A DNA stretch of 64,000 bases from Colwellia sp. PAMC 20917 (GTDB taxonomy: Bacteria; Pseudomonadota; Gammaproteobacteria; Enterobacterales; Alteromonadaceae), in the NCBI RefSeq assembly GCF_001767295.1, contig NZ_CP014944.1, forward strand, positions 434,001 to 498,000, in the 5' to 3' direction. A program made the position numbers and the translations under genes. The notes beneath the pieces are model-generated. The model was not told where the DNA came from, ran no database searches, and saw only the letters and a list, made by a program, of their open reading frames with translations. Numbering within the stretch: position 1 is the stretch's first letter; each line of letters starts with the position of its first letter. Below, one piece after another: positions 1 through 64,000 of the stretch.

Positions 1-2328
1 ATCTGGAAGACGAACTACTATGTCTGCACGTTGGTCACCTTGATAGAACTTACCCGCAATCGTACCGCCTAACGCTGTGGAAAGTTGATCTTGTAGTTGC
101 TTCACGCTTATTCCATATTTTGCTAGCTGGGCAAGTTTCGGATTAATCGTCATTAGTGGTAAACCAGTCGTTCTTTCTACTTGAATATCAGCAATCCCCT
201 CAACATTAATAATAGCTGTATTTATACTTTTTCCTAACGCCGCTAAAGTCTCAAAGTCATCGCCAAACACTTTGATAGCCAGCTCGGCACGAACCCCTGA
301 TAACAACTCATTAAAGCGCATTTGTATTGGTTGTAAGAACTCATATCGATTACCCGGTATAGGCTCTACTACGGCTGCTAATTCTTCTATAAATTGCGCT
401 TTAGGTTTATTAGGATTTGGCCATTCACTGCGTGGTTTTAAAATAATAAAATTATCGGCAACACTGGGTGGTACAGCATCTGTTGCAACATCGGCTGTGC
501 CTATTTTTGCAAAGACACGTTCAACTTCTGGCATTTGATTAATTTTTTCTTCTAAGACTTTTTGTAACGCGACAGCTTGCGATAATGACGTGCCAGGAAT
601 ACGTAAGGCATGCATGGCGATATCACCTTCATCGAGGTTTGGCACAAATTCGCTACCGAGTTTATTGGCAGAAAATCCTGCTAAGCCGACAAGTCCAACA
701 GCGAAAATCACAACAAACCAGCGAACTTTAAGCGCAAACGTTAAAGAAGGACGATAAACCGCTAAAGATGATTTAATAATGATATTTTCTTTTTCTTTTA
801 CAGGGCCTTTGAACAAAATAGCAATAGCTGCCGGAACAAAAGTTACTGATAAGAACATTGCACAACATAGGGCTATAACAACGGTTATTGCCATAGGATG
901 AAACATTTTTCCTTCAACACCCGTAAGTGCAAAAATAGGTAAATAAACAGCAGTTATAATAAATACGCCAAATAATGCCGGACGGATGACTTCTTTAGTT
1001 GCTTCATAGACTAGTGCTAATCGTTCATTAACTGCCATGGTACGACCATTAGCAGAAGCCGAGCTGAGCTTTCTTAGACAATTCTCAACGATGATAATCG
1101 CACCATCAACAAGTAGTCCAAAATCTAACGCCCCTAAACTCATCAGATTGGCACTTACGCCTACTTGTACCATGCCCGTTACAGTCATTAACATCGCAAA
1201 TGGGATAACCGCAGCAGTAAGCAATGCCGCTCTCATATTGCCTAATAATAAAAGCAACACGACAATAACTAATAGCGCCCCTTCAAATAGGTTCATTTTT
1301 ACTGTATCGAGTGTCTTCTCCACTAAGGTAGTACGGTCATACACAGCAGTAACGGTAATACCGATGGGTAAACTCGCTTTAACTTCGTTTAACTTTATAC
1401 CAACCGCTTTAGCAACATTTCGACTGTTTTCACCAATAAGCATGAAAACGGTACTCATCACCACTTCTCTACCATTTTGGGTTGCTGCACCTGTTCTTAA
1501 CTCTTTTCCTTCTTGTACTTTAGCGACATCAGAAATTCGAATAACACTGCCTTCAGTCGTCCTAACAGGAATATTAGCGATAGCCTCTAAACTTTCTACC
1601 TGTCCGGGAATACGTAATAACCATTGAGCGCCATTTTTTTCTATAAACCCAGCGCCCTTATTATCATTATTATTTTCGATCGCTTGAATAATATCTTGCT
1701 GATTAAGGCCAAATTCCAGTAGCTTTTTAGGCTCAAAGGCAACAAGTATTTCACGTTTAAAACCACCAATAGGGTTAACTTCAACCACACCATCCACTTG
1801 CATTAACTGAGGACGAATAATCCAATCATGAACCGTTCTTAAATCTGTAGCTGTTATTAACTTCCCTTCATCATTACGTGCATTAGGCTCAGCATCCACG
1901 GTAAACATGAATATTTCACCTAACCCAGTTGCTATAGGTCCAAGTTCAGGCTCTAATCCAAAAGGTAAATCTGATTTTGCTGAGACTAAGCGTTCATTCA
2001 CTAATTGTCTGGCAAAGTAAATATCAGTATCATCACTAAAAATGGCGGTTACTTGCGATAAGCCGTAACGTGAAACAGAGCGTGTACTCACTAAATTTGG
2101 TATACCTGCCAATGCGGTTTCTAATGGGTAAGTAACCCGTTGTTCCACTTCAAGCGGTGTATATCCTGGGGCTTCTGTGTTGATCATTACCTGAATGTTG
2201 GTGATATCAGGGACGGCATCGATCGGTAGCTTGGTAAAATTCCAAAGACCAAGTCCTGCGAAGGCGAGTACCGCCAACATAATAATTAAGTTTCTACGAA
2301 TAGAAAATCTGAGTAAATATTCGAGCAT
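1..2328 (-). CDS. czcA: Heavy-metal RND efflux pump, CzcA family (3'-truncated by window edge)
   Basis: Inner-membrane proton-driven exporter of divalent metal ions, the pump of a CzcCBA tripartite complex. Reading the minus strand from the ATG at 2328 gives MLEYLLRFSIRRNLIILLM, the typical cytoplasmic start and first membrane helix. A pore-domain stretch FTKLPIDAVPDITNIQVMI follows. The TM4 signature DFGLLVDGAIIIVEN is present and has the DFG-x3-DGA form known from Czc/Cnr-type (Zn/Co/Cd/Ni) pumps rather than the Cus/Sil copper-silver form. About 776 codons are visible without a stop. The family is about 1,030-1,050 residues, so the C-terminal quarter lies outside the window. It starts about 70 bp after the czcB stop, so it is the last visible gene of the operon. 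Substrate beyond 'divalent metal' is inferred. Confidence 0.93.
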   Translation of the reverse strand, partial: MLEYLLRFSIRRNLIIMLAVLAFAGLGLWNFTKLPIDAVPDITNIQVMINTEAPGYTPLEVEQRVTYPLETALAGIPNLVSTRSVSRYGLSQVTAIFSDDTDIYFARQLVNERLVSAKSDLPFGLEPELGPIATGLGEIFMFTVDAEPNARNDEGKLITATDLRTVHDWIIRPQLMQVDGVVEVNPIGGFKREILVAFEPKKLLEFGLNQQDIIQAIENNNDNKGAGFIEKNGAQWLLRIPGQVESLEAIANIPVRTTEGSVIRISDVAKVQEGKELRTGAATQNGREVVMSTVFMLIGENSRNVAKAVGIKLNEVKASLPIGITVTAVYDRTTLVEKTLDTVKMNLFEGALLVIVVLLLLLGNMRAALLTAAVIPFAMLMTVTGMVQVGVSANLMSLGALDFGLLVDGAIIIVENCLRKLSSASANGRTMAVNERLALVYEATKEVIRPALFGVFIITAVYLPIFALTGVEGKMFHPMAITVVIALCCAMFLSVTFVPAAIAILFKGPVKEKENIIIKSSLAVYRPSLTFALKVRWFVVIFAVGLVGLAGFSANKLGSEFVPNLDEGDIAMHALRIPGTSLSQAVALQKVLEEKINQMPEVERVFAKIGTADVATDAVPPSVADNFIILKPRSEWPNPNKPKAQFIEELAAVVEPIPGNRYEFLQPIQMRFNELLSGVRAELAIKVFGDDFETLAALGKSINTAIINVEGIADIQVERTTGLPLMTINPKLAQLAKYGISVKQLQDQLSTALGGTIAGKFYQGDQRADIVVRLPD

Positions 2329-2401
2329 TATTTTTCCTTTAAAAGTAAGTCTTTTAGGCGTAAACTTTTTTTACTAACCGTTGTAATTAAAAGGGAAACC
2401 T

Positions 2402-3636
2402 TTAGTGGTCATGTGATGCGCCAGATTTTTCAACATCGGCTTTGAGAATATAACTATTCTCAGTGACATATTCAGTGCCTAGGGATATACCGCCTAACAC
2501 TTCAATTTCATCCCCCACTATGCGGCCTAATTCAAGCATTCTTACTTCATATTCATTGCCAACTTTGGCATAAACCACAGTAAAATCACGAAAGCTCTGC
2601 AATGCGTTACGCTTTACCGCCATCGCTACCTCAAATGAGCCAATTTCAATTCTTGCACTTACAAAAGAGCCTTCAGATAATAAGGAATCACTATTGTTTA
2701 CTAAGACACGAAATAGCTTCGCCTGATCATTCCTAACTTTTAATACTCGGCTATCAATTTTACTTGTGTACTGTTTTTCAACACCATTAATGTTAAGCGT
2801 TGTTTTTGCGCCAATATTAATTTTGGCTAAATCCAAAGGAAAAACAGCTAGCTCAGCAACTAAGGTTTCATCATTAGTCACGTTAAGTAATATTCGGCCT
2901 TTAGATTGCTCACCAGAAGTAACGTTAACCGCACTCACAATGCCTTTTTGAGCTGATGTCACCTGATAAGATTGCAAACTTTCATTACTTTCCAGAGTGA
3001 GTAGCAATTGACCTTTCTTAATTACATCACCTAGCTTGACGTGAACTTTTTTAACCAGTCCATCGAATCGAGCGTAAACATTACTGGTAGCATCGGCTGG
3101 TAACGTTAACTTTCCAAACATTTCAATGCTGTCATGGAATGTTGATGGCCCGACAACTTCAGTACTAATTTCCATTGCCTGAGCAATTTTTTCATCAATA
3201 CTTGTTCGACCTTCAAAATTGTCATATTGCCAACTGTAAGTTTTTCTCTGATATTTAGCCGTTAGAGAGACAATAAATGAGTGAGGTTCGTAGATAACCA
3301 TATCACCACGAAGATACTGGCCTTCTTGAAAAAAATTAATGTCATCGACACCATCACCTAATCGGGTCAATTTTACATTTAGCTCTACTTTCGCAGGGTC
3401 GATAGCTTTTCCATTCTCAGTTGCCCACACACGAAACTCAGGGGTACTCCCGTTTCAAAAATGGATAGTTCAATGGCAAAATTATCTTTTTTCAATAGTC
3501 GTCCACGATTCGGCCCTTTCTCTGGCTCGGCTTCTTCTACCTTTTGCTCTGAAACGGCAAGGCTAGAGAAACTTGTACTTAAGCTAACAAAGCACAGTGT
3601 GCTTATTAGCGTTAATATTTTAAATGTTGATTTCAT
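2402..3636 (-). pseudogene. czcB: CzcB-like periplasmic adaptor of RND efflux, interrupted by a 1-nt frameshift
   Basis: Membrane-fusion subunit linking the CzcA pump to the CzcC outer-membrane channel. The 5' part (3636 to about 3440) gives a signal peptide and the family opening GPNRGRLLKKDNFAIELSIF. The rest (to 2402) continues in another frame with WATENGKAIDPAKVELNVKL, the barrel-sandwich/lipoyl half-motifs (GLVKKVHVKLGDVIKKGQLL) and a His-containing tail (ASHDH). Both halves match one continuous family sequence if one base is added in the GGGG run at 3441-3444 (plus strand), giving GVPPEFRVWATENG. The usual long alpha-hairpin between the lipoyl halves is replaced by a short loop. As the sequence stands the product would be truncated. 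The 1-nt error could be in the data or in the gene. Confidence 0.85.
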
Positions 3637-3638
3637 GA

Positions 3639-5054
3639 TTATTTCTCGTTATTTTTTTCAATAGATTGAGCGTTAAAAGGTGTATTAGCGTTTTTATTAA
3701 TGGCAACTAGAGACGAACCCGTTAATCGTTCTATTTCAATATTGTTTAAATGTGCATTTTGATAAGCAGCAATCAAGTCTGACTGAGCATCTAATAATTC
3801 TTTTTGAGTATTTGTCCACTCGGTATAGCTATATCGGCCAATTTTGTAAGCTTTTTCAGCTTCAACAAAAGCTTGTTCAAGCACAGGTATAAGGTTTTCA
3901 GTCATAGCATGAATGACATGTTGGCTGTGTTTCATTTGTTCAATAAGCACATACAACTGGGTATTCAATTGATGAACGAGTGCTTGTGACGCTGTTTCTA
4001 ATTCAGTTTTAGACGCGTGTAACGCATTTATTTTCCCTTGATTTTGATTGCTATCACCAAAAGGAATTGAAATTCCAGCGACTAAACCAAAATCATCGGT
4101 TGTTTCGTAACGTCTTAATCCCGTTGTAAATTTCCATAGTGGTTTAGTTTCAATACGAGCAAGTTCAATCTCAGACTGGACAATTCGCTGTTTTGTAGCG
4201 AAAAGACTTACCGAAGGTAGTTGTTTTAGATGAGTAAATAATGAATCAACATCGCTGCTATTGGTTAAAGGTAAGTGAGGTAACGATAATAATGACCCAA
4301 TGATGTTAGTTTCTTTATGTTGCTCACTTTGCCCCTGTCCTTTCCACTGCGCCAATAACTGATATTTACTGGTATCTACTTCATGAGTTAAATCTTCAAC
4401 AACTAATTCTCGTTTAGCAACTTCTGCTTGTGATTTTAGTTTATCAACTAAAGAAGACTTTCCTGCATGTACACGTTTAGTCACTGCTTCAAATGATTTA
4501 ACCGCTTGCTTTAAGCTCATATTTGAAAGCTTTAATCGCTCTTCATTGACCAATACTTGGATAAAATATCTTGCTGTTTGTGCAGCTAAATCTAACGCTT
4601 TAATTTCTCGTGAGAATGCAACAGTTGATCCCTGAATATTAGCATTTGCCACTCTGTTTTTTACTAGAGCGTTATCTAAAATCCATGAGATCGATAGTGT
4701 GGATTGCGCACTTTTAAAGCCACTATGATCACCCGTACCCATTGCATCCTCAATGGTAAGTCCAATTTCTGGTCTAACCTGAATACCAGCTTGTTGTGCA
4801 TACCCCTTATAAATATCAGCTTGATTAGCAAATACTTTTAATTCTGGGTGCATATTCATTGTTTGAGATATTGCCGTAGATAAGTCAACCGATATCAGGG
4901 GGCTGTCTTCTGAGTATGCATAACCTGAGTATGCGTAACCTGAGAGTGTTGAAGTGATCATTAGTACCACAGCGCTAAATTTTACATAACGCCTTGATAA
5001 AAACCGATTGGCGGTCGGTTTTTTATTTGTGAATGAGTGAATAAATAGTTTCAT
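3639..5054 (-). CDS. czcC: CzcC-like outer-membrane efflux channel (TolC superfamily)
   Basis: Outer-membrane exit duct of the CzcCBA metal efflux complex; 471 aa. After a basic N-terminus comes a hydrophobic signal segment (KFSAVVLMITSTLSGYAYS). The mature protein then shows the periodic alpha-helical pattern of outer-membrane efflux proteins (e.g. LDLAAQTARYFIQVLVNEER, and a second repeat ending EKAYKIGRYSYTEWTNTQKE). The stop is 2 bp upstream of the czcB start, so the two are cotranscribed. Two oddities: a 15-bp direct repeat (4911-4940) duplicates GYAYS at the signal-peptide end, and the N-terminal coding region contains a 9-bp-arm palindrome (4999-5023) that also occurs upstream of the operon. 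The shoulder before the signal peptide is unusually long (about 25 residues), but no better start is evident. Confidence 0.88.
   Translation of the reverse strand: MKLFIHSFTNKKPTANRFLSRRYVKFSAVVLMITSTLSGYAYSGYAYSEDSPLISVDLSTAISQTMNMHPELKVFANQADIYKGYAQQAGIQVRPEIGLTIEDAMGTGDHSGFKSAQSTLSISWILDNALVKNRVANANIQGSTVAFSREIKALDLAAQTARYFIQVLVNEERLKLSNMSLKQAVKSFEAVTKRVHAGKSSLVDKLKSQAEVAKRELVVEDLTHEVDTSKYQLLAQWKGQGQSEQHKETNIIGSLLSLPHLPLTNSSDVDSLFTHLKQLPSVSLFATKQRIVQSEIELARIETKPLWKFTTGLRRYETTDDFGLVAGISIPFGDSNQNQGKINALHASKTELETASQALVHQLNTQLYVLIEQMKHSQHVIHAMTENLIPVLEQAFVEAEKAYKIGRYSYTEWTNTQKELLDAQSDLIAAYQNAHLNNIEIERLTGSSLVAINKNANTPFNAQSIEKNNEK
4999..5023. repeat. Palindrome AAAAACCGA-n7-TCGGTTTTT, copy 2, inside czcC
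   Basis: Arms AAAAACCGA (4999-5007) and TCGGTTTTT (5015-5023) flank TTGGCGG. The element encodes KKPTANRF near the N-terminus of the CzcC-like protein, about 30-55 bp after its start codon. The arms are identical to copy 1 upstream of the operon. See the matching finding. Confidence 0.6.
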
Positions 5055-5067
5055 TTTTAATACCTTA

Positions 5068-5103
5068 GAGTGAGCCTTGGAGTAAGCCTTGGAGTAAGCC
5101 TTA
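5068..5103 (-). repeat. 12-bp tandem repeat, three copies, in the czcC leader
   Basis: Unit GAGTRAGCCTTG (plus strand) occurs three times head to tail between the M56 peptidase stop and the czcC start. On the coding strand each unit contains AAGGCTTACTCC. The repeat runs into AAGGTATTAAAAATG, so it appears to copy the sequence that also forms the czcC ribosome binding site (AAGG, 8 nt before ATG). Confidence 0.8.
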
Positions 5104-5113
5104 AATTATTATT

Positions 5114-6082
5114 TTAATGATCGAATAGCGTTTCAATAGCGTGATGGAGGCTATCTACTGATGTCATTGATATGACGGCTAATAGTATTATTGTGAGTAA
5201 AACCACTTTCATTGGAAAAGGTTTGAGTTGAGTATCATTGAGCAATGCTAATACTCTTTGTTCAATGGATTGACGACAAAAGTGAACGAGTAATTCACTT
5301 TTGAACTGTTCATGTATGGAATATTTAGCCGCTAACTTAGTAAATCTCACTAACGTACTAGCAACATTGTGCGCCTGTTGTTGAGTTTTTACGAAGAAAG
5401 AATCAGCCGCTTGCTCCATGGTAATTGCCATCATCGATTTCAATATTTTCTTAACATTAGGTGAAAAATAAGAAGACAATAATGAAAACACCCACTTTTT
5501 TAGCGGGTCAGCATAGTGTAAATGAGCAAGTTCATGTTGAATGATGATTTCAATGTCATCTGAATCTAGTTGCTCAATCAAGCCTGTAGATATAAAACAC
5601 GATGCTTTAATTAATCCACCTGTGAATGCTGTTGGGATAGATGATTCTATTATAAAGACGTTCTCACTCTTCTTTGTCGCTAACGTGCGCAACAAAATTA
5701 TCTGATAGTGATTTTTGTAAGCGACAACTAGGCTTCGAACAGCAATAGTGAGACTGAAGCCGAAAAAAGCAATCAAACTAATGCTATGCCAGCTTAAAAA
5801 ATAATAAATATTAGGATGATGCCAGTGAGCTAATTCAGTTAGCCATACAAACATTGCCCCTGATTGAAAAAGAGGGCTAAATAACAGCGTTACAGATAAC
5901 GCAATAATCCAAGGTGAAAGCACACATAACCAGAGTAACGATTTACGAGTAGAGACAGTGTAACGTTGAATTTTATTTTTTACCGACCAATAAGCAAGCG
6001 AAATAAAGCCATTGGCAACGATAAAAGCTAACACGGCAATCGTGAGTAGATTAAGTGCTAACGCCCAAAAACCATAAATCAT
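5114..6082 (-). CDS. M56 (BlaR1/MecR1-like) membrane metallopeptidase
   Basis: Predicted zinc protease anchored in the inner membrane, the sensor/protease partner of BlaI-type repressors. Its 322 aa contain several hydrophobic helices (near residues 5-30, 45-70 and 95-120, and one at the C-terminus), the zinc motif HELAHLHYADP and the downstream glutamate segment EQAADSFFV. It lacks the roughly 250-residue penicillin-binding sensor domain that BlaR1/MecR1 carry, so a beta-lactam role is unlikely. The gene overlaps the repressor by 4 bp (translational coupling) and lies directly upstream of czcC. Inferred role: it senses a membrane or metal signal and cleaves the repressor to switch on the efflux operon. 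Confidence 0.87.
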   Translation of the reverse strand: MIYGFWALALNLLTIAVLAFIVANGFISLAYWSVKNKIQRYTVSTRKSLLWLCVLSPWIIALSVTLLFSPLFQSGAMFVWLTELAHWHHPNIYYFLSWHSISLIAFFGFSLTIAVRSLVVAYKNHYQIILLRTLATKKSENVFIIESSIPTAFTGGLIKASCFISTGLIEQLDSDDIEIIIQHELAHLHYADPLKKWVFSLLSSYFSPNVKKILKSMMAITMEQAADSFFVKTQQQAHNVASTLVRFTKLAAKYSIHEQFKSELLVHFCRQSIEQRVLALLNDTQLKPFPMKVVLLTIILLAVISMTSVDSLHHAIETLFDH

Positions 6083-6468
6083 TTTTCGGCCTTTGTTTTG
6101 AATTTTTTGCGCTGTTGCTCAATCATAGCTTCAAGTTTATCTAACTGATCCTCATCGAGATCAGATGAAATTGAAGAAAAAGCCGCGACAACGCTATTTT
6201 CATCTTTAACAACAAAATCATGAGTAACACTTTTAATGAGTTGGCCTATCAATTCTTGACGAGCAACTTTAGGGAAATATTGATATGCGTGGCCGTTCTT
6301 TACCCGACTTAATAGATCTTTTTTAAATAAGCGATCTAACGTGCTTTGAATAGTATTAAGAGAGCCGCCTCGATTTTTCTCGAAATAGCTATGTACCTGC
6401 TTAGCGTCAGCAGGCTGTGCCTTCCAAAGGTATTCCAATACTTGTTTTTCTAGTTCACCGAGTTGCAT
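6079..6468 (-). CDS. BlaI/MecI/CopY-family transcriptional repressor
   Basis: Winged-helix repressor, 129 aa, the usual length. The N-terminal half has the family pattern MQLGELEKQVLEYLWKAQPA, then a recognition-helix region (GGSLNTIQSTLDRLFKK) and a wing (LSRVKNGHAYQYFP). The C-terminal half is the charged dimerisation segment that the partner protease cuts in BlaI/MecI. The family includes both beta-lactam regulators and the copper regulator CopY, so control of a metal pump is plausible. It is the first gene of the minus-strand operon repressor-protease-czcCBA. A dyad (6496-6510) about 28 bp upstream of the ATG is a candidate operator. Confidence 0.9.
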   Translation of the reverse strand: MQLGELEKQVLEYLWKAQPADAKQVHSYFEKNRGGSLNTIQSTLDRLFKKDLLSRVKNGHAYQYFPKVARQELIGQLIKSVTHDFVVKDENSVVAAFSSISSDLDEDQLDKLEAMIEQQRKKFKTKAEK

Positions 6469-6495
6469 AGACTTTTCACTGCCCTATTTAAGTAT

Positions 6496-6510
6496 TGTGA
6501 TAATGTCACA
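6496..6510 (-). promoter_or_regulatory. Candidate repressor operator upstream of the blaI-like gene
   Basis: TGTGATAATGTCACA has perfect 5-bp arms around a 5-bp centre and lies 28-42 bp before the repressor start codon, where autoregulation by BlaI/CopY proteins normally acts. It is not an exact TACA-nn-TGTA box. The half-sites also resemble a CRP half-site, but the spacer is 5 bp rather than 6. Assignment to this repressor is inference. Confidence 0.35.
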
Positions 6511-6511
6511 T

Positions 6512-6538
6512 TAAAAACCGAGAGGCAATCGGTTTTTA
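6512..6538. repeat. Palindrome AAAAACCGA-n7-TCGGTTTTT, copy 1
   Basis: A 10-bp-arm inverted repeat (TAAAAACCGA / TCGGTTTTTA) with a 7-nt loop lies 44-70 bp upstream of the repressor start. The same 9-bp arms with the same loop length and a shared GGC core recur at 4999-5023 inside czcC. It could end transcription entering from either side, since both sides are T-rich, or it could be a protein-binding dyad. Confidence 0.6.
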
Positions 6539-6566
6539 GATTTATTCCACTAAATCTTCTACTTTA

Positions 6567-6772
6567 GATAATGATTACTCATTACAGCATAGGCACAGAC
6601 GTCAATCGCAAAGACTTCGATAAGAAAGTGTAACTTATCCTCTGCGGTGCTCAAAGCTTTGGCCTGACAAGGCATCTTCGCCACATAGAAAAGCGCATAG
6701 AACACAACGTGCAACACAATGATGATAGAGGGTGTCTACTAAACTGATTTGTTGTTTCCTTGGCATAGCCAT
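6567..6772 (-). pseudogene. Decayed IS200-like / REP-associated tyrosine transposase (5' fragment)
   Basis: Translating the minus strand from the ATG at 6772 gives MAMPRKQQISLVDTLYHHC, then CGEDALSGQSFEHRR. After a frameshift the stretch AEDKLHFLIEVFAIDVCAYA-VMSNHY continues in another frame. This is the characteristic opening of Y1 transposases of the RAYT group; their HUH motif follows MSNH. The fragment stops at that motif, and the catalytic part is missing. A plausible ribosome binding site (GGTGAG) precedes it. It marks past mobile-element activity between the metal operon and the tRNA-Leu fragment. Confidence 0.75.
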
Positions 6773-6816
6773 AACTCACCTGTGATTTTGTCACTTGGTT
6801 ATTTCAGTGCAGTACA

Positions 6817-6901
6817 TCGGTAGGGATGATCAATTTAGGCTGGGTGTCCTATTAAAATCTTCGGTAGAGATTATCAATTAAGACTGAGTGTCCTGTTAAA
6901 A
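6817..6901. repeat. Two imperfect copies of a ~42-bp repeat next to the transposase remnant
   Basis: Copy 1 (about 6817-6858) and copy 2 (about 6861-6901) share the pattern tcggtag-gat-atcaatt-ag-ctg-gtgtcct-ttaaaat. They sit 45-130 bp upstream of the decayed RAYT-like gene, where REP-type sequences used by such transposases are normally found. The GTGTCC core is reminiscent of insertion-sequence ends. Function is inferred from position only. Confidence 0.55.
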
Positions 6902-6934
6902 TAAGTTCAGTTAATATCTTAGAGTCGCATAAGT

Positions 6935-7264
6935 CTATTTGTTTTTCGATGTTGGCCAAACGAAGGGAGCGGGCTTGGTGGAAGTCGTTTCTGCTACTGC
7001 TGTATTTTGGGCGAGTATCCCCCTTATTAATTTCCCCGTTTCTTTATGCTTACTACAAAATGTTTTTAAGTATAAAATTTCAACTCTACTGCGTGCCCAA
7101 GGGGTTGTACGCAGAAATTTCAAACTTGATTTAAGGCGCGGTTTATTGGTGAAACAACGAATATTAAGTAACTCACCCATCTTATCCCAACCAATTTTCT
7201 TCTCTAGTTCGGTTAGGATCTGTTCAAGTTTCACGCCGTGGAGTGGATCATTACTGTTATTCAT
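6935..7264 (-). CDS. VF530 family (DUF2132) putative DNA-binding protein
   Basis: 109 aa. The first ~70 residues match the VF530 family closely: NNSNDPLHGVKLEQILTELE, then GWDKMGELLNIRCF, then SLKFLRTTPWARSRVEILYL. Proteins of this family are small alpha-helical proteins proposed to bind DNA; no specific role is established to my knowledge. The last ~35 residues (GKLIRGILAQNTAVAETTST...) form a tail that the core family does not need and may be locally acquired sequence. The gene stands alone between the transposase scar and the tRNA-Leu fragment. The start ATG at 7264 gives the canonical N-terminus. Confidence 0.8.
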   Translation of the reverse strand: MNNSNDPLHGVKLEQILTELEKKIGWDKMGELLNIRCFTNKPRLKSSLKFLRTTPWARSRVEILYLKTFCSKHKETGKLIRGILAQNTAVAETTSTKPAPFVWPTSKNK

Positions 7265-7478
7265 AGTCGACTTAAATTTAAAAATAGCATTGTAACAAGT
7301 TTACTAAATATTGACAGACTTATGCGTTTAACTCAGGTAAAAGTGCAGAAAGAACTTTAAGGAAAAGTTAATATTCTCAGTGGGCTGATAACAGACAACA
7401 GACATAGATATTATTCTCAACCTAAGTTACCACCCCCTTCAAATTAACGCGTCTAGTGATTCAGTGATTTAATGCAAT

Positions 7479-7509
7479 AAAAAAGGCTTACATTGCTGAA
7501 GCCTTTTTT
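7479..7509 (-). terminator. Intrinsic terminator downstream of the tRNA-Leu 3' fragment
   Basis: AAAAAAGGCTT, a 9-nt loop, then AAGCCTTTTTT: an 11-bp stem with a T tract on both strands. It lies 8 bp beyond the CCA end of the tRNA fragment, where a tRNA operon would end. Confidence 0.85.
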
Positions 7510-7516
7510 ATAGTAT

Positions 7517-7569
7517 TGGTGCGATGGAGAGACTCGAACTCTCACGACCTAAGTCACTACCCCCTCAAG
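7517..7569 (-). pseudogene. 3' half of a tRNA-Leu (truncated at the anticodon loop)
   Basis: The minus strand reads CTTGAGGGGGTAGTGACTTA, continues through the variable arm, a perfectly paired T stem (GAGAG/CTCTC) with loop TTCGAGT, and ends ATCGCACCA. Aligned by eye with the intact tRNA-Leu(GAG) at 22653-22737 it matches at 44 of 53 positions, and the T-stem differences are compensatory. The sequence 5' of the anticodon loop is not tRNA, so the 5' half is absent and this cannot be a working tRNA. Half-tRNAs ending at the anticodon loop are typical attachment-site footprints of integrases. It bounds the left end of the respiratory island. Confidence 0.75.
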
Positions 7570-8079
7570 AATGTTCACCTAAACGAAGTAAAAACAATAT
7601 ATACAAAGGCTTACAAGTAAATACCTATACTATTGGTTTAAAAATAGTAGCAGTACCAGTCATTTGACATCAATCGCTTAAATCTGTATTAGCAACCAAG
7701 ATAATCAATAACTTTTCTAACCATTAAGTTATTTTCTTTTGATTATTCTTTGCAGTTGTAACTTTTTAGATTAAATAATCTATGGCGGTTTCGCCCCCAC
7801 ACCGCCATAGAAACAAAATTTATGACAACTGTATGATCGGCAAGTTGATGTCTAATTCAAGTGTTTTTTTTCTTCTATATTTCCCCGAAAAACATCTTAT
7901 GATGGTAACAAAAATCTCGTTAGTTAATGAGTTTAAAAAATAAATTTATCTTCAGAATTTAAAGCAATTAATAAATAAAAAGGTGTATCTGCTCAAAAAC
8001 ATTCCATTTATTGATGTGTTCGACCTTTTAAAAAATAAAAAAGCATAATATAAGATCATACATTTAAGGAGAGTTTAGT
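7570..8079. other. Intergenic region, left end of the respiratory island
   Basis: 510 bp with no coding sequence I can support. It is AT-rich and holds one strong palindrome (7779-7811). An AAGGAG ribosome binding site at the very end serves the prenyltransferase gene. I see no integrase, and no convincing FNR or CRP box. Confidence 0.6.
7779..7811. repeat. Strong palindrome, 11-bp GC-rich arms
   Basis: TCTATGGCGGT and ACCGCCATAGA flank the 11-nt loop TTCGCCCCCAC. It is GC-rich in a very AT-rich stretch, 268 bp before the first island gene. No proper T tract follows on either strand, so it is not a standard terminator. It could be a REP-like element, a recombination site or a regulator site. 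Confidence 0.65.
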
Positions 8080-9069
8080 ATGTCAGAAGCTATTTGGGTT
8101 AAAGCATTAAGAACAGTACCGCAAGTTGATAAAGCACAGTGGAACACTTTAAGTCTGTTCACAAGATGGTTAATTGCCTCTCGATTTTCTGTGACCATCA
8201 TGACATTTAGTTCAGCAATTATTGGTGTGCTTGTCGCACTAAGTCACGGTTCAATTGATGTCGGAATGTCAATGTTATGTATATTAGGTTTAGTGCTTGC
8301 CCATGCGACCAATAATTTACTCAACGATTACACTGACTCAGTTAGAGGGGTAGATAAAGGGAATTATTTTCGCACTCAATACGGCACACATGTATTAGAA
8401 GGTGAATTGCTGACAAAAAAACAACTGATGAGTTATATCATTATTAGCGGTTTATTAGCTATATTCTGTGGTGCAGTGATCATCTATTTACGAGGAATTG
8501 AGGTGCTATGGTTAATGCTCATAGGTGCCTTTTTTGTTTTGTTTTATACTTGGCCCTTAAAGAAACTAGCGTTAGGGGAATTGTCTGTTTTACTTGTTTG
8601 GGGACCATTAATGGTTGGCGGGACATATTTCGTCGCGAGCGGCGAATGGAGTGTTGCATCTGCACTAATAGGTACATTGTATGCCTTAGCACCAACGGCG
8701 GTTATTTTCGGTAAGCATATTGACAAAATAGATATGGATAAAAGCAAAGGCATTTATTCACTCCCTGTTTTACTGGGAGAAAAAAAATCTCGTAAAGTTG
8801 CACAAATCATCATGTTAAGCCAATACGCTTTAACTGGTTACCTATATATAAATGGGTATTTGGGATTAGGCGTTTTATTACTACTACTTGCCTTACCAAC
8901 GCTTATACAAACATTAAATGTCTTTAACCAAATACGTCCCAATGAAATGCCACAAGGATTTCGCCAAGAAGTATGGCCATTATGGTTTGCTCCCCATGCT
9001 TTTCAATATACCAGACGGTTTAGTTTGTTTTTTTTATTAATGTTAGTCGTTGAAAATATTCTCGTTTAG
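8080..9069 (+). CDS. UbiA-superfamily prenyltransferase (MenA-like candidate)
   Basis: Integral-membrane enzyme that joins a polyprenyl chain to an aromatic ring; 329 aa with about eight to nine hydrophobic helices. Both diagnostic Asp motifs are visible: NNLLNDYTDSVRGVD (about residues 86-100) and DKIDMDKSKGIYSLP (about 213-227), which bind the Mg-diphosphate of the prenyl donor. Nothing in the sequence fixes the aromatic acceptor. Its position as first gene of a unit ending in a Wolinella-type fumarate reductase suggests a naphthoquinone (menaquinone-type) product; that is inference. AAGGAG lies 8 nt before the ATG. The next gene starts 55 bp downstream on the same strand. Confidence 0.82.
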   Translation: MSEAIWVKALRTVPQVDKAQWNTLSLFTRWLIASRFSVTIMTFSSAIIGVLVALSHGSIDVGMSMLCILGLVLAHATNNLLNDYTDSVRGVDKGNYFRTQYGTHVLEGELLTKKQLMSYIIISGLLAIFCGAVIIYLRGIEVLWLMLIGAFFVLFYTWPLKKLALGELSVLLVWGPLMVGGTYFVASGEWSVASALIGTLYALAPTAVIFGKHIDKIDMDKSKGIYSLPVLLGEKKSRKVAQIIMLSQYALTGYLYINGYLGLGVLLLLLALPTLIQTLNVFNQIRPNEMPQGFRQEVWPLWFAPHAFQYTRRFSLFFLLMLVVENILV

Positions 9070-9124
9070 CGTAATTCACCTACAAACACCAATAAAAATC
9101 ACGGTATTATAAAGGATCAGCTAA

Positions 9125-11473
9125 ATGAGCAATGTTCAATTTTCGCTTAAAAAGCTTACAGGTAATTTCAATTCATCATTATTTTTAATGTCTACGTTAA
9201 GCTGTACGGTATCTGCGGGCGAGCCACAAGCTTTGCAAAGTGCACAAGATGCTAGTTCGCACGACAAAGACATAGAGGTAATCATTGTTACTGCGCAAAA
9301 ACGTGTTGAAAACATATTGGAAGTCCCCATTTCTATCGCAAGTTTTAATAGTGAAACAATTGTGAAAACAGGTATTCGACAGTTAAATGAAATTGCTGAA
9401 TTTGTGCCCAATTTAAGCATGACCACCACCAATGACTTTTCTTCCAGTATTACTATCCGTGGTGTCGGCTCATCAAGTCGAAATATTGGTTTTGATGCCA
9501 GGGTTGGGTTGTATCTTGATGGTGTTTATGTCGGACAGTCCCCTGCACATAATCAAGATTTATTAGATCTTGAGCGTATTGAAGTTCTACGTGGTCCTCA
9601 GGGGACGCTATTTGGCAAAAATAATGTCGCGGGGTCAATCAATCTAATTTCTCAAAAGCCGGAAGATGAATTCGGTAGTACTGTTGGTTTTTCCGTTGGT
9701 AATTATGATTTAAAGCAGATTACAGCCATGGTCAATGCACCGATTGGCGACAATGTAGCGACTAAATTTAGTTTTAATCAATATGAACGAGCAGGCTTTA
9801 CCGAGAATGTAACAACAGGAAATTGGTTAAATGAGCAAGACAGTTACGCGTATAGAGGGCAAATAAAAGCAACACCTTTTGACAATATTGAAGTGAACTT
9901 TTCTTTTGATAGATTACATTCAGATCGTTTATCATTTGACGGTGAGCCAATTACCAACACGTTAGGGAACGCCAAAAATTCGGAATCATCAGCGCGTAAT
10001 AAGGTCAGTTTTGACGTGGACCCTCATGAAAACAGAGATATTAAGGGAGAAATACTGAACATTGACTGGGACATAAATAACAATTATTCCATCAAATCAA
10101 TTACTGGGCATAGAGACGTTTATGTTCAATATATTAACGATTTTGACTTTTCCACAGAGTCAGTTTCCTATTTAGATTACATTGATGACTACGACCAGTG
10201 GAGTCAAGAACTTCAGTTGATTTCTCCAGAAGGCGATTTTCAATATGTCGCTGGTTTGTATTATTATCAACAAGATGCTCACACCAGAAGATTACCAACA
10301 GTGGGTGATGAAACACTCTCTCTTTTTACGGGAGTTCCACGTAGTGCTGTTGAATTTGGTGCTTCATTAGGCGATCCTACCTCAATTTTTATGTTAGCAG
10401 CATTTCATCCTGGCAACCTTAGTACAGTAGGCGATGTTGAAACAACAAGTTACGCGGTTTTTTTTAACAGTAATTATCAATTTAATGATGACGTTACGTT
10501 GGACTTGGGGTTTCGTTATTCTCGCGAAGAAAAAAATGTTGATTGGACAATTTCGAGCATAGATCCTGTCACCAGTATTCCAGTTATTCCCATATTTGAA
10601 TTAGCTAATGGTCAAGTGGTTGATAAAAGAGGTGATAATGATTTCTCTCCTTTAGTTTCGCTAAACTATCGTCTCGGCGAGCAGATCAATACTTACATAA
10701 AATACGCCACAGGTTATAAAAGCGGTGGTTACAATGTTGATTTTTTAACACAGGCACAACTTGACGCTGGGATAGAATTTGACAAAGAAACCGTTGAGAG
10801 TTACGAAATTGGCATTAAGGGGCATCTGTTTGATCAACGTGTAACCTTTAGCAGCGCGGCTTTCTATTCGACATATGATGATTATCAAATCAATCAGTTG
10901 ATAAACCTTGCCGCAGGTACAACAGCATTAAGTATACGTAATGCCGCAAAGGTGGAAACGCGTGGCCTGGAATTTGATTTACAGTATCGACTGACAAGTG
11001 ATTTATCGATAAATGTAGCAGTAGGTTTGCTTGATGCTGAATTTGCCAAATTTCCCGGTGGTGGTAGTAACGGGGAAGACCTCTCTGGCGCAAAGCTATC
11101 TGGTGTTTCAGATTTCACGTTCAATTTAAGTGCTCAGTATTATTATCTATTACCAGCGCTTAACGCAGAATTGTCTTTGTTACTAAGTTATAACTATCAA
11201 GATGATTACAATACCGATCTCGACGGTTTATCTCAAATAACCCTTGCCAATGGTGACGCTATTGCTATCGGACAGGTAGACGGTTTTGGCATTGTTAACG
11301 CAAGTGTGGGGATAGAGCCCTTAGGGAGTGGCGTTAGTCTCTTTTTATGGGCTCGAAATCTGGCCAGCGAAAATAGTGCTATTATTGTTGCTGAAAAGAG
11401 TTTTTTTGGCACAAGACGTAATGTCTATGTTAGTCCACGAACCTTTGGACTTACTGTAAAATATACGTTTTAA
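9125..11473 (+). CDS. TonB-dependent outer-membrane receptor
   Basis: 782 aa. Order: a weakly hydrophobic signal region (FLMSTLSCTVSAGEP); a TonB-box-like segment followed by VTAQKRVENILEVPISIASF; a plug domain with LERIEVLRGPQGTLFGKNNVAG and INLISQKPEDEFG; a 22-strand barrel rich in aromatic strands; and a C-terminal F (TFGLTVKYTF), as required for outer-membrane assembly. Such receptors import scarce large ligands using TonB energy. Nothing here identifies the ligand. Placement between a prenyltransferase and frdCAB, 62 bp before frdC, suggests it is expressed with the respiratory genes, which is unusual for a receptor. AAGGAT lies 10 bp before the ATG. Confidence 0.92.
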   Translation: MSNVQFSLKKLTGNFNSSLFLMSTLSCTVSAGEPQALQSAQDASSHDKDIEVIIVTAQKRVENILEVPISIASFNSETIVKTGIRQLNEIAEFVPNLSMTTTNDFSSSITIRGVGSSSRNIGFDARVGLYLDGVYVGQSPAHNQDLLDLERIEVLRGPQGTLFGKNNVAGSINLISQKPEDEFGSTVGFSVGNYDLKQITAMVNAPIGDNVATKFSFNQYERAGFTENVTTGNWLNEQDSYAYRGQIKATPFDNIEVNFSFDRLHSDRLSFDGEPITNTLGNAKNSESSARNKVSFDVDPHENRDIKGEILNIDWDINNNYSIKSITGHRDVYVQYINDFDFSTESVSYLDYIDDYDQWSQELQLISPEGDFQYVAGLYYYQQDAHTRRLPTVGDETLSLFTGVPRSAVEFGASLGDPTSIFMLAAFHPGNLSTVGDVETTSYAVFFNSNYQFNDDVTLDLGFRYSREEKNVDWTISSIDPVTSIPVIPIFELANGQVVDKRGDNDFSPLVSLNYRLGEQINTYIKYATGYKSGGYNVDFLTQAQLDAGIEFDKETVESYEIGIKGHLFDQRVTFSSAAFYSTYDDYQINQLINLAAGTTALSIRNAAKVETRGLEFDLQYRLTSDLSINVAVGLLDAEFAKFPGGGSNGEDLSGAKLSGVSDFTFNLSAQYYYLLPALNAELSLLLSYNYQDDYNTDLDGLSQITLANGDAIAIGQVDGFGIVNASVGIEPLGSGVSLFLWARNLASENSAIIVAEKSFFGTRRNVYVSPRTFGLTVKYTF

Positions 11474-11535
11474 TTGTTCTGAAATATTTAACCTGAATAG
11501 TATTTACTAAAGAAATTATAAAGGCTGAATTTAAA

Positions 11536-12282
11536 ATGATAACAAAAATTAACCGATGGCCTGCAAGATTAGATTTAATACAAAGTAGCACGGGATTAAT
11601 TCTCGCATTGTTTATGTGGGCGCATATGTTTTTTGTCTCTAGCATTTTAATCAGTCACGACGCTATGTACTGGGTATCCAAAATGTTTGAAGGAGAACCT
11701 ATATTTGGAGAACCCTACCCTATTTTAGTTTCTATCGTGGCATTGATTATTTTTACATTTATTTTTATTCACGCTGCCTTAGCTCTGAGAAAGTTTCCAA
11801 CCAAAGAAAAAGAAATTACCGCGTTGCATCTTCATTTAGCACGCTTTAAACATGGTGATACGCTCTTATGGTATGTCCAGGTATTGACTGGTTTTTTATT
11901 GTTTTTTCTCGCCAGCATTCACTTGTATCAACTTATGCTACACCCAGCAGATATTGGCCCTTACGCGTCTTCTGATAGAGTATGGTCTGGGCGGATGTGG
12001 CCCTTATACTTAATTCTATTATTTGTAGTTGAAATTCACGGTGGTATTGGTTTATATCGATTGGCAATGAAATGGGGATGGTTTGTTGGTAAAGATATAA
12101 AGAAAGGCAGAAAACGATTACAACGACTAAAATGGGCACTCACTCTATTTTTCCTGATGTTGGGTTTAACGACACTTCAAGCCTACATTAAAATTGGTTA
12201 CGAACACGCCGGTAAGGTTGGTGAAAGGTATGTTCCTGCTAATAAAGTGTTACTTCAACCTTATAAAAAATTGCCAGAATAA
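11536..12282 (+). CDS. frdC: Dihaem cytochrome b subunit of Wolinella-type quinol:fumarate reductase
   Basis: Membrane anchor that oxidises quinol and carries two b haems; 248 aa, five helices. It resembles Wolinella succinogenes FrdC along its whole length (e.g. [26 protein letters not shown], then [19 protein letters not shown]). The four expected axial His are present at 30, 79, 129 and 168. E52 falls where the menaquinol-site Glu66 of Wolinella lies, and E166, two residues before His168, matches the E-pathway Glu180. This is the single-subunit dihaem anchor, not the FrdC/FrdD pair of E. coli. It starts 62 bp after the receptor, and frdA follows after 2 bp. Order frdC-A-B as in Wolinella. 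Confidence 0.92.
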
Positions 12283-12284
12283 TC

Positions 12285-14326
12285 ATGAAAATAATACACA
12301 CTGACGCTTTAGTTCTAGGTGGCGGATTAGCCGGATTAAGAACCGCAATAGGTATGAAGAAACGAGGTCATGAAGTTATTTCACTTAGTTTAGTACCTCC
12401 TAAAAGATCTCATTCATCTGCCGCACAAGGCGGTATGCAAGCAAGTTTAGCAAATAGTGTAAATGGGATAGGTGACAACGAGGACTTACATTTTGTTGAT
12501 ACCATTAAAGGCAGTGATTGGGGGCAGATCAACAAGTGGTTCGAATGTTTGTCGATACTGCCCCAAAAGCAGTTAGAGAACTTGCTGCATGGGGTGTACC
12601 GTGGAATAGAATAGAAAAAGGTGACCAACAAAGTGTTATAGACGGCAAAAAAGTGATTTTAACCGAACCTGAAAACGCACACGGGCTAATTACGGCAAGA
12701 AACTTTGGTGGCACACAAAAGTGGCGAACTTGTTATGTTGCAGACGGTACGGGTCACTCAATGTTATATACCATGAGTAATCAGGCCATAGCTAACAACA
12801 TTCCTGTTCACGAAAGAATGGAAGCCTTGTCATTAATTCATGATGGAAAACAATGTTTTGGTGCTATTGCTCGAAATCTTATTTCAGGCGAGTTAGTTGT
12901 TTATATTGCCAAGGTGACCTGCATTGCGACTGGTGGGTTTGGTCGAATCTACCGTTCCTCCACAAACGCGGTCATTAATGAAGGTATAGGTGCGGCACTC
13001 GCATTAGAAACAGGGATTGCTTCACTTGGAAATATGGAAGCAGTACAATTTCATCCAACGGCCATATTCCCTGCAGGAATTCTCGTCACGGAAGGTTGTA
13101 GGGGTGACGGCGGTTTATTGTTAGATGTTAATTTACATCGTTTTATGGCTGATTATGAACCTGAAAAGAAAGAACTCGCCTCACGTGATGTTGTTTCTCG
13201 TTGGATGGAAACTCATATAGCAAAAGGTTACGGCGTAAAATCCAGATTTGGCGAACACTTATGGCTTGATATAAGGTTACTTGGTGAACACCATATCAAT
13301 ACAAAATTACGAGAAGTAAAAGAAATTTGCCAGTACTTTCTCGGTATAGATCCCGTGAAAGACCTTATTCCGGTTAGGCCAGCACAACATTATTCAATGG
13401 GAGGAGTTAGAACAAACCACAAAGGACAATCTCCTAGCCTCTTAGGTTTATATTCGTGCGGTGAAGCTGCTTGTTGGGATATGCATGGATTTAATCGCTT
13501 AGGTGGTAACTCAGTCGCTGAAACGGTAGTGGCTGGTATGATTGTAGGCGAGTATATGGCTGACTTTTTAGATAGCAATGCTTGCGATATTAATATATCA
13601 ACAGCACTGATAACAGATTTTTATGAAAAAGAAAAAAACAAACTTGCCGCTTTTTATCAAGAAAGTAACACAGAGAATCCATTTGAAATCATGAGTGAAA
13701 TGCAAAATATCATGACAAAAAATGTCGCGATATTTAGAAATAAAACTAAGCTTGTCGAAGCCATAGAACAGCTAAAAGCATTACGTATAAGAGCTAAGAA
13801 CATTCGTGTTCATTCAAATGCTAAAGGTACAAACCCAGAACTAGTTGCCGCATATCGCGTACAAAAAATGTTAAAACTATCTTTATGTACTACCTATGGC
13901 GCACTGCAAAGAGAAGAAAGTCGAGGAGCCCATAGTAGGGAAGATTTTCCTCTACGAGATGATAAAAGATGGTTAAACCGTACGTTAGCAACATGGCCTT
14001 GTGAGCAAGATGAACTTCCAACATTGCAGTATGAGCCAATCAACATAAAAGCAATGGAAATGCCACCGAGTTGGCGCGGATATGGTGCAAAAGACAGGAT
14101 TGATCATCCTGATACGGCTATTAGACTTGAAGAAGTAGAAAAAATCAAAAAAGAAAATAATATCTGTAAAGATAGTATATCTAAAGGGATTGCAGCCAAA
14201 GACATTGAAGCTCAAGACATTGAAGCTCAAGACAAAGAGATTTTACAAACCAAATTGATGCCCTATAAACACTTACTTCCTGAAAAATTCAGGGGAAAAA
14301 ACGCTCGATTATCGGATGAACAATGA
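12285..14326 (+). pseudogene. frdA: Fumarate reductase flavoprotein subunit, interrupted by a 1-nt frameshift
   Basis: Catalytic FAD subunit reducing fumarate to succinate. The first frame (12285 to about 12525) carries the dinucleotide fold [13 protein letters not shown] and [15 protein letters not shown], whose His binds FAD covalently. From about 12520 to 14326 the protein continues in another frame: [51 protein letters not shown] (active-site Arg) and QHYSMGGVRT. One extra G in the GGGGG run at 12520-12524 would restore [15 protein letters not shown], the family sequence, giving about 680 aa. As written the product stops at 12614. The C-terminal tail holds a short AQDIEAQDIEAQD-type repeat. 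frdB overlaps the end by 4 bp. Confidence 0.9.
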
Positions 14327-15099
14327 TGGCTACAAATAACGTAGATTCAAATAATATTCCTGTGATTCAAATCGATACACCACGAATATTAACATTCAAT
14401 ATTTTTAGGCATAATCCTGTCGATGAAAATAGCGAGGTACGCACCCAAAAATATACCGTTGAAGAAGCGCCTTCAATGACATTATTTATCGCACTCAACG
14501 AAATAAGAGAAATACAAGATCCTACATTACAATTCGATTTTGTTTGTAGGGCAGGAATTTGTGGAAGTTGCGCGATGTTAATAAACGGACAGCCTAGTTT
14601 AGCCTGTAGAACGTTAACGAAAGATCATCCCGATGTAATTAACTTAGCTCCATTACCGGGTTTTAAATTAATTGGCGATTTAAGTGTCGACACTGGTCAA
14701 TGGATGCGCGGTATGTCAGAAAGACTTGAAACATGGATTCATTTACAAGAAACATCAGTAGATCTCGGTAAGATAGAAGAAAAAATGGAGCCGAAACTGG
14801 CAGAAGACATCTATAAATTAGACCGTTGCATAGAATGTGGTTGCTGCATTGCAGCATGCGGTACTGCACAAATGCGAGAAGACTTTATTGGTGGCGTTGG
14901 CTTAAATCAGATCGCCAGATATAGACTTGATCCTAGGGATGCACGAACTGACGCTGATTATTATGAAGTAATAGGAACGGAAAACGGAGTTTTTGGTTGT
15001 ATGACATTACTCGGTTGTGAAGATACTTGCCCCAAAAATTTACCTTTAGCGGGGCAGATAGCATACATGAGAAGAAAAATGGCATTCGTCAAAAGCTAG
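14323..15099 (+). CDS. frdB: Fumarate reductase iron-sulfur subunit
   Basis: Electron-transfer subunit between the haem anchor and the flavoprotein; 258 aa. The N-terminal ferredoxin-like domain has CRAGICGSCAM and the later Cys in LACRTL for [2Fe-2S]. The C-terminal domain has CIECGCCIAACG for [4Fe-4S] and CMTLLGCEDTCPKNLPL for the [3Fe-4S]/[4Fe-4S] pair. The sequence ending GQIAYMRRKM matches the Wolinella-type enzymes. The start overlaps the frdA stop (ATGATGG; either ATG could be used), so the subunits are translationally coupled. It is the last gene of the plus-strand unit that begins at 8080 and is convergent with the cytochrome gene at 15130. Confidence 0.94.
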   Translation: MMATNNVDSNNIPVIQIDTPRILTFNIFRHNPVDENSEVRTQKYTVEEAPSMTLFIALNEIREIQDPTLQFDFVCRAGICGSCAMLINGQPSLACRTLTKDHPDVINLAPLPGFKLIGDLSVDTGQWMRGMSERLETWIHLQETSVDLGKIEEKMEPKLAEDIYKLDRCIECGCCIAACGTAQMREDFIGGVGLNQIARYRLDPRDARTDADYYEVIGTENGVFGCMTLLGCEDTCPKNLPLAGQIAYMRRKMAFVKS

Positions 15100-15129
15100 A
15101 GTAATGGAGTCCTATATAATTAAACCCAA

Positions 15130-15699
15130 TCAATCTTTAGGCATTTTGTGTGCAAGACCTTTATGACAATCAATACAAGTTTTGTCTTTCTTTTTCATAT
15201 CTTCAATATCATGCTTTTTACGTGCTCTTTTACTTTGTTTTTCAAGATCCCATCGGTTTTGATCATGACATGAACGGCATTCACGTGAATCCGTCTCTTT
15301 CATTTCATCCCAAACACGCTGAGCTAAAAACCCACGTTTTTTCTCAAACTTTTCAGCTGTATTAATAGAACCTAACATCATGTGCCATACTTCACGCATT
15401 GCAACGGTTTTACGGATCATTTTGGGGACAAACTCTTTTGGTAAATGGCAATCTACACACGTTGCAACTACCCCAGATTGAGAGTTGAAATGGTGAGTTT
15501 CTTTGTATTCTTTAAACGGTTCACTCATACCATGACAAGAGACGCAAAACTCTTCTGTGCTGGTTGCAGTTAAAGACGCATTAAATCCGGCCAAGAACAT
15601 AACACCAATGATAAAAAAAACTAATCCGCCTAAAGGAATACCAAAATAATACCAAGCCTTAGGAGCGTTCCACAACTTTTCTTTCCAAGATGGTTTCAT
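15130..15699 (-). CDS. NapC/NirT-family tetraheme quinol dehydrogenase (CymA-like)
   Basis: Membrane-anchored periplasmic cytochrome c that takes electrons from quinol and passes them to periplasmic partners; 189 aa, close to CymA (187). One N-terminal helix (AWYYFGIPLGGLVFFIIGVM) precedes four haem sites: CVSCH, CVDCH, CRSCH and CIDCH, the last in CIDCHKGLAHKMP, a family hallmark. It is cotranscribed with the diheme cytochrome 9 bp upstream (15709). Shewanella CymA feeds both fumarate reduction and the MtrCAB conduit; the island here has both kinds of terminal route, so a hub role is a reasonable inference. Confidence 0.92.
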   Translation of the reverse strand: MKPSWKEKLWNAPKAWYYFGIPLGGLVFFIIGVMFLAGFNASLTATSTEEFCVSCHGMSEPFKEYKETHHFNSQSGVVATCVDCHLPKEFVPKMIRKTVAMREVWHMMLGSINTAEKFEKKRGFLAQRVWDEMKETDSRECRSCHDQNRWDLEKQSKRARKKHDIEDMKKKDKTCIDCHKGLAHKMPKD

Positions 15700-15708
15700 A
15701 ATAAATAC

Positions 15709-16314
15709 CTACTGCTGACTTGCATAATAATGTAACAGTGCGTTAATTTGTTCTTCTGATAATTGATTGATTTTTTTCAGCATTCCCTCTTCTGTTTTAC
15801 GCGTACCTGCTCGGTAATCTTTAAAGGATTGCGCTAAAAATGGCTTCCATTGCCCAGCTAAAATACCTGAGTCGTCATCAGCTGAAGTACCTCCATCCTC
15901 ATGACATTTTGTACATCTGTCTTCATGAAGCTTTTCACCTGTTTTTGCTAAGGCAATATCAAAGTTTTGTTTTGCGGGAATAAACGTTTGTTCAGAATAA
16001 TAGGTTGCTAGTACCTCAATATCTTCTTCTGAAAGTTCTCTAGCAATTAACAACATATCCGTTTCTGGGCGTTGAGTATCACCATGTCTGAATTTACTTT
16101 TACGTGCAATTCGGCCTTCATCAAGATAGACATCAAACATCGCTGTAATTGTTGCTTCAGAATAACCACCAATACTTGGAATATCTGAATCGCTACTGAT
16201 TCCTTTTGCGCCATGACAGTCATTGCACATAATAATAGTATCTTCTATCGAGGCTGCTATTGTAATAGCAGAAGCAAAGATAAGAAGAAATATACAAAGT
16301 TTGATCTTGATCAT
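15709..16314 (-). CDS. Periplasmic diheme cytochrome c (c4-like)
   Basis: 201 aa. A cleavable signal peptide (FLLIFASAITIAAS) is followed by two class I cytochrome domains, with haem sites CNDCHGAKG (about residue 30) and CTKCHEDGG (about residue 136). Distal Met candidates exist in each half (TDMLL; EGMLKKI). The two-domain layout is that of cytochrome c4-type electron shuttles. It is first in a two-gene minus-strand operon with the tetraheme dehydrogenase and divergent from the decaheme lipoprotein, sharing a 280-bp control region. Likely job: carrying electrons between the CymA-like enzyme and the outer-membrane conduit. That is inferred from the neighbourhood. Confidence 0.88.
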   Translation of the reverse strand: MIKIKLCIFLLIFASAITIAASIEDTIIMCNDCHGAKGISSDSDIPSIGGYSEATITAMFDVYLDEGRIARKSKFRHGDTQRPETDMLLIARELSEEDIEVLATYYSEQTFIPAKQNFDIALAKTGEKLHEDRCTKCHEDGGTSADDDSGILAGQWKPFLAQSFKDYRAGTRKTEEGMLKKINQLSEEQINALLHYYASQQ

Positions 16315-16466
16315 GTTTTTTACTCCAAAAGGTATTAATTAGTTAAAAATCAAGCTACTTTTTCAATATATATACTAGTATCTATAAATAACTTTACCAT
16401 TTTATCCCAAAAATAAAGTGAAATTAGATGTTTATCAAGAGTTAACACTTGAGTAATGAGATTCCC

Positions 16467-16480
16467 TTGACATAGATCAT
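16467..16480. promoter_or_regulatory. FNR-type box between the divergent cytochrome operons
   Basis: TTGACATAGATCAT matches the FNR consensus TTGAT-n4-ATCAA at 8 of 10 defined positions. It lies about 115 bp upstream of the decaheme lipoprotein start and 153 bp upstream of the diheme cytochrome start, within the only shared control region. The 9-mer GTTAACACT occurs on both sides of it (16441-16449 and 16492-16500). Oxygen control would suit the genes; binding itself is inferred. Confidence 0.45.
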
Positions 16481-16594
16481 ATTTAAATACCGTTAACACT
16501 CCGATAATAATAAAAAAGAAATTACAACCCTTATTGGAAAATAGCTATTTGAAAATTTAAACACTCTGACTCTCAATTGCTGATGGAGCTTATG

Positions 16595-18862
16595 ATGGAA
16601 AACAATAATAAATGTAACCTGAAACAACTTTTAACCAGTTTTGCACTTGTTAGTGTACTTGCATTTTCTGGTTGTGGTGGTGATACGGGACCTACGGGAG
16701 AAACAGGTTCTGAAGGACCTGTTGGTGATACTGGAGCTGATGGTACGGCAGCAGCACCAACAACATCAAGACAAACAGCGGTGATGGACTCTGCAATTAC
16801 TAATGCAACTATTGCTACAGATGGTGCATTAACCGTTGAATTTACAATCGAAGATGATGTAGGGGTTGGTTATAGTGCGCTTAAAAGCAGCCAAGTACGC
16901 TTTACCTTAGTACAATTAACGCCTATTGATGCTGTTACAGGTGAGCCTTCAAAATGGCAAAGCTATATTAATACAATCGAAAGCGCGCCAACAGATCCTA
17001 GTAACGGCCCAGGAACAGAAGATGCAGATCAAGCAACTTCTGAAAAAGCCAATGATGACGGTGGCATTTTTACCAATAATAATGACGGCACTTATAGTTA
17101 TACTTTGGCAACCAATGTAATGAATGTAACCTCTCCTGTTGCCGTAACTTACAATGCCGATTATACCCATAGAATTGCTTTTCAAATAAGTGGCAGTGGT
17201 TTTCCTACAATGAATCGATCGTTCGATTGGCAACCTTCTACAGGAGCAACAACGAATATTGATAATCGTAAAATGGTAGTTGAAGGTACGTGTAATGCTT
17301 GTCATGGCGAGTTAGCGCTTCATGGTGGTGGTCGTGTAGATATGGCTTATTGTGTTACTTGTCATAATCCAGGTAGTGTTGACGCAAACAGCAGTGAAAG
17401 TGTTGACTTTAAAGTAATGATACACAAAATTCACCGTGGTGCTAACCTTCCCTCTGTTGTAAATGGTGGTGAATATGCTATTTGGGGATATCGAAATAGC
17501 AAGCATGATTACTCTGATACGCATCTTCCACAAGATATTCGTAATTGTACGAATTGCCATGATGATACCAGCGCTGAAACTCCTGATGCTATAAACTTTA
17601 AATCTCAGCCGTCTATTGAAGCATGTGGTTCATGTCATGATGATGTTAATTTTGCAACGGGCGTAGGTCATCTTGCAGGAGCTCAAGCAGACAATAGTTT
17701 ATGTCAAACTTGTCATGGTACTTCTGGTTTCTCATCTGTAGAGAAGAACCATACTGATGTGATGTCAAATGTTGATATCGCACGTACAGCGATTGTAACA
17801 CAAGCGAAAGCGACTCGAATTGACCTTGCAACCGGTAATGTTGAAGTAGATGTCATGATTACTTTAGAAGGTGAACCTGTTACGGCGCTACGCGATATTA
17901 GTGATGTAGATACGGCACAAGGTGCTAAATTTGGTAAGTATGGTTATGGTACTGACAATGGCGCTATTGCTATTAACTGGGACAACGGCACGGGTTATCA
18001 ACTCAATCACCAAGAAGTAGTTTTTAATGACTGTATAGCTGACGGAGCTGGTTTGTTTACTTGTACAGCTACGGGGCTTTTAGCAGGTATTACCGCAACA
18101 GACGTTGTGACTGTAACACCAGTAGATGTTTTAGTGTGTATGAATGAAAAAGACGGTGCGATTGTTCGTTGTGACTCTCCTGAAACAAATACTATGAAGG
18201 TTGCTCAAATAGAGTCAACACCTTCAATTGTATTCTTCAAAGGTGATGGAACTATCACCACTGAAGGTTACGATAAAATTGGCGCAGATATAACCGCTTG
18301 TCAAAGCTGTCATGCCGACAATAAATTCCACCATGCCTCTACTGACTTAACACAATGTAAAACCTGTCATAATGCTACACGTACTGGTTATAGAGGTTTA
18401 GGTGACTTAAAACGTCATGTCCATCGCTTACATTCTGGTTTAGATAAAAATGCACTTGATGACTCTAACCCAGAACAAATAGATCACTTCCCTGGAAATA
18501 TCGACAATTGTGGGCAATGTCATACAAATGATCAATTCAACTTGCCAATACAACAAAATACTCGTGCTTCTATTGCTCGTGGTGCAAGTGATAATGTTTA
18601 TATAAGTCCAACTGCGGTTGTCTGTGGAAGTTGCCATCTTAATGTTAAATTAGGTTTAATTGATCCAAGATTACCAGGGTTAATAGATCCCGCTAAAGGT
18701 AGCATTGATACTAAGGGACAAGCCCTTATAGATCATATGATACAAAATGGCGGGATATTTGGCGCAGCAGCATTTGATGAGGCTAATAAAGTTGAGTCAT
18801 GTGCAGTGTGTCACGCTATTGGTGCAGAATTTGGTGTCGACAAAGTACACGAAATAAAATAA
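16595..18862 (+). CDS. OmcA/MtrC-family decaheme surface lipoprotein cytochrome
   Basis: Predicted cell-surface terminal reductase of an MtrCAB-type conduit; about 755 aa. A lipoprotein signal ends LAFSGC (lipid-bearing Cys). A collagen-like Gly-X-Y stretch follows (DTGPTGETGSEGPVGDTG...), then a beta domain. There are two groups of five haem sites: CNACH, CVTCH, CTNCH, CGSCH, CQTCH, and after a second beta domain CQSCH, CKTCH, CGQCH, CGSCH, CAVCH. This two-by-five layout is that of MtrC/OmcA. I chose the ATG at 16595 because GGAG lies 6 nt upstream; the ATG at 16592 is also possible. The 117-bp gap to the next gene and shared strand suggest one operon with the MtrA- and MtrB-like genes. Confidence 0.93.
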   Translation: MENNNKCNLKQLLTSFALVSVLAFSGCGGDTGPTGETGSEGPVGDTGADGTAAAPTTSRQTAVMDSAITNATIATDGALTVEFTIEDDVGVGYSALKSSQVRFTLVQLTPIDAVTGEPSKWQSYINTIESAPTDPSNGPGTEDADQATSEKANDDGGIFTNNNDGTYSYTLATNVMNVTSPVAVTYNADYTHRIAFQISGSGFPTMNRSFDWQPSTGATTNIDNRKMVVEGTCNACHGELALHGGGRVDMAYCVTCHNPGSVDANSSESVDFKVMIHKIHRGANLPSVVNGGEYAIWGYRNSKHDYSDTHLPQDIRNCTNCHDDTSAETPDAINFKSQPSIEACGSCHDDVNFATGVGHLAGAQADNSLCQTCHGTSGFSSVEKNHTDVMSNVDIARTAIVTQAKATRIDLATGNVEVDVMITLEGEPVTALRDISDVDTAQGAKFGKYGYGTDNGAIAINWDNGTGYQLNHQEVVFNDCIADGAGLFTCTATGLLAGITATDVVTVTPVDVLVCMNEKDGAIVRCDSPETNTMKVAQIESTPSIVFFKGDGTITTEGYDKIGADITACQSCHADNKFHHASTDLTQCKTCHNATRTGYRGLGDLKRHVHRLHSGLDKNALDDSNPEQIDHFPGNIDNCGQCHTNDQFNLPIQQNTRASIARGASDNVYISPTAVVCGSCHLNVKLGLIDPRLPGLIDPAKGSIDTKGQALIDHMIQNGGIFGAAAFDEANKVESCAVCHAIGAEFGVDKVHEIK

Positions 18863-18979
18863 CTTATTACTATAGTCGCAAAGTTATTTAAGTTATAACC
18901 AATAAACACAAAGGCGAATTGCTCTTGGTTTATTAAAAATAAATAACTAAATAATAACAATAAATAAGAGTGAAATTCA

Positions 18980-20011
18980 ATGCGAGATATTCTTAAAACC
19001 TTTTTTTCGGTCTTACTCTTTATCCCTCTCATGTCATCAACGAGTTTTGCCGAAAACAAACCCAATTCTCCCGAAAAAAATAAAGCAGAAAAAACGGTAA
19101 CATCAGCCAAGCCTTTAACCGCTGATCAACTTGACATTTTACTCGTTAAAAAGTTTAAACAAGGCAAATATTCTAAAAAAGGTGCTGACAGTTGCCTTAA
19201 ATGTCATGACGGAGACTCTGACAGTAATGCCATGGGTATTTTTAATAATGTTCACGGCCGTCAAGATGTTAAAAATTCGCCATTTTCACAGTTACAATGT
19301 GAAAGCTGCCATGGTCCTGCAGGCAAACACACGGCAAGAGTAAAAAAAGGCAAACTTAGAGAGCCTGTTATTACATTCGGTAACCACTCTCTTGTTGATG
19401 CCGATAAACAGAACAGTGTTTGCATGAGTTGTCATGAAGATAGACAACGTATTGCATGGCAAGGTAGTTCACATCAAAGTGAACAAGTCCCCTGTGCGTC
19501 TTGTCATCAAGTTCATGAAGGGCAAGATCCTATTTTGTTTAAGCAACAACAAAATAAATTATGTGGTAGTTGTCACAAAGAACAATTGCATGCCATCAAT
19601 AAACGTTCTAGTCATCCGTTAAAATGGGGACAAATGGCTTGCTCTGATTGTCATAACCCACACGGTTCTTTTTCTGAGCATGAATTACAACGGCCTTCAA
19701 TTAATCAAACCTGTTATCAGTGTCATAGTGAAAAACGTGGACCATTGCTTTGGGAACATGCCCCTGTTGCCGAAGATTGTAGTGTCTGCCATGACTCCCA
19801 CGGATCTATTAATGCAAATATGCTTAAACAACGTACGCCACAAATATGCCAAGATTGTCATACACCAGCAGATCACCCTTCAACGGCGATTGCGGGTAGT
19901 CAGTTTGTTGAAAATACCCAAAGTACGTTTGCTCTTGGACAAAATTGTATGAATTGTCACAGCTTAATTCACGGCAGTAATCACCCTGCTGGTCATACTT
20001 TTCAACGCTAG
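18980..20011 (+). CDS. MtrA/DmsE-family periplasmic decaheme cytochrome c
   Basis: 343 aa with a signal peptide (FFSVLLFIPLMSSTSFA) and ten evenly spaced haem sites: CLKCH, CESCH, CMSCH, CASCH, CGSCH, CSDCH, CYQCH, CSVCH, CQDCH and CMNCH. The segment CESCHGPAGKHTARV and the recurring CxxCHxxHG pattern are typical of MtrA, PioA and DmsE. Known members sit inside an MtrB barrel and wire electrons across the outer membrane. The next gene encodes exactly such a barrel, 29 bp after the stop. DmsE homologues serve DMSO reductases, but no dmsAB genes are present, so an MtrA-type conduit role is preferred. Confidence 0.94.
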   Translation: MRDILKTFFSVLLFIPLMSSTSFAENKPNSPEKNKAEKTVTSAKPLTADQLDILLVKKFKQGKYSKKGADSCLKCHDGDSDSNAMGIFNNVHGRQDVKNSPFSQLQCESCHGPAGKHTARVKKGKLREPVITFGNHSLVDADKQNSVCMSCHEDRQRIAWQGSSHQSEQVPCASCHQVHEGQDPILFKQQQNKLCGSCHKEQLHAINKRSSHPLKWGQMACSDCHNPHGSFSEHELQRPSINQTCYQCHSEKRGPLLWEHAPVAEDCSVCHDSHGSINANMLKQRTPQICQDCHTPADHPSTAIAGSQFVENTQSTFALGQNCMNCHSLIHGSNHPAGHTFQR

Positions 20012-20040
20012 TGCTAAAATTAATGTTAAGGAGAATACCA

Positions 20041-22203
20041 ATGAACAACACCACCTATAAACTACTCCTTAATAGCATCACGCTTGCTATTTTTGTTTGT
20101 TTTTCTGCAACTAGTTTGGCAGATGGATTTCGTTTACAAGATGCTAATACCCAGAAAGTCAAAAAAGAAAAATGGCTCTGTAAATATTGTCCCGACAATA
20201 CGAAATCAGTAGCAAAAATTAGCGTTAATTTGTCGAATAATTCTGAAGATAATGGGCATTTTTCTACAATAACGGGAGAACAAAAAGATGGCACTTATGC
20301 TCACCTTGACGCTGAACTATCGCAAAGATCACAAAATACACATTATCAAGTTCAAGCCAAAGGTTTAGGCAAAGATAATAGTTATGCTCATTTATCGGCT
20401 ACTAAATTAAATAGCTATAAAATTTCGTTAAATTACCAGACACTTAATCAGTTTGGTCATGCTCAGGGATTAACCCCTTTTACTAATGCTGGTAATGCCT
20501 CATTGCTTCTGCCCAGTGACTGGCAGCGAGTAGCAACAACCGCTGAAATGTCTAATCAGCAATTTTCAGAATTTGACCAAAAAATAGAAAGACAAAACTG
20601 GCAGTTGGCAGCAGAAACTAACTTCACGAATAACTGGCAAGGTTACATTGATTATCAATACCAAGATAAACAAGGTTTACGCTCCACCAGTGGCAACATT
20701 CTCACCAAAACCGTTATATTACCTGAAGGAATTAACCAGCAGCATAATCAACTGGATGCTGGCAGTTATTATCAATATGACGATGTTACTTTATTAGTTA
20801 ATTATTATCACAGCGACTTTAGCAATAAACGATCCGTAGTGAATTGGAATAGCCCTTATGCGGTTGTATTTGGTGGTGCCAATAATGGACAGTTATCTGG
20901 CTCACCAGATAATGAATTTGATCAAATCAGTATTTTTGGCAATTATCGCGATAATAGTTTAACCCTTCAAGCTCGATTGATTTATGGACAACTATCACAA
21001 ACAGATGATTTTTTATCTTATAGTTCAAATAATCTACTGGAAGCAGATAGCTTACCTACCACTCATTTAGATGGTCAAATAAATACTTTTTCAACGCATT
21101 TAAAAGCGTTATTCAGAACCGATAACAAGTGGCGTTTAACGGCTAACTATCATTTTCAAGATCGTGATAACAAAACGCAAAGTAATTCGTATCAACACAT
21201 ATTAACAGACAGTGCTATTTTACCTGATTTGATTACTAATAATACCTATAGTTTTAAAAAAGAAAAACTCACATTGGAAGCGCAATATCGTTTTACCATT
21301 CAATCTCATTTATCAATGGGCTGGAAATTAAAACGACAAGAACGTGATTTTCAAGATAGAAAAAACACCAAAAATGAAAAATTCTGGTTCAAAGTTTCAA
21401 CCCATTTTGCTCCTTTTAATAAAGTCTACGTAGAGCTATCCAAGCAATTTCGTGATGGCAGTAGTTATAATCGTATAGATAAAACATCACCTATTGACAG
21501 TACACTGCCAATACAAATGAAAGTGCAAAAATATTACCAAGCGGATCGTCAAAGAGAACAAGCCAAAGGACATTTATCTTTAAATCCTTTTAACAGTAGC
21601 TTAAACAGTATTTTAATGAACACCGAAGTTGCTATTGAAGTCTATTTCTCTCGTGACCAATATCAACATACTGATATTGGATTGATAGAAAGTAAACGTA
21701 ATGGTGTTGATCTTTCTGTTAGCACACAATTATCGAAACGTATTTCATTAGTTGCTTATACTCATAACCAATGGCAAGAAAATATCAGCCAAGGTAGTTA
21801 CTGGGACAATGATGTAGACTGGTTAAGTAACCAAGATGATAAGTCTGACAGTGTAGGAATAAATCTAGCAGCAGAAAAGTTGGCTGATGGTAAATTAACG
21901 TTAGCGGCAGATTACACCTATTCATATACAAGTGGCATTACACAAGTTAATTCATTGTCACTAAATTCTAGTGACAGTCACAAAGAACTGGTGATCAATT
22001 CTCATCATCTCAATATATATGCAGACTATAATTATTCTGACCAAGTTGATTTGCACTTAGGTTTGTTATACCAAAAATTTAGTGAAAACGATTGGCGTTC
22101 TGAATATGATATAGATCGCATAATTAACGTGCTTGGCAATGGTTTATCTAACTATGACTACGATGCTTACAGACTAACCACGGGAGTGACTTATCTGTTT
22201 TAA
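20041..22203 (+). CDS. MtrB/PioB-family decaheme-associated outer-membrane beta-barrel
   Basis: Outer-membrane porin sheath for the MtrA-like cytochrome; 720 aa from the ATG at 20041, which has AAGGAG 7 nt upstream. The signal peptide (LLLNSITLAIFVCFSATSLA) is followed by the WLCKYCPD CxxC motif that marks MtrB N-termini. The rest is alternating-strand barrel sequence rich in Y, Q and N. The protein ends with the aromatic strand TTGVTYLF. Known MtrB needs its CxxC near the N-terminus for function. It is the last gene of the MtrCAB-like unit. Confidence 0.93.
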   Translation: MNNTTYKLLLNSITLAIFVCFSATSLADGFRLQDANTQKVKKEKWLCKYCPDNTKSVAKISVNLSNNSEDNGHFSTITGEQKDGTYAHLDAELSQRSQNTHYQVQAKGLGKDNSYAHLSATKLNSYKISLNYQTLNQFGHAQGLTPFTNAGNASLLLPSDWQRVATTAEMSNQQFSEFDQKIERQNWQLAAETNFTNNWQGYIDYQYQDKQGLRSTSGNILTKTVILPEGINQQHNQLDAGSYYQYDDVTLLVNYYHSDFSNKRSVVNWNSPYAVVFGGANNGQLSGSPDNEFDQISIFGNYRDNSLTLQARLIYGQLSQTDDFLSYSSNNLLEADSLPTTHLDGQINTFSTHLKALFRTDNKWRLTANYHFQDRDNKTQSNSYQHILTDSAILPDLITNNTYSFKKEKLTLEAQYRFTIQSHLSMGWKLKRQERDFQDRKNTKNEKFWFKVSTHFAPFNKVYVELSKQFRDGSSYNRIDKTSPIDSTLPIQMKVQKYYQADRQREQAKGHLSLNPFNSSLNSILMNTEVAIEVYFSRDQYQHTDIGLIESKRNGVDLSVSTQLSKRISLVAYTHNQWQENISQGSYWDNDVDWLSNQDDKSDSVGINLAAEKLADGKLTLAADYTYSYTSGITQVNSLSLNSSDSHKELVINSHHLNIYADYNYSDQVDLHLGLLYQKFSENDWRSEYDIDRIINVLGNGLSNYDYDAYRLTTGVTYLF

Positions 22204-22597
22204 ACTTTAACCATATAATCACATAATTTATTTTTAAAAGATAATTGACCAGGGCAAGAGCATTTAGCTTACTTCTGCAAGTAACTCAGCATTACGCTCT
22301 CCGCACAAGTTAGCATTCTTAATAAACAGCTAAATAAGTACTTACCCATCAGAACACTCTAAACAACGATCTTTAGATACTTCTCGAACATTTAGAATCA
22401 CAATGCATTATTAAGATTAAGTGTATTGATTTGATGGTTTGGTTGGCATTTGAAAGTCGATAAATTGAGTGGCATATCAGATTAAAAATATAAATTTTAT
22501 CAAACATCAATACGAGCATAAAATCAATGTCAGGAAAATAACCACTGAGTTTTCCAACCTGCCAGGAATAATTAGCAACCAATTAGTAACTAAACGG
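22204..22597. other. Non-coding region at the right end of the island
   Basis: 394 bp between the barrel gene and the tRNA-Leu terminator. I find no coding sequence with family resemblance, no integrase and no clear hairpin terminator for the plus-strand operon. It looks like decayed or acquired sequence and may hold the right boundary of the island. Confidence 0.5.
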
Positions 22598-22628
22598 AAA
22601 AAGACCAATTCATCACGAATTGGCCTTT
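22598..22628 (-). terminator. Intrinsic terminator of the tRNA-Leu gene
   Basis: On the minus strand, AAAGGCCAATTC, loop GTGAT, GAATTGGTC, then TTTTT. It lies 24 bp beyond the CCA end of tRNA-Leu(GAG). Confidence 0.88.
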
Positions 22629-22652
22629 AGGTATCTGTATATATAAATTTAG

Positions 22653-22737
22653 TGGTGCGGTTGGGGGGACTTGAACCCCCACGACCTAAGTCACCAGCCC
22701 CTCAAGCTGGCGCGTCTACCAATTCCGCCACAACCGC
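22653..22737 (-). tRNA. leuU: tRNA-Leu (anticodon GAG)
   Basis: 85-nt cloverleaf ending in an encoded CCA. Acceptor arms GCGGTTG/CAACCGC pair fully, followed by discriminator A. The anticodon stem CCAGC/GCTGG holds loop TTGAGGG (GAG). A long class II variable arm (TGACTTAGGTCGT) and T stem GGGGG/CCCCC with loop TTCAAGT are present. It reads CTC/CTT leucine codons. The order tpiA-secG-tRNA matches the enterobacterial glmM-secG-leuU neighbourhood. A perfect 13-bp inverted repeat flanks the gene on both sides (22641-22653 and 22743-22755). Confidence 0.98.
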
Positions 22738-22815
22738 GCAATACTAAATTTATATTATCTTTCTTACTAAGTTAACTTGCTCATTTTGAGGTAAATAAGC
22801 CTACTTAACTTTTAG

Positions 22816-22865
22816 ACTAGCAGTCCCATCAAGTGTGGTGCGTCTAACAATTCCGCCACATCTGC
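22816..22865 (-). pseudogene. Degenerate tRNA-Leu, 5' portion only
   Basis: The minus strand reads GCAGATGTGGCGGAATTGTT then AGACGCACCACACTTGATGGG. It follows the 5' half of the intact neighbour (GCGGTTGTGGCGGAATTGGT, AGACGCG, anticodon region) through the D arm and into the anticodon arm, then loses resemblance. The acceptor and anticodon stems can no longer pair, and no 3' half follows. It lies 78 bp upstream of the intact gene, just after secG. Confidence 0.7.
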
Positions 22866-22877
22866 ATTTTTAAAACT

Positions 22878-23276
22878 TTACTTTGGAATGTCGTTATCAT
22901 TCGCTTTCTTAGTCGCTGCAGGAATATCGCTATTCCCTGATGACTGACCTGGCTCTACACTTTCGCTAGGGATTGATGCATCACCTGGTATAGTTTGCTC
23001 TACAGGAGTGTTTAAGTTGTTCCACTCATCGGTAGATTTAATTCTATTTGCCGTTAAGTTACCTAACACTAAGCTGATAACAAAGAACGCTATAGCTAAC
23101 CATGTAGTCGCTTTAGTTAAAAAGTTACCTGAGCCACTTGAACCAAATATTGTTGCTGAAGAGCCGGCACCAAAAGATGCGCCCATATCTGCGCCTTTAC
23201 CTTGTTGGATTAAAACTAAACCAATTAAACAAATTGAAACAATTAAATAAGCAATAATTAACGATTGATACAACAT
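22878..23276 (-). CDS. secG: Preprotein translocase subunit SecG
   Basis: Small membrane subunit of the SecYEG export channel; 132 aa. Two helices (LIIAYLIVSICLIGLVLIQQ and TTWLAIAFFVISLVLGN) flank the conserved cytoplasmic loop GKGADMGASFGAGSSATIFG. The C-terminal tail is polar and low-complexity, as in many gammaproteobacteria. It begins 1 bp after tpiA and precedes the tRNA-Leu region, the conserved neighbourhood. Confidence 0.96.
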   Translation of the reverse strand: MLYQSLIIAYLIVSICLIGLVLIQQGKGADMGASFGAGSSATIFGSSGSGNFLTKATTWLAIAFFVISLVLGNLTANRIKSTDEWNNLNTPVEQTIPGDASIPSESVEPGQSSGNSDIPAATKKANDNDIPK

Positions 23277-23277
23277 T

Positions 23278-24048
23278 TTAAGATCCTTTGGCTGACGAGC
23301 AAATTATTTTGAATTCGTCGACTTTTAAACTAGCACCACCAATAAGACCACCGTCAATATCAGTTTGTGCAAATAATTCTTCACAGTTAGCAGCATTTAC
23401 GCTACCACCGTATAATAATGGCACTTTATTCGCGATAGTATCATCAGCGTTAGCTAAAAATTGACGAATAAATAAGTGTGTTGCTTGTGCCATTTCTGGA
23501 GATGCTGTTTTGCCAGTACCAATAGCCCAAACAGGCTCGTAAGCAATAACAACATCTGTAAATTTTTCTATACCAATTTCGTCAATTACTGGCTGTAATT
23601 GTGAAGCGAGTACTGTCTCTGTTTGTTCAGCAGTTCGTTCATCTTCACTTTCACCAATACACAATATAGGTGTTAAACCAGCATCCAAAGTAGCTTTAAC
23701 TTTATGAGCAACTTGTGTACTTGTTTCTTTGTAAATGCATCTTCGTTCAGAGTGCCCTACAATAACATAATTTACAGAAACTTCCTTGAGCATATCTGTG
23801 GATATTTCACCAGTATATGCTCCACTTTGATGCTCGCTTACATTTTGCGCACCTAAATGGATGTTTGCTTGTAAATTGTCACTTTTAGCACTTATTGTAA
23901 ATGCTGATAGAAAAGGCGCAGGAGGACAAACAACAACGTCGACATTTTCAGCTAGCTTGACACTATTTAATCCTGAAATCATTTCTTTTATCAGCGACAA
24001 ACTTCCATTCATTTTCCAGTTTGCGGCTACTATTGCTTGTCTTTTCAT
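23278..24048 (-). CDS. tpiA: Triosephosphate isomerase
   Basis: Interconverts dihydroxyacetone phosphate and glyceraldehyde 3-phosphate in glycolysis; 256 aa, usual length. Visible marks: N-terminal AANWKMNGS with the substrate Lys, VIVGHSERR with the electrophilic His, the catalytic Glu in AYEPVWAIGTGKTAS with flexible loop 6, and the phosphate-binding LLYGGSVNAAN. Cytoplasmic. It lies between glmM (115 bp upstream) and secG (1 bp downstream). Confidence 0.98.
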   Translation of the reverse strand: MKRQAIVAANWKMNGSLSLIKEMISGLNSVKLAENVDVVVCPPAPFLSAFTISAKSDNLQANIHLGAQNVSEHQSGAYTGEISTDMLKEVSVNYVIVGHSERRCIYKETSTQVAHKVKATLDAGLTPILCIGESEDERTAEQTETVLASQLQPVIDEIGIEKFTDVVIAYEPVWAIGTGKTASPEMAQATHLFIRQFLANADDTIANKVPLLYGGSVNAANCEELFAQTDIDGGLIGGASLKVDEFKIICSSAKGS

Positions 24049-24162
24049 TTATCTTTCCTAATTAAAGCGGCGAGATATTAACTAACCTACGAACAAGATA
24101 CAAGTGTTTAACTTAATATCTTGTTCATTTGCTTATTATTCAACCGTCTGACGTCTATTTTG

Positions 24163-25500
24163 TTAACAAGCGGCTTTAACAGCATCGGCAATGATATTTG
24201 CTAGCTCGGTAACTTCTGTTAATTCTGGTCCTTCAACCATAACCCGTATTAAAGGCTCAGTACCTGATTTACGTAATAACACGCGACCACGCCCTGAAAG
24301 TTGTTCATTGACCGTATGTACAGCAGCGACGACATTCTGCGCCGTTAACGGGTCATTGTCACCGGTAAACCTAACATTAACTAACACTTGTGGTAATTTA
24401 GTCATCCCTTGGCGGAGTTCGTGCAAGGTTTTATCACCACTACAAACAGCGGTTAATACATTTAACGCGGCGATAATACCATCACCGGTAGAAGTATTTT
24501 TTAAATTGATCACATGGCCAGAGTTTTCAGCGCCCAACTGCCAACCTTTTTTGTTGAGCATTTCGGTAACATATCGATCGCCGACTTTGCTGCGAGCAAA
24601 AGGTATCCCCATGTCCGCAAGCGCAATTTCAAGCCCCATATTACTCATCAGTGTACCAACAACACCTCCACTAATAACGCCACTTTGTAAATCGTTTGAA
24701 GCAATAACGTAGACACACTCATCACCATCAAGCACATAGCCAGTATGATCAACCATCATCAAGCGGTCGCCATCACCATCTAGTGCAATACCTAAATCAG
24801 CCTGATGTTCAACAACAGCCTTACTGATAGCGTCCATTGATGTTGCACCACACTGGTCGTTAATATTGGTACCATTTGGCGACGTACCGATTTCAATCAC
24901 TTGTGCACCTAATTCACGAAACACGTTAGGTGCGATGTGGTAAGTTGCACCGTGCGCGCAATCAACAACAATTTTATAATCTTTTAAAGAATATTGGCTA
25001 GGAAAATTACTTTTACAAAACTCAATATAGCGCCCAGCAGCGTCTTCAATTCGCGTTGCTTTACCTAATTTAGCCGATTCAACACAGCCCATTTCTTTAT
25101 CTAATTGTGCTTCAATAGCCAGTTCGACATCATCGGGTAACTTCTCACCATTTTGTGAGAAAAACTTAATGCCGTTGTCATAAAATGGATTATGTGATGC
25201 ACTAATAACGATACCCGCTTCAGCGCGAAAAGTTTTAGTAAGGTAAGCAATCCCTGGCGTTGGCATGGGTCCCAATAAGCCAATATCGATTCCCGCAGCA
25301 GAAAAACCAGCTTCTAGGGCTGACTCAAGCATGTAGCCTGAAATTCGGGTATCTTTACCGATAAGTACTTTTTTCGTGCCTTGGGCAGCTAGTACGCGGC
25401 CAGCGGCATAACCTAATTTCATCACAAACTCAGCGGTGATTGGGTATTGTCCTACTAGGCCTCTTATGCCATCGGTTCCAAAATATCTTCTTTCTGACAT
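24163..25500 (-). CDS. glmM: Phosphoglucosamine mutase
   Basis: Converts glucosamine 6-phosphate to glucosamine 1-phosphate for cell-wall UDP-GlcNAc; 445 aa. The N-terminus [14 protein letters not shown], the phosphoserine loop [15 protein letters not shown], the metal loop [11 protein letters not shown], the sugar loop and the phosphate-binding [15 protein letters not shown] are all intact. It lies 46 bp downstream of folP, continuing the ftsH-folP-glmM order known from E. coli. Confidence 0.98.
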
Positions 25501-25546
25501 TTTATTTGTCCTTTATATTTACTTTTTTAGTATATTTAATGTTGAG

Positions 25547-26386
25547 TTATCTATTTATGGTGGTAGCTTGTAAAACCTTTAAAGCATCGACTGTTTCTTT
25601 TACATCGTGAACACGAATAATTCTTGCCCCTTGCTGAGCGGCTATAATGGCTGTTGCTAAGCTACCTGCTAGGCGTTCATTAACCTCTCGATTAAGAAGA
25701 TTACCGATCATCGACTTTCTCGACAGTCCTGCCAATACCGGCAAATCTAGGCATTGAAATTTAGCCATATTCGCCAATAAACAATAATTTTGTTCTAATG
25801 ATTTACCAAAGCCAAAGCCAGGGTCTAAAATAAGACTAGAACGATTAATACCCGCTTGTGTACAGGCTAAAATTCTTTCCTGAAAGAAAGTGGTAATGTC
25901 GTCTATTAAATTGACGTAGTGAGGATTGTGCTGCATGGTTCGAGGTAAACCTTGCATATGCATTAAACAAATACCAACACCTTGGTCTTGCGCTAATACC
26001 GTTAAGCAACCTTCATTTTGCAGAGCTCGAACATCATTGATGATACCTGCCCCATAAGTGATGCCCTCAGACATCACCTCGGCTTTACTGGTATCAATAG
26101 AGACAATGATATTAAAACGCGCATTAATGGCTTTTAATACGGGAATAACACGCGCTAACTCATCTTTAACAGAAACTTCTTTTGCGCCTGGACGCGTTGA
26201 TTCGCCCCCGATATCAATAATGGTGGCGCCATCGGCTATCATTTGTTCGGCTTGTCTTAATGCAGAGTCAATACGAGAGAATTGTCCGCCATCAGAAAAT
26301 GAGTCTGGGGTTACATTTAAAATCCCCATCACCTGCGGGGTTTCAATATTAAGGAAATGTGTACCGCAAGGTAAATTTTTCAACAA
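25547..26386 (-). CDS. folP: Dihydropteroate synthase
   Basis: Condenses 6-hydroxymethyl-dihydropterin diphosphate with p-aminobenzoate in folate synthesis, the sulfonamide target; 279 aa. Motifs: MGILNVTPDSFSDGGQF (diphosphate loop), IDIGGESTRPGAKEV, SIDTSKAEV, LILDPGFGFGKS and GLSRKSMIGNLL, ending IIRVHDVKETVDAL. It is followed by glmM, with an upstream terminator separating it from ftsH. Confidence 0.98.
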   Translation of the reverse strand: MLKNLPCGTHFLNIETPQVMGILNVTPDSFSDGGQFSRIDSALRQAEQMIADGATIIDIGGESTRPGAKEVSVKDELARVIPVLKAINARFNIIVSIDTSKAEVMSEGITYGAGIINDVRALQNEGCLTVLAQDQGVGICLMHMQGLPRTMQHNPHYVNLIDDITTFFQERILACTQAGINRSSLILDPGFGFGKSLEQNYCLLANMAKFQCLDLPVLAGLSRKSMIGNLLNREVNERLAGSLATAIIAAQQGARIIRVHDVKETVDALKVLQATTINR

Positions 26387-26478
26387 AACTTATGCTCTTT
26401 GTGATTATTCTGTATAGAAATTTATTTTATAAAAAACAACTTACTATTAACAATAGTAAATTAGCTTTTATAAAATAA

Positions 26479-26502
26479 AGCCTCGTTAATCGAGGCTATA
26501 TT
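26479..26502 (-). terminator. Terminator downstream of ftsH
   Basis: AGCCTCG-TTAAT-CGAGGCT with a T-rich minus-strand tail (TTTATTTTAT). It lies 10-33 bp past the ftsH stop and upstream of folP. Confidence 0.8.
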
Positions 26503-26511
26503 TAAAGGCTA

Positions 26512-28464
26512 TTAATCAGCAGAGGCGTCACTAGGTTTATCTAGATCTGGCGCTACTTCTTTTTTCTCAGCTTTATCTTCTTTAGTGTCAGAAGAGGCGT
26601 TGTCATCAGCTTTAGGCGGCTTCTTTGAATCAGAGTGATTATCCCACTCAGCCATTGGCGGACGAACTTCTCTGCGTTCCATCAAGTCATCGATTTGTCT
26701 AGCATCGATAGTTTCGTAATGCATTAACGCATCTTTCATTGTCTCTAAAATATCACGGTTCTCGTTCAATATTTTTTCTGCACGTTGATAGTTACGGTCA
26801 ACAAATGCTTTGATTTCAATATCAATCGCTTGCGCAGTTTCGTCAGACATGTTCAACGATTTAGATGATGAACGACCTAAAAACACTTCACCTTCTTCTT
26901 CGGCAAATAACATTGGACCCAATTTTTGTGAGAAGCCCCACTGAGTAACCATTTTACGAGCAAGTTGAGTCGCACGTTCAATATCGTTAGATGCACCGGT
27001 AGAAACTTTCTCAAAACCGTAAATCATTTCTTCAGCAATACGACCACCGTAAAGTGACGAAATATTACTTTCTAAATGCTGTTTACTATGACTAAATCTG
27101 TCTTGTTCTGGTAAATACATAGTGACACCTAAAGCGCGGCCACGAGGAATAATACTCACCTTGTAAACGGGGTCATGATCTGGCACTAAACGACCAACGA
27201 TCGCGTGCCCTGCTTCATGGTAAGCTGTCATCGCTTTTTCTTCTTCGCTCATAACCATCGAACGACGTTCAGCACCCATTAATATTTTGTCTTTCGCTTT
27301 TTCAAATTCGTCCATCGATACAGTGCGGCGAGCCGAACGTGCAGCGAATAATGCGGCTTCATTAACTAAGTTAGCTAAATCTGCACCTGACATGCCCGGT
27401 GTACCACGTGCAATAACTGATGCTTTAACATCGTCACCCAAAGGTACTTTGCGCATATGCACTTTAAGAATTTGTTCACGACCACGAATATCAGGTAGAC
27501 CAACCGTTACTTGACGGTCAAAACGACCAGGACGAAGTAATGCTGGATCTAAAACGTCTGGACGGTTAGTTGCGGCAATAACGATAACGCCTTCATTACC
27601 TTCAAAACCATCCATTTCAACCAACATTTGGTTAAGTGTTTGTTCACGTTCATCGTGTCCACCACCCATACCTGCGCCACGTTGGCGACCTACCGCATCG
27701 ATTTCATCGATGAAGATGATACAAGGGGCTGATTTTTTAGCTTGCTCAAACATATCACGCACACGAGATGCACCAACACCAACAAACATTTCAACAAAGT
27801 CAGAACCTGATATAGTGAAAAATGGTACTTTAGCTTCACCAGCAATAGCTTTTGCCAGCAAGGTTTTACCTGTACCCGGTTGTCCTACGAGTAAGACACC
27901 TGAAGGAATACGGCCACCAAGTTTCTGAAATTTAGTTGGCTCTTTTAAGTAATCAACAAGCTCAGAAACTTCTTCTTTCGCTTCGTCGCAACCAGCAACA
28001 TCAGCAAAAGTTGTTTTTATCTGATCTTCACTTAAAAGCTTCGCTTTAGACTTACCAAAAGACATCGCCCCTTTTCCACCACCGCCTTGCATCTGACGCA
28101 TGAAGAATATCCACACACCTATTAACAAAATCATTGGGAACCAAGAGATAAAAATAGTGGTTAGAAAGCTAGTTTCTTCCGGCAATTCACCAGAAGCATT
28201 AACGCCTTGTTTAACTAAATCGTTGATTAAATCACGATCGAAACCACCAGGAATAACAGTAACAAAGGCTTCACCACTACGTTTTGTGCCTTTGATAACA
28301 CCATTACGATCAACATTTGCGTCACGAATCTGTCCTTGACGGACATCTTTAATGAAACGCGTGTAATCAACTTGTTGTTCAGTAGTGGTGCTCGGAGTGA
28401 ATCCTTGGAATACCGACATTAAAACAACCGCTATTACCAACCATAAAATAAGATTTTTTGCCAT
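26512..28464 (-). CDS. ftsH: ATP-dependent zinc metalloprotease FtsH
   Basis: Membrane-bound AAA+ protease for membrane-protein quality control and lipopolysaccharide balance; 650 aa from the ATG at 28464 ([14 protein letters not shown]), the family start. Two N-terminal helices (second: [19 protein letters not shown]) flank the periplasmic domain. Next are Walker [17 protein letters not shown], Walker B IIFIDEID, the pore motif [11 protein letters not shown] and the zinc site HEAGHAIVG. An acidic/lysine-rich tail ends the protein. rlmE lies upstream in the conserved order. Confidence 0.98.
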
Positions 28465-28604
28465 ATCGCTCAACTTAATGACCTCTTGTACTTTGAATGA
28501 ACTTTTACTTAACCGTTAACTAGTACAGATAAACGGCTAGTTCTGAAATCAACCTAAACTTTTAAGTTGATGAGTCGTAATTTACTATAATTTAACGCTC
28601 GGAG

Positions 28605-29231
28605 CTATTTAAATCCGGTAGCAACCAAATATACTTCGCGTGAACGTGCACGTGACGAATCTGGTTTACGGGTTTTTACTGTTTTAAATGCTCCTCTTAA
28701 ATCTTGCATAAATTGCTCAAATCCCGCTCCTTGAAAGACTTTAACAACAAACGCGCCATTTTTCTTTAAGACCTGATTACACATGTCTAGTGCTAATTCA
28801 ACAAGATACATACTTCTTGCGGCATCGGCACCGTCATTACCGGTAAAATTAGCTGCCATGTCAGACATAACAACATCGATATCTTTGCCGCCAATACGGT
28901 TTAGTAATGCATTAAGGACCGGTTCTTCTCTGAAGTCGCCTTGTAAAAAGTCAACACCAGCAATAGGGTCCATTGCCAGGATATCACAAGCAATAATTTG
29001 CCCACTACCTCCAACGGCTTTGACCGCATATTCTGACCAACCTCCAGGTGCAGCACCTAGATCGACCACTTTCATGCCTTTTTTAATCAGCTTATCTTTA
29101 ACGTTTATTTCTTCAATTTTAAAGTATGCTCTAGAACGCACACCGAGTTTCTGAGCTTTTTTTACATACTCATCATCAAAGTGTTCTTGCATCCAACGGG
29201 TACTACTATTACTTAATTTCTTTTTACTCAT
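28605..29231 (-). CDS. rlmE: 23S rRNA 2'-O-methyltransferase RlmE
   Basis: Methylates U2552 of 23S rRNA using SAM; 208 aa, as in E. coli (209). Visible: [12 protein letters not shown] with a catalytic Lys, the SAM loop [14 protein letters not shown], the acidic [16 protein letters not shown] motif, and [14 protein letters not shown] with the second catalytic Lys. It is divergent from yhbY (117-bp gap), and ftsH follows on the same strand. Confidence 0.97.
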
Positions 29232-29348
29232 TAATTTAACTTAATTAATTTGTTAATAATGCAAAACGATTTAACGTTTTATTAGTATTACAGAGTAGAT
29301 GGAGGTAAAATAGTATTAATTCAAGCTAACTTGTAACGAAAATTGTTA

Positions 29349-29645
29349 ATGAGCCTAAATAAAAAACAAATACAGTATTTAAAAGGTCTTGCGCACCCAT
29401 TGAAACCAGTGGTTTTATTGGGTAACAACGGCTTAACAGAGGCAGTAGTTGCCGAAATTGATTATTCATTAAATCATCATGAATTAATTAAAATTAAAAT
29501 CCCAACCGATGATCGTGACAGTAAAGCATTAATTGTTGAAGCTATTTGCCGTGAAACAGCGTCAATTAAAGTTCAAGTAATTGGTAAAACATTAATTATT
29601 TATCGTCAGTCACCAGAAAAGAAAATAAGAATTCCTAAAATTTAA
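29349..29645 (+). CDS. yhbY: Ribosome assembly RNA-binding protein YhbY (CRM domain)
   Basis: 98-aa CRM-domain protein associated with pre-50S ribosomes. It starts MSLNKKQIQYLKGLAHPLKP, followed by the VVLLGNNGLTEAVVAEID segment holding the GNNG loop that contacts RNA, and ELIKIKIP. I chose the ATG at 29349 over the upstream TTG. Divergent from rlmE, as in many gammaproteobacteria, and ended by a strong terminator. Confidence 0.95.
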   Translation: MSLNKKQIQYLKGLAHPLKPVVLLGNNGLTEAVVAEIDYSLNHHELIKIKIPTDDRDSKALIVEAICRETASIKVQVIGKTLIIYRQSPEKKIRIPKI

Positions 29646-29662
29646 TTTTTACATTCTTATCT

Positions 29663-29685
29663 AAAAGAGCTTCGGCTCTTTTTTT
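29663..29685 (+). terminator. Intrinsic terminator of yhbY
   Basis: AAGAGC-TTCG-GCTCTT followed by TTTTT, a UUCG tetraloop hairpin 18 bp after the stop. Confidence 0.92.
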
Positions 29686-29735
29686 ATGTCTAAAATTTAT
29701 GAATACACGCAGACTGACATTTAAATATTACATTA

Positions 29736-29764
29736 TTGACAGCTACATTAGAACAACCTAATAT
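29736..29764 (+). promoter_or_regulatory. Sigma-70 promoter for the rhodanese gene
   Basis: TTGACA (29736-29741), a 17-bp spacer, then TAATAT (29759-29764). The spacing is ideal, and it lies 61 bp before the start codon, after the yhbY terminator. Confidence 0.7.
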
Positions 29765-29824
29765 AGCTTTAACAAAGAAACAGTATTGATTCTTTTTAAT
29801 CATTAAATATTAAGGCCTCTATAA

Positions 29825-30178
29825 ATGTTGAAAACTATACCGACACTGATAGCTGAAATTAGAAAAAACATACAAACTACATCGGCTCATGATGCTTACC
29901 TAAGTGCACAAAAAGAGAAAAGCCTATTTATTGACGTACGTGAAGCGCAAGAAGTCGCTACAAGCCCAGTGATAAATTCAGTTAATATTCCGCGTGGTGT
30001 TTTAGAAATGAATATTGGTAACTGCACGACTGATGAAAACCAGCGTATATATCTTCATTGTGCAACTGGCGGCCGGGCGAGTCTTGCTGCTGAACAATTA
30101 AGTCGTTTAGGCTATAAAGATGTTTGGGCTATTATATGCCAGCATAGTGATGTTTGTTCTGCACAAGAAAAAAATTAA
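29825..30178 (+). CDS. Single-domain rhodanese-like sulfurtransferase
   Basis: 117 aa with one rhodanese domain. LFIDVREAQEVATSPVINSV is the CH2-type lead, NIPRGVLEMNI follows, and the active-site loop is HCATGGRAS with the catalytic Cys. It moves sulfur from a donor to an acceptor, or senses thiol state; the partner is unknown. The C-terminus (VWAIICQHSDVCSAQEKN) adds two Cys. Its last 74 bp and the following spacer are duplicated in tandem (30105-30378), but the stop at 30178 keeps the first copy's reading frame intact. Own promoter; monocistronic. Confidence 0.88.
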   Translation: MLKTIPTLIAEIRKNIQTTSAHDAYLSAQKEKSLFIDVREAQEVATSPVINSVNIPRGVLEMNIGNCTTDENQRIYLHCATGGRASLAAEQLSRLGYKDVWAIICQHSDVCSAQEKN

Positions 30179-30378
30179 CATCGCGCCAATAACTCTATAT
30201 TTTACTTAAGAGTAAAATTTAAAAGGCTAAACAAGTGAGTTGTTTAGGCTATAAAGATGTTTGGCCTATTATATGTCAGCATAGTGATGTTTGTTCTGCA
30301 CAAGAAAAAAATTAACATCGCGTCAATAACTCTATATTTTACTTAAGAGTAAAATTTAAAAGGCTAAACAAGTGAGTT
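30105..30378 (+). repeat. 137-bp tandem duplication of the rhodanese 3' end
   Basis: Starting at GTTTAGGCTATAAAGATG (30105) the sequence repeats from 30242 with only a few substitutions, covering the last ~74 bp of the rhodanese gene and about 60 bp of spacer. The second copy ends in the terminator. At the junction the terminator arm TTGTTTAG-CC has fused to gene sequence CGTTTAGG, so a GTTTAG microhomology marks the breakpoint. The duplicated coding tail has no start and is non-functional. Confidence 0.92.
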
Positions 30379-30392
30379 GTTTAGCCTTTTTT
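30358..30392 (+). terminator. Intrinsic terminator of the rhodanese gene
   Basis: AAAAGGCTAAACAA, loop GTGAG, TTGTTTAGCC, then TTTTTT. Only the second duplicate keeps both arms; in the first copy the right arm is replaced by coding sequence. With T on both flanks it may also serve the convergent ComEA-like gene. Confidence 0.92.
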
Positions 30393-30408
30393 CTATTCTC
30401 AAGGAATA

Positions 30409-30714
30409 CTATATCGTTAATTTTGACTTATTTAACGCTAATATTTTCTCGCCAATACCTGTAACATTCAACAAGTCTTCGACCGAGATAAACTTACCAT
30501 TTTCATTTCGATATTTGACAATAGCTGCCGCTTTTTTCATGCCTATGCCTTTTAATAAAGATAAGGTCTTCATATCAGCATGGTTTATATCAATACGCTC
30601 GTCAACTTGATTAACATTGGCATTGGGCTCATTACCACCGACACTGTCAGCAAAGCTTAATGACGAAAAAGTAAAGGTGAGGCAAATAAATAAGATTTTT
30701 GAAAATTTAATCAT
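30409..30714 (-). CDS. ComEA-like helix-hairpin-helix protein
   Basis: 101 aa with a signal peptide (MIKFSKILFICLTFTFSSLSFA) and then a double HhH module: DINHADMKTLSLLKGIGMKK and VEDLLNVTGIGEKILALNK. Homologues bind DNA in the periplasm; ComEA pulls in DNA during natural transformation. Many gammaproteobacteria carry such a stand-alone short ComEA. Whether this strain is competent cannot be told from this window, as no other com genes are near. Confidence 0.9.
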   Translation of the reverse strand: MIKFSKILFICLTFTFSSLSFADSVGGNEPNANVNQVDERIDINHADMKTLSLLKGIGMKKAAAIVKYRNENGKFISVEDLLNVTGIGEKILALNKSKLTI

Positions 30715-30856
30715 GATTATATCCTTTTATTGTAAATTCCATTACGTCTCACAAACAATAAACTGTTAATTTATTATTAACGAGACGTTAATAGGTTTAG
30801 GATAAAATTTTACTTTTGTCAATTTATAGCCATTAATAAAGTTATACTGATTGACC

Positions 30857-31552
30857 TTAATTAAGCGATAAATTAATCGACTGCAAAACTTGCTGTGGGT
30901 TTTCAGCTTGGGTAATGGGTCTGCCAATAACTAAATAATCAACGCCGACGGCCATTGCCTGCTCTGGAGTCATAATACGTTTTTGATCGTCACTGGCGGC
31001 ACCAGCAGGTCTAATACCTGGCGTGATAAGCTTAAAGTCTTTACCTAAAGCGCTTTTCAGGCTTTGTGCTTCCTGTGCTGAACAAACAACACCATCAAGG
31101 CCAGCTTCTTTTGTCAACTTTGCTAGCAACATCACTTGCTCGGCTGGCGTTCGCGTAATACCTAAGCCGAGTAAGTCTTCTTCACTCATACTGGTTAAAA
31201 CAGTGACAGCAATAAGTATTGGGGCGTTATCACCGTATTTTTCTAATGCCTGTTTAGCTTTAACCATCATTTCACGTCCGCCACTGGCATGAACATTAAC
31301 CATCCACACCCCCATTTCTGCTGCAGCAGTTACCGCTTTTGCTACGGTGTTAGGAATATCGTGGAACTTTAAGTCTAAAAAGACATCGAAGCCACGGCCC
31401 GTCAGTTCTTTAACAAACGCAGGTCCAAAATGAGTAAACATTTCTTTTCCCACTTTTAAGCGACAATCCTTTGGTTGGATCTTATCAACAAATGCAAGCG
31501 CATCCGCTTTTTTATCGAAATCTAGGGCAACAACTACTTTTGCATCATTCAT
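30857..31552 (-). CDS. pyrF: Orotidine 5'-phosphate decarboxylase
   Basis: Last step of UMP synthesis; 231 aa from the ATG at 31552, with GAGG 8 nt upstream. Motifs: [26 protein letters not shown] (substrate Lys), [14 protein letters not shown] (the catalytic D-K-x-x-D set), [10 protein letters not shown] and [15 protein letters not shown] (phosphate loop). An in-frame TTG six bases upstream is less likely as the start. A nine-copy AATTCTT repeat abuts the ribosome binding site. It lies downstream of lapB as in E. coli. Confidence 0.97.
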
Positions 31553-31563
31553 ACTCAATCCTC

Positions 31564-31626
31564 AATTCTTAATTCTTAATTCTTAATTCTTAATTCTTAA
31601 TTCTTAATTCTTAATTCTTAATTCTT
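31564..31626 (-). repeat. Heptanucleotide microsatellite (AATTCTT)x9 in the pyrF leader
   Basis: Nine perfect copies run from 31564 to 31626. On the transcribed strand they read AAGAATT and end 12 bp before the pyrF start codon, directly before the Shine-Dalgarno GAGG. No other microsatellite of this size occurs in the window. Confidence 0.97.
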
Positions 31627-31745
31627 TAATAATATTCTAATTTGACCTTCTATGATTCAAGAGCAAAGAAAAAAGCACGCAGCTGACGCTAGTCAGTGAG
31701 TACTTTAGGTGCAGCTATTGAAATGTAGAACAAAGAAGTTAGATA

Positions 31746-32915
31746 TTATTCGCCTTCTAGGCCTCTAACTGGTTTCAATTGTTCCCAGTCATGACATGAA
31801 GGACACGCCCAATAATGTTTACTGCTATTAAAACCACAGGTTCGACAACTATAACGGGGTTTTAAATTCAAATAAGCGCCAATCAATTCTTTGATCATAT
31901 CTAAATTTTCGGTGTTGTCATGCTCAGTAGAGTTAACCATTTGCATCTTAATAAAATGCTTAAAACCTTTAATGGTTGGACGCTTTTTCAAGGCAAGTAA
32001 AATAAACTCTTTCGCTTTTTCGTTGCCATATTTAGCTTCAAGATGGCTTAAGTATTTTATCAGAGCGCTCGAACCACCGGTTTCATCATAAACTTTTCTA
32101 ATGAATTTAAAATATTCATCGTCTGCATCTAACTGATGATAACAATTTTGCATTTCATCAATAACATCAGGAAAGAATTCTTTATCCTGAAGATAGATGT
32201 CTTGATAACATCGGCAGGCTTCATTGAACTGTTGATGCTTTTCATAAATTTGAGCTAATAACCAATTAGCACGACAAGAATTAGCATCATAAATCAACGC
32301 CAACTCTAATAACTCTATGACTTCAATAAAGTTATCTTCTGCTAAGGCTGTTGTCGCTAATTCACAATAAAAATTAGCTAAGTTATGAAGAAGTTTTTTA
32401 TCTTTAGTTTTAACAATGGCTTTTTTATGACTGATGCCTTTTGACCAATCTTTAGTAGACTGGTAAATACGCATCAAATAATCAAGGGATTTTAAGCCAT
32501 AGTGTTTTGATTTAAGCAGTTTTTCAAACATGGCTTCAGCGCGGTCGTATAAGCCGGCACTAAAGAAATCTTTACCTAGTTCATAAGCCGCTTGTTGCTT
32601 ATCTTTAGCGGGTAAATGTTTCTGTCTAACTAAGTGCTCATGCACTTTTAATGCGCGGTCGAGCTCACCACGGCGACGAAATAAATTGGCCATGGCAAAA
32701 TGTGCTTCAACAGTATCATCTTCAACTTTAAGGGCTTCTAGTAAGTAGTCTATCGCTTTATCTTGTTGATTTGATAAGAGGTAATTTAAGCCTGTTGAAT
32801 ATTTTATCGACAAGGCTTGTTTAGCTGAGTGATCATTTTGTTTAACACTATTACGGCCCATGAACCAGCCATAGCCCATTGCAACAGGGAGTAATAAGAA
32901 CAATAGTTCTAACAT
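31746..32915 (-). CDS. lapB: Lipopolysaccharide assembly protein B
   Basis: 389 aa, the E. coli length. An N-terminal anchor (LLFLLLPVAMGYGWFMGRNS) precedes tetratricopeptide repeats through about residue 340. The C-terminal rubredoxin-like zinc knuckle is CRTCGFNSSKHYWACPSC. LapB works with FtsH to set LpxC levels and so lipopolysaccharide output. It starts 5 bp after lapA, and pyrF follows. Confidence 0.97.
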   Translation of the reverse strand: MLELLFLLLPVAMGYGWFMGRNSVKQNDHSAKQALSIKYSTGLNYLLSNQQDKAIDYLLEALKVEDDTVEAHFAMANLFRRRGELDRALKVHEHLVRQKHLPAKDKQQAAYELGKDFFSAGLYDRAEAMFEKLLKSKHYGLKSLDYLMRIYQSTKDWSKGISHKKAIVKTKDKKLLHNLANFYCELATTALAEDNFIEVIELLELALIYDANSCRANWLLAQIYEKHQQFNEACRCYQDIYLQDKEFFPDVIDEMQNCYHQLDADDEYFKFIRKVYDETGGSSALIKYLSHLEAKYGNEKAKEFILLALKKRPTIKGFKHFIKMQMVNSTEHDNTENLDMIKELIGAYLNLKPRYSCRTCGFNSSKHYWACPSCHDWEQLKPVRGLEGE

Positions 32916-32920
32916 ATAAT

Positions 32921-33163
32921 TTACACTGATTCTTTAGAGGATGACTTTTTAGGTTTTATCATTCGAACAAACTTCCACAATAATGCAAAGAGTAAGCCGA
33001 GTACAAAGCCCAAAGTGGTAAATAAACTGACAGCCGCAGCAACTGATAGTTCAGTTCGGGCGATGAGATAATTCAACGTTAAGGTCTGCTCATTTTGACT
33101 ACCAAAAATAAAAGCGATGACTAGTAAGCTGAACAGTAAAAACGCTGTAATATAAATACGCAA
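32921..33163 (-). CDS. lapA: Lipopolysaccharide assembly protein A
   Basis: 80 aa with two membrane helices (YITAFLLFSLLVIAFIFGSQ and AAAVSLFTTLGFVLGLLFALL) separated by the conserved NEQTLTLNYLIARTEL segment of the LapA/YciS family. The tail is basic and cytoplasmic. It is paired with lapB (5-bp gap) downstream of ihfB. Confidence 0.95.
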   Translation of the reverse strand: MRIYITAFLLFSLLVIAFIFGSQNEQTLTLNYLIARTELSVAAAVSLFTTLGFVLGLLFALLWKFVRMIKPKKSSSKESV

Positions 33164-33196
33164 AATAAGTTACCTATGATGAAAATTAAGTTAAAA

Positions 33197-33227
33197 AAAA
33201 CGGCATACCATTATAGCATGCCGTTTT
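33197..33227 (-). terminator. Terminator between ihfB and lapA
   Basis: AAAACGGCAT, an 11-nt loop, ATGCCGTTTT. The minus strand continues into a T tract. It lies about 17 bp past the ihfB stop. The loop holds TATAAT on the minus strand, a possible -10 element for lapA. Confidence 0.85.
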
Positions 33228-33243
33228 ATTGATAATTTATCAA

Positions 33244-33531
33244 TTACGCTATTGAAAGATTTACTCTTTCACGTAACTCTTTTCCAGGTTTAAAATGAGG
33301 AACGTATTTACCTGCCAACTCAACGGATTCGCCAGTTTTAGGGTTACGTCCAACACGAGGAGCACGAAAATGTAATGAAAAACTACCAAAACCACGAATT
33401 TCAATACGCTCACCTTTTGACAAGGTTTGTGCCATCATTTCTAAGATTTCTTTAATAGATTGTTCAACATCTCTCGCTGATAAATGACTTAATTTATCGG
33501 CTAATCTTTCAATAAGTTCAGATTTGGTCAT
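33244..33531 (-). CDS. ihfB: Integration host factor subunit beta
   Basis: 95 aa from the ATG at 33531, chosen because AGGAGG lies 5 nt upstream; an earlier in-frame start is unnecessary. Family marks: [40 protein letters not shown] (the minor-groove arm) and [25 protein letters not shown]. With IhfA it bends DNA at specific sites. It lies downstream of rpsA, the conserved order. Confidence 0.97.
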
Positions 33532-33595
33532 TTGACCTCCTGTGTTCACTAGGTTGAAGTTAATAGTACCTTCTCGCCAATGGATTTTAAACGAA

Positions 33596-33623
33596 GAGAA
33601 GTGTTATGTTTCAAACACTTCTC
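33596..33623 (-). terminator. Hairpin between rpsA and ihfB
   Basis: GAGAAGTGTT / AACACTTCTC, a 10-bp stem with an 8-nt loop, 18 bp past the rpsA stop. The minus-strand tail (TTCGTTTAAAA) is only partly T-rich, so it may attenuate rather than stop transcription. Confidence 0.6.
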
Positions 33624-33640
33624 ACCTTCAAGTGTCTAAA

Positions 33641-35302
33641 TTAGTTTTTAGCGTTTTTAAACGCTGCAGCCATTGCACTTAAACCAGTTTCTTCAACTTG
33701 GTTTAGGTTATCCATAGCTTCACGTTCTTCTGCTTGATCTTTAGCTTTGATTGATAAGCTGATAGCACGGTTCTTACGATCCACACCCATAAACTTAGTC
33801 TCAACACTATCACCAACAGATAATTCAGTTGACGCATCTTCGATACGCTCACTAGAAATATCAGATACGCGTAGGTATCCTTCAACGCCTTCGGCTAATT
33901 CAATTTTAGCGCCTTTAGCATCTACTTCGATAACCTTACCTGTAACAATAGCACCTTTCTTAGTATCTGCAAGGTACTGATTAAACGGATCATCTTCAGT
34001 TTGCTTAACACCTAAAGAAATACGTTCGCGCTCAGGGTCAACTTGTAATACTACAGCTGAGATTTCATCACCTTTCTTGTATTCACGAACAGCTTCTTCG
34101 CCGCCAGCCCATGAAATATCAGATAAGTGAACAAGACCATCAATGCCGCCGTCAAGACCAATAAAGATACCAAAGTCAGTAATTGACTTGATCTTACCAG
34201 ATACTTTGTCGCCTTTGTTGAAGTTCTTAGCGAACTCTTCCCAAGGGTTAGCAATACACTGTTTAAGGCCTAAAGAAATACGACGACGTTCTTCGTCAAT
34301 TTCTAATACCATAACTTCAACCGTGTCACCTAAGTTAACAACTTTAGATGGGTGGATGTTTTTGTTAGTCCAATCCATTTCAGAAACGTGAACTAAACCT
34401 TCAACGCCTTCTTGGATTTCAACAAAACAACCGTAGTCAGTTAAGTTAGTTACACGACCAGTAAGTTTAGCGCCTTCAGGGTAACGCTTAGCAATTGCTA
34501 CCCATGGATCTTCACCTAACTGCTTCATACCTAGAGATACACGAGTGCGCTCACGGTCAAATTTCAATACTTTAACTTGTATTTCGTCACCAACATTTAC
34601 GATTTCACTTGGGTGCTTAACGCGCTTCCAAGCCATATCTGTAATGTGTAGTAAGCCGTCAATGCCGCCTAAGTCTACGAATGCGCCGTAGTCAGTAAGG
34701 TTCTTAACGATACCTTTAACTTCTAGGCCTTCTGCTAATGACTCTAACAATGCATCACGTTCAACGCTGCTTTCAGATTCGATAACGGCACGACGAGAAA
34801 CAACAACGTTATTACGCTTTTGATCAAGCTTAATAACTTTAAATTCTAATTCTTTGCCTTCAAGGTGAGTTGTATCGCGAATTGGGCGAACATCTACTAA
34901 TGAACCCGGTAAGAAAGCACGAATATCGCTAACTTCAACCGTGAAACCACCTTTAACTTTACCGTTGATAACACCGATAACAGTTTCTTTTTCTTCATAT
35001 GCTTTCTCAAGCACTTGCCACGCTTCATGACGTTTAGCGTCATCACGTGAAAGAATAGTTTCACCAAAACCGTCATCTGTAGCTTTAAGAGATACGTCGA
35101 CTTCATCGCCAACGCTTACATCAACTTCACCAGCGTTGTTTTTAAACTGGTTGATGTCAATAACACTTTCAGATTTAAGGCCAGCATCAACGATAACATT
35201 GTCTTTAGTAATAGCGACAATCGTACCTTTGATAATTGAACCAGGGCGTGTTTCGATTTCTTTTAAACTTTCTTCAAATAGTTGTGCGAAATTTTCAGTC
35301 AT
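33641..35302 (-). CDS. rpsA: 30S ribosomal protein S1
   Basis: 553 aa from the ATG at 35302 ([20 protein letters not shown], like E. coli). A second in-frame ATG three codons upstream (35311) is possible. Six S1 RNA-binding repeats are visible, e.g. [40 protein letters not shown] and [21 protein letters not shown]1 brings mRNA to the small subunit. It sits between cmk and ihfB, as in most gammaproteobacteria. Confidence 0.98.
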
Positions 35303-35423
35303 AACTTGCATATAAACTCAGTTATTAATCCAGTCAACATCAATGTTTCATGGGGTTATTTAATAGTGCCCAGTGCATCCGTACAGTAGGCTATAGGTTG
35401 ATTTTGAAGCTATATAGCTTCGT

Positions 35424-36104
35424 TTACGTTAACTTGCCATTGGCAAATGTTAAAATCTTGGCAACCACTTCATCAATAGAAAGGTCAGTAGAATCAACAA
35501 TTAACGCACCTTCTGCTGGGATAAGGGGAGCGACCGTACGGGTCTGATCTCGCTCATCTCGCTGACGTATGTCATCCAAAAGGCGCCCGATTTTAACATC
35601 AAAACCTTTCTCTTTCAACTGATTAAATCGACGTTGTGCTCGTTCTTCTGCAGAAGCGGTTAAAAAAACCTTAACTGGTGCGTTACTAAAAACGATTGTT
35701 CCCATGTCTCTTCCATCAGCGACAAGCCCAGGAGCGACTTTAAAAGCACGTTGGCGACGTAAAAGCGCTTCACGCACTCGAGGGAAGGCTGCTATTTTAG
35801 AAGCGATAGCACCGACTTCTTCTGTGCGTATGCTATTGCTAACATCTTCGCCTTCTAAAATAACTTTTCCTTCACCTTGACTGGTTATTTCAAATTGCAC
35901 GTCTAAATGAGCAGCAATGGGGATCAAGGATTCTTCATCTTCGATAGTTAAATGGTGATGCAATGTCGCCACTGCAAGCACACGATAAATAGCTCCGCTG
36001 TCAAGCAAGTGCCAGCCAAGTTGCTCTGCAACTAAACGTGCGGCTGTGCCCTTACCTGCTCCACTAGGTCCATCTATAGTTATTACCGGTATTTTTTCTA
36101 TCAT
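35424..36104 (-). CDS. cmk: Cytidylate kinase
   Basis: Phosphorylates CMP and dCMP; 226 aa. The P-loop is in [19 protein letters not shown]; the substrate region is [13 protein letters not shown], followed by [20 protein letters not shown] with the nucleotide-binding Arg-Asp. LID Arg residues follow ([22 protein letters not shown]). It lies between aroA (46 bp upstream) and rpsA (121 bp downstream). A 16-bp palindrome (GAAGCTATATAGCTTC) abuts its stop codon. Confidence 0.97.
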
Positions 36105-36150
36105 ATTTTTATCTACACTAAAGCAAGTTAAACTAAGTTAGTCACTTAAT

Positions 36151-37494
36151 TTAAGCTTGATTGAGTGTTAGTCCCACTTGGTTTGCTAAGGTGACAAAAT
36201 TAGGGAACGAAGTCGCTACATTGTCACACTCTAAAATTTGAATTTCACCAGTAGCTCGTAATGAGCTAATCGCAAAAGACATGGCAATACGGTGGTCATC
36301 ATGACTATGAATAGTCCCTGATGTTAATTGCCCACCAACAATATCTATACCGTCATCATAAACAGTACAGTCAATATCTAATTCTTTTAAGCCATCAGCC
36401 ATTGCTTGAATGCGATCGCTTTCTTTCACTCTTAATTCTTCCGCGCCACGTAAGCGTGTTGTACCTTCAGCACAAGCAGCCGCAATAAATATCGCTGGGA
36501 ACTCATCAATGGCAAGCGGTACATCACGTTCGTTTATATCAATACCTTTTAATGGTGATGATTTAACCACAACATCAGCAACAGGCTCTCCGCCTGCCAT
36601 ACGCTCGTTGATGATGCTCAAATCGCCATTCATCTGCTGTAAAATATTAATCGCGCCAATACGCGTCGGATTCATACCCACATTACGAATAGTCAACTGA
36701 CCTTCTTTAGCAATTAAACCCGCAACCATAAAAAATGTTGCTGATGAAATATCGCCGGGTACTTTAATGTCGCAAGCCGTTAGTTGATGGCCGCCTTCAA
36801 TAGAAACCTTTTTACCCATAGGGGTATCTTCAACCTTTACCGGATAACCAAAGGCGGTCAACATGCGTTCAGTGTGATCGCGAGTAATACCAGGTTCGGT
36901 CACCGAGGTAATGCCGTCGGCATAAATACCCGCAAGTAATACACAAGATTTTACTTGTGCACTGGCCATGGGTAAGTCGTAATGAATCGCGGTTAAGGTT
37001 TGACCTTCATCAATCCCTTGTGAAATAACCGGTGGCGTACCGTTTTCGGCAGCAGAGATATTTGCACCCATTAATTTTAATGGGTCAACAACGCGTGCCA
37101 TAGGACGTTTATTTAAAGAACTGTCACCAGCCATTTGCCATGCAAAATTTTGTCCGGCGAGTAATCCCGACATTAATCGGATTGTTGTCCCTGAATTACC
37201 AATATTTAAAGCTTCTTGAGGTGCGGTTAAACCACGTAAACCTTTGCCATGAATAACAACATTTTGTTGCTTGTCAGGGCCTTCTATTTTTATGCCCATC
37301 GCCTTAAATGCATTCATTGTTGCTAAACAATCGTCTCCAGGTAAGAAACCCGAAACATGCGTGGTACCTTCAGCTAAAGAGCCAAACATAATAGAGCGAT
37401 GCGAACATGACTTGTCACCCGGTACAATGATATCTCCGGATACTTTTCCGGCAAGGCCTGTGGTGATAGTTAATGTTTTATTTACTTGAGACAT
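36151..37494 (-). CDS. aroA: 3-phosphoshikimate 1-carboxyvinyltransferase (EPSP synthase)
   Basis: Sixth step of the shikimate pathway; 447 aa. Visible: VPGDKSCSHRSIMFGSLAEG with phosphoenolpyruvate-binding Lys, LNIGNSGTTIRLMSGLLAG, DSSLNKRPMARVVDPL, ATFFMVAG and EELRVKESDRIQAMADGL. The GDKSxSHR and NSGTTxRL forms resemble the Bacillus/CP4-like class II enzymes rather than the PGSKSxSNR / LGNAGTAMRP of enterobacterial AroA. The length also exceeds E. coli (427). It lies in the serC-aroA-cmk order without an intervening pheA or tyrA gene. Confidence 0.96.
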   Translation of the reverse strand: MSQVNKTLTITTGLAGKVSGDIIVPGDKSCSHRSIMFGSLAEGTTHVSGFLPGDDCLATMNAFKAMGIKIEGPDKQQNVVIHGKGLRGLTAPQEALNIGNSGTTIRLMSGLLAGQNFAWQMAGDSSLNKRPMARVVDPLKLMGANISAAENGTPPVISQGIDEGQTLTAIHYDLPMASAQVKSCVLLAGIYADGITSVTEPGITRDHTERMLTAFGYPVKVEDTPMGKKVSIEGGHQLTACDIKVPGDISSATFFMVAGLIAKEGQLTIRNVGMNPTRIGAINILQQMNGDLSIINERMAGGEPVADVVVKSSPLKGIDINERDVPLAIDEFPAIFIAAACAEGTTRLRGAEELRVKESDRIQAMADGLKELDIDCTVYDDGIDIVGGQLTSGTIHSHDDHRIAMSFAISSLRATGEIQILECDNVATSFPNFVTLANQVGLTLNQA

Positions 37495-37627
37495 TTTTTT
37501 TCCATTAAATTAATGTTGTTTTATGACAATTTTTTCAATCACTTTTACTAAATATAATTACTCATGTTGCTCGCCAGCACTATAAACGAGCGATGAAACA
37601 AAGATAAAACGATTACTTTGCTTGTTA

Positions 37628-38716
37628 TTACTTGCTGTTTTTAGCGGAAAATTCTTTCATAAAAGCAACCAACGCAGTTATACCCGCTAATGGCATAGCA
37701 TTATAGATACTGGCACGCATACCACCCACCATACGATGCCCCTTTAAAGCCATTAATCCCTGCGCTTCTGCTTGTTTTAAAAACTCATCATTCAAGCTTT
37801 CATCTGTCAACCAAAAGGGTACATTCATTAGACTACGATACTTTGCTTCAATATGATTTTGATAAAACGCGCTTTCATCAATATAACCATATAAAACCTC
37901 AGCTTTTTGTTTGTTTATCTTTGAAATTTCTTTAACACCGCCACGCTCTTTTAACCATTCAAACACTAAACCGGCTAAATACCATGCATAGGTTGGCGGC
38001 GTATTGTACATTGAATCGTTCTTTGCTAACACCTGATAATTCATGATTGACGGGGTTGTTAATTGAGCATTGCCTAATAAGTCATTACGTACAATAACAA
38101 TAGTTAGACCAGAGGGACCAATATTTTTTTGCGCACCGGCATAGATAAGACCGAATTTTTTAACATCAATTTCATGAGACAAAATGGTTGACGACATATC
38201 AGCAACCAGTGGCACCCCATGAGTTTCTGGAATATCAAACATCTCGATACCGTCAACGGTCTCATTCGGGCAGTAGTGCACAAAGGCAGCGTTAGGGTTT
38301 AAGCCCCACTCGTTACTTGGTAATACGTGAGTTTCGCCTTTAACCTTACTGACAACATTGATCGCGTTTATTTCACCATAATGCTCAGCTTCTGCAGCGG
38401 CAGCTTTTGACCAAGAGCCAGAAATAATATAATCGGCTGATTTGCCTTTTGGTAGTAAATTTAAAGGGACCGCAGAAAATTGACCTCGACCACCACCATG
38501 ACAAAACAAGACACTGTAATTTTCTGGTATTGCCATCAAATCACGTAAATCCGCTTCGGCTTTTGCTGCTACTACCAAAAACTCTTTACTGCGGTGACTC
38601 AGCTCCATCACTGAACTACCGGTATTTTGCCAATTGACAAATTCTGCTTGTGCCTTTTTCATTACCTCTACAGGTAACATCGCAGGACCGGCACAAAAGT
38701 TAAATACATGAGACAT
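37628..38716 (-). CDS. serC: Phosphoserine aminotransferase
   Basis: Pyridoxal-phosphate enzyme of serine and pyridoxine synthesis; 362 aa from the ATG at 38716 ([15 protein letters not shown]), with AAGGTG upstream; the earlier TTG is rejected. Motifs: [65 protein letters not shown] and the Schiff-base Lys in [14 protein letters not shown]. It lies downstream of gyrA across a long tandem-repeat spacer. Confidence 0.98.
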
Positions 38717-38873
38717 ATAACACAACACCTTCTATAAAGTTTTAAATACGCTTGTCGATGCACTTGGTCAAACTATTTTAATTATTTTTATTATAAACAT
38801 CAATTTGGTCAACATTCTCTTGGGTAAAATAAGACTGCTCATCAAATGGAAATATGCTCTTGTATTTGCTTAA

Positions 38874-39297
38874 TACCGTTCGTCCTGAACATCGTCACTC
38901 ATTCACATCAATGTGAATGTGCCATATAACTCTGACATACCGTTCGTCCTGAACATCGTCACTCATTCATATCCATGTACCATATAACTCTGACATACCG
39001 TTCGTCCTGAACATCGTCACTCATTCATATCCATGTACCATATAACTCTGACATACCGTTCGTCCTGAACATCGTCACTCATTCACATCCATGTACCATA
39101 TAACTCTGATATACCGTTCGTCCTGAACATCGTCACTTATTCACATCCATGTACCATATAACTCTGACATACCGTTCGTCCTGAACATCGTCACTCATTC
39201 ACATCCATGTACCATATAACTCTGACATACCGTTCGTCCTGAACATCGTCACTCATTCACATCCATGTGATCGTGACATACCGTTCGTCCTGAACAT
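38874..39297. repeat. 58-bp tandem repeat array, eight copies, between gyrA and serC
   Basis: ACCGTTCGTCCTGAACAT starts at 38874, 38939, 38997, 39055, 39113, 39171, 39229 and 39280. Spacings are 65, 58, 58, 58, 58, 58 and 51 bp. Units are nearly identical and carry CGTCACTCATTCACATCC and ATGTACCATATAACTCTGAC. Two small dyads recur: GTTC-gtcct-GAAC in each unit, and ATTCACAT-ca-ATGTGAAT, perfect only in the first, longer copy. There are no unique spacers, so it is not CRISPR. No reading frame spans it. Confidence 0.97.
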
Positions 39298-39326
39298 AAA
39301 AAGGGCGGTGATTAGCCGCCCTTTAA
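39298..39326 (-). terminator. Intrinsic terminator of gyrA
   Basis: The minus strand reads AAAGGGCGG, loop CTAATCA, CCGCCC, TTTTTAT. It begins 20 bp past the gyrA stop and abuts the tandem array. Confidence 0.9.
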
Positions 39327-39345
39327 ACTGAATTTCTAGCGCTAA

Positions 39346-42069
39346 CTATTCGTTATCACTTTCGATGAGTTGTTCTTCATCACTGTCAGCTTCTGGCGGT
39401 ACCTCTGTTGAAGTACTGTCAGTTGACGAATCTATTAACTGCTCAGAAGTTTCTTCCGCTCCTTCAAGAACGTCTTCTTCTTCTATTTCGTCAATACGTT
39501 GCAATGCAACAACATGTTCGCCTTCAACCGTTCTAATAATACGAACACCTTGAGTATTACGACCAATAACACTGACTTCATTAACACGAGTACGTACTAA
39601 AGTACCGTTATCAGTGATAAGCATTATTTCATCTAAATCTTCAACCTGAACAGCGCCAACTACTGGGCCATTTCGGTCGCTCACTTTAATAGAAACAACA
39701 CCTTTAGTCGCACGACTTTTCGCTGGGTATTCAGTTAACGCGGTACGTTTACCAAAGCCATTTTCGGTTATCGTTAATATTGGACCATCATTAACTGGCA
39801 CAATAAGTGACACAACCTTTTGATCACCTTCTAACTTAATACCGCGAACACCAGTACCGGTTCGTCCGATAGGCTTTAATGCCCAACGTTCTTCACCTGT
39901 TTCTGCGTCTAATTTAATTTCACCTGTTTCACTGTCACGAAGTTTCTCATTAAAACGAACAACTTTACCCGCATCCGAGAACAACATAATATCGTTGTAA
40001 CCGTCGGTAATAGCAACGCCAATTAAGGTGTCATCATCACGTAGGTTAAGGGCTATAATACCGTTAGCACGTTGGTTTTTATAAGCGGTAAGTGCTGTTT
40101 TCTTAACAGTACCTGAAGCCGTTGCCATGATAATAAACTTGTCTTCTGCATATTCACGAACCGGTAATATTGCGGTAATACGTTCACCTGCATCAAGCGG
40201 TAAAATATTAACAATAGGTCGGCCACGAGCAGTACGACTCGCTAAAGGTAATTGGAACACTTTCAACCAGTAGAGTTTTCCGCGATCTGAGAAACACAAA
40301 ATAGTATCGTGGGTATTGGCAATGAGTAAACGTTCAATGAAATCTTCTTCTTTCATCTTAGTCGCTGCTTTACCTTTACCGCCACGGCGCTGTGCTTGAT
40401 AGTCACTTAACACTTGGTATTTAACATAACCTTCATGCGATAACGTAACCACAACATCTTCTTCTGTGATCAAGTCTTCCATGGATAAGTCATGCGAAGC
40501 ATTAGTAATTTCAGTACGACGTTCATCACCAAAATCATTACGGATAGTTTCTAGCTCTTCACGAATAATTTCCATTAAACGTTCAGGCGAACCTAATATA
40601 TGTAATAACTCAGCGATAATATCGAGTAATGCTTTGTATTCAGATAAGATTTTTTCGTGTTCTAAACCAGTCAACTTATGTAAGCGAAGATCTAATATCG
40701 CTTGTGCTTGTTGCATAGTTAAGAAGTATTGACCGTCTTGAATACCAAAACCAGCTTCAACCCATTCAGGGCGTGCTGCGTCATCACCAGCGGCGCTGAG
40801 CATATCAGCAACATTACCTAAATCCCAACCACGAGCGAGCAGTTTTTCTTTTGCTTCACTTGGCGTTGGTGAATTTTTAATTAATTCAATAATCGGGTCA
40901 ATGTTCGCTAATGCAATCGACAAACCTTCTAGTAAATGCGCGCGTTCACGTGCTTTACGTAATTCAAAGATAGTACGACGAGTAACAACTTCACGGCGAT
41001 GAAGGATAAACTCTTCAAGCATTTCTTTGATATTAAATAATTTAGGTTGTCCGTTAGTTAACGCCACCATATTTAAACCAAAAGAAACTTGCATTTGGGT
41101 AAGTTTGTACAAGTTATTTAAAACAACTTCACCGACTTCTCCACGTTTAATTTCAATAACCATGCGCATGCCGTCTTTATCAGACTCATCGCGTAGCGCT
41201 GAAATACCTTCAAGGCGTTTTTCTTTTACCAGCTCTGCCATCTTTTCGATAAGGCGCGCTTTGTTTACTTGATAAGGTAATTCATGAACAACAATCGTTT
41301 CTTTACCGGTTGTTTCATGAACTTCGATATCGGCACGGGCGCGAATTTTAATTTTACCACGACCAGTACGGTAAGCTTCTTCAATACCGGCACGACCACT
41401 GATAATACCAGCTGTTGGAAAATCAGGACCAGGTATATATTCTAATATCTCTTCAAAGGTCAAATCACTATTTTCAATCAGTGCTAAACAACCGTTTATC
41501 ACTTCTGTTAAATTGTGAGGAGGTATATTGGTTGCCATACCTACCGCGATACCTGAGGTACCATTCACTAATAAATTAGGAATACGCGTTGGCATAACAA
41601 CAGGTATATGTTCAGTACCGTCATAGTTAGGTACGAAATCTACCGTTTCTTTATCAAGATCGGCTAAAATAGAATGTGCTATTTTTGACATTCTGATTTC
41701 GGTATAACGCATTGCTGCTGCAGAGTCGCCGTCAACCGAACCAAAGTTACCTTGACCATCTACAAGCATGTAGCGTAATGAAAATGGTTGCGCCATACGT
41801 ACTATTGTATCGTAAACGGCAGTGTCGCCATGTGGGTGGTATTTACCTATTACATCACCAACAACACGTGCTGATTTTTTGTAAGGTTTATTGAAGTCAT
41901 TACCAAGTACATTCATCGCGAATAATACGCGGCGATGAACAGGTTTTAAGCCGTCTCGTACATCTGGTAATGCACGACCTACAATTACGCTCATGGCGTA
42001 ATCTAGATAAGAATTTTTTAGCTCATCTTCAATATTGACAGGTACAACATTGTTTGACAAATCGGTCAT
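39346..42069 (-). CDS. gyrA: DNA gyrase subunit A
   Basis: Breaks and rejoins DNA for negative supercoiling; 907 aa. The quinolone region reads [20 protein letters not shown], so the position of E. coli Ser83 is Thr while Asp87 is kept. Catalytic Tyr lies in [13 protein letters not shown]. The GyrA-box [13 protein letters not shown] precedes the six-bladed C-terminal DNA-wrapping domain. The protein ends in a long acidic tail ([20 protein letters not shown]...). Thr at position 83 occurs naturally in some genera and by itself does not indicate resistance. Confidence 0.99.
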
Positions 42070-42273
42070 AAGTCGATGGTATCCCTTAACTTAGCAAGAA
42101 TTTTGAAAGTTTTTTCGAAATTATAATTATTAATTAACACAGCATACTAGCATAGTTTTAATGAGATGCCATACCGCTTTATTATCTAAAAAGCACTAAA
42201 AATGGCCGTGCTGAAAAGTCACAAATCCCCAAGTGGTTATTTATTGTTCAGCATTTTATCTACCCCAATATTA

Positions 42274-42825
42274 TTAAGTTTTTTGTTGTTCAAAAACACG
42301 GCGTTTTACAATCGCTTTTTCGGTAATTGTTTTATCTAAAACTTTACCCAAGCCAAGTAAAAAATAAACTTCAGCGATAACAAACAATGGGCCGATAAGT
42401 AATTGATTAATATCATCGAGAAAAGCAGGTTTTGCTTTCTCATAGTGATGACCAATAAATTGAATAACCCAACCAATAACGAAAACACCGATAGCAATTA
42501 GAATATGATGTTCTGCTGTCACAACTTCATGAACACTCCACATTAAAGGGCCAAACAAAATAAACGCGAATAGTGCCAGCGGCAAAGATAACAATAGATA
42601 ATAAAACAGCACAACAACCGGTAATATACCTGCCAAAGTAAAGTTAATCTGTTCAATGCCTAAATAACTATTAATAAATGTTGATTCAATTTTAAAGGAA
42701 ACACTGGCCAGTAATAAGGCAATTGACCAAATAATCATCGGCACACCAATAAAGTGGCTGTTAATATTTTTTCTATTTAAATGGACACTTTTATAAGTGG
42801 ATAGTTGTTCTACTACTGATTTCAT
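42274..42825 (-). CDS. Mpo1/YGL010w-like membrane protein (DUF962)
   Basis: 183 aa with four to five hydrophobic helices. Family marks are HLNRKNINSHFIGVPMIIWS near the N-terminus, EVVTAEHHILIAIGVFVIGW and WVIQFIGHHYEKAKPAFLDD. The conserved His residues match yeast Mpo1, an iron-dependent dioxygenase that degrades 2-hydroxy fatty acids. That activity for a bacterial member is inference. It is separated from gyrA by 204 bp. Confidence 0.88.
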   Translation of the reverse strand: MKSVVEQLSTYKSVHLNRKNINSHFIGVPMIIWSIALLLASVSFKIESTFINSYLGIEQINFTLAGILPVVVLFYYLLLSLPLALFAFILFGPLMWSVHEVVTAEHHILIAIGVFVIGWVIQFIGHHYEKAKPAFLDDINQLLIGPLFVIAEVYFLLGLGKVLDKTITEKAIVKRRVFEQQKT

Positions 42826-42968
42826 TATGACCTCTTAGGGTTTATCTCATCGCGCTTGTTAAGCAATAATTTATCGCTATAGCTACTCAACATCAAGATA
42901 CAATTACAATAAAACGCATTTTACGCCAAGTCGTAATATTGTTCTATTGATTCAGCTGCTGATAATAA

Positions 42969-42992
42969 AAAACCCTGCCGAAGCAGGGTTTT
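42969..42992 (-). terminator. Intrinsic terminator of the subtilase gene
   Basis: AAAACCCTGC-CGAA-GCAGGGTTTT, a 10-bp stem with a T tract, 42-65 bp past the protease stop. Confidence 0.93.
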
Positions 42993-43033
42993 ATTTATCA
43001 ACATAAAGTGAACGGGTTGCCCCTTTCTTTAGA

Positions 43034-45373
43034 TTATTTGGGTGTAGCTTGTAGATTTAATGTTATACCTGAAGCTGCTGAATAACCGTAGATATCCACA
43101 TACCATACACCTTTAGCTGGGTCGGTAAAGTTACAAGCTTCATTGTTACCATTTTTATAAGGACGACAATCATAAACAGACGTTGTTGACTGTTTACCTT
43201 GTGTTACATATAAATCTGCATCACCTGAACCACCTGAAAGTGTAACCGTTAAATCGGCATAACCATCGGCTAAGTCAAGGGTGTAACGTTTCCATGCTCT
43301 TCTTGCAACAGTAACATTATTAATTGTGCTATCAATCGGATTAATCGTATTACCACCACCCGTAGTAGGTTCAGTGTAACTACCCGTTAAACTAACACCG
43401 GCAAAATCACTATAGGCTTTAAGTCTTACGTAGTAAGTGCCACCTGCTTGCGTACTTGCACACGATTCAACATTACCTGATTTATAAGGGCGACAATCGT
43501 AAACACTGTCGGTTGGCTCAGCACCAAATTTCACATATAAATCTGCATCACCACTACCACCTGTCATCGCAAAATTAATATCTGTTGCGCCAGCAGGTAC
43601 TTCCATGGTGAAAACTAAATCATTACCCGTTGCAGCCGTTAACTCAGTTTTAACCTGACCATTTTCAAGGACAGTATCTGGTATTTTTCCACCACCACCG
43701 CCAGTGTCACCACCAGAGCCATCACATCCATTCGCAGTAATATAGTCGATCGCATCTTTAGTTTGGGCTAAACCATAACCAAATTTAACATCGCGACCCG
43801 CAGCACCTAAATCTTGTGCACTACTATTTAATACGTTACGAATTTCAACGTTAGTACAGCTTGGGTGATGACTCCACACCAAGGCAGCAACACCAGCAAC
43901 ATGAGGAGATGCCATTGAAGTGCCACTCATTTTGCCATAATTACCCGCGCCAATATTTATACTGGCGCTTAAGCCAATATTATTTTTCATCGCTGCGCCG
44001 TCCGTATCAGATACAGTAACACTTGGGATAGAAGTTGCGTTTGCGTCACCTAACGTGCCACCAAAGCTTCCCGGTGCATTGTTATAAAGAATTGCGCCTA
44101 CACCTCCGCTGTCTTGACAAGCTTTAACTTTATCGTAAAACGAAATATTGCCACGTTGGATTAAACAAACACTACCTGCAGCGCCTGTATCTATAGATTC
44201 GCCTGTGGCAAAGTCATAGAGAGAGCCCGTTGCTTGACCTTGGTTTTCCATTGCATTAGCGGTATAACCGACATTAGCGACAGATACTTCAACGACTGAA
44301 CCTGAACCTTCAGGATAAATAGAATAAACATCAACGCCTGGGCCAGATATCTCTACTTGGCTATTTTTTTGTGAAAAGTCAGCTAAGGCTTTATTACTGT
44401 CAACAGCAGCAACTGACATCACTGCATCGTAAGAAGCAGGAAAGCTTTCTAAATCAGTAGTTGCTGTAGCAACACCATCATTACCGGCTGCAGCTATAAG
44501 TAAAACGCCTGCATCATAGGCCGCTTGAATACCATTTTGTTCGCTGGTACTTGAACCAGAACCACCTAAGCTCATGTTAATAACGTCTGCGCCATTACTG
44601 ACACAATCGTTAATAGCACTAACAAGTGTTGAAGAGTATCCCCAGCCCGCAGCATTAAATACTTTTATAATGTGCAAATTAGGATCGGTGCCAATAACAC
44701 CGCGAACGCCAATACCATTATTAAGTGCGGCAATTGTTCCTGCTACGTGAGTACCGTGTGGACCACCTTGATCATACCAGTTACCTGTACCGCTATTGCT
44801 TGTGCCAGTTATTGTGCCTCCTTGTGCCCCCATGTCTTCATGAGGAAGGTCTAAACCTGAATCAATAATACATATTTTCTTACCGCCAGCGTTGGCAGAA
44901 GCAATCATATCGTCAACTTGATCGGCTTGAACCATGCCAATACCATAAGGCACCGTTTGTGCCATAAAGCGACGTGGTAAATCTTCTTCTACGTATTCGA
45001 CATTATCGTCCATCGCTAAATTCATCGCTTGTGATGTAGATAGCTCAGCACTGATCATATTAACATCTGGAAATTCGGCTTTAACATTGACCCGCAATTT
45101 CTTTAATTTTTCCTTAACGGCGGCAAGACGAACAAAGGCGTTTTGGCTACCGATGAAACTAGTTGCTTGATTGCTGCTTGCTTGGTTATTAGCTGCTTGC
45201 TTGTATTTGATAATAAAGCGTTTGGGTAAAGGTGAACTGGTCACTTCAGATAATACATTATCTGCGTTTTGTATGCTAAGCGGTTGAGCAGCGTAAAGTG
45301 CTGTCGATATTGATACTGACAATATACTTGCAGTGGTCAATATTAATGATTTCTTTGTTATCTTATTCGACAT
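43034..45373 (-). CDS. Secreted subtilisin-like serine protease (S8) with PA insert and two PPC domains
   Basis: 779 aa. Order: signal peptide ending LYAA; inhibitor-I9 prodomain (RFIIKYKQAANNQ to DNVEYVEEDLPRRF); catalytic domain with Asp in CIIDSGLDLPHEDM, His in GPHGTHVAGTIAAL and Ser in SGTSMASPHVAGVAAL. A protease-associated insert (SVCLIQRGNISFYDKVKACQ) sits between the His and Ser blocks. A Gly linker leads to two C-terminal prepeptidase domains, each with GGSGDADLYV and YDCRPYKSGN-type motifs. It is exported, matures by removal of the prodomain, and probably feeds on extracellular protein; related proteases are common in Alteromonadales. Monocistronic with its own terminator. Confidence 0.95.
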   Translation of the reverse strand: MSNKITKKSLILTTASILSVSISTALYAAQPLSIQNADNVLSEVTSSPLPKRFIIKYKQAANNQASSNQATSFIGSQNAFVRLAAVKEKLKKLRVNVKAEFPDVNMISAELSTSQAMNLAMDDNVEYVEEDLPRRFMAQTVPYGIGMVQADQVDDMIASANAGGKKICIIDSGLDLPHEDMGAQGGTITGTSNSGTGNWYDQGGPHGTHVAGTIAALNNGIGVRGVIGTDPNLHIIKVFNAAGWGYSSTLVSAINDCVSNGADVINMSLGGSGSSTSEQNGIQAAYDAGVLLIAAAGNDGVATATTDLESFPASYDAVMSVAAVDSNKALADFSQKNSQVEISGPGVDVYSIYPEGSGSVVEVSVANVGYTANAMENQGQATGSLYDFATGESIDTGAAGSVCLIQRGNISFYDKVKACQDSGGVGAILYNNAPGSFGGTLGDANATSIPSVTVSDTDGAAMKNNIGLSASINIGAGNYGKMSGTSMASPHVAGVAALVWSHHPSCTNVEIRNVLNSSAQDLGAAGRDVKFGYGLAQTKDAIDYITANGCDGSGGDTGGGGGKIPDTVLENGQVKTELTAATGNDLVFTMEVPAGATDINFAMTGGSGDADLYVKFGAEPTDSVYDCRPYKSGNVESCASTQAGGTYYVRLKAYSDFAGVSLTGSYTEPTTGGGNTINPIDSTINNVTVARRAWKRYTLDLADGYADLTVTLSGGSGDADLYVTQGKQSTTSVYDCRPYKNGNNEACNFTDPAKGVWYVDIYGYSAASGITLNLQATPK

Positions 45374-45642
45374 CTATATTCCTACCTATTAGGTTAATTT
45401 TAATTATTATTTTGCTGGGGGAATTTCAAATGAGAGTGATACGTCATTATCGAAGCAGCAATGAACATAACATCAATGTTTCACACATTACAAGCATGTT
45501 ATTAAAATGTTAAATAAAAAAGACAAGACAAAACGCCAACTACATAAAAAACAACAAGTTATAACATTAAACTATATTTTTACTGCTCGATTTTGGTAAA
45601 TAAAGACTTAAATCAAGGAGGGTTAGCTGATAAAAATCAGTA

Positions 45643-45767
45643 ATGAGTAAGATAATCGCTATAAAAAAAGTCTTAATGTGTCCTGCTTTCTCAGTCTTGG
45701 CTCGTCTGCATTAGCCTATGACATTGCCACTTTTAACGAGGATAACAAACTCAACGTTCAGTACTAG
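45643..45767 (+). pseudogene. Remnant 5' end of an exported-protein gene
   Basis: From the ATG at 45643 the sequence reads MSKIIAIKKVLMCPAF. One frame over it continues LSLGSSALA-YDIATFNEDNKLN-VQY and stops at 45767. Together this looks like a signal peptide with an Ala-x-Ala cleavage site and the start of a mature protein, broken by a frameshift and truncated. AAGGAGGG lies about 20 nt upstream of the ATG, too far to be optimal. The parent family is not recognisable. Confidence 0.4.
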
Positions 45768-45828
45768 TCGAACCATTTACTTTAGTTTAGAATTACTGAC
45801 AATAATTGATTAAAATAATGAAAATGTA

Positions 45829-46551
45829 ATGTCGACAACTAACAACACTAAAGCTGTTAACGTAAATGAAGAAGAAATTGCCAAATTTGAAAAGGTTGCA
45901 AGCCAGTGGTGGGACCTTAATGGCGATTTTAAACCATTGCATCAAATAAACCCTATTCGCCGACAATTTATTTGTCAGCATGTCGGTGACATTTTTGGTA
46001 AAAAAATTATTGATGTTGGCTGTGGTGGTGGTATTTTAGCCGAGAGTTTAGCCAAACTTGGTGGCGATGTTACAGGGATTGACCTCGGCGAAGAGCCATT
46101 AAATGTAGCAAGATTGCATGCGTTGGAGAGTGGTTTAACGGTCGATTATCAAAAAATACCCGCCGAAGACAAAGCGATTGATCAACCCGAAACATTTGAT
46201 GTCGTCACTTGTATGGAAATGCTTGAGCACGTACCCGATCCCGCTTCAATTATAGAAGCTTGCGCTAAAATGGTAAAACCCGGTGGTTATGTCTTCTTTT
46301 CAACCTTAAACAAATCAATAAAATCATATTTATTGGCTATTGTTGCCGCCGAAAAAGTCCTTAAAATAGTCCCGGACGGTACACACGACCACAAAAGTTT
46401 TATTCGTCCATCGACCTTAATTGGCTGGGCTGAATCATTTGATCTCAAATGCATTGATGCCGCAGGTATTCATTACAATCCGCTGACAGAGAATCACAAA
46501 CTTATTTCATCACTAGATGTAAATTATATTCTTTGTTGTCAAAAAATTTAA
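45829..46551 (+). CDS. ubiG: Ubiquinone biosynthesis O-methyltransferase
   Basis: Performs both O-methylations of ubiquinone synthesis; 240 aa. Lead [29 protein letters not shown]; the SAM loop [19 protein letters not shown]; then [39 protein letters not shown] and the amphipathic segment [20 protein letters not shown]. It shows that this organism makes ubiquinone, relevant when considering the extra prenyltransferase at 8080. The phosphatase gene follows after 15 bp. Confidence 0.97.
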
Positions 46552-46566
46552 ATAAGGGAATGTCCA

Positions 46567-47226
46567 TTGCGAACTACTAAAATTTCAGGGGTATTATTTG
46601 ATCTTGACGGTACCTTATTAGATACCGCCAATGATTTAGGTGCAGCACTTAACTACGTTTTACGAAAATATAACTTAGCAGAAGTGGCTCGTGAAGATTA
46701 TCGTCCAATCGCTTCTGATGGTGCATTAGGGTTATTAACACTGGGTTTTGCACAAGCTTTAAAAAACTATGACTACGAAGTGTTACGCGCGGAATTCCTC
46801 GCTTATTACCAAGAAAACATTGCGGTACATACCTGTCTTTATCCTGGCGTAGCTCAATTACTGTTGACGTTGAATGAACGAAACATTCCTTGGGGTGTGG
46901 TGACGAATAAGCCAGAAGGTTTAACAAGACTATTGTTGCCTTATTATAGTGAATTTGAAAAATGTTTATCACTGGTTGGTGGTGATACGTTCACCAACCG
47001 AAAACCACACCCAGAGCCTATCCTCAAAGCTTGTGAAGAAATATCAGTGCCGAGTGAGCAGTGTTTGTATGTCGGAGACGCTTTGCGTGATATTGAAGCC
47101 GGCAATAGTGCTCAAGCAACTACCGTGATTGCAAAATGGGGCTATATTATCGCTGGTGAAGATTGTAAAAACTGGCAAGCGGACTATCACGCTGAAAGCC
47201 CTTTAGACATCTTATCATTGCTATAA
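46567..47226 (+). CDS. HAD phosphatase, MupP/Gph-like
   Basis: 219 aa haloacid-dehalogenase phosphatase: motif I GVLFDLDGTLLDTANDLG, motif II WGVVTNKP, motif III/IV KPHPEPILKAC and CLYVGDALRDIEAG. The cap domain is helical. The start is TTG at 46567, supported by AAGGGA 8 nt upstream and by the lack of an in-frame ATG. A position right after ubiG is typical of MupP (N-acetylmuramate 6-phosphate phosphatase, cell-wall recycling) in pseudomonads and relatives. Phosphoglycolate phosphatase is the alternative, and sequence alone does not decide. Confidence 0.9.
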   Translation: MRTTKISGVLFDLDGTLLDTANDLGAALNYVLRKYNLAEVAREDYRPIASDGALGLLTLGFAQALKNYDYEVLRAEFLAYYQENIAVHTCLYPGVAQLLLTLNERNIPWGVVTNKPEGLTRLLLPYYSEFEKCLSLVGGDTFTNRKPHPEPILKACEEISVPSEQCLYVGDALRDIEAGNSAQATTVIAKWGYIIAGEDCKNWQADYHAESPLDILSLL

Positions 47227-47361
47227 TAATGTTGAGCCAAGCGCGAATAAAGTAACGGTTTAAATTCAGTGACACAGGTTCTTAACTTACTATAACCAAC
47301 ACGTGAACTACCCCGCGACTTCGCTTCGCTCGGATCACGGGGGTTTCTCGACAGGTTCGAT

Positions 47362-47389
47362 AAAAAAGCCACTCAACAGTGGCTTTTTT
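47362..47389. terminator. Bidirectional terminator between convergent genes
   Basis: AAAAAAGCCACT-CAAC-AGTGGCTTTTTT: a 12-bp stem with T tracts both ways, between the phosphatase (ends 47226) and the oxidoreductase (ends 47431). Confidence 0.93.
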
Positions 47390-47430
47390 CTTAATAAAAC
47401 ACCCATAATAAAGTAACGCTTGGTTAACTG

Positions 47431-48474
47431 TTAGTCAATATTGTCAGGGCCTACTCGCACAATTAACTTACCAAAATTCTCACCTTCTAATAAACCAATA
47501 AAAGCGTTTACTGTATTTTCTAGTCCGGTAATTAAATGCTCTTTATAGTTAATTTCACCTGCCATTAACCATTTTACCATTTGCTCGCTAAACTCATTAT
47601 AACGATGACCATAATCATCAAAGACAATAAAGCCTTGCATTTTTATACGCTTAACAAGTAATGTTCCCATCAATGAAGAAAGTCTGTCAGGTCCACTGGG
47701 TAATTCTGTCGCATTGTACTGAGAAATTAAGCCACACAAAGGAATACGGGCACAGCTATTTAATAGTGGCATAACAGCGTCAAAGACTTTACCGCCAACG
47801 TTTTCAAAATAGACATCAATCCCTGATGAACAAACGGCCGCTAGTTGCTCAGCTAAGTCATCACTTTTATGATCAAGACAATGATCAAACCCTAAACTGT
47901 CAACTGCATAGGTACATTTAGTCTCACCGCCAGCAATACCGATCACTTTACAGCCTTTTAATTTAGCTATTTGACCCACTAAACTTCCAACCGCTCCTGT
48001 TGCCGCAGCAACGACCACTGTTTCACCTGCTTTTGGTTGACCGATATCCAATAACCCCATGTAAGCCGTTAGCCCAGGCATACCCAAGACACCTAAGGCA
48101 TGAGACGGGTTAACCATATCATTATCAAGCTTGAGCAATTCACTACCATGAATAACGCTATAATCCTGCCAGCCACCAAAAGCGACAACCCAATCACCTT
48201 TTGTGTAATCATTGTGATTTGATTCTTCTACTCGACAAACACTACCACCCACCATCACTGCATTTAAAGCGACAGGGTCGGCATAAGACTTAGCATCATT
48301 CATTCGCCCTCGCATATAAGGGTCGAGTGAAAGAAAAACCGTACGAAGTAATACTTCGTTAGCTTGAGGGATGGGTTTATCACTAGTAACGAGATTAAAA
48401 TTTTCTGCTTTTGGCGCGCCAACGGGTCTTGATGCTAGCACCATTTGGCGATTTATATCTGTTGTTTGAGTCAT
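47431..48474 (-). CDS. NADPH-dependent enone/quinone oxidoreductase (zinc-independent MDR; LTB4-dehydrogenase/CurA-like)
   Basis: 347 aa. N-terminal GroES-like domain (FLSLDPYMRGRMNDAKSYAD, a family signature) and Rossmann domain (GETVVVAAATGAVGSLVGQI; KVIGIAGGETKC), then VYFENVGGKVFDAVMPLLN. No zinc ligands are seen. Relatives reduce the C=C bond of reactive alpha,beta-unsaturated carbonyls. Third in a minus-strand run with an alcohol/aldehyde dehydrogenase and a DJ-1 family protein, which suggests electrophile or aldehyde detoxification. Confidence 0.9.
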   Translation of the reverse strand: MTQTTDINRQMVLASRPVGAPKAENFNLVTSDKPIPQANEVLLRTVFLSLDPYMRGRMNDAKSYADPVALNAVMVGGSVCRVEESNHNDYTKGDWVVAFGGWQDYSVIHGSELLKLDNDMVNPSHALGVLGMPGLTAYMGLLDIGQPKAGETVVVAAATGAVGSLVGQIAKLKGCKVIGIAGGETKCTYAVDSLGFDHCLDHKSDDLAEQLAAVCSSGIDVYFENVGGKVFDAVMPLLNSCARIPLCGLISQYNATELPSGPDRLSSLMGTLLVKRIKMQGFIVFDDYGHRYNEFSEQMVKWLMAGEINYKEHLITGLENTVNAFIGLLEGENFGKLIVRVGPDNID

Positions 48475-48523
48475 AAGAGTTACTCCTGTAAAGAGCCAGT
48501 AAAAGCACTAAATGTGTTGGGAT

Positions 48524-48560
48524 AAAAAAAGGCCAATATAAGAGAAATATATCGACCTTT
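48524..48560 (-). terminator. Intrinsic terminator downstream of the alcohol dehydrogenase
   Basis: The minus strand gives AAAGGTCGATATA, a 7-nt loop, TATATTGGCCTTT, then TTTT. All 13 pairs form in RNA if two G-U pairs are allowed. It implies that the oxidoreductase at 47431 has partly separate expression. Confidence 0.7.
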
Positions 48561-48613
48561 TATGAATGAGGGTAGCGTGTCAATTAAACAGGCTACTCAT
48601 TTTTATTTTATAC

Positions 48614-49771
48614 TTACAAGGCTTGCGTTAAAATTTCACGGCTTATTGCTAGTGTAATGTCACTGTTTTCACCCAGTGCTGTCATGCCATGTTGCTCTAA
48701 TCGTTCGACAAGGGAATCAATATCAGCGCTACCAAGATCAACGTGAGATAAGCGCGTTGGTACCTGCATCTTTTCAAAAAACGCTTCGGTTAAACGAATC
48801 GCTTGATCAATACGTGCATTATCATCACCTTCAGTTATCTGCCAAACACGTGTTGCATATTGAAGTAATTTTTCACGCTTTTGCTCACGACGTACTTTCA
48901 TCACGGCAGGTAAAACAATAGATAAGGTTCGAGCGTGGTCAATACCAAAGGCACCTGTTAATTCGTGGCCTATCATATGTGTTGACCAATCTTGTGGTAC
49001 TCCAGCACCAATAAGACCGTTTAGTGCCATAGTGGCCGACCACATAATATTTGCTCTAACGTCTAAGTCATCTTTAGTTGCCGGGGCTAAGGCTTTGGGC
49101 CCTTCTTCAATTAAGGTTTGTAATAAACCTTCGCTGAATCTGTCTTGTACTTTGCCATTAACGCTGTAAGTTAAGTACTGTTCAATGGTATGAATAAAAG
49201 CATCAACAACACCATTACCAATTTGACGGTCTGATAATGAGAAGGTCACACTTGGGTCTAACACCGCAAATAATGGACGCACTAAAGGGCTAGAAAAAGG
49301 GAGTTTATTACCGTCTCGTGTTACCACGGAATTACCATTACTTTCTGAGCCAGTAGCAGGTAAAGTTAACACCGCGCCAATGGGTAAAGCTTTAGTGAAC
49401 GTTTGCTGTTTGGCAAGAATATCCCAAGGGTCATCACCTTCATATAATGCCGCAGCGGCAATAAATTTCGCGCCATCAACAACAGAGCCTCCGCCGACAG
49501 CAAGTAAATAATCAATATTTTCAGCTTTGATGATCGTTTGCGCTTTCATTAAAGTGTCGTAAGTTGGGTTAGGTTCAATGCCTGAAAATTCAAAGTAAGT
49601 ATGTTCTTTAAGCGCATCAATAACCTGCTTATAAACACCATTACCTTTGATTGAACCTCCACCGTAAACAACGAGTACTCTTGCATCTACTGGTATTTCT
49701 TTTGAAATGGTTTGAATTTCTCCCTGGCCAAAATTAATTTTAGTTGGGTTTTGAAAATTAAAATTTAACAT
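48614..49771 (-). CDS. Iron-containing alcohol dehydrogenase (YqhD-like)
   Basis: 385 aa group III alcohol dehydrogenase. NAD(P)-binding VLVVYGGGSIKGNGVY and DYLLAVGGGSVVDGAKFIAA; metal ligands in VVDAFIHTIEQYL, WSTHMIGHELTG and FGIDHARTLSIVLP. N-terminus MLNFNFQNPTKINFGQGEI is as in YqhD/BDH enzymes, which use NADPH to reduce short and reactive aldehydes. It lies 76 bp after the DJ-1-like gene on the same strand. Confidence 0.94.
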   Translation of the reverse strand: MLNFNFQNPTKINFGQGEIQTISKEIPVDARVLVVYGGGSIKGNGVYKQVIDALKEHTYFEFSGIEPNPTYDTLMKAQTIIKAENIDYLLAVGGGSVVDGAKFIAAAALYEGDDPWDILAKQQTFTKALPIGAVLTLPATGSESNGNSVVTRDGNKLPFSSPLVRPLFAVLDPSVTFSLSDRQIGNGVVDAFIHTIEQYLTYSVNGKVQDRFSEGLLQTLIEEGPKALAPATKDDLDVRANIMWSATMALNGLIGAGVPQDWSTHMIGHELTGAFGIDHARTLSIVLPAVMKVRREQKREKLLQYATRVWQITEGDDNARIDQAIRLTEAFFEKMQVPTRLSHVDLGSADIDSLVERLEQHGMTALGENSDITLAISREILTQAL

Positions 49772-49847
49772 TTATATGTCCTTAAAGGTAAAGCGTTAAA
49801 TCGATTAGCTAAACAGGTTAACTAATCGAGTTGTCTGTTCTAAGTAC

Positions 49848-50534
49848 CTATGCTGAAAGGTGAGTTAATAATTTTTCAGCGGCTAATGCCGAGCTAGCTG
49901 GGTTTTGACCGGTAATAATGAGGCCATCTTGAATTGCAAAGGCATGCCAATCTTGAGCCTTTTGGTATTCGCCGCCACGTTTAATCAATTCATCTTCTAC
50001 TAAAAATGGCACAACTTCAGTTAGTTGAACCGCTTCTTCTTCACTGTTAGTAAAACCGGTTACGGCTTTGCCTTTAACAGCAAAATCACCAGAAGGTTGT
50101 TTTACATTTAACAAGGCAGCGCTTGCATGACAAACTGTTGCAACAGCTTTTCCGGCGTTAAGAAAGTTTTCAATCAAGGTAATTGAGTCAGTATTGTCGG
50201 TAAGATCCCATAATGGACCATGACCACCAGGATAAAATACTGCATCAAAGTCAGCTTCATTAACAGAAGCTAATATTAGCGTATTAGCGATTTTAGCTTG
50301 TGCTTCGCTATCTGCATCGTAACGGTCTGTCGCAGCTGTTTGAAAGTCTTCAAGTGTGCTGGTTGGGTCTATTGGTGCTTGTCCACCTTTAGGTGTTGCT
50401 AGAGTAACTTCGACACCCGCATCGATAAAGGCATAATAAGGGGCAGCAAATTCTTCAACCCAAAAACCGGTTTTTTGGCCTGTGTTACCAAGCTCATCAT
50501 GTGAAGTAAGTACCATTAATATTTGTTTAGTCAT
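49848..50534 (-). CDS. DJ-1/PfpI superfamily protein (Hsp31-like glyoxalase III type)
   Basis: 228 aa from MTKQILMVLTSHDELGNTGQ; an ATG two codons earlier (50540) is possible. The nucleophile elbow AVATVCHASAALL carries the reactive Cys. FYPGGHGPLWDLTD and the N-terminal TGFWVEEFAAPYYAF lid match yeast Hsp31-type class I glutamine-amidotransferase-like proteins, known to remove methylglyoxal or act as chaperones. It is divergent from the LysR gene across a 29-bp palindrome, so it is probably its main target. Confidence 0.92.
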   Translation of the reverse strand: MTKQILMVLTSHDELGNTGQKTGFWVEEFAAPYYAFIDAGVEVTLATPKGGQAPIDPTSTLEDFQTAATDRYDADSEAQAKIANTLILASVNEADFDAVFYPGGHGPLWDLTDNTDSITLIENFLNAGKAVATVCHASAALLNVKQPSGDFAVKGKAVTGFTNSEEEAVQLTEVVPFLVEDELIKRGGEYQKAQDWHAFAIQDGLIITGQNPASSALAAEKLLTHLSA

Positions 50535-50638
50535 TATCATTCATCCGTTTGGTTATATAAGTAAGTTTAGGTGTTCGTTTATTCTATGTAGCTAGTATAT
50601 GCCTAAGAACAAACATGAACAATGCAGATAAAACTGAC

Positions 50639-50667
50639 ATCATTGTATCAATAATTGATACAATGAT
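50639..50667. promoter_or_regulatory. Perfect 29-bp palindrome: LysR-type operator
   Basis: Arms ATCATTGTATCAAT and ATTGATACAATGAT (14 bp each) flank a single A. The core contains the T-n11-A pattern of LysR sites. It lies 47 bp before the LysR start and 105 bp before the DJ-1-like start. Confidence 0.8.
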
Positions 50668-50713
50668 TAACAAAGTAAATTATTAGCTGGTTATTACCTC
50701 AATAGGTGCTGTT

Positions 50714-51625
50714 ATGGATATCTCATTTGAACAACTCAAAAGTATGGTTGTATTCGCTCAAGTCATTGAACAAGGTAGTTTAAGTGCAGCTGCTAAACAT
50801 TTAGGGTTATCAAGAGCAGTAGTAAGTTATCATTTGAAGAAGCTTGAAGCGCAGCTCGAGGTAAAGTTACTTAATCGTTCGACACGTGCGATTAATCTTA
50901 CCGAAGCGGGTCAAGCCTATTATGAACGTTGTCGAGTTATTGCTGAGCAAGCCAGTGCCGCTAATCAGCAAATTGAAAATTTTAAAAATGAACCTATCGG
51001 CTTACTTAAAATAACGTGCCCGGTAAATGTTGGTTTGCAGACCGTTGTGCCAGCACTGAACGAATTTAAAAAAATTTATCCCAAAATAGCACTCGATGTG
51101 ATGTTAACTGATGAGGTCGTTAATATTATGAAAGAAGGTATCGATTTAGCGATTCGCGGTGCCCCCTTACCTGACTCTGGTTTGCAAGCAACTAAACTGG
51201 CGACGCTGCAAACATGCCTTTGTGGCGCACCTGAATATTTCCTGCAATTTGGCCGCCCCACTAAACCGGCTGATTTAAGCGACCACCAATGGGTTATTTA
51301 TAAATTAACCTCTGGAGTGTTAACCTTGACTAAGGGCAGTCGTTCGTTCAGTGTCACCACAAAAGGCAGTATTAGTACCAATAATGCCGCTGCACGTACT
51401 GCCTTTGTTGAAGCAGGGCATGGTCTGGGCCGTATTCCTATTTACGATGCTTGGCCAAAAATAAAAGCAGGCACTTTAGAAACAGTGCTAGATGATTATG
51501 CTTTTAGCGACATTAATGTCTTTGGTGTATTCCCTCCAGGTACAGCCAACTCCAAAAAACTGCGCTTATTACTTAACTTCTTAAAAGAGTATTTCACCAG
51601 CCAAAGTATAATAAAAAAGCAATAA
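50714..51625 (+). CDS. LysR-family transcriptional regulator
   Basis: 303 aa. N-terminal winged helix (FAQVIEQGSLSAAAKHLGLS-RAVVSYHLKKLE) and C-terminal substrate-binding fold (IGLLKITCPVNVGLQTVVPA; DLAIRGAPLPDSGL). It is the AaeR/DsdC-like subgroup common next to redox enzymes. Divergent from the DJ-1-like/alcohol-dehydrogenase/oxidoreductase run, with a perfect palindrome between, so local control is very likely. The inducer is unknown; a reactive aldehyde or quinone is a guess from the target genes. Confidence 0.93.
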   Translation: MDISFEQLKSMVVFAQVIEQGSLSAAAKHLGLSRAVVSYHLKKLEAQLEVKLLNRSTRAINLTEAGQAYYERCRVIAEQASAANQQIENFKNEPIGLLKITCPVNVGLQTVVPALNEFKKIYPKIALDVMLTDEVVNIMKEGIDLAIRGAPLPDSGLQATKLATLQTCLCGAPEYFLQFGRPTKPADLSDHQWVIYKLTSGVLTLTKGSRSFSVTTKGSISTNNAAARTAFVEAGHGLGRIPIYDAWPKIKAGTLETVLDDYAFSDINVFGVFPPGTANSKKLRLLLNFLKEYFTSQSIIKKQ

Positions 51626-52016
51626 CCCTACTTATTAGCATATATATATCTGTGTGGACCAACCGCTATTATCACCGACTAATAACTAGCGGATAAACTT
51701 TATACAAATTGTCATATTAACGCTTAACCTAAACAGCGATATCAGCATTATTGTTCATTTAGTGCCCTTGCTGCTTAAAAAAAAGCAACGTGTTGTTTTT
51801 ATTGAAAATTAAGTTTTAGCTGATAAAAGCAACTAATAAATGGGTAATTTTATTTAAAAATAAATTACCCACAAAAATTAATTAAAATAAACGTTGCGTT
51901 TTTGTTATATCAAAAATAAAAAGCACTACTAAGTTAGTCGTTACTAACTGAACTTTTACTCTAAAGAAAGTTATTAAAAACTATGCTTTTTATCACTTGC
52001 AAAAACAGCCAAACCT
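51626..52016. other. Non-coding region upstream of nrdA
   Basis: 391 bp with no supportable gene. It contains two hairpins: AAAAAGCAAC-GT-GTTGTTTTT near 51780-51800, terminator-like and suited to lysR, and a TGGGTAATTT...AAATTACCCA inverted repeat at 51841-51871. The rest is AT-rich leader; the NrdR boxes begin just after. Confidence 0.55.
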
Positions 52017-52059
52017 CATTATCTTGTGATCAGTTTTTAGAAAACCCCTATATATAGTG
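52017..52059 (+). promoter_or_regulatory. Paired NrdR boxes upstream of nrdAB
   Basis: The proximal box CTATATATAGTG (52048-52059) fits the NrdR core CwAtATaTwGtg at all 12 positions. The distal box CATTATCTTGTG (52017-52028) fits at 10. They are 31 bp apart, three helical turns, the known arrangement for NrdR repression of ribonucleotide reductase genes. A good -10 (TATAAT) lies at 52108-52113, about 89 bp before the start codon. Confidence 0.82.
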
Positions 52060-52201
52060 TATTTGTTGTTCAGATGTTTTTTTGGGCTAATTTGCATTTT
52101 AGGGAAATATAATACTGATAAGTGTTCACTTAACGTTTTCTTTAGTTGACAACGTTAGGTAAATAAAGCGACCAGCATAATTAATAAATGACAGGCTCTT
52201 C

Positions 52202-54475
52202 ATGACTAATAATCTTTTTGTAAGTAAGCGTAACGGCAAAAAAGAACTCATCGATTTAGAAAAAATTCATCAAGTTATCACTTGGGCTGCTGAAGGCCTT
52301 GATAACGTTTCGGTGTCACAAGTTGAGTTGAAATCTCATATTCAATTCTACGACGGTATCAAGACTGCTGACATTCATGAAACTATCATTAAAGCTGCCG
52401 CTGATCTTATTTCAGAAGAGACACCTGATTATCAGTATTTATCAGCACGTTTGGCTATTTTTCATCTACGTAAAAAAGCGTACGGTCAATTTGAGCCACC
52501 TAAATTATTTACCCATGTTGTTAGTATGGTAGAAAATGGTAAATATGATGAACATCTTCTAGCTGATTACAGCGAAGCAGAGTTTGAACAAATGGAAAAA
52601 TTTCTTGTTCATCCTCGCGATTTAGACTTTAGTTACGCCGCTGTCAAACAATTGGAAGGTAAATACCTTGTCCAAAACCGGGTAACGGGTGAAATTTACG
52701 AAAGTGCTCAGTTTTTATATATCTTAGTGGCCGCTTGTTTATTTGCTAAATATCCTGTTGAAACACGTTTAAAATATGTTGAAGGTTTTTATCACGCAAT
52801 TTCAACCTTCAAAATATCGTTACCTACACCTATTATGGCAGGGGTACGTACGCCTACACGTCAATTTTCATCTTGTGTATTAATTGAATGTGGTGACAGT
52901 TTAGACTCAATAAACGCGGCTTCTAGCTCTATTGTTAAATATGTTTCACAACGAGCAGGTATTGGTATCAATGCTGGCCGTATTCGCGCTTTAGGTAGTT
53001 CGATACGTAATGGTGAAGCCTTTCATACCGGTTGTATTCCGTTTTTCAAGCATTTTCAAACGGCTGTTAAAAGTTGTTCACAAGGGGGGGTTCGAGGCGG
53101 CGCAGCAACGTTATTCTACCCACTTTGGCATTTAGAAGTTGAAAGTTTGTTGGTCCTTAAAAATAACCGAGGTGTTGAAGAAAATCGTGTCCGTCATTTA
53201 GATTACGGCGTGCAATTCAATAAGCTTATGTACACACGTTTAATTAAAGGTGAGTCTATTACTCTCTTTAGCCCGAGCGATGTTCCGGGGCTTTATGATG
53301 CCTTTTTTGAAGACCAAGATAAATTTGAAGCCTTGTATGTAAAATATGAAGCGGATGATTCAATTCGTAAAAAATGTATTAAAGCTATTGAGTTATTCAC
53401 CTTGTTTGCTCAAGAGCGTGCCAGCACAGGTCGAATTTATTTACAGAATGTTGATCACTGTAATACACACAGCCCATTCGATCCGAAACAAGCACCGATA
53501 CGCCAAAGTAATTTGTGTTTAGAGATTGCGCTACCGACACAACCAATGAATGATATTAATGATCCAAATGGCGAAATTGCCCTTTGTACTTTGTCAGCCT
53601 TTAACTTAGGCGCAATAGAAAGCTTAGATGAATTAGAAGGTTTATCAGACCTTGCAGTTCGAGCGCTTGATAGTTTACTTGATTATCAAAACTACCCAAT
53701 GCCAGCTGCTTACAATGCCACTATAGGCAGAAGAACATTAGGTATAGGCGTAATAAACTACGCTTATTACTTAGCTAAAAACGGTGTGTATTATTCAAAT
53801 GGCAGTGCCAACAATTTAACTCACCGTACCTTTGAAGCCATTCAATTTAATTTATTGAAAGCATCAAATGAATTAGCAAAAGAAAAAGGCGCTTGTCCTA
53901 AATTTAATGAGACACGTTTATCGCAAGGTATTTTACCGATTGATACTTATAAAAAGACCATTGACGACATTACTGGTGAGCCCCTTCATCTTGACTGGGA
54001 AACTTTGCGAGAGAGTATCAAAACACATGGCGTAAGAAATTCAACGGTTTCAGCGTTAATGCCATCTGAAACTTCATCACAAATTTCAAATGCTACAAAT
54101 GGAATTGAACCACCAAGAGGTTTAATCAGTATAAAAGCTAGTAAAGATGGTGTTTTAAAACAGGTTGTACCTGAATATCAAAGATTAAAGGGTAACTATG
54201 AGTTACTTTGGAATATTCCAAGTAACGAAGGTTACTTGCAGTTAGTGGGTATCATGCAGAAGTTTATTGACCAAACCATCTCTGCAAATACTAACTATGA
54301 CCCTGCACGCTTTGAAGGCGGAAAAGTACCGGTGAAGCAAATCTTAAAAGATATTTTAACCGCTTACAAATTAGGCGTTAAAACCATGTATTACCATAAC
54401 ACCCGTGATGGTGCGTCTGAGAATATGCTCGGATTAGAAGAAGAAGACTGTGAAGGCGGCGCATGTAAAATATAA
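52202..54475 (+). CDS. nrdA: Ribonucleoside-diphosphate reductase class Ia, alpha subunit
   Basis: Reduces ribonucleoside diphosphates to deoxy forms; 757 aa. N-terminal ATP-cone (VSKRNGKKELIDLEKIHQVI); active-site Cys in RQFSSCVLIECGDSLDS; the substrate loop with ...SNLCLEIALPTQP (Asn, Cys, Glu); radical-transfer region near ...KTMYYHNTRDGA; and the C-terminal redox pair in DCEGGACKI. Aerobic, cytoplasmic. It is first in nrdA-nrdB-ferredoxin, preceded by NrdR boxes. Confidence 0.99.
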   Translation: MTNNLFVSKRNGKKELIDLEKIHQVITWAAEGLDNVSVSQVELKSHIQFYDGIKTADIHETIIKAAADLISEETPDYQYLSARLAIFHLRKKAYGQFEPPKLFTHVVSMVENGKYDEHLLADYSEAEFEQMEKFLVHPRDLDFSYAAVKQLEGKYLVQNRVTGEIYESAQFLYILVAACLFAKYPVETRLKYVEGFYHAISTFKISLPTPIMAGVRTPTRQFSSCVLIECGDSLDSINAASSSIVKYVSQRAGIGINAGRIRALGSSIRNGEAFHTGCIPFFKHFQTAVKSCSQGGVRGGAATLFYPLWHLEVESLLVLKNNRGVEENRVRHLDYGVQFNKLMYTRLIKGESITLFSPSDVPGLYDAFFEDQDKFEALYVKYEADDSIRKKCIKAIELFTLFAQERASTGRIYLQNVDHCNTHSPFDPKQAPIRQSNLCLEIALPTQPMNDINDPNGEIALCTLSAFNLGAIESLDELEGLSDLAVRALDSLLDYQNYPMPAAYNATIGRRTLGIGVINYAYYLAKNGVYYSNGSANNLTHRTFEAIQFNLLKASNELAKEKGACPKFNETRLSQGILPIDTYKKTIDDITGEPLHLDWETLRESIKTHGVRNSTVSALMPSETSSQISNATNGIEPPRGLISIKASKDGVLKQVVPEYQRLKGNYELLWNIPSNEGYLQLVGIMQKFIDQTISANTNYDPARFEGGKVPVKQILKDILTAYKLGVKTMYYHNTRDGASENMLGLEEEDCEGGACKI

Positions 54476-54531
54476 TTGTGCGCACAAAAAAAAGCTTCAT
54501 TGTTTTTTAACAATGGAGCTTTGAGCACAAT
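54475..54531 (+). other. Hairpin in the nrdA-nrdB spacer
   Basis: An inner stem AAAGCTTCATTG / CAATGGAGCTTT (54491-54522) lies inside an outer stem ATTGTGC / GCACAAT. No T tract follows, so it is more likely an mRNA processing or stability element setting the NrdA:NrdB ratio than a terminator. That role is inference. Confidence 0.55.
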
Positions 54532-54609
54532 CAGTCATACCTATAATTTTTAAAAACAAAATTTCGATAACAGGCTGTGACTTTCATGCGTGTTATCAAG
54601 GAGTAATAG

Positions 54610-55740
54610 ATGTCCTACACCACGTTTAATCAAGTTCCTAATAATGCGCTACTCGAGCCGATGTTTTTAGGTAACAGTGTCAATGTCTCACGATATGACC
54701 AACAACGTTTTATCGCCTTTGAAAAACTTATTGAAAAACAGTTATCGTTTTTTTGGCGTCCCGAAGAAATTGATGTATCAAAAGACAGATCTGATTGGCA
54801 AAGTTTAACGCCTTCAGAAAAGCATATTTTTATTTCCAACCTAAAATATCAAACTTTACTTGATTCTATGGCAGCACGCTCGGTAAATGCGATGTTTTTA
54901 CCGCTGGTTTCATTACCAGAAGTAGAAACTTGGATAGAAACCTGGGCTTTTAGTGAAACCATTCATTCTCGCTCTTACACGCATATTTTGAGAAACTTGT
55001 TTTCAGATCCAAGTGAAATATTTGACGACATCGTTGTTAACCCAGCTATTTTAAAGCGTGCATCAAGTATTTCTAAATACTTTGATGCCGTGATAATCAC
55101 CACACAACTACTCCAGTCACAAGGTGACGGCACTTATGAAGTCGATGGTGAAATGATTGAAGTGTCGACTCGCAAGCTCAAAGAGCGCTTATACTTGGCT
55201 GTTTGTTCGGTTAACGCTTTAGAAGCCATTCGCTTTTATGTCAGCTTTGCCTGTTCATTTGCTTTTGCCGAGCGTGAATTATTAGAAGGTAACGCTAAAA
55301 TTATTAAGCTAATTGCTCGAGATGAAGCTTTGCATTTAACCGGTACTCAACATATTTTAAATAACTGGTTATCCGGTAGAGATGATCCTGAAATGAAAAT
55401 CATTGCTCAAGAAATGAAAGAGCAAGGATTACAGATATTTCTTGATGTTGTTGAACAAGAAAAAGAATGGGCTCAGTACCTATTTAAAGACGGTTCAATG
55501 ATTGGCTTAAATGCGGCAATATTAAATCAATATATTGAGTACATCAGTAATCAACGCTTAACGGCTATTGGTTTTGATGCACCCTTTGATATAAAAAGTA
55601 ATCCATTACCATGGATGAATGCTTATTTAGTATCAGACAATGTTCAGGTCGCTCCACAAGAAACAGAGATATCGAGTTACTTAGTTGGTCAAGTCGACTC
55701 TTCTGTATCAAGTGATGATTTTGATGGCTTTGACCTTTAA
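54610..55740 (+). CDS. nrdB: Ribonucleoside-diphosphate reductase class Ia, beta subunit
   Basis: Carries the diiron site and tyrosyl radical; 376 aa. [17 protein letters not shown], then metal ligands and radical Tyr in [38 protein letters not shown] and [15 protein letters not shown]. The C-terminal tail ([10 protein letters not shown]) matches the peptide that docks to NrdA. GGAG lies 5 nt before the ATG. It follows nrdA by 134 bp. Confidence 0.99.
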
Positions 55741-55822
55741 TGGTTTTAACCTTCAAATAAAGAAGCGATTATCATGCTTTCTTATCACATCATTAGCACA
55801 TTTTGCGTTTAAGCCTTTTTAA

Positions 55823-56134
55823 ATGAAAAGCGCTAATGATATGGCTATTTGCCCGCAAAAATTGTCTGAAAATAAGAAAGCTCATCGTATTTTTGTCGAT
55901 AATAAAACCATTACCTTTCAAGCCAATGATAAAAGCTTACTTGACTGTTTAGAGAAGGCTAATGTGGAAGTGCATTATCATTGTCGTGACGGTTTTTGTG
56001 GGGCGTGTCGAGTGACCTTAGTTGAAGGCGAGATTAGCTACCCTCAAGGAGAGCCACTCGCTTTTATTGGCGATGGAGAAGTGCTCTCTTGCTGTTGTGT
56101 GCCAAAGAGTGACATCAAACTTATCGTTGAATAA
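55823..56134 (+). CDS. yfaE: 2Fe-2S ferredoxin (YfaE-like) for NrdB maintenance
   Basis: 103 aa plant-type ferredoxin: cluster Cys in HCRDGFCGACRVTL and VLSCCCVPKSD. In E. coli, YfaE, encoded right after nrdB, reduces the NrdB diiron centre to rebuild the tyrosyl radical. The same position here (82 bp after nrdB) supports that role. The first ~17 residues are an extension; translation might begin slightly later. Confidence 0.92.
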   Translation: MKSANDMAICPQKLSENKKAHRIFVDNKTITFQANDKSLLDCLEKANVEVHYHCRDGFCGACRVTLVEGEISYPQGEPLAFIGDGEVLSCCCVPKSDIKLIVE

Positions 56135-56244
56135 CTTAATACTAGCATTATTCACGGGTCTTTAAACATTGGAGAATCAACGTGTATAGATGTTGAGCGA
56201 CAAATATACCCGTCACTCATCATCAACATCTATTAATCTTATAT

Positions 56245-57558
56245 TTATAATTGCGCCCCTAACCTAACTTCAATACCGCCTAAAACCTTAATTAACTCTG
56301 CAGCAACCGGTTGATACAATTGTTGATAACGCGCGGTATCTTCAACACTTACCGCTTCATCTAGCGCTTTAGTCAATTCAAACAGATGCATAGCTCCTAC
56401 CGAGCAAGAAACACCTTTTAAGGTATGTACTAAGTGCTTACAAGCAGTTTGGTCATCACTACTGATCGCTTGTTGAATCTTTTCTCTGTCTTTTGAATGG
56501 TCTTCATAAAACATCACCAGTATTTCAGCAAAAAGATCTTCATCTCCAAGGACATTACCAATACCTATTTCAGCATCAATACCTGGATATTCGTCTTCAC
56601 TGGTCACCGGTAATTCATCGATAATACCCTCAGCGGCAACCGTAGTTGATTCTTGATGAACCTTCACTTGATTTCGACCACTGTGTTTTGCTTGATATAG
56701 GCTAAGATCAGCTTCTTTTAACAAGCCTTCTAAGTTCATTTCATCGCCCTTGCCTAATGATAAGCCAATACTCACTGTTACAGACACCTTTTCATCTTTG
56801 GTATCATCAATATGTATTTTACTATGTTCTACTCTTTCTCTTAAGCGTTCACAGGCAACAAGCGCATTCTCTGCAGAGGTATTTGCCATACATATCGCAA
56901 ATTCTTCGCCGCCAACTCGACCAATAATATCATGATCTCGAAAACAATCACCGATGATATCAGCAAATTCAACGAGGACTTTATCACCGGCATCATGGCC
57001 ATAATTATCGTTAACCGCTTTAAAAAAATCTATATCGAGCATCGCCACAGCAAGCGGATTATTCGTGCGTTTTGCTTGGCTAATCGCTTTACCCGCTAAC
57101 TCTTCAAAAGCGCCTTTGTTACAAATGCCGGTTAAGAAGTCTGTTTTAGCCAGCGACTCTAGTTCTAAAGTTTTCTCTAAAAGCCGCAGCGAGGTTCGTA
57201 TTCTAGCCAGTAACACTTTCGGAATATAAGGCTTAGTAACGTAGTCATCGGCGCCAAACTCTAGAGCGGCAACAATTTGATCTTCATCATCTGAAGCCGA
57301 TAACATAATGACCGGCGTATTGAAAATAATGGGATGATTTTTTAATTTGTGTAACATCTCTAAGCCTGAGATACCCGGCATATACATATCTAATAAAATG
57401 AGGTCTATCGCTTGCTCTTCTAAAACCTCTAAGGCTTTTTCTCCAGATTCGGCGGTAAACACCTGATAACCTTCTTCACCTAAATCAAACTCTAATAGCA
57501 TGAGCGTGTCTTTAGCGTCATCAACAGCGAGAATGTTATATTTTTTCTTAGTATTCAT
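56245..57558 (-). CDS. Response regulator with GGDEF diguanylate cyclase and HPt domains
   Basis: 437 aa. Receiver domain (ILAVDDAKDTLML; phospho-Asp in LILLDMYMPG; Lys in DDYVTKPYIP), then a GGDEF domain with active GRVGGEEFAICM and an intact inhibitory site (RDHD five residues earlier), then a C-terminal HPt domain with His in CKHLVHTLKGVSCSVG. It should make cyclic di-GMP when phosphorylated. The extra HPt makes it both receiver and donor in a phosphorelay. It starts 22 bp after the kinase at 57580 on the same strand, so that kinase is its likely partner. Confidence 0.94.
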   Translation of the reverse strand: MNTKKKYNILAVDDAKDTLMLLEFDLGEEGYQVFTAESGEKALEVLEEQAIDLILLDMYMPGISGLEMLHKLKNHPIIFNTPVIMLSASDDEDQIVAALEFGADDYVTKPYIPKVLLARIRTSLRLLEKTLELESLAKTDFLTGICNKGAFEELAGKAISQAKRTNNPLAVAMLDIDFFKAVNDNYGHDAGDKVLVEFADIIGDCFRDHDIIGRVGGEEFAICMANTSAENALVACERLRERVEHSKIHIDDTKDEKVSVTVSIGLSLGKGDEMNLEGLLKEADLSLYQAKHSGRNQVKVHQESTTVAAEGIIDELPVTSEDEYPGIDAEIGIGNVLGDEDLFAEILVMFYEDHSKDREKIQQAISSDDQTACKHLVHTLKGVSCSVGAMHLFELTKALDEAVSVEDTARYQQLYQPVAAELIKVLGGIEVRLGAQL

Positions 57559-57579
57559 AGTTTATTCCCATTGTAAGGC

Positions 57580-60500
57580 TTACTCGTCATCTTTAGCTGT
57601 TAGGTGTTTTTGTAAGGTATCAATTAACAAATCATATTCCCTTGATAAATCATTCTGCAGCGACAACAATTCAACGCTATTTTTTATTCTAGCCGATTGT
57701 TCAATTTGTCGCGTTAATTTTCCAAGATTAACTCCACCTAAATTTTTTGATGAACCACTAACTTTATGTGCTAAAGCTATAATATCATCAAATAATTTAT
57801 TTTCCATAGCGATAACTAACTCATTTTTAAGCGCCGGCATATCCTCAATAAATAAACTGATAAGCTGTTTACTTAATTTGTCATTATTTCTAATACGCTT
57901 TAATAAACCTGTTTTATCCCAAATGATATCTTCATTCGTCTTTGAATGACTACTTTCGGAGTTATCGCCATGGCTAGTCTGGGTTACGGGTTCTGCAATC
58001 AGGTTACTGTTATCATCAGACACGGTTTCAAAGCTATCTAGCCCAACCCATGCCGATATTTTTTTAAGTAAAATATCGGTATCTACCGGTTTACTCGCGT
58101 AATCACTCATCCCTGCCGCTAAACATGTTTCTTTATCACCTTTCATCGCATTGGCGGTCATGGCAATAATTGGAATGTTACGATGAACAACACCAGCCTT
58201 TCCTGCCCTTATTGCTCTTGTTGCCTCGTAGCCGTCCATTTCAGGCATTTGACAGTCCATAATAATAATTTGGTAGGGTGCGTCGTGTGGTGAAGAATTT
58301 AAAGCAGCCAGGGCTTCGATACCATTACCAGCAACATCAGCTGACAAACCAATATTGGCGAGCACACCTAAAATGACCACTTGGTTAATACGGTTATCTT
58401 CAACCAATAAGATACGGGTATTTTTGGCAATAACGCGATTAGCATTTGAATGTTTTAATTTATGGACGTTATGTTGGGTAACAAAGGGTTTATTGACATT
58501 CAAAGTGCCTTCTTCATCTAAAACAAGACTTAACGTAGCAAATAAATCTGCGGTGGTTGCTGGCTTGGGGAAGTACGCAGAAAAACCGAGTTGTTCAAAA
58601 AAGTTAGCATCTCCTCGATCACTCATTGACGTCATCATAATAAGTTTTGTTCTTTGCGCATGTCGATGACCCTTTAAGCGCTCACCTAGAGTAACGCCGT
58701 CCATGCCGGGCATTTGCATATCAAGAATTGCTGCATCAAAAAAATCAACCGGGTGATTATCAACCTGCTCGATAGCACAAGCGCCATTCTCTGCTTGCGT
58801 AACCTCTGCCCCCCAAATAGCTAACTGTCCTTTTAATACCGCCAAATTTGTCGCGTTATCATCAACTATAAGTATTTGCTTACCTTTTATGTCTACATGA
58901 GGCATGACTATTTGAGAGTTATCACTTTCGTTAAGTAGTATGGTAAAAGTAAACACACTGCCCTGACCTTCGGTACTTGTTACGGTAATATCCCCTGACA
59001 TCAGTTGGGCTAATTGTTTAACAATGGCCAAACCTAAGCCTGTCCCCCCATATCTTCGTGTAGTAGAGGCGTCTACTTGGGTGAAAGAATCAAACAATGT
59101 AATTATTTTATTTTCAGGAATACCAATACCCGTATCTGATATGCTGCATGTTAATTGCAACTGATGTTGATGTTTCTTAATAGAGGCTTTAATGAGTACT
59201 TCACCATTCTCGGTAAATTTTATTGAATTACTGACTAAATTTGACAGTATTTGTCGCAAACGACTAGGATCACCCTTAACTAAAGATTGTTCAACACCGC
59301 AAACATCCAGTATCAATTCCAAGCCTTTCTCCTGCGCTTTTATCGCCATCGACTCAGCAAAGTCGCCAAGTTGACCTCGAATATCAAACTCAAGTATTTC
59401 AAGTTCTAGTTTTCCAGCCTCTATTTTTGAAAAGTCCAAAATATCATTAATCAAAGATAATAAAGATTGAGCACTTGAACTGGCTAATTGCAAATGATGA
59501 GCTTGTTGTTTATCGATATTACTTTGTTGAAGTAAACCTAACATCCCTAAGACGCCATTCATCGGGGTACGTATTTCATGACTCATACTTGCAAGAAACT
59601 GCGAGCGCAGCAACAGAGCGTGCTCTGCCATATCTAAAGCGTCTTGTTTTAAAGTACGTAAGTTTTTTTGCTCGGTTATATCACGATGAGTTCCCACCAC
59701 TCTCAAGTTTTTTTGATCTTTATGATTAACCATTTGGCTATGTGTTTCAATATATCGAATAGTTCTATCTGGCAAAGTAATACGGTATTCAAAATTAAGT
59801 GCTATGCCTTTCTTAACTTCACGGATAAATTGTTCTTCGACAAATTTAAGATCGTCAATGTGTATGGCTGTTCGCCAAATTTTTTCTGTAGGTACTGTTG
59901 AGTCTTTATCATAGCCAAATAATTCATACATTCGACTGTCCCAAAGACTTAGCCCTGTTTGAATATCATAGTCCCAAACGCCTATTCTTGGGGCTGACAA
60001 GGCAAAATTCAAACGCCATGCCATATCTTTAGCTTCTTCAATACTACGGATACTTTCTGCTGCCAACAACTTGTTTTCAGTGATGTCACGTATTAATCCG
60101 GTAAAAACAACATCACCAGAAATATTTATTTTACTGACACTCAAATGCATAAAGAACTTTTCACCATTTTTTCTTAATGCAGTCAGTTCAAGGGTGCGGC
60201 CTTTTACTTCACTTGAGCTATGTTGTAAAAAACGTTTAAATTCGTCCACTGGGTTAATAGTATTATTTATTGGCACTAGAAATAGTGCGTTTTTACCAAG
60301 GACCTCATTGATTTGATAACCAAATATTTTTTCAGCCGCATGATTAAAAGCGAGAATATTACCTTTTTCGTCAATATTTATAACACCATCAGCGATTGAG
60401 TTTAAAATAGAATGCAGCTTTGCTAACGCATCTTCTGCCCGTATTGTTTCACTTTTTTGGACAATCGACTTTTGCTCTATTTGCATTAATAAATTTTGAA

Positions 60501-61770
60501 AACTTCTTGCTAAAACGCCGATTTCATCATTTTCTTGCACCGGTAACTTACCGATAACACCCTGTTCTTCATATTGGGCAACACCTTTAGTTATCAACAA
60601 CAAAGCACGTGTTATCCGCTTTGACGCCATAATACAAAACACTAGACTTAATATGGCTAAGATAAAGCTAAATAATATTGCGCGGTTTTGCATATTTTCT
60701 AATGATTGCAGATAAATATTACCTTTGTTTTCAATAACTAAGTGTAACGGGTTTTCTTGGCCAAATTCGGCAAACTGAACAGTAGAGTAATAGGCTAATT
60801 TATTATCAACATCTATCTCTTTATCTTGCAAGAGCTTATCGCTAGTGAGTATTGAGGAAAAAATAACACTGAGCGACGGAAACTTTTCAATCACCTTGAT
60901 GTTGTTCTTATCAACTTTTTGATCGGCTGGAAAATAAATAAAATCACCCGCTGAATTAGCAAGATAAAAAGTAACTTTTTCTAAAGCATTTTCCTTAAGC
61001 CGTTCAATAAATAATGAAAAATCAACTTCTATTGTTATTGAGCCAAAAAGTTCGTTGTCAGCCGTATAAATAGGGGTACCGATAAATAAAGAACTCTGTA
61101 AAGGCTTGCCCTGAGTATTTTTTTGATAAAATATCTCTGAAAAATACACTTCACCCTCATCTACTAATAATGCCGATTTTAATGAATCAAGCGCTATATT
61201 TTGACTAGAATGCTCAAAAGGAATGACCTTCACTTGGTCATCTTTATGGTCAACACTGACAATACTGCGAACATTATTCTGTGTTGCTAAATAACTTATA
61301 TTTTTATAAATAGGTTTGTTTTTGATAAATTCTTTGAATATCCCCTGTAATTTTTTCCGCCATAACAGGTTTTGCTCATCATCAGATTTTATAGACTCCA
61401 TAATACCTTGTATCGACGCGGTCTTACTGAGGAAGATTGAGTCGTTGGCACTTTCTCGATAGAAATAGGCTATTAATGGTTTTACAATTTTACTTTTAAT
61501 ATTGAGTTCATCAAACGCCTGCTCTTTCACCAACTGCTGACTTTCGATATAAAATACAGCGCCAACCGCAAAAGCAATAAGGAGTGATAAAGAAAAGCCA
61601 GCAAATGGAATTTTAAAGGCTAATGAGCTAAAAACTTTTCCGATGGAGAAGTTTTTACTGGTTTTAGTTAATGGCTGCGCAGTAAGATGATGTTCTTTAC
61701 ATGCGCCATTATTATCTTGTAAATGATTGTTTTTGATAAGTGCTACTTCTCTTTTGATGAATCTATTCAT
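57580..61770 (-). CDS. Hybrid sensor histidine kinase (sensor-HAMP-PAS-PAS-HisKA-HATPase-REC-REC-HPt)
   Basis: 1,396 aa. First helix near residues 52-76, a ~290-residue periplasmic sensor of Cache-like type, second helix near 368-390, then a HAMP region. PAS domains lie near 455-575 (SIADGVINIDEKGNILAFNH) and 600-715 (FEYRITLPDRTIRYIETHSQ). Kinase His in FLASMSHEIRTPMNG; ATP site DTGIGIPENK and GGTGLGLAIVKQLA. Two receivers (AAILDMQMPGMDG; IIMDCQMPEMDG) and a C-terminal HPt (IALAHKVSGSSKNLGG) follow. This BarA/TorS-like layout runs the phosphorelay in cis. The signal is unknown. It is upstream of and probably cotranscribed with the GGDEF protein. Confidence 0.94.
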   Translation of the reverse strand: MNRFIKREVALIKNNHLQDNNGACKEHHLTAQPLTKTSKNFSIGKVFSSLAFKIPFAGFSLSLLIAFAVGAVFYIESQQLVKEQAFDELNIKSKIVKPLIAYFYRESANDSIFLSKTASIQGIMESIKSDDEQNLLWRKKLQGIFKEFIKNKPIYKNISYLATQNNVRSIVSVDHKDDQVKVIPFEHSSQNIALDSLKSALLVDEGEVYFSEIFYQKNTQGKPLQSSLFIGTPIYTADNELFGSITIEVDFSLFIERLKENALEKVTFYLANSAGDFIYFPADQKVDKNNIKVIEKFPSLSVIFSSILTSDKLLQDKEIDVDNKLAYYSTVQFAEFGQENPLHLVIENKGNIYLQSLENMQNRAILFSFILAILSLVFCIMASKRITRALLLITKGVAQYEEQGVIGKLPVQENDEIGVLARSFQNLLMQIEQKSIVQKSETIRAEDALAKLHSILNSIADGVINIDEKGNILAFNHAAEKIFGYQINEVLGKNALFLVPINNTINPVDEFKRFLQHSSSEVKGRTLELTALRKNGEKFFMHLSVSKINISGDVVFTGLIRDITENKLLAAESIRSIEEAKDMAWRLNFALSAPRIGVWDYDIQTGLSLWDSRMYELFGYDKDSTVPTEKIWRTAIHIDDLKFVEEQFIREVKKGIALNFEYRITLPDRTIRYIETHSQMVNHKDQKNLRVVGTHRDITEQKNLRTLKQDALDMAEHALLLRSQFLASMSHEIRTPMNGVLGMLGLLQQSNIDKQQAHHLQLASSSAQSLLSLINDILDFSKIEAGKLELEILEFDIRGQLGDFAESMAIKAQEKGLELILDVCGVEQSLVKGDPSRLRQILSNLVSNSIKFTENGEVLIKASIKKHQHQLQLTCSISDTGIGIPENKIITLFDSFTQVDASTTRRYGGTGLGLAIVKQLAQLMSGDITVTSTEGQGSVFTFTILLNESDNSQIVMPHVDIKGKQILIVDDNATNLAVLKGQLAIWGAEVTQAENGACAIEQVDNHPVDFFDAAILDMQMPGMDGVTLGERLKGHRHAQRTKLIMMTSMSDRGDANFFEQLGFSAYFPKPATTADLFATLSLVLDEEGTLNVNKPFVTQHNVHKLKHSNANRVIAKNTRILLVEDNRINQVVILGVLANIGLSADVAGNGIEALAALNSSPHDAPYQIIIMDCQMPEMDGYEATRAIRAGKAGVVHRNIPIIAMTANAMKGDKETCLAAGMSDYASKPVDTDILLKKISAWVGLDSFETVSDDNSNLIAEPVTQTSHGDNSESSHSKTNEDIIWDKTGLLKRIRNNDKLSKQLISLFIEDMPALKNELVIAMENKLFDDIIALAHKVSGSSKNLGGVNLGKLTRQIEQSARIKNSVELLSLQNDLSREYDLLIDTLQKHLTAKDDE

Positions 61771-62007
61771 ACGCCGATAAAAATAGAGCCTGAAACAATA
61801 TTTTTTTGAGAAAATGCTAAATATTCAAGTGACTATCAAATAACATACTAGAACCAACGCTTATATGCAATTCTAGTAGAGCAACAACAATAACGCTGAT
61901 ACCTAATCCTTAGGATATTACAGAGCATTTACCCATAATATATCACTAAATTAGTAATAATTACTGGCTAAGCGGCTAACCGTCATCATATATATTCGAG
62001 CTGCAAG

Positions 62008-64000
62008 TTAATTATTTTCAATTAAAAAGCTTGCTAATTCTTTTGAATTAAACGGTTTTCTTAAAACAGGGTAATGCCATTTTTTATCTTCCTCAGCAAT
62101 ATAACCACTAATTGAAAAGATTCGAATATTGGGAAACTTTGCTTTCACTAATTCCACAGCCTCTCGACCTGAAATATCGGGTAATATCATATCGGTAATA
62201 AAAATATCAAAAGGTTGCGCAGTCGCTAAAATGTTGATTAAACCCATTTTATTGTTGGTATGTTCAGTTTTAACGCCTTCATTTTCTAAATACAAGGAAA
62301 CAAACTCAGCAATACTTATCTCATCATCTAAAATAAGTACGCGCTTTCCCTTCATATTCAATTGGCTTTTAAGCGTTAAAGGAATTTTTTTCAGGGGATT
62401 TTTTAAAATCTGGCACTTAAAGACTAAAGTAAAGTGCGCCCCACCCAAACTGCCATGTCCTGAAACTCGTATTTGACCATTATGTTTATATATTGTGCTA
62501 TAAACATTAGCTAAACCAATACCGTTGCCCTTATTAACTGATTTACTGCTGTAAAAGGGATCAAACACTTTAGTCAAATTACTTTGCTCAATACCTACAC
62601 CACTATCTTTGACATGAATTTCTAAATTTTGCTGTTCATTAATGTTGGCCGATATTTCTATCTGTCCAATTAAGCCTCTTTCGCGGATCGCATCCTGAGA
62701 ATTTAACACTAAGTTAAGCAATATATTAATAAATTCACCTTGAGGAAACTTTATTTTACAACATAGCTCATTGGTATTAATGCTAAAGTCTATGGTAGGA
62801 AGTAACAATTGCTTAAAAAGATATTGGTTATCAATAATATCTTGTATCGGGTCAAACCGAACCACTTTGATGGTAGGTTTACGCGTAAAAGCTAATAAAC
62901 GCTCGGTAACGCTTTTACCTTTATCTATCGCATTCTTGACCCGCTCAATATACCTTGAAATATCACGTTCACCTTGGGCGAACTTAATCTCTAACATTTC
63001 GGTAGCACCTAAAGCAACGCCCAGTACATTATTGATGTCATGTGAAACATTACCAAAAGTATTACCCAGTAAAGCGAGTCGATTACTAATAAGTTGTTGT
63101 TGGTCTTTACGAAATTGCTCAGTAACGTTTTCAACAATCCAAATAAATATTCCTTCATCGGCTTCATAGGTTACCGATAAATCAAAAACACTATTGTATT
63201 GATCAAAACTAATATGAGTTTCTTTAAGTTGACCACACGCTTTTGCTTTTCGTTTAAACGCAAGATAGTCGGTAATACTGAAATTAATGTAATTAAAAAG
63301 CACGGCGCTACTGCGGGCAGTTTTTGGTGTTAGGTCTTGATAAACGACATTATCTTTGTCATCAATAAAGAAAACCGGTATCTTTATTGTATAATTGACC
63401 ATAGCAAGCAGTTTTAATTTTTCAAAAATAGTTTCTGATTGAGTAATATCTTTAAATACGCCAAAAACACCAACAACCTCACCCACCGTATTGAGTTCAA
63501 CCTCACCAAAACACTCCACTTTCACTTTGTTGCCCAGTTTATTTTTTATAGCACTTTTAAAATAGAAGTCTTGTTTATTGGCGATGGCATTATCTACATG
63601 ATTTCGTACCCTAACCTGTTCTTCTACCAGATAAAAGTCTAAGGCCGAAACAACCTTTGGTTGGTAATTAGTGGCGTCTACACCATGAATTTTATAAAGT
63701 TCGGTTGACCAATACAAGGTATTCTCGATGCAATCCAGGCGCCAATACCCTGATTTATTTAGACTTTCCGACAGCGATAGATAATTATTTTTTTCTTTTA
63801 ACTTCGCGACTAATTGGTGTTGCGCGGTAATATCTTTAACTGAGCCAAACATTTTATAAGCACGATCCGCCCTGTATTCGACAATTTTACCAAAAACAGT
63901 TACCCACTTCGTTGCGCCTTGCTCAGTAGTCATTAACAGCGTTAAATTTATATTGGGTATTTCACCAAGACAATGCGCTTTCACTTCTCGGTTAAGGCGG
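62008..64000 (-). CDS. PAS-containing hybrid histidine kinase with C-terminal receiver (5'-truncated by window edge)
   Basis: The reading frame is open to the window end, so the start lies outside; at least 663 aa are visible. PAS segments end in FGSVKDITAQHQLV and GVFGVFKDITQSETI. After an intermediate PAS-like region come the kinase His in FGNVSHDINNVLGVALGATE, the ATP site NILLNLVLNSQDAI, DSGVGIEQSNL and GNGIGLANVYSTIYKHNGQI, and a receiver with phospho-Asp in IFITDMILPDISGREAV. The SHDINN-type box is the NtrB-like subclass. It is separated from the other kinase by 237 bp, so it may form its own unit. Confidence 0.9.
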   Translation of the reverse strand, partial: RLNREVKAHCLGEIPNINLTLLMTTEQGATKWVTVFGKIVEYRADRAYKMFGSVKDITAQHQLVAKLKEKNNYLSLSESLNKSGYWRLDCIENTLYWSTELYKIHGVDATNYQPKVVSALDFYLVEEQVRVRNHVDNAIANKQDFYFKSAIKNKLGNKVKVECFGEVELNTVGEVVGVFGVFKDITQSETIFEKLKLLAMVNYTIKIPVFFIDDKDNVVYQDLTPKTARSSAVLFNYINFSITDYLAFKRKAKACGQLKETHISFDQYNSVFDLSVTYEADEGIFIWIVENVTEQFRKDQQQLISNRLALLGNTFGNVSHDINNVLGVALGATEMLEIKFAQGERDISRYIERVKNAIDKGKSVTERLLAFTRKPTIKVVRFDPIQDIIDNQYLFKQLLLPTIDFSINTNELCCKIKFPQGEFINILLNLVLNSQDAIRERGLIGQIEISANINEQQNLEIHVKDSGVGIEQSNLTKVFDPFYSSKSVNKGNGIGLANVYSTIYKHNGQIRVSGHGSLGGAHFTLVFKCQILKNPLKKIPLTLKSQLNMKGKRVLILDDEISIAEFVSLYLENEGVKTEHTNNKMGLINILATAQPFDIFITDMILPDISGREAVELVKAKFPNIRIFSISGYIAEEDKKWHYPVLRKPFNSKELASFLIENN

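Follow-up and report, generated by a model that had tools for sequence, protein, structure and literature searches.

A tRNA-Leu-splitting respiratory island that might make a Colwellia bacterium an electron exporter dependent on a cross-fed quinone precursor

Gene clusters that combine mtrCAB with pdsA and cymA have been described by Baker et al. 2022 (PMC8805035), who argue for their mobility and list Colwellia and Thalassotalea as holders (Group 2). The same source reports frdABCD beside Group 4 mtrCAB and one Shewanella insulae cluster lying between tandem tRNA-Leu genes, and it holds that a transferred mtr cluster would work in a recipient already equipped with genes for cytochrome maturation and menaquinone. 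Lactiplantibacillus plantarum is reported to be without the full quinone pathway and to depend on exogenous quinone for extracellular electron transfer (EET); it contains MK-6/MK-7 after growth in DHNA, and its dmkA is dispensable for EET when exogenous quinone is given (PMC10746273). In a Shewanella menC mutant, DHNA restores AQDS reduction (PMC6687433).

The window analyzed here, a 64,000-nucleotide stretch of the Colwellia sp. PAMC 20917 genome, harbors an island that resembles the clusters of Baker et al. in having the core conduit together with PdsA and CymA. All of the genes named in the original prediction were found in place and match their families. That prediction knew of no description of the combination; mtrCAB with pdsA and cymA, Colwellia holders, and frd beside mtrCAB are already known, but “UbiA,” “prenyl,” and “TonB” do not occur in the main text of Baker et al. 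(PMC8805035), and the combination is new only in part.

The inner end of the conduit is encoded on the minus strand by a CymA-like quinol dehydrogenase (15130 to 15699; Pfam PF03264, 1.4e-65), whose NapC/NirT family and four CxxCH motifs are those of a tetraheme CymA-type enzyme, although its TIGR02161 score of 215 bits is under the cut-off of 311. Next to it is a PdsA-like periplasmic diheme shuttle (15709 to 16314, minus strand; two CxxCH), for which PdsA NF049874 is the best NCBIfam model at 182 bits, under its cut-off of 330. Adjacent and codirectional on the plus strand are genes for an OmcA/MtrC-family cytochrome (16577 to 18862; TIGR03507, 489 bits, cut-off 209), an MtrA/DmsE-family cytochrome (18980 to 20011; TIGR03508, 301 bits, cut-off 192), and an MtrB/PioB-family outer-membrane barrel (20041 to 22203; TIGR03509, 380 bits, cut-off 240). 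Both cytochromes are decaheme proteins with 10 CxxCH motifs, and MtrA matches PDB 6r2q_A with 366 bits. The MtrB start at 20041 is an ATG within a frame listed from 20011; the protein has one CxxC and scores 402 bits with Pfam MtrB_PioB (cut-off 23). MtrCAB is thus predicted to form a porin-cytochrome conduit for extracellular acceptors. In the related genome G263, MtrB and UbiA are separated by two genes that were considered as flhDC-type regulators but had no match in NCBIfam or Pfam.

The island also encodes a fumarate reductase on the plus strand. FrdC, the diheme cytochrome b (11536 to 12282; NF010072, 357 bits, cut-off 187), matches PDB 2bs2_C with 233 bits and in the alignment keeps the four His residues and two Glu residues that we take to be the heme ligands and the proton path. 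It is followed by the flavoprotein FrdA (12285 to 14326; C-terminal frame NF006383, 930 bits, cut-off 663) and the iron-sulfur subunit FrdB (14323 to 15099; NF010071, 407 bits, cut-off 264). As in the Wolinella succinogenes quinol:fumarate reductase (PDB 2bs2, 1qlb), all three subunits score above their family cut-offs (in the case of FrdA, with the C-terminal frame), and FrdC keeps the heme His residues and both Glu residues; unlike in W. succinogenes, frdA is frameshifted in this sequence, and no known menaquinone route was found in the host genome. This Wolinella-type FrdCAB also differs from the frdABCD reported by Baker et al. (PMC8805035).

Profile searches of this genome detected neither menD over the cut-off nor MqnA/MqnD (PF02621). 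The same was true of menD in all six genomes of the genus (0/6) and in 393 of the 395 genomes of the family, only two having menD over the cut-off; PF02621 was absent from each of 19 genomes (0/19). Judged by its genes, the host would not provide the menaquinone that a CymA-type menaquinol dehydrogenase calls for, and it seems to be without the ability to make menaquinone. The menaquinone genes presumed in the recipient by Baker et al. (PMC8805035) are not found here, and with frdA frameshifted as well, the earlier description of the electron-transfer set as “full” is not supported.

At the left of the island is a gene for a MenA-like prenyltransferase of the UbiA superfamily (8080 to 9069, plus strand; Pfam UbiA, 2e-27). 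Its best NCBIfam match is an unspecific prenyltransferase model (98 bits), followed by MenA models (88 to 62 bits), all under cut-off, while the one 4-hydroxybenzoate model listed gives 26 bits. By sequence, its sole PDB relative is UBIAD1. The first aspartate-rich motif, NLLNDYTD, starts at residue 79, and the predicted structure (pLDDT 53) is too poor for use. The neighboring gene encodes a TonB-dependent receptor with Pfam plug and barrel domains (9125 to 11473, plus strand) that is similar to siderophore receptors. The two genes also adjoin each other in loci L059 and L077, the UbiA-TonB-FrdCAB order recurs in G263 at 79 to 87% identity, and close UbiA relatives are paired with a TonB receptor in three genomes. 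In three genomes of genus g10, UbiA adjoins FrdA and FrdB of another type, and a family check of one of them gave FrdC and FrdD of the Escherichia coli type, so that the fumarate reductases accompanying close UbiA relatives are of two types. The menD-less mtr loci of G193, G094, and G239 have other MenA-like genes at their flanks, and no such gene lies beside the menD-bearing mtr loci (0/2). Among the menD-less mtr loci examined (~20 kb read each), 9 of 14 showed no UbiA-like gene, and extra flanks of G008, G082, and G043 contained no additional one. A search of the same 14 genomes gave no UbiA match at E 1e-10 in 9, a count that is an upper limit because G239, one of these nine, does hold a UbiA-like gene.

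Both the CymA/MtrCAB route and fumarate reductase normally need a low-potential quinone. Since the host seems to be without a menaquinone route, the MenA-like UbiA would prenylate naphthoate. We give a probability of roughly 0.4 to the reading that the UbiA protein, on an island acquired by insertion, provides CymA and Frd with a low-potential quinone, for which a scavenged naphthoate is the probable starting material. UbiA would join the naphthoate head group to the host's own polyprenyl diphosphate, and the head group would most likely come from outside the cell; the TonB receptor is a candidate for its uptake. Quinol-pool electrons would enter CymA, move on through PdsA, and reach MtrCAB at the surface of the cell; the Wolinella-type fumarate reductase may serve as a second outlet. 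We infer the substrate of UbiA, the scavenging, the TonB ligand, and the direction of electron flow. Counting against this proposal are the UbiA scores under every MenA cut-off, the frdA frameshift, the resemblance of the TonB receptor to siderophore receptors, the menD-less mtr loci without a UbiA-like gene, and the dispensability of dmkA in L. plantarum supplied with quinone. L. plantarum is Gram-positive and is not known to have MtrCAB. The parallel that it offers is that of a quinone auxotroph keeping a DHNA prenyltransferase gene and performing EET from an outside precursor (PMC10746273); unlike there, conduit and prenyltransferase travel together on the island, and here the scavenging is hypothetical.

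Tenable, though short of probable, is the alternative that MtrCAB, CymA, and PdsA run on ubiquinol or rhodoquinone, or work inward by reducing ubiquinone, and that UbiA and the TonB receptor are unrelated to them and serve, for example, iron or siderophore traffic. Iron oxidizers use Mto-type conduits inward, the resemblance of the receptor to siderophore receptors fits such traffic, and the lack of menD over the cut-off in most of the family and of a UbiA-like gene at many menD-less mtr loci (the 393/395 and 9/14 above) is as this alternative would have it. On the other hand, the same cassette holds a fumarate reductase with the FrdC residues of Wolinella, ubiquinol is a poor electron donor to fumarate, g10 has another type of fumarate reductase beside the same type of UbiA, and MenA models fit UbiA much better by score than the listed 4-hydroxybenzoate model does.

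The borders of the island show that it was acquired by insertion. The left edge (7478 to 7569, minus strand) is the 3′ part cut off from the original tRNA-Leu, along with its terminator, and it aligns with positions 2573 to 2666 of L053 (leuU) of the nearest relative, G001, over 94 columns (94% identical, E 5e-32). The tRNA fragment itself, without the terminator, is 53 bp (7517 to 7569) and runs from the first anticodon-loop base onward. The right edge (22825 to 22887, minus strand) consists of the end of secG and the displaced 5′ part of the same tRNA (22825 to 22865), and aligns with L053 positions 2520 to 2581. Between the two parts lies a segment of 15,255 bp (7570 to 22824) that is missing at that point in G001, where the tRNA-Leu beside secG is single, intact, and unsplit. 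Both parts share a 9-nucleotide core, CTTGAGGGG, whose start coincides with the first anticodon-loop base and whose right copy has one mismatch. A short shared stretch, a displaced tRNA part, and an empty site in a relative, the marks of a tRNA-targeted island, are all present. The original prediction took a 53-bp 3′ half on the left and an intact tRNA-Leu on the right as boundaries; both exist, but the intact tRNA is not the partner of the fragment. Because the missing 5′ part is found on the far side of the intact tRNA, the insert spans 7570 to 22824 and includes this tRNA.

This intact tRNA-Leu(GAG) (22653 to 22737, minus strand) is identical to the tRNA of G002 and G003, and its upstream spacer (22738 to 22824) is similar to the secG-leuU spacer of those genomes. 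As in islands that tyrosine integrases target to the anticodon loop, there is a short shared stretch, and the 3′ part has been displaced to the opposite end; unlike in those islands, the native tRNA is not rebuilt by the insertion and stays split, a complete tRNA with an upstream spacer of its own comes with the insert, and no integrase gene was found inside the insert (open reading frames of at least 80 amino acids; Pfam and NCBIfam family matches). An older, decayed tRNA-Leu piece lies at about 7415 to 7455 (minus strand), where local alignment scores are 35 against the intact tRNA-Leu and 43 against the G001 type, compared with a best score of 26 among 2,000 shuffles aligned to the intact tRNA. 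From the sequence comparison we conclude that an island of ~15.3 kb inserted into the native tRNA-Leu gene at its anticodon loop and supplied an entire tRNA-Leu to replace it.

As an alternative to the action of a site-specific integrase, the tRNA fragments and the complete copy might have arisen through local duplication and through homologous recombination. The missing integrase would suit such an origin, as would the likeness of the carried tRNA and spacer to the chromosomal leuU region of congeners and, in G005, the tandem 5′ tRNA pieces and a similarity to the window that continues for >300 bp downstream of the tRNA. We nevertheless consider it unlikely: the cut coincides with the anticodon-loop edge, where the 9-nucleotide core is shared, a tRNA piece in G005 stops at the same base, 40, and tyrosine integrases cut at this edge (PMC8371274). 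Moreover, an integrase N-terminal region lies directly downstream of leuU in G002, and the DNA after leuU is unlike among congeners, save for one 648-bp stretch common to G001 and G002.

Horizontal acquisition, which had been predicted, is supported by these borders and by the distribution of MtrA. The comparison of secG/leuU regions that had been proposed as a check was carried out: a tRNA-Leu adjoins secG in 5/5 congeners, none of which has MtrA (0/5), including G001, whose GlmM is 99% identical. Close MtrA proteins occur in 17/395 genomes of the family, and an MtrA tree of 17 rows conflicts with genus boundaries, monophyly being rejected for genus g8 (p 1.8e-46) and for genus g52 (p 4e-4). 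Protein identity by itself was discarded as proof of transfer, and the case rests on the tree test and the split tRNA, because GlmM identities (88% to G263, 84% to G008, and 76% to G193) are near those of MtrA (85, 80, and 79%). Base composition was likewise discarded as a marker of foreign origin, the GC content per 1-kb bin being 33 to 41% inside the island and 32 to 44% in the whole window. As to plasmid carriage, 22 plasmid records matched UbiA, all at <60% identity and with query coverage below 80%; 13 matched MtrA, of which one, a 2.1-Mb Photobacterium record, had >80% query coverage, at 48% identity. No UbiA relatives were found in viral contigs.

A dihaem fumarate reductase had been predicted; its FrdCAB genes are present, but frdA is not intact, being represented by two overlapping frames (12285 to 12614 and 12518 to 14326) with the break within 12518 to 12614, and this sequence thus holds no intact flavoprotein subunit. 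The homologue in G263 is intact (665 amino acids). A base-calling error is plausible, because the comparison of 31 G001 open reading frames with the window revealed one more frameshift, likewise at a short G run. That the island is a recent arrival, decaying or silent and conferring no respiration, would agree with the frameshift and with the lack of a known menaquinone route in the genome, but is quite improbable given the possible base-calling error, the nine other genes, which are open, and the low dN/dS against G263 (0.07 to 0.19 across all ten island genes, 0.095 for the downstream part of frdA).

Returning to the proposed quinone supply by UbiA, we advance with due reserve the wider picture of a mobile respiratory island that splits a tRNA, carries the replacement, and, by contributing the single enzyme required for building a naphthoquinone, allows a bacterium that lacks the menaquinone pathway to export electrons in dependence on a cross-fed precursor. 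The insertion itself is an unusual use of a tRNA target without loss of the tRNA. By menD, nearly the whole family (393/395) fails the menaquinone condition of Baker et al. (PMC8805035), yet 17/395 of its genomes carry a close MtrA. If some islands bring their own quinone step, the spread of extracellular respiration would be less constrained than thought, and such respiration may depend on precursor-producing neighbors.

In G001, the nearest relative of the genome studied here (G000; GlmM 99% identical), an unbroken tRNA-Leu lies downstream of secG. In G000, positions 22825-22887 align with the secG end plus the 5′ portion of this tRNA (tRNA portion, 22825-22865) and positions 7478-7569 with its 3′ portion and terminator; 15,255 bp (7570-22824) separate the two native parts. 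Both alignments share nine bases on G001, CTTGAGGGG, which start with the anticodon loop's first base; the right-hand copy has one mismatch. The insert contains a complete tRNA-Leu of a different sequence type. The congeners G002 and G003 have the identical tRNA, and the spacer upstream of the inserted copy resembles theirs. Because the separated native parts align to G001 and a complete tRNA of another type lies between them, the native gene was split by an insert that brings a substitute. The original prediction had proposed horizontal acquisition and a comparison of gene order around secG/leuU; with tRNA-Leu intact after secG in the nearest relative, and MtrA present only in G000 among the six genomes of the genus, acquisition of the island is nearly certain.

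The same anticodon loop may have been entered more than once. In the congener G005 (L055 16900-17400), two 5′ tRNA-Leu pieces, one clear and one more decayed, precede an intact tRNA-Leu; the clear piece stops at base 40, where the shared stretch ends as well. Since a similar spacer follows each piece, repeated insertions of the same kind are suggested. Another decayed tRNA-Leu piece lies to the left of the 7478-7569 fragment in G000. Congeners differ in the DNA past tRNA-Leu, with two exceptions: 648 bp common to G001 and G002, and 192 bp over which G004 matches the left flank of the window. About 660 bp downstream of tRNA-Leu, G002 encodes 216 aa corresponding to the N-terminal region of an integrase of the phage type; ORF inspection and family searches found no integrase inside the G000 insert. 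Abutting the island, window positions 1-6570 hold, by ORF reading, an efflux cluster that includes genes for an outer-membrane factor, an M56 peptidase-like protein, and a BlaI-like protein; the homologous cluster in G001 lies on a separate contig.

The island of this single-contig, 4.68-Mb genome begins with UbiA (8080-9069), followed by a TonB receptor (9125-11473) and FrdC, FrdA, and FrdB (ending at 15099). CymA and a PdsA-like dihaem cytochrome come next, on the strand opposite to that of the UbiA-FrdB run, and then MtrC, MtrA, and MtrB (ending at 22203). The gaps from UbiA to FrdB (55, 62, 2, and −4 bp) suggest a single operon. MtrA, MtrB, MtrC, FrdB, FrdC, and the FrdA C-terminal frame pass curated NCBIfam cutoffs; UbiA, PdsA, and CymA have family matches with scores under them. 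The best two PDB matches of the TonB receptor are the pesticin receptor and a pyrroloquinoline quinone transporter, with similarity confined to the plug region.

In G000, frdA is broken into two frames; its homologue in G263, a member of another genus, is unbroken (665 aa). The C-terminal frame scores 727 bits against Wolinella FrdA, with a dN/dS of 0.095 versus G263 (0.07 to 0.19 for all ten island genes). We surveyed frameshifts in 31 G001 ORFs matching the window at >70% identity. A single alignment spans <95% of the ORF in five: two run past the window edge, two drop ~11 residues at an end, and the fifth is an efflux gene (~2405-3636; homologue of L068:6667-7902) with a frameshift at a short G run. 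This suggests errors in base calling or recent mutations, and since frdA also breaks at a short G run, a base-calling error is plausible there.

At an E value of 1e-3, MtrA is found in 36 of the 395 family genomes, with 17 close (E <1e-70) and 19 weak matches. The nearest belong to three other genera (G263, 85%; G008, 80%; G193, 79%), and these cluster with G000 in a 17-row tree (support, 99/99). The remaining members of genera g8 and g52 are placed elsewhere, and constraining either genus as one group is rejected (P = 1.8e-46 and 4e-4, respectively). Long branches meet between the G000 and G056/G116 groups, and their joining is therefore unsure; G122 is also a long row. The MtrA phylogeny conflicts with genus boundaries. 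G263 also holds UbiA-TonB-FrdCAB, positioned after MtrB rather than before CymA as in G000, so that two cassettes appear to have been joined in different orders. Compared with G263, CymA is the least similar of the ten genes (60%). Beside its UbiA-Frd cassette, G263 also has an efflux-like cluster (L059 4344-10193).

The electron donor of CymA and of Wolinella-type Frd is menaquinol. No genus member (0/6) and only 2 of the 395 family members have menD above the cutoff (the G132 match reaches 174 bits, under the cutoff of 244), and MqnA/D (PF02621) matches are absent from all 19 genomes tested, including G000; among 14 named control genomes, menD exceeded the cutoff in 7 and PF02621 was found in 4. 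The recipient thus seems to be without menaquinone genes, and with frdA split, the full electron-transfer set of the original prediction is not supported. Baker et al. (2022, PMC8805035) state that acquiring the cluster would be enough for a recipient that has cytochrome maturation and menaquinone genes.

The island UbiA is a UbiA-family protein. Among NCBIfam models, an unspecific prenyltransferase model scores best (98 bits), ahead of five MenA models (88 to 62 bits), and no score reaches the respective cutoff; the sole 4-hydroxybenzoate model among the matches listed scores 26 bits. By sequence, the only PDB relative is human UBIAD1, which in animals prenylates menadione. A naphthoquinone role is more probable than not. 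A second, distant MenA-like UbiA gene lies elsewhere on the G000 chromosome (L113 9188-10087) and in G001 and G005, in a genus without menD over the cutoff.

Relatives at least 74% identical to the island UbiA occur in 5 of the 395 family genomes, G000 counted; the other 368 genomes of a class sample have none (best, 33%). A scan of genome contigs yielded three relatives: "Candidatus Colwellia aromaticivorans" (L077, 77%; GlmM 82% identical to that of G000), a Chloroflexi bin (49 to 50%), and a distant one (25%). The UbiA and GlmM identities with "Candidatus Colwellia aromaticivorans" suggest that G000 is Colwellia-like. The Chloroflexi gene (L078 10001-10996) is preceded by dehydrogenase-complex-like genes. 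UbiA neighbors the TonB receptor and FrdCAB in G000 and G263, and L077 has the UbiA-TonB pair (10001-13451) with no frd or mtr homologues in the 21 kb examined. In three g10 genomes (L110, L111, L112), UbiA adjoins FrdA/FrdB of another type. Checked by family, L110 has E. coli-type FrdC and FrdD alongside; across UbiA from these lie genes for a BenE-type transporter of aromatic acids and a dienelactone-hydrolase-like protein. Judged by ORFs, the remaining two loci look alike. Within the 395-genome draw, no g10 genome has menD over the cutoff, and this locus is a candidate second quinone-scavenging locus. In G193, G094, and G239, which all lack menD over the cutoff, the mtr locus is flanked by a gene of another, more distant MenA-like type, convergent with its neighbor in each case. 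Across 16 of the 17 mtr genomes (G223 left out), 5 of 14 menD-less loci have a UbiA-like gene versus 0 of 2 menD-bearing ones, and added flanks yield none. With nine menD-less loci lacking one, the association is a tendency rather than a rule.

The combination had been thought undescribed. Mobile mtrCAB with pdsA and cymA, frdABCD beside mtr, and a tRNA-Leu setting of the mtr cluster in Shewanella insulae are already reported (PMC8805035); of an mtr island bringing its own quinone step, as proposed here, we found no description in the literature searched.

We propose that UbiA would join scavenged naphthoate, the candidate precursor, to host polyprenyl diphosphate, giving a naphthoquinone pool that host dehydrogenases would reduce; the TonB receptor may import the head group, or iron. 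L. plantarum provides a precedent, as it is described (PMC10746273) as missing the full pathway, possessing a DHNA prenyltransferase gene, containing MK-6 and MK-7 when grown in DHNA, and needing exogenous quinone for extracellular electron transfer, yet dmkA is dispensable for this transfer there. Likewise, a Shewanella menC mutant is reported to regain AQDS reduction with DHNA (PMC6687433). In the proposed scheme for G000, FrdCAB would deliver electrons to fumarate, and CymA would hand them to PdsA and then to MtrCAB, the likely outward electron conduit.
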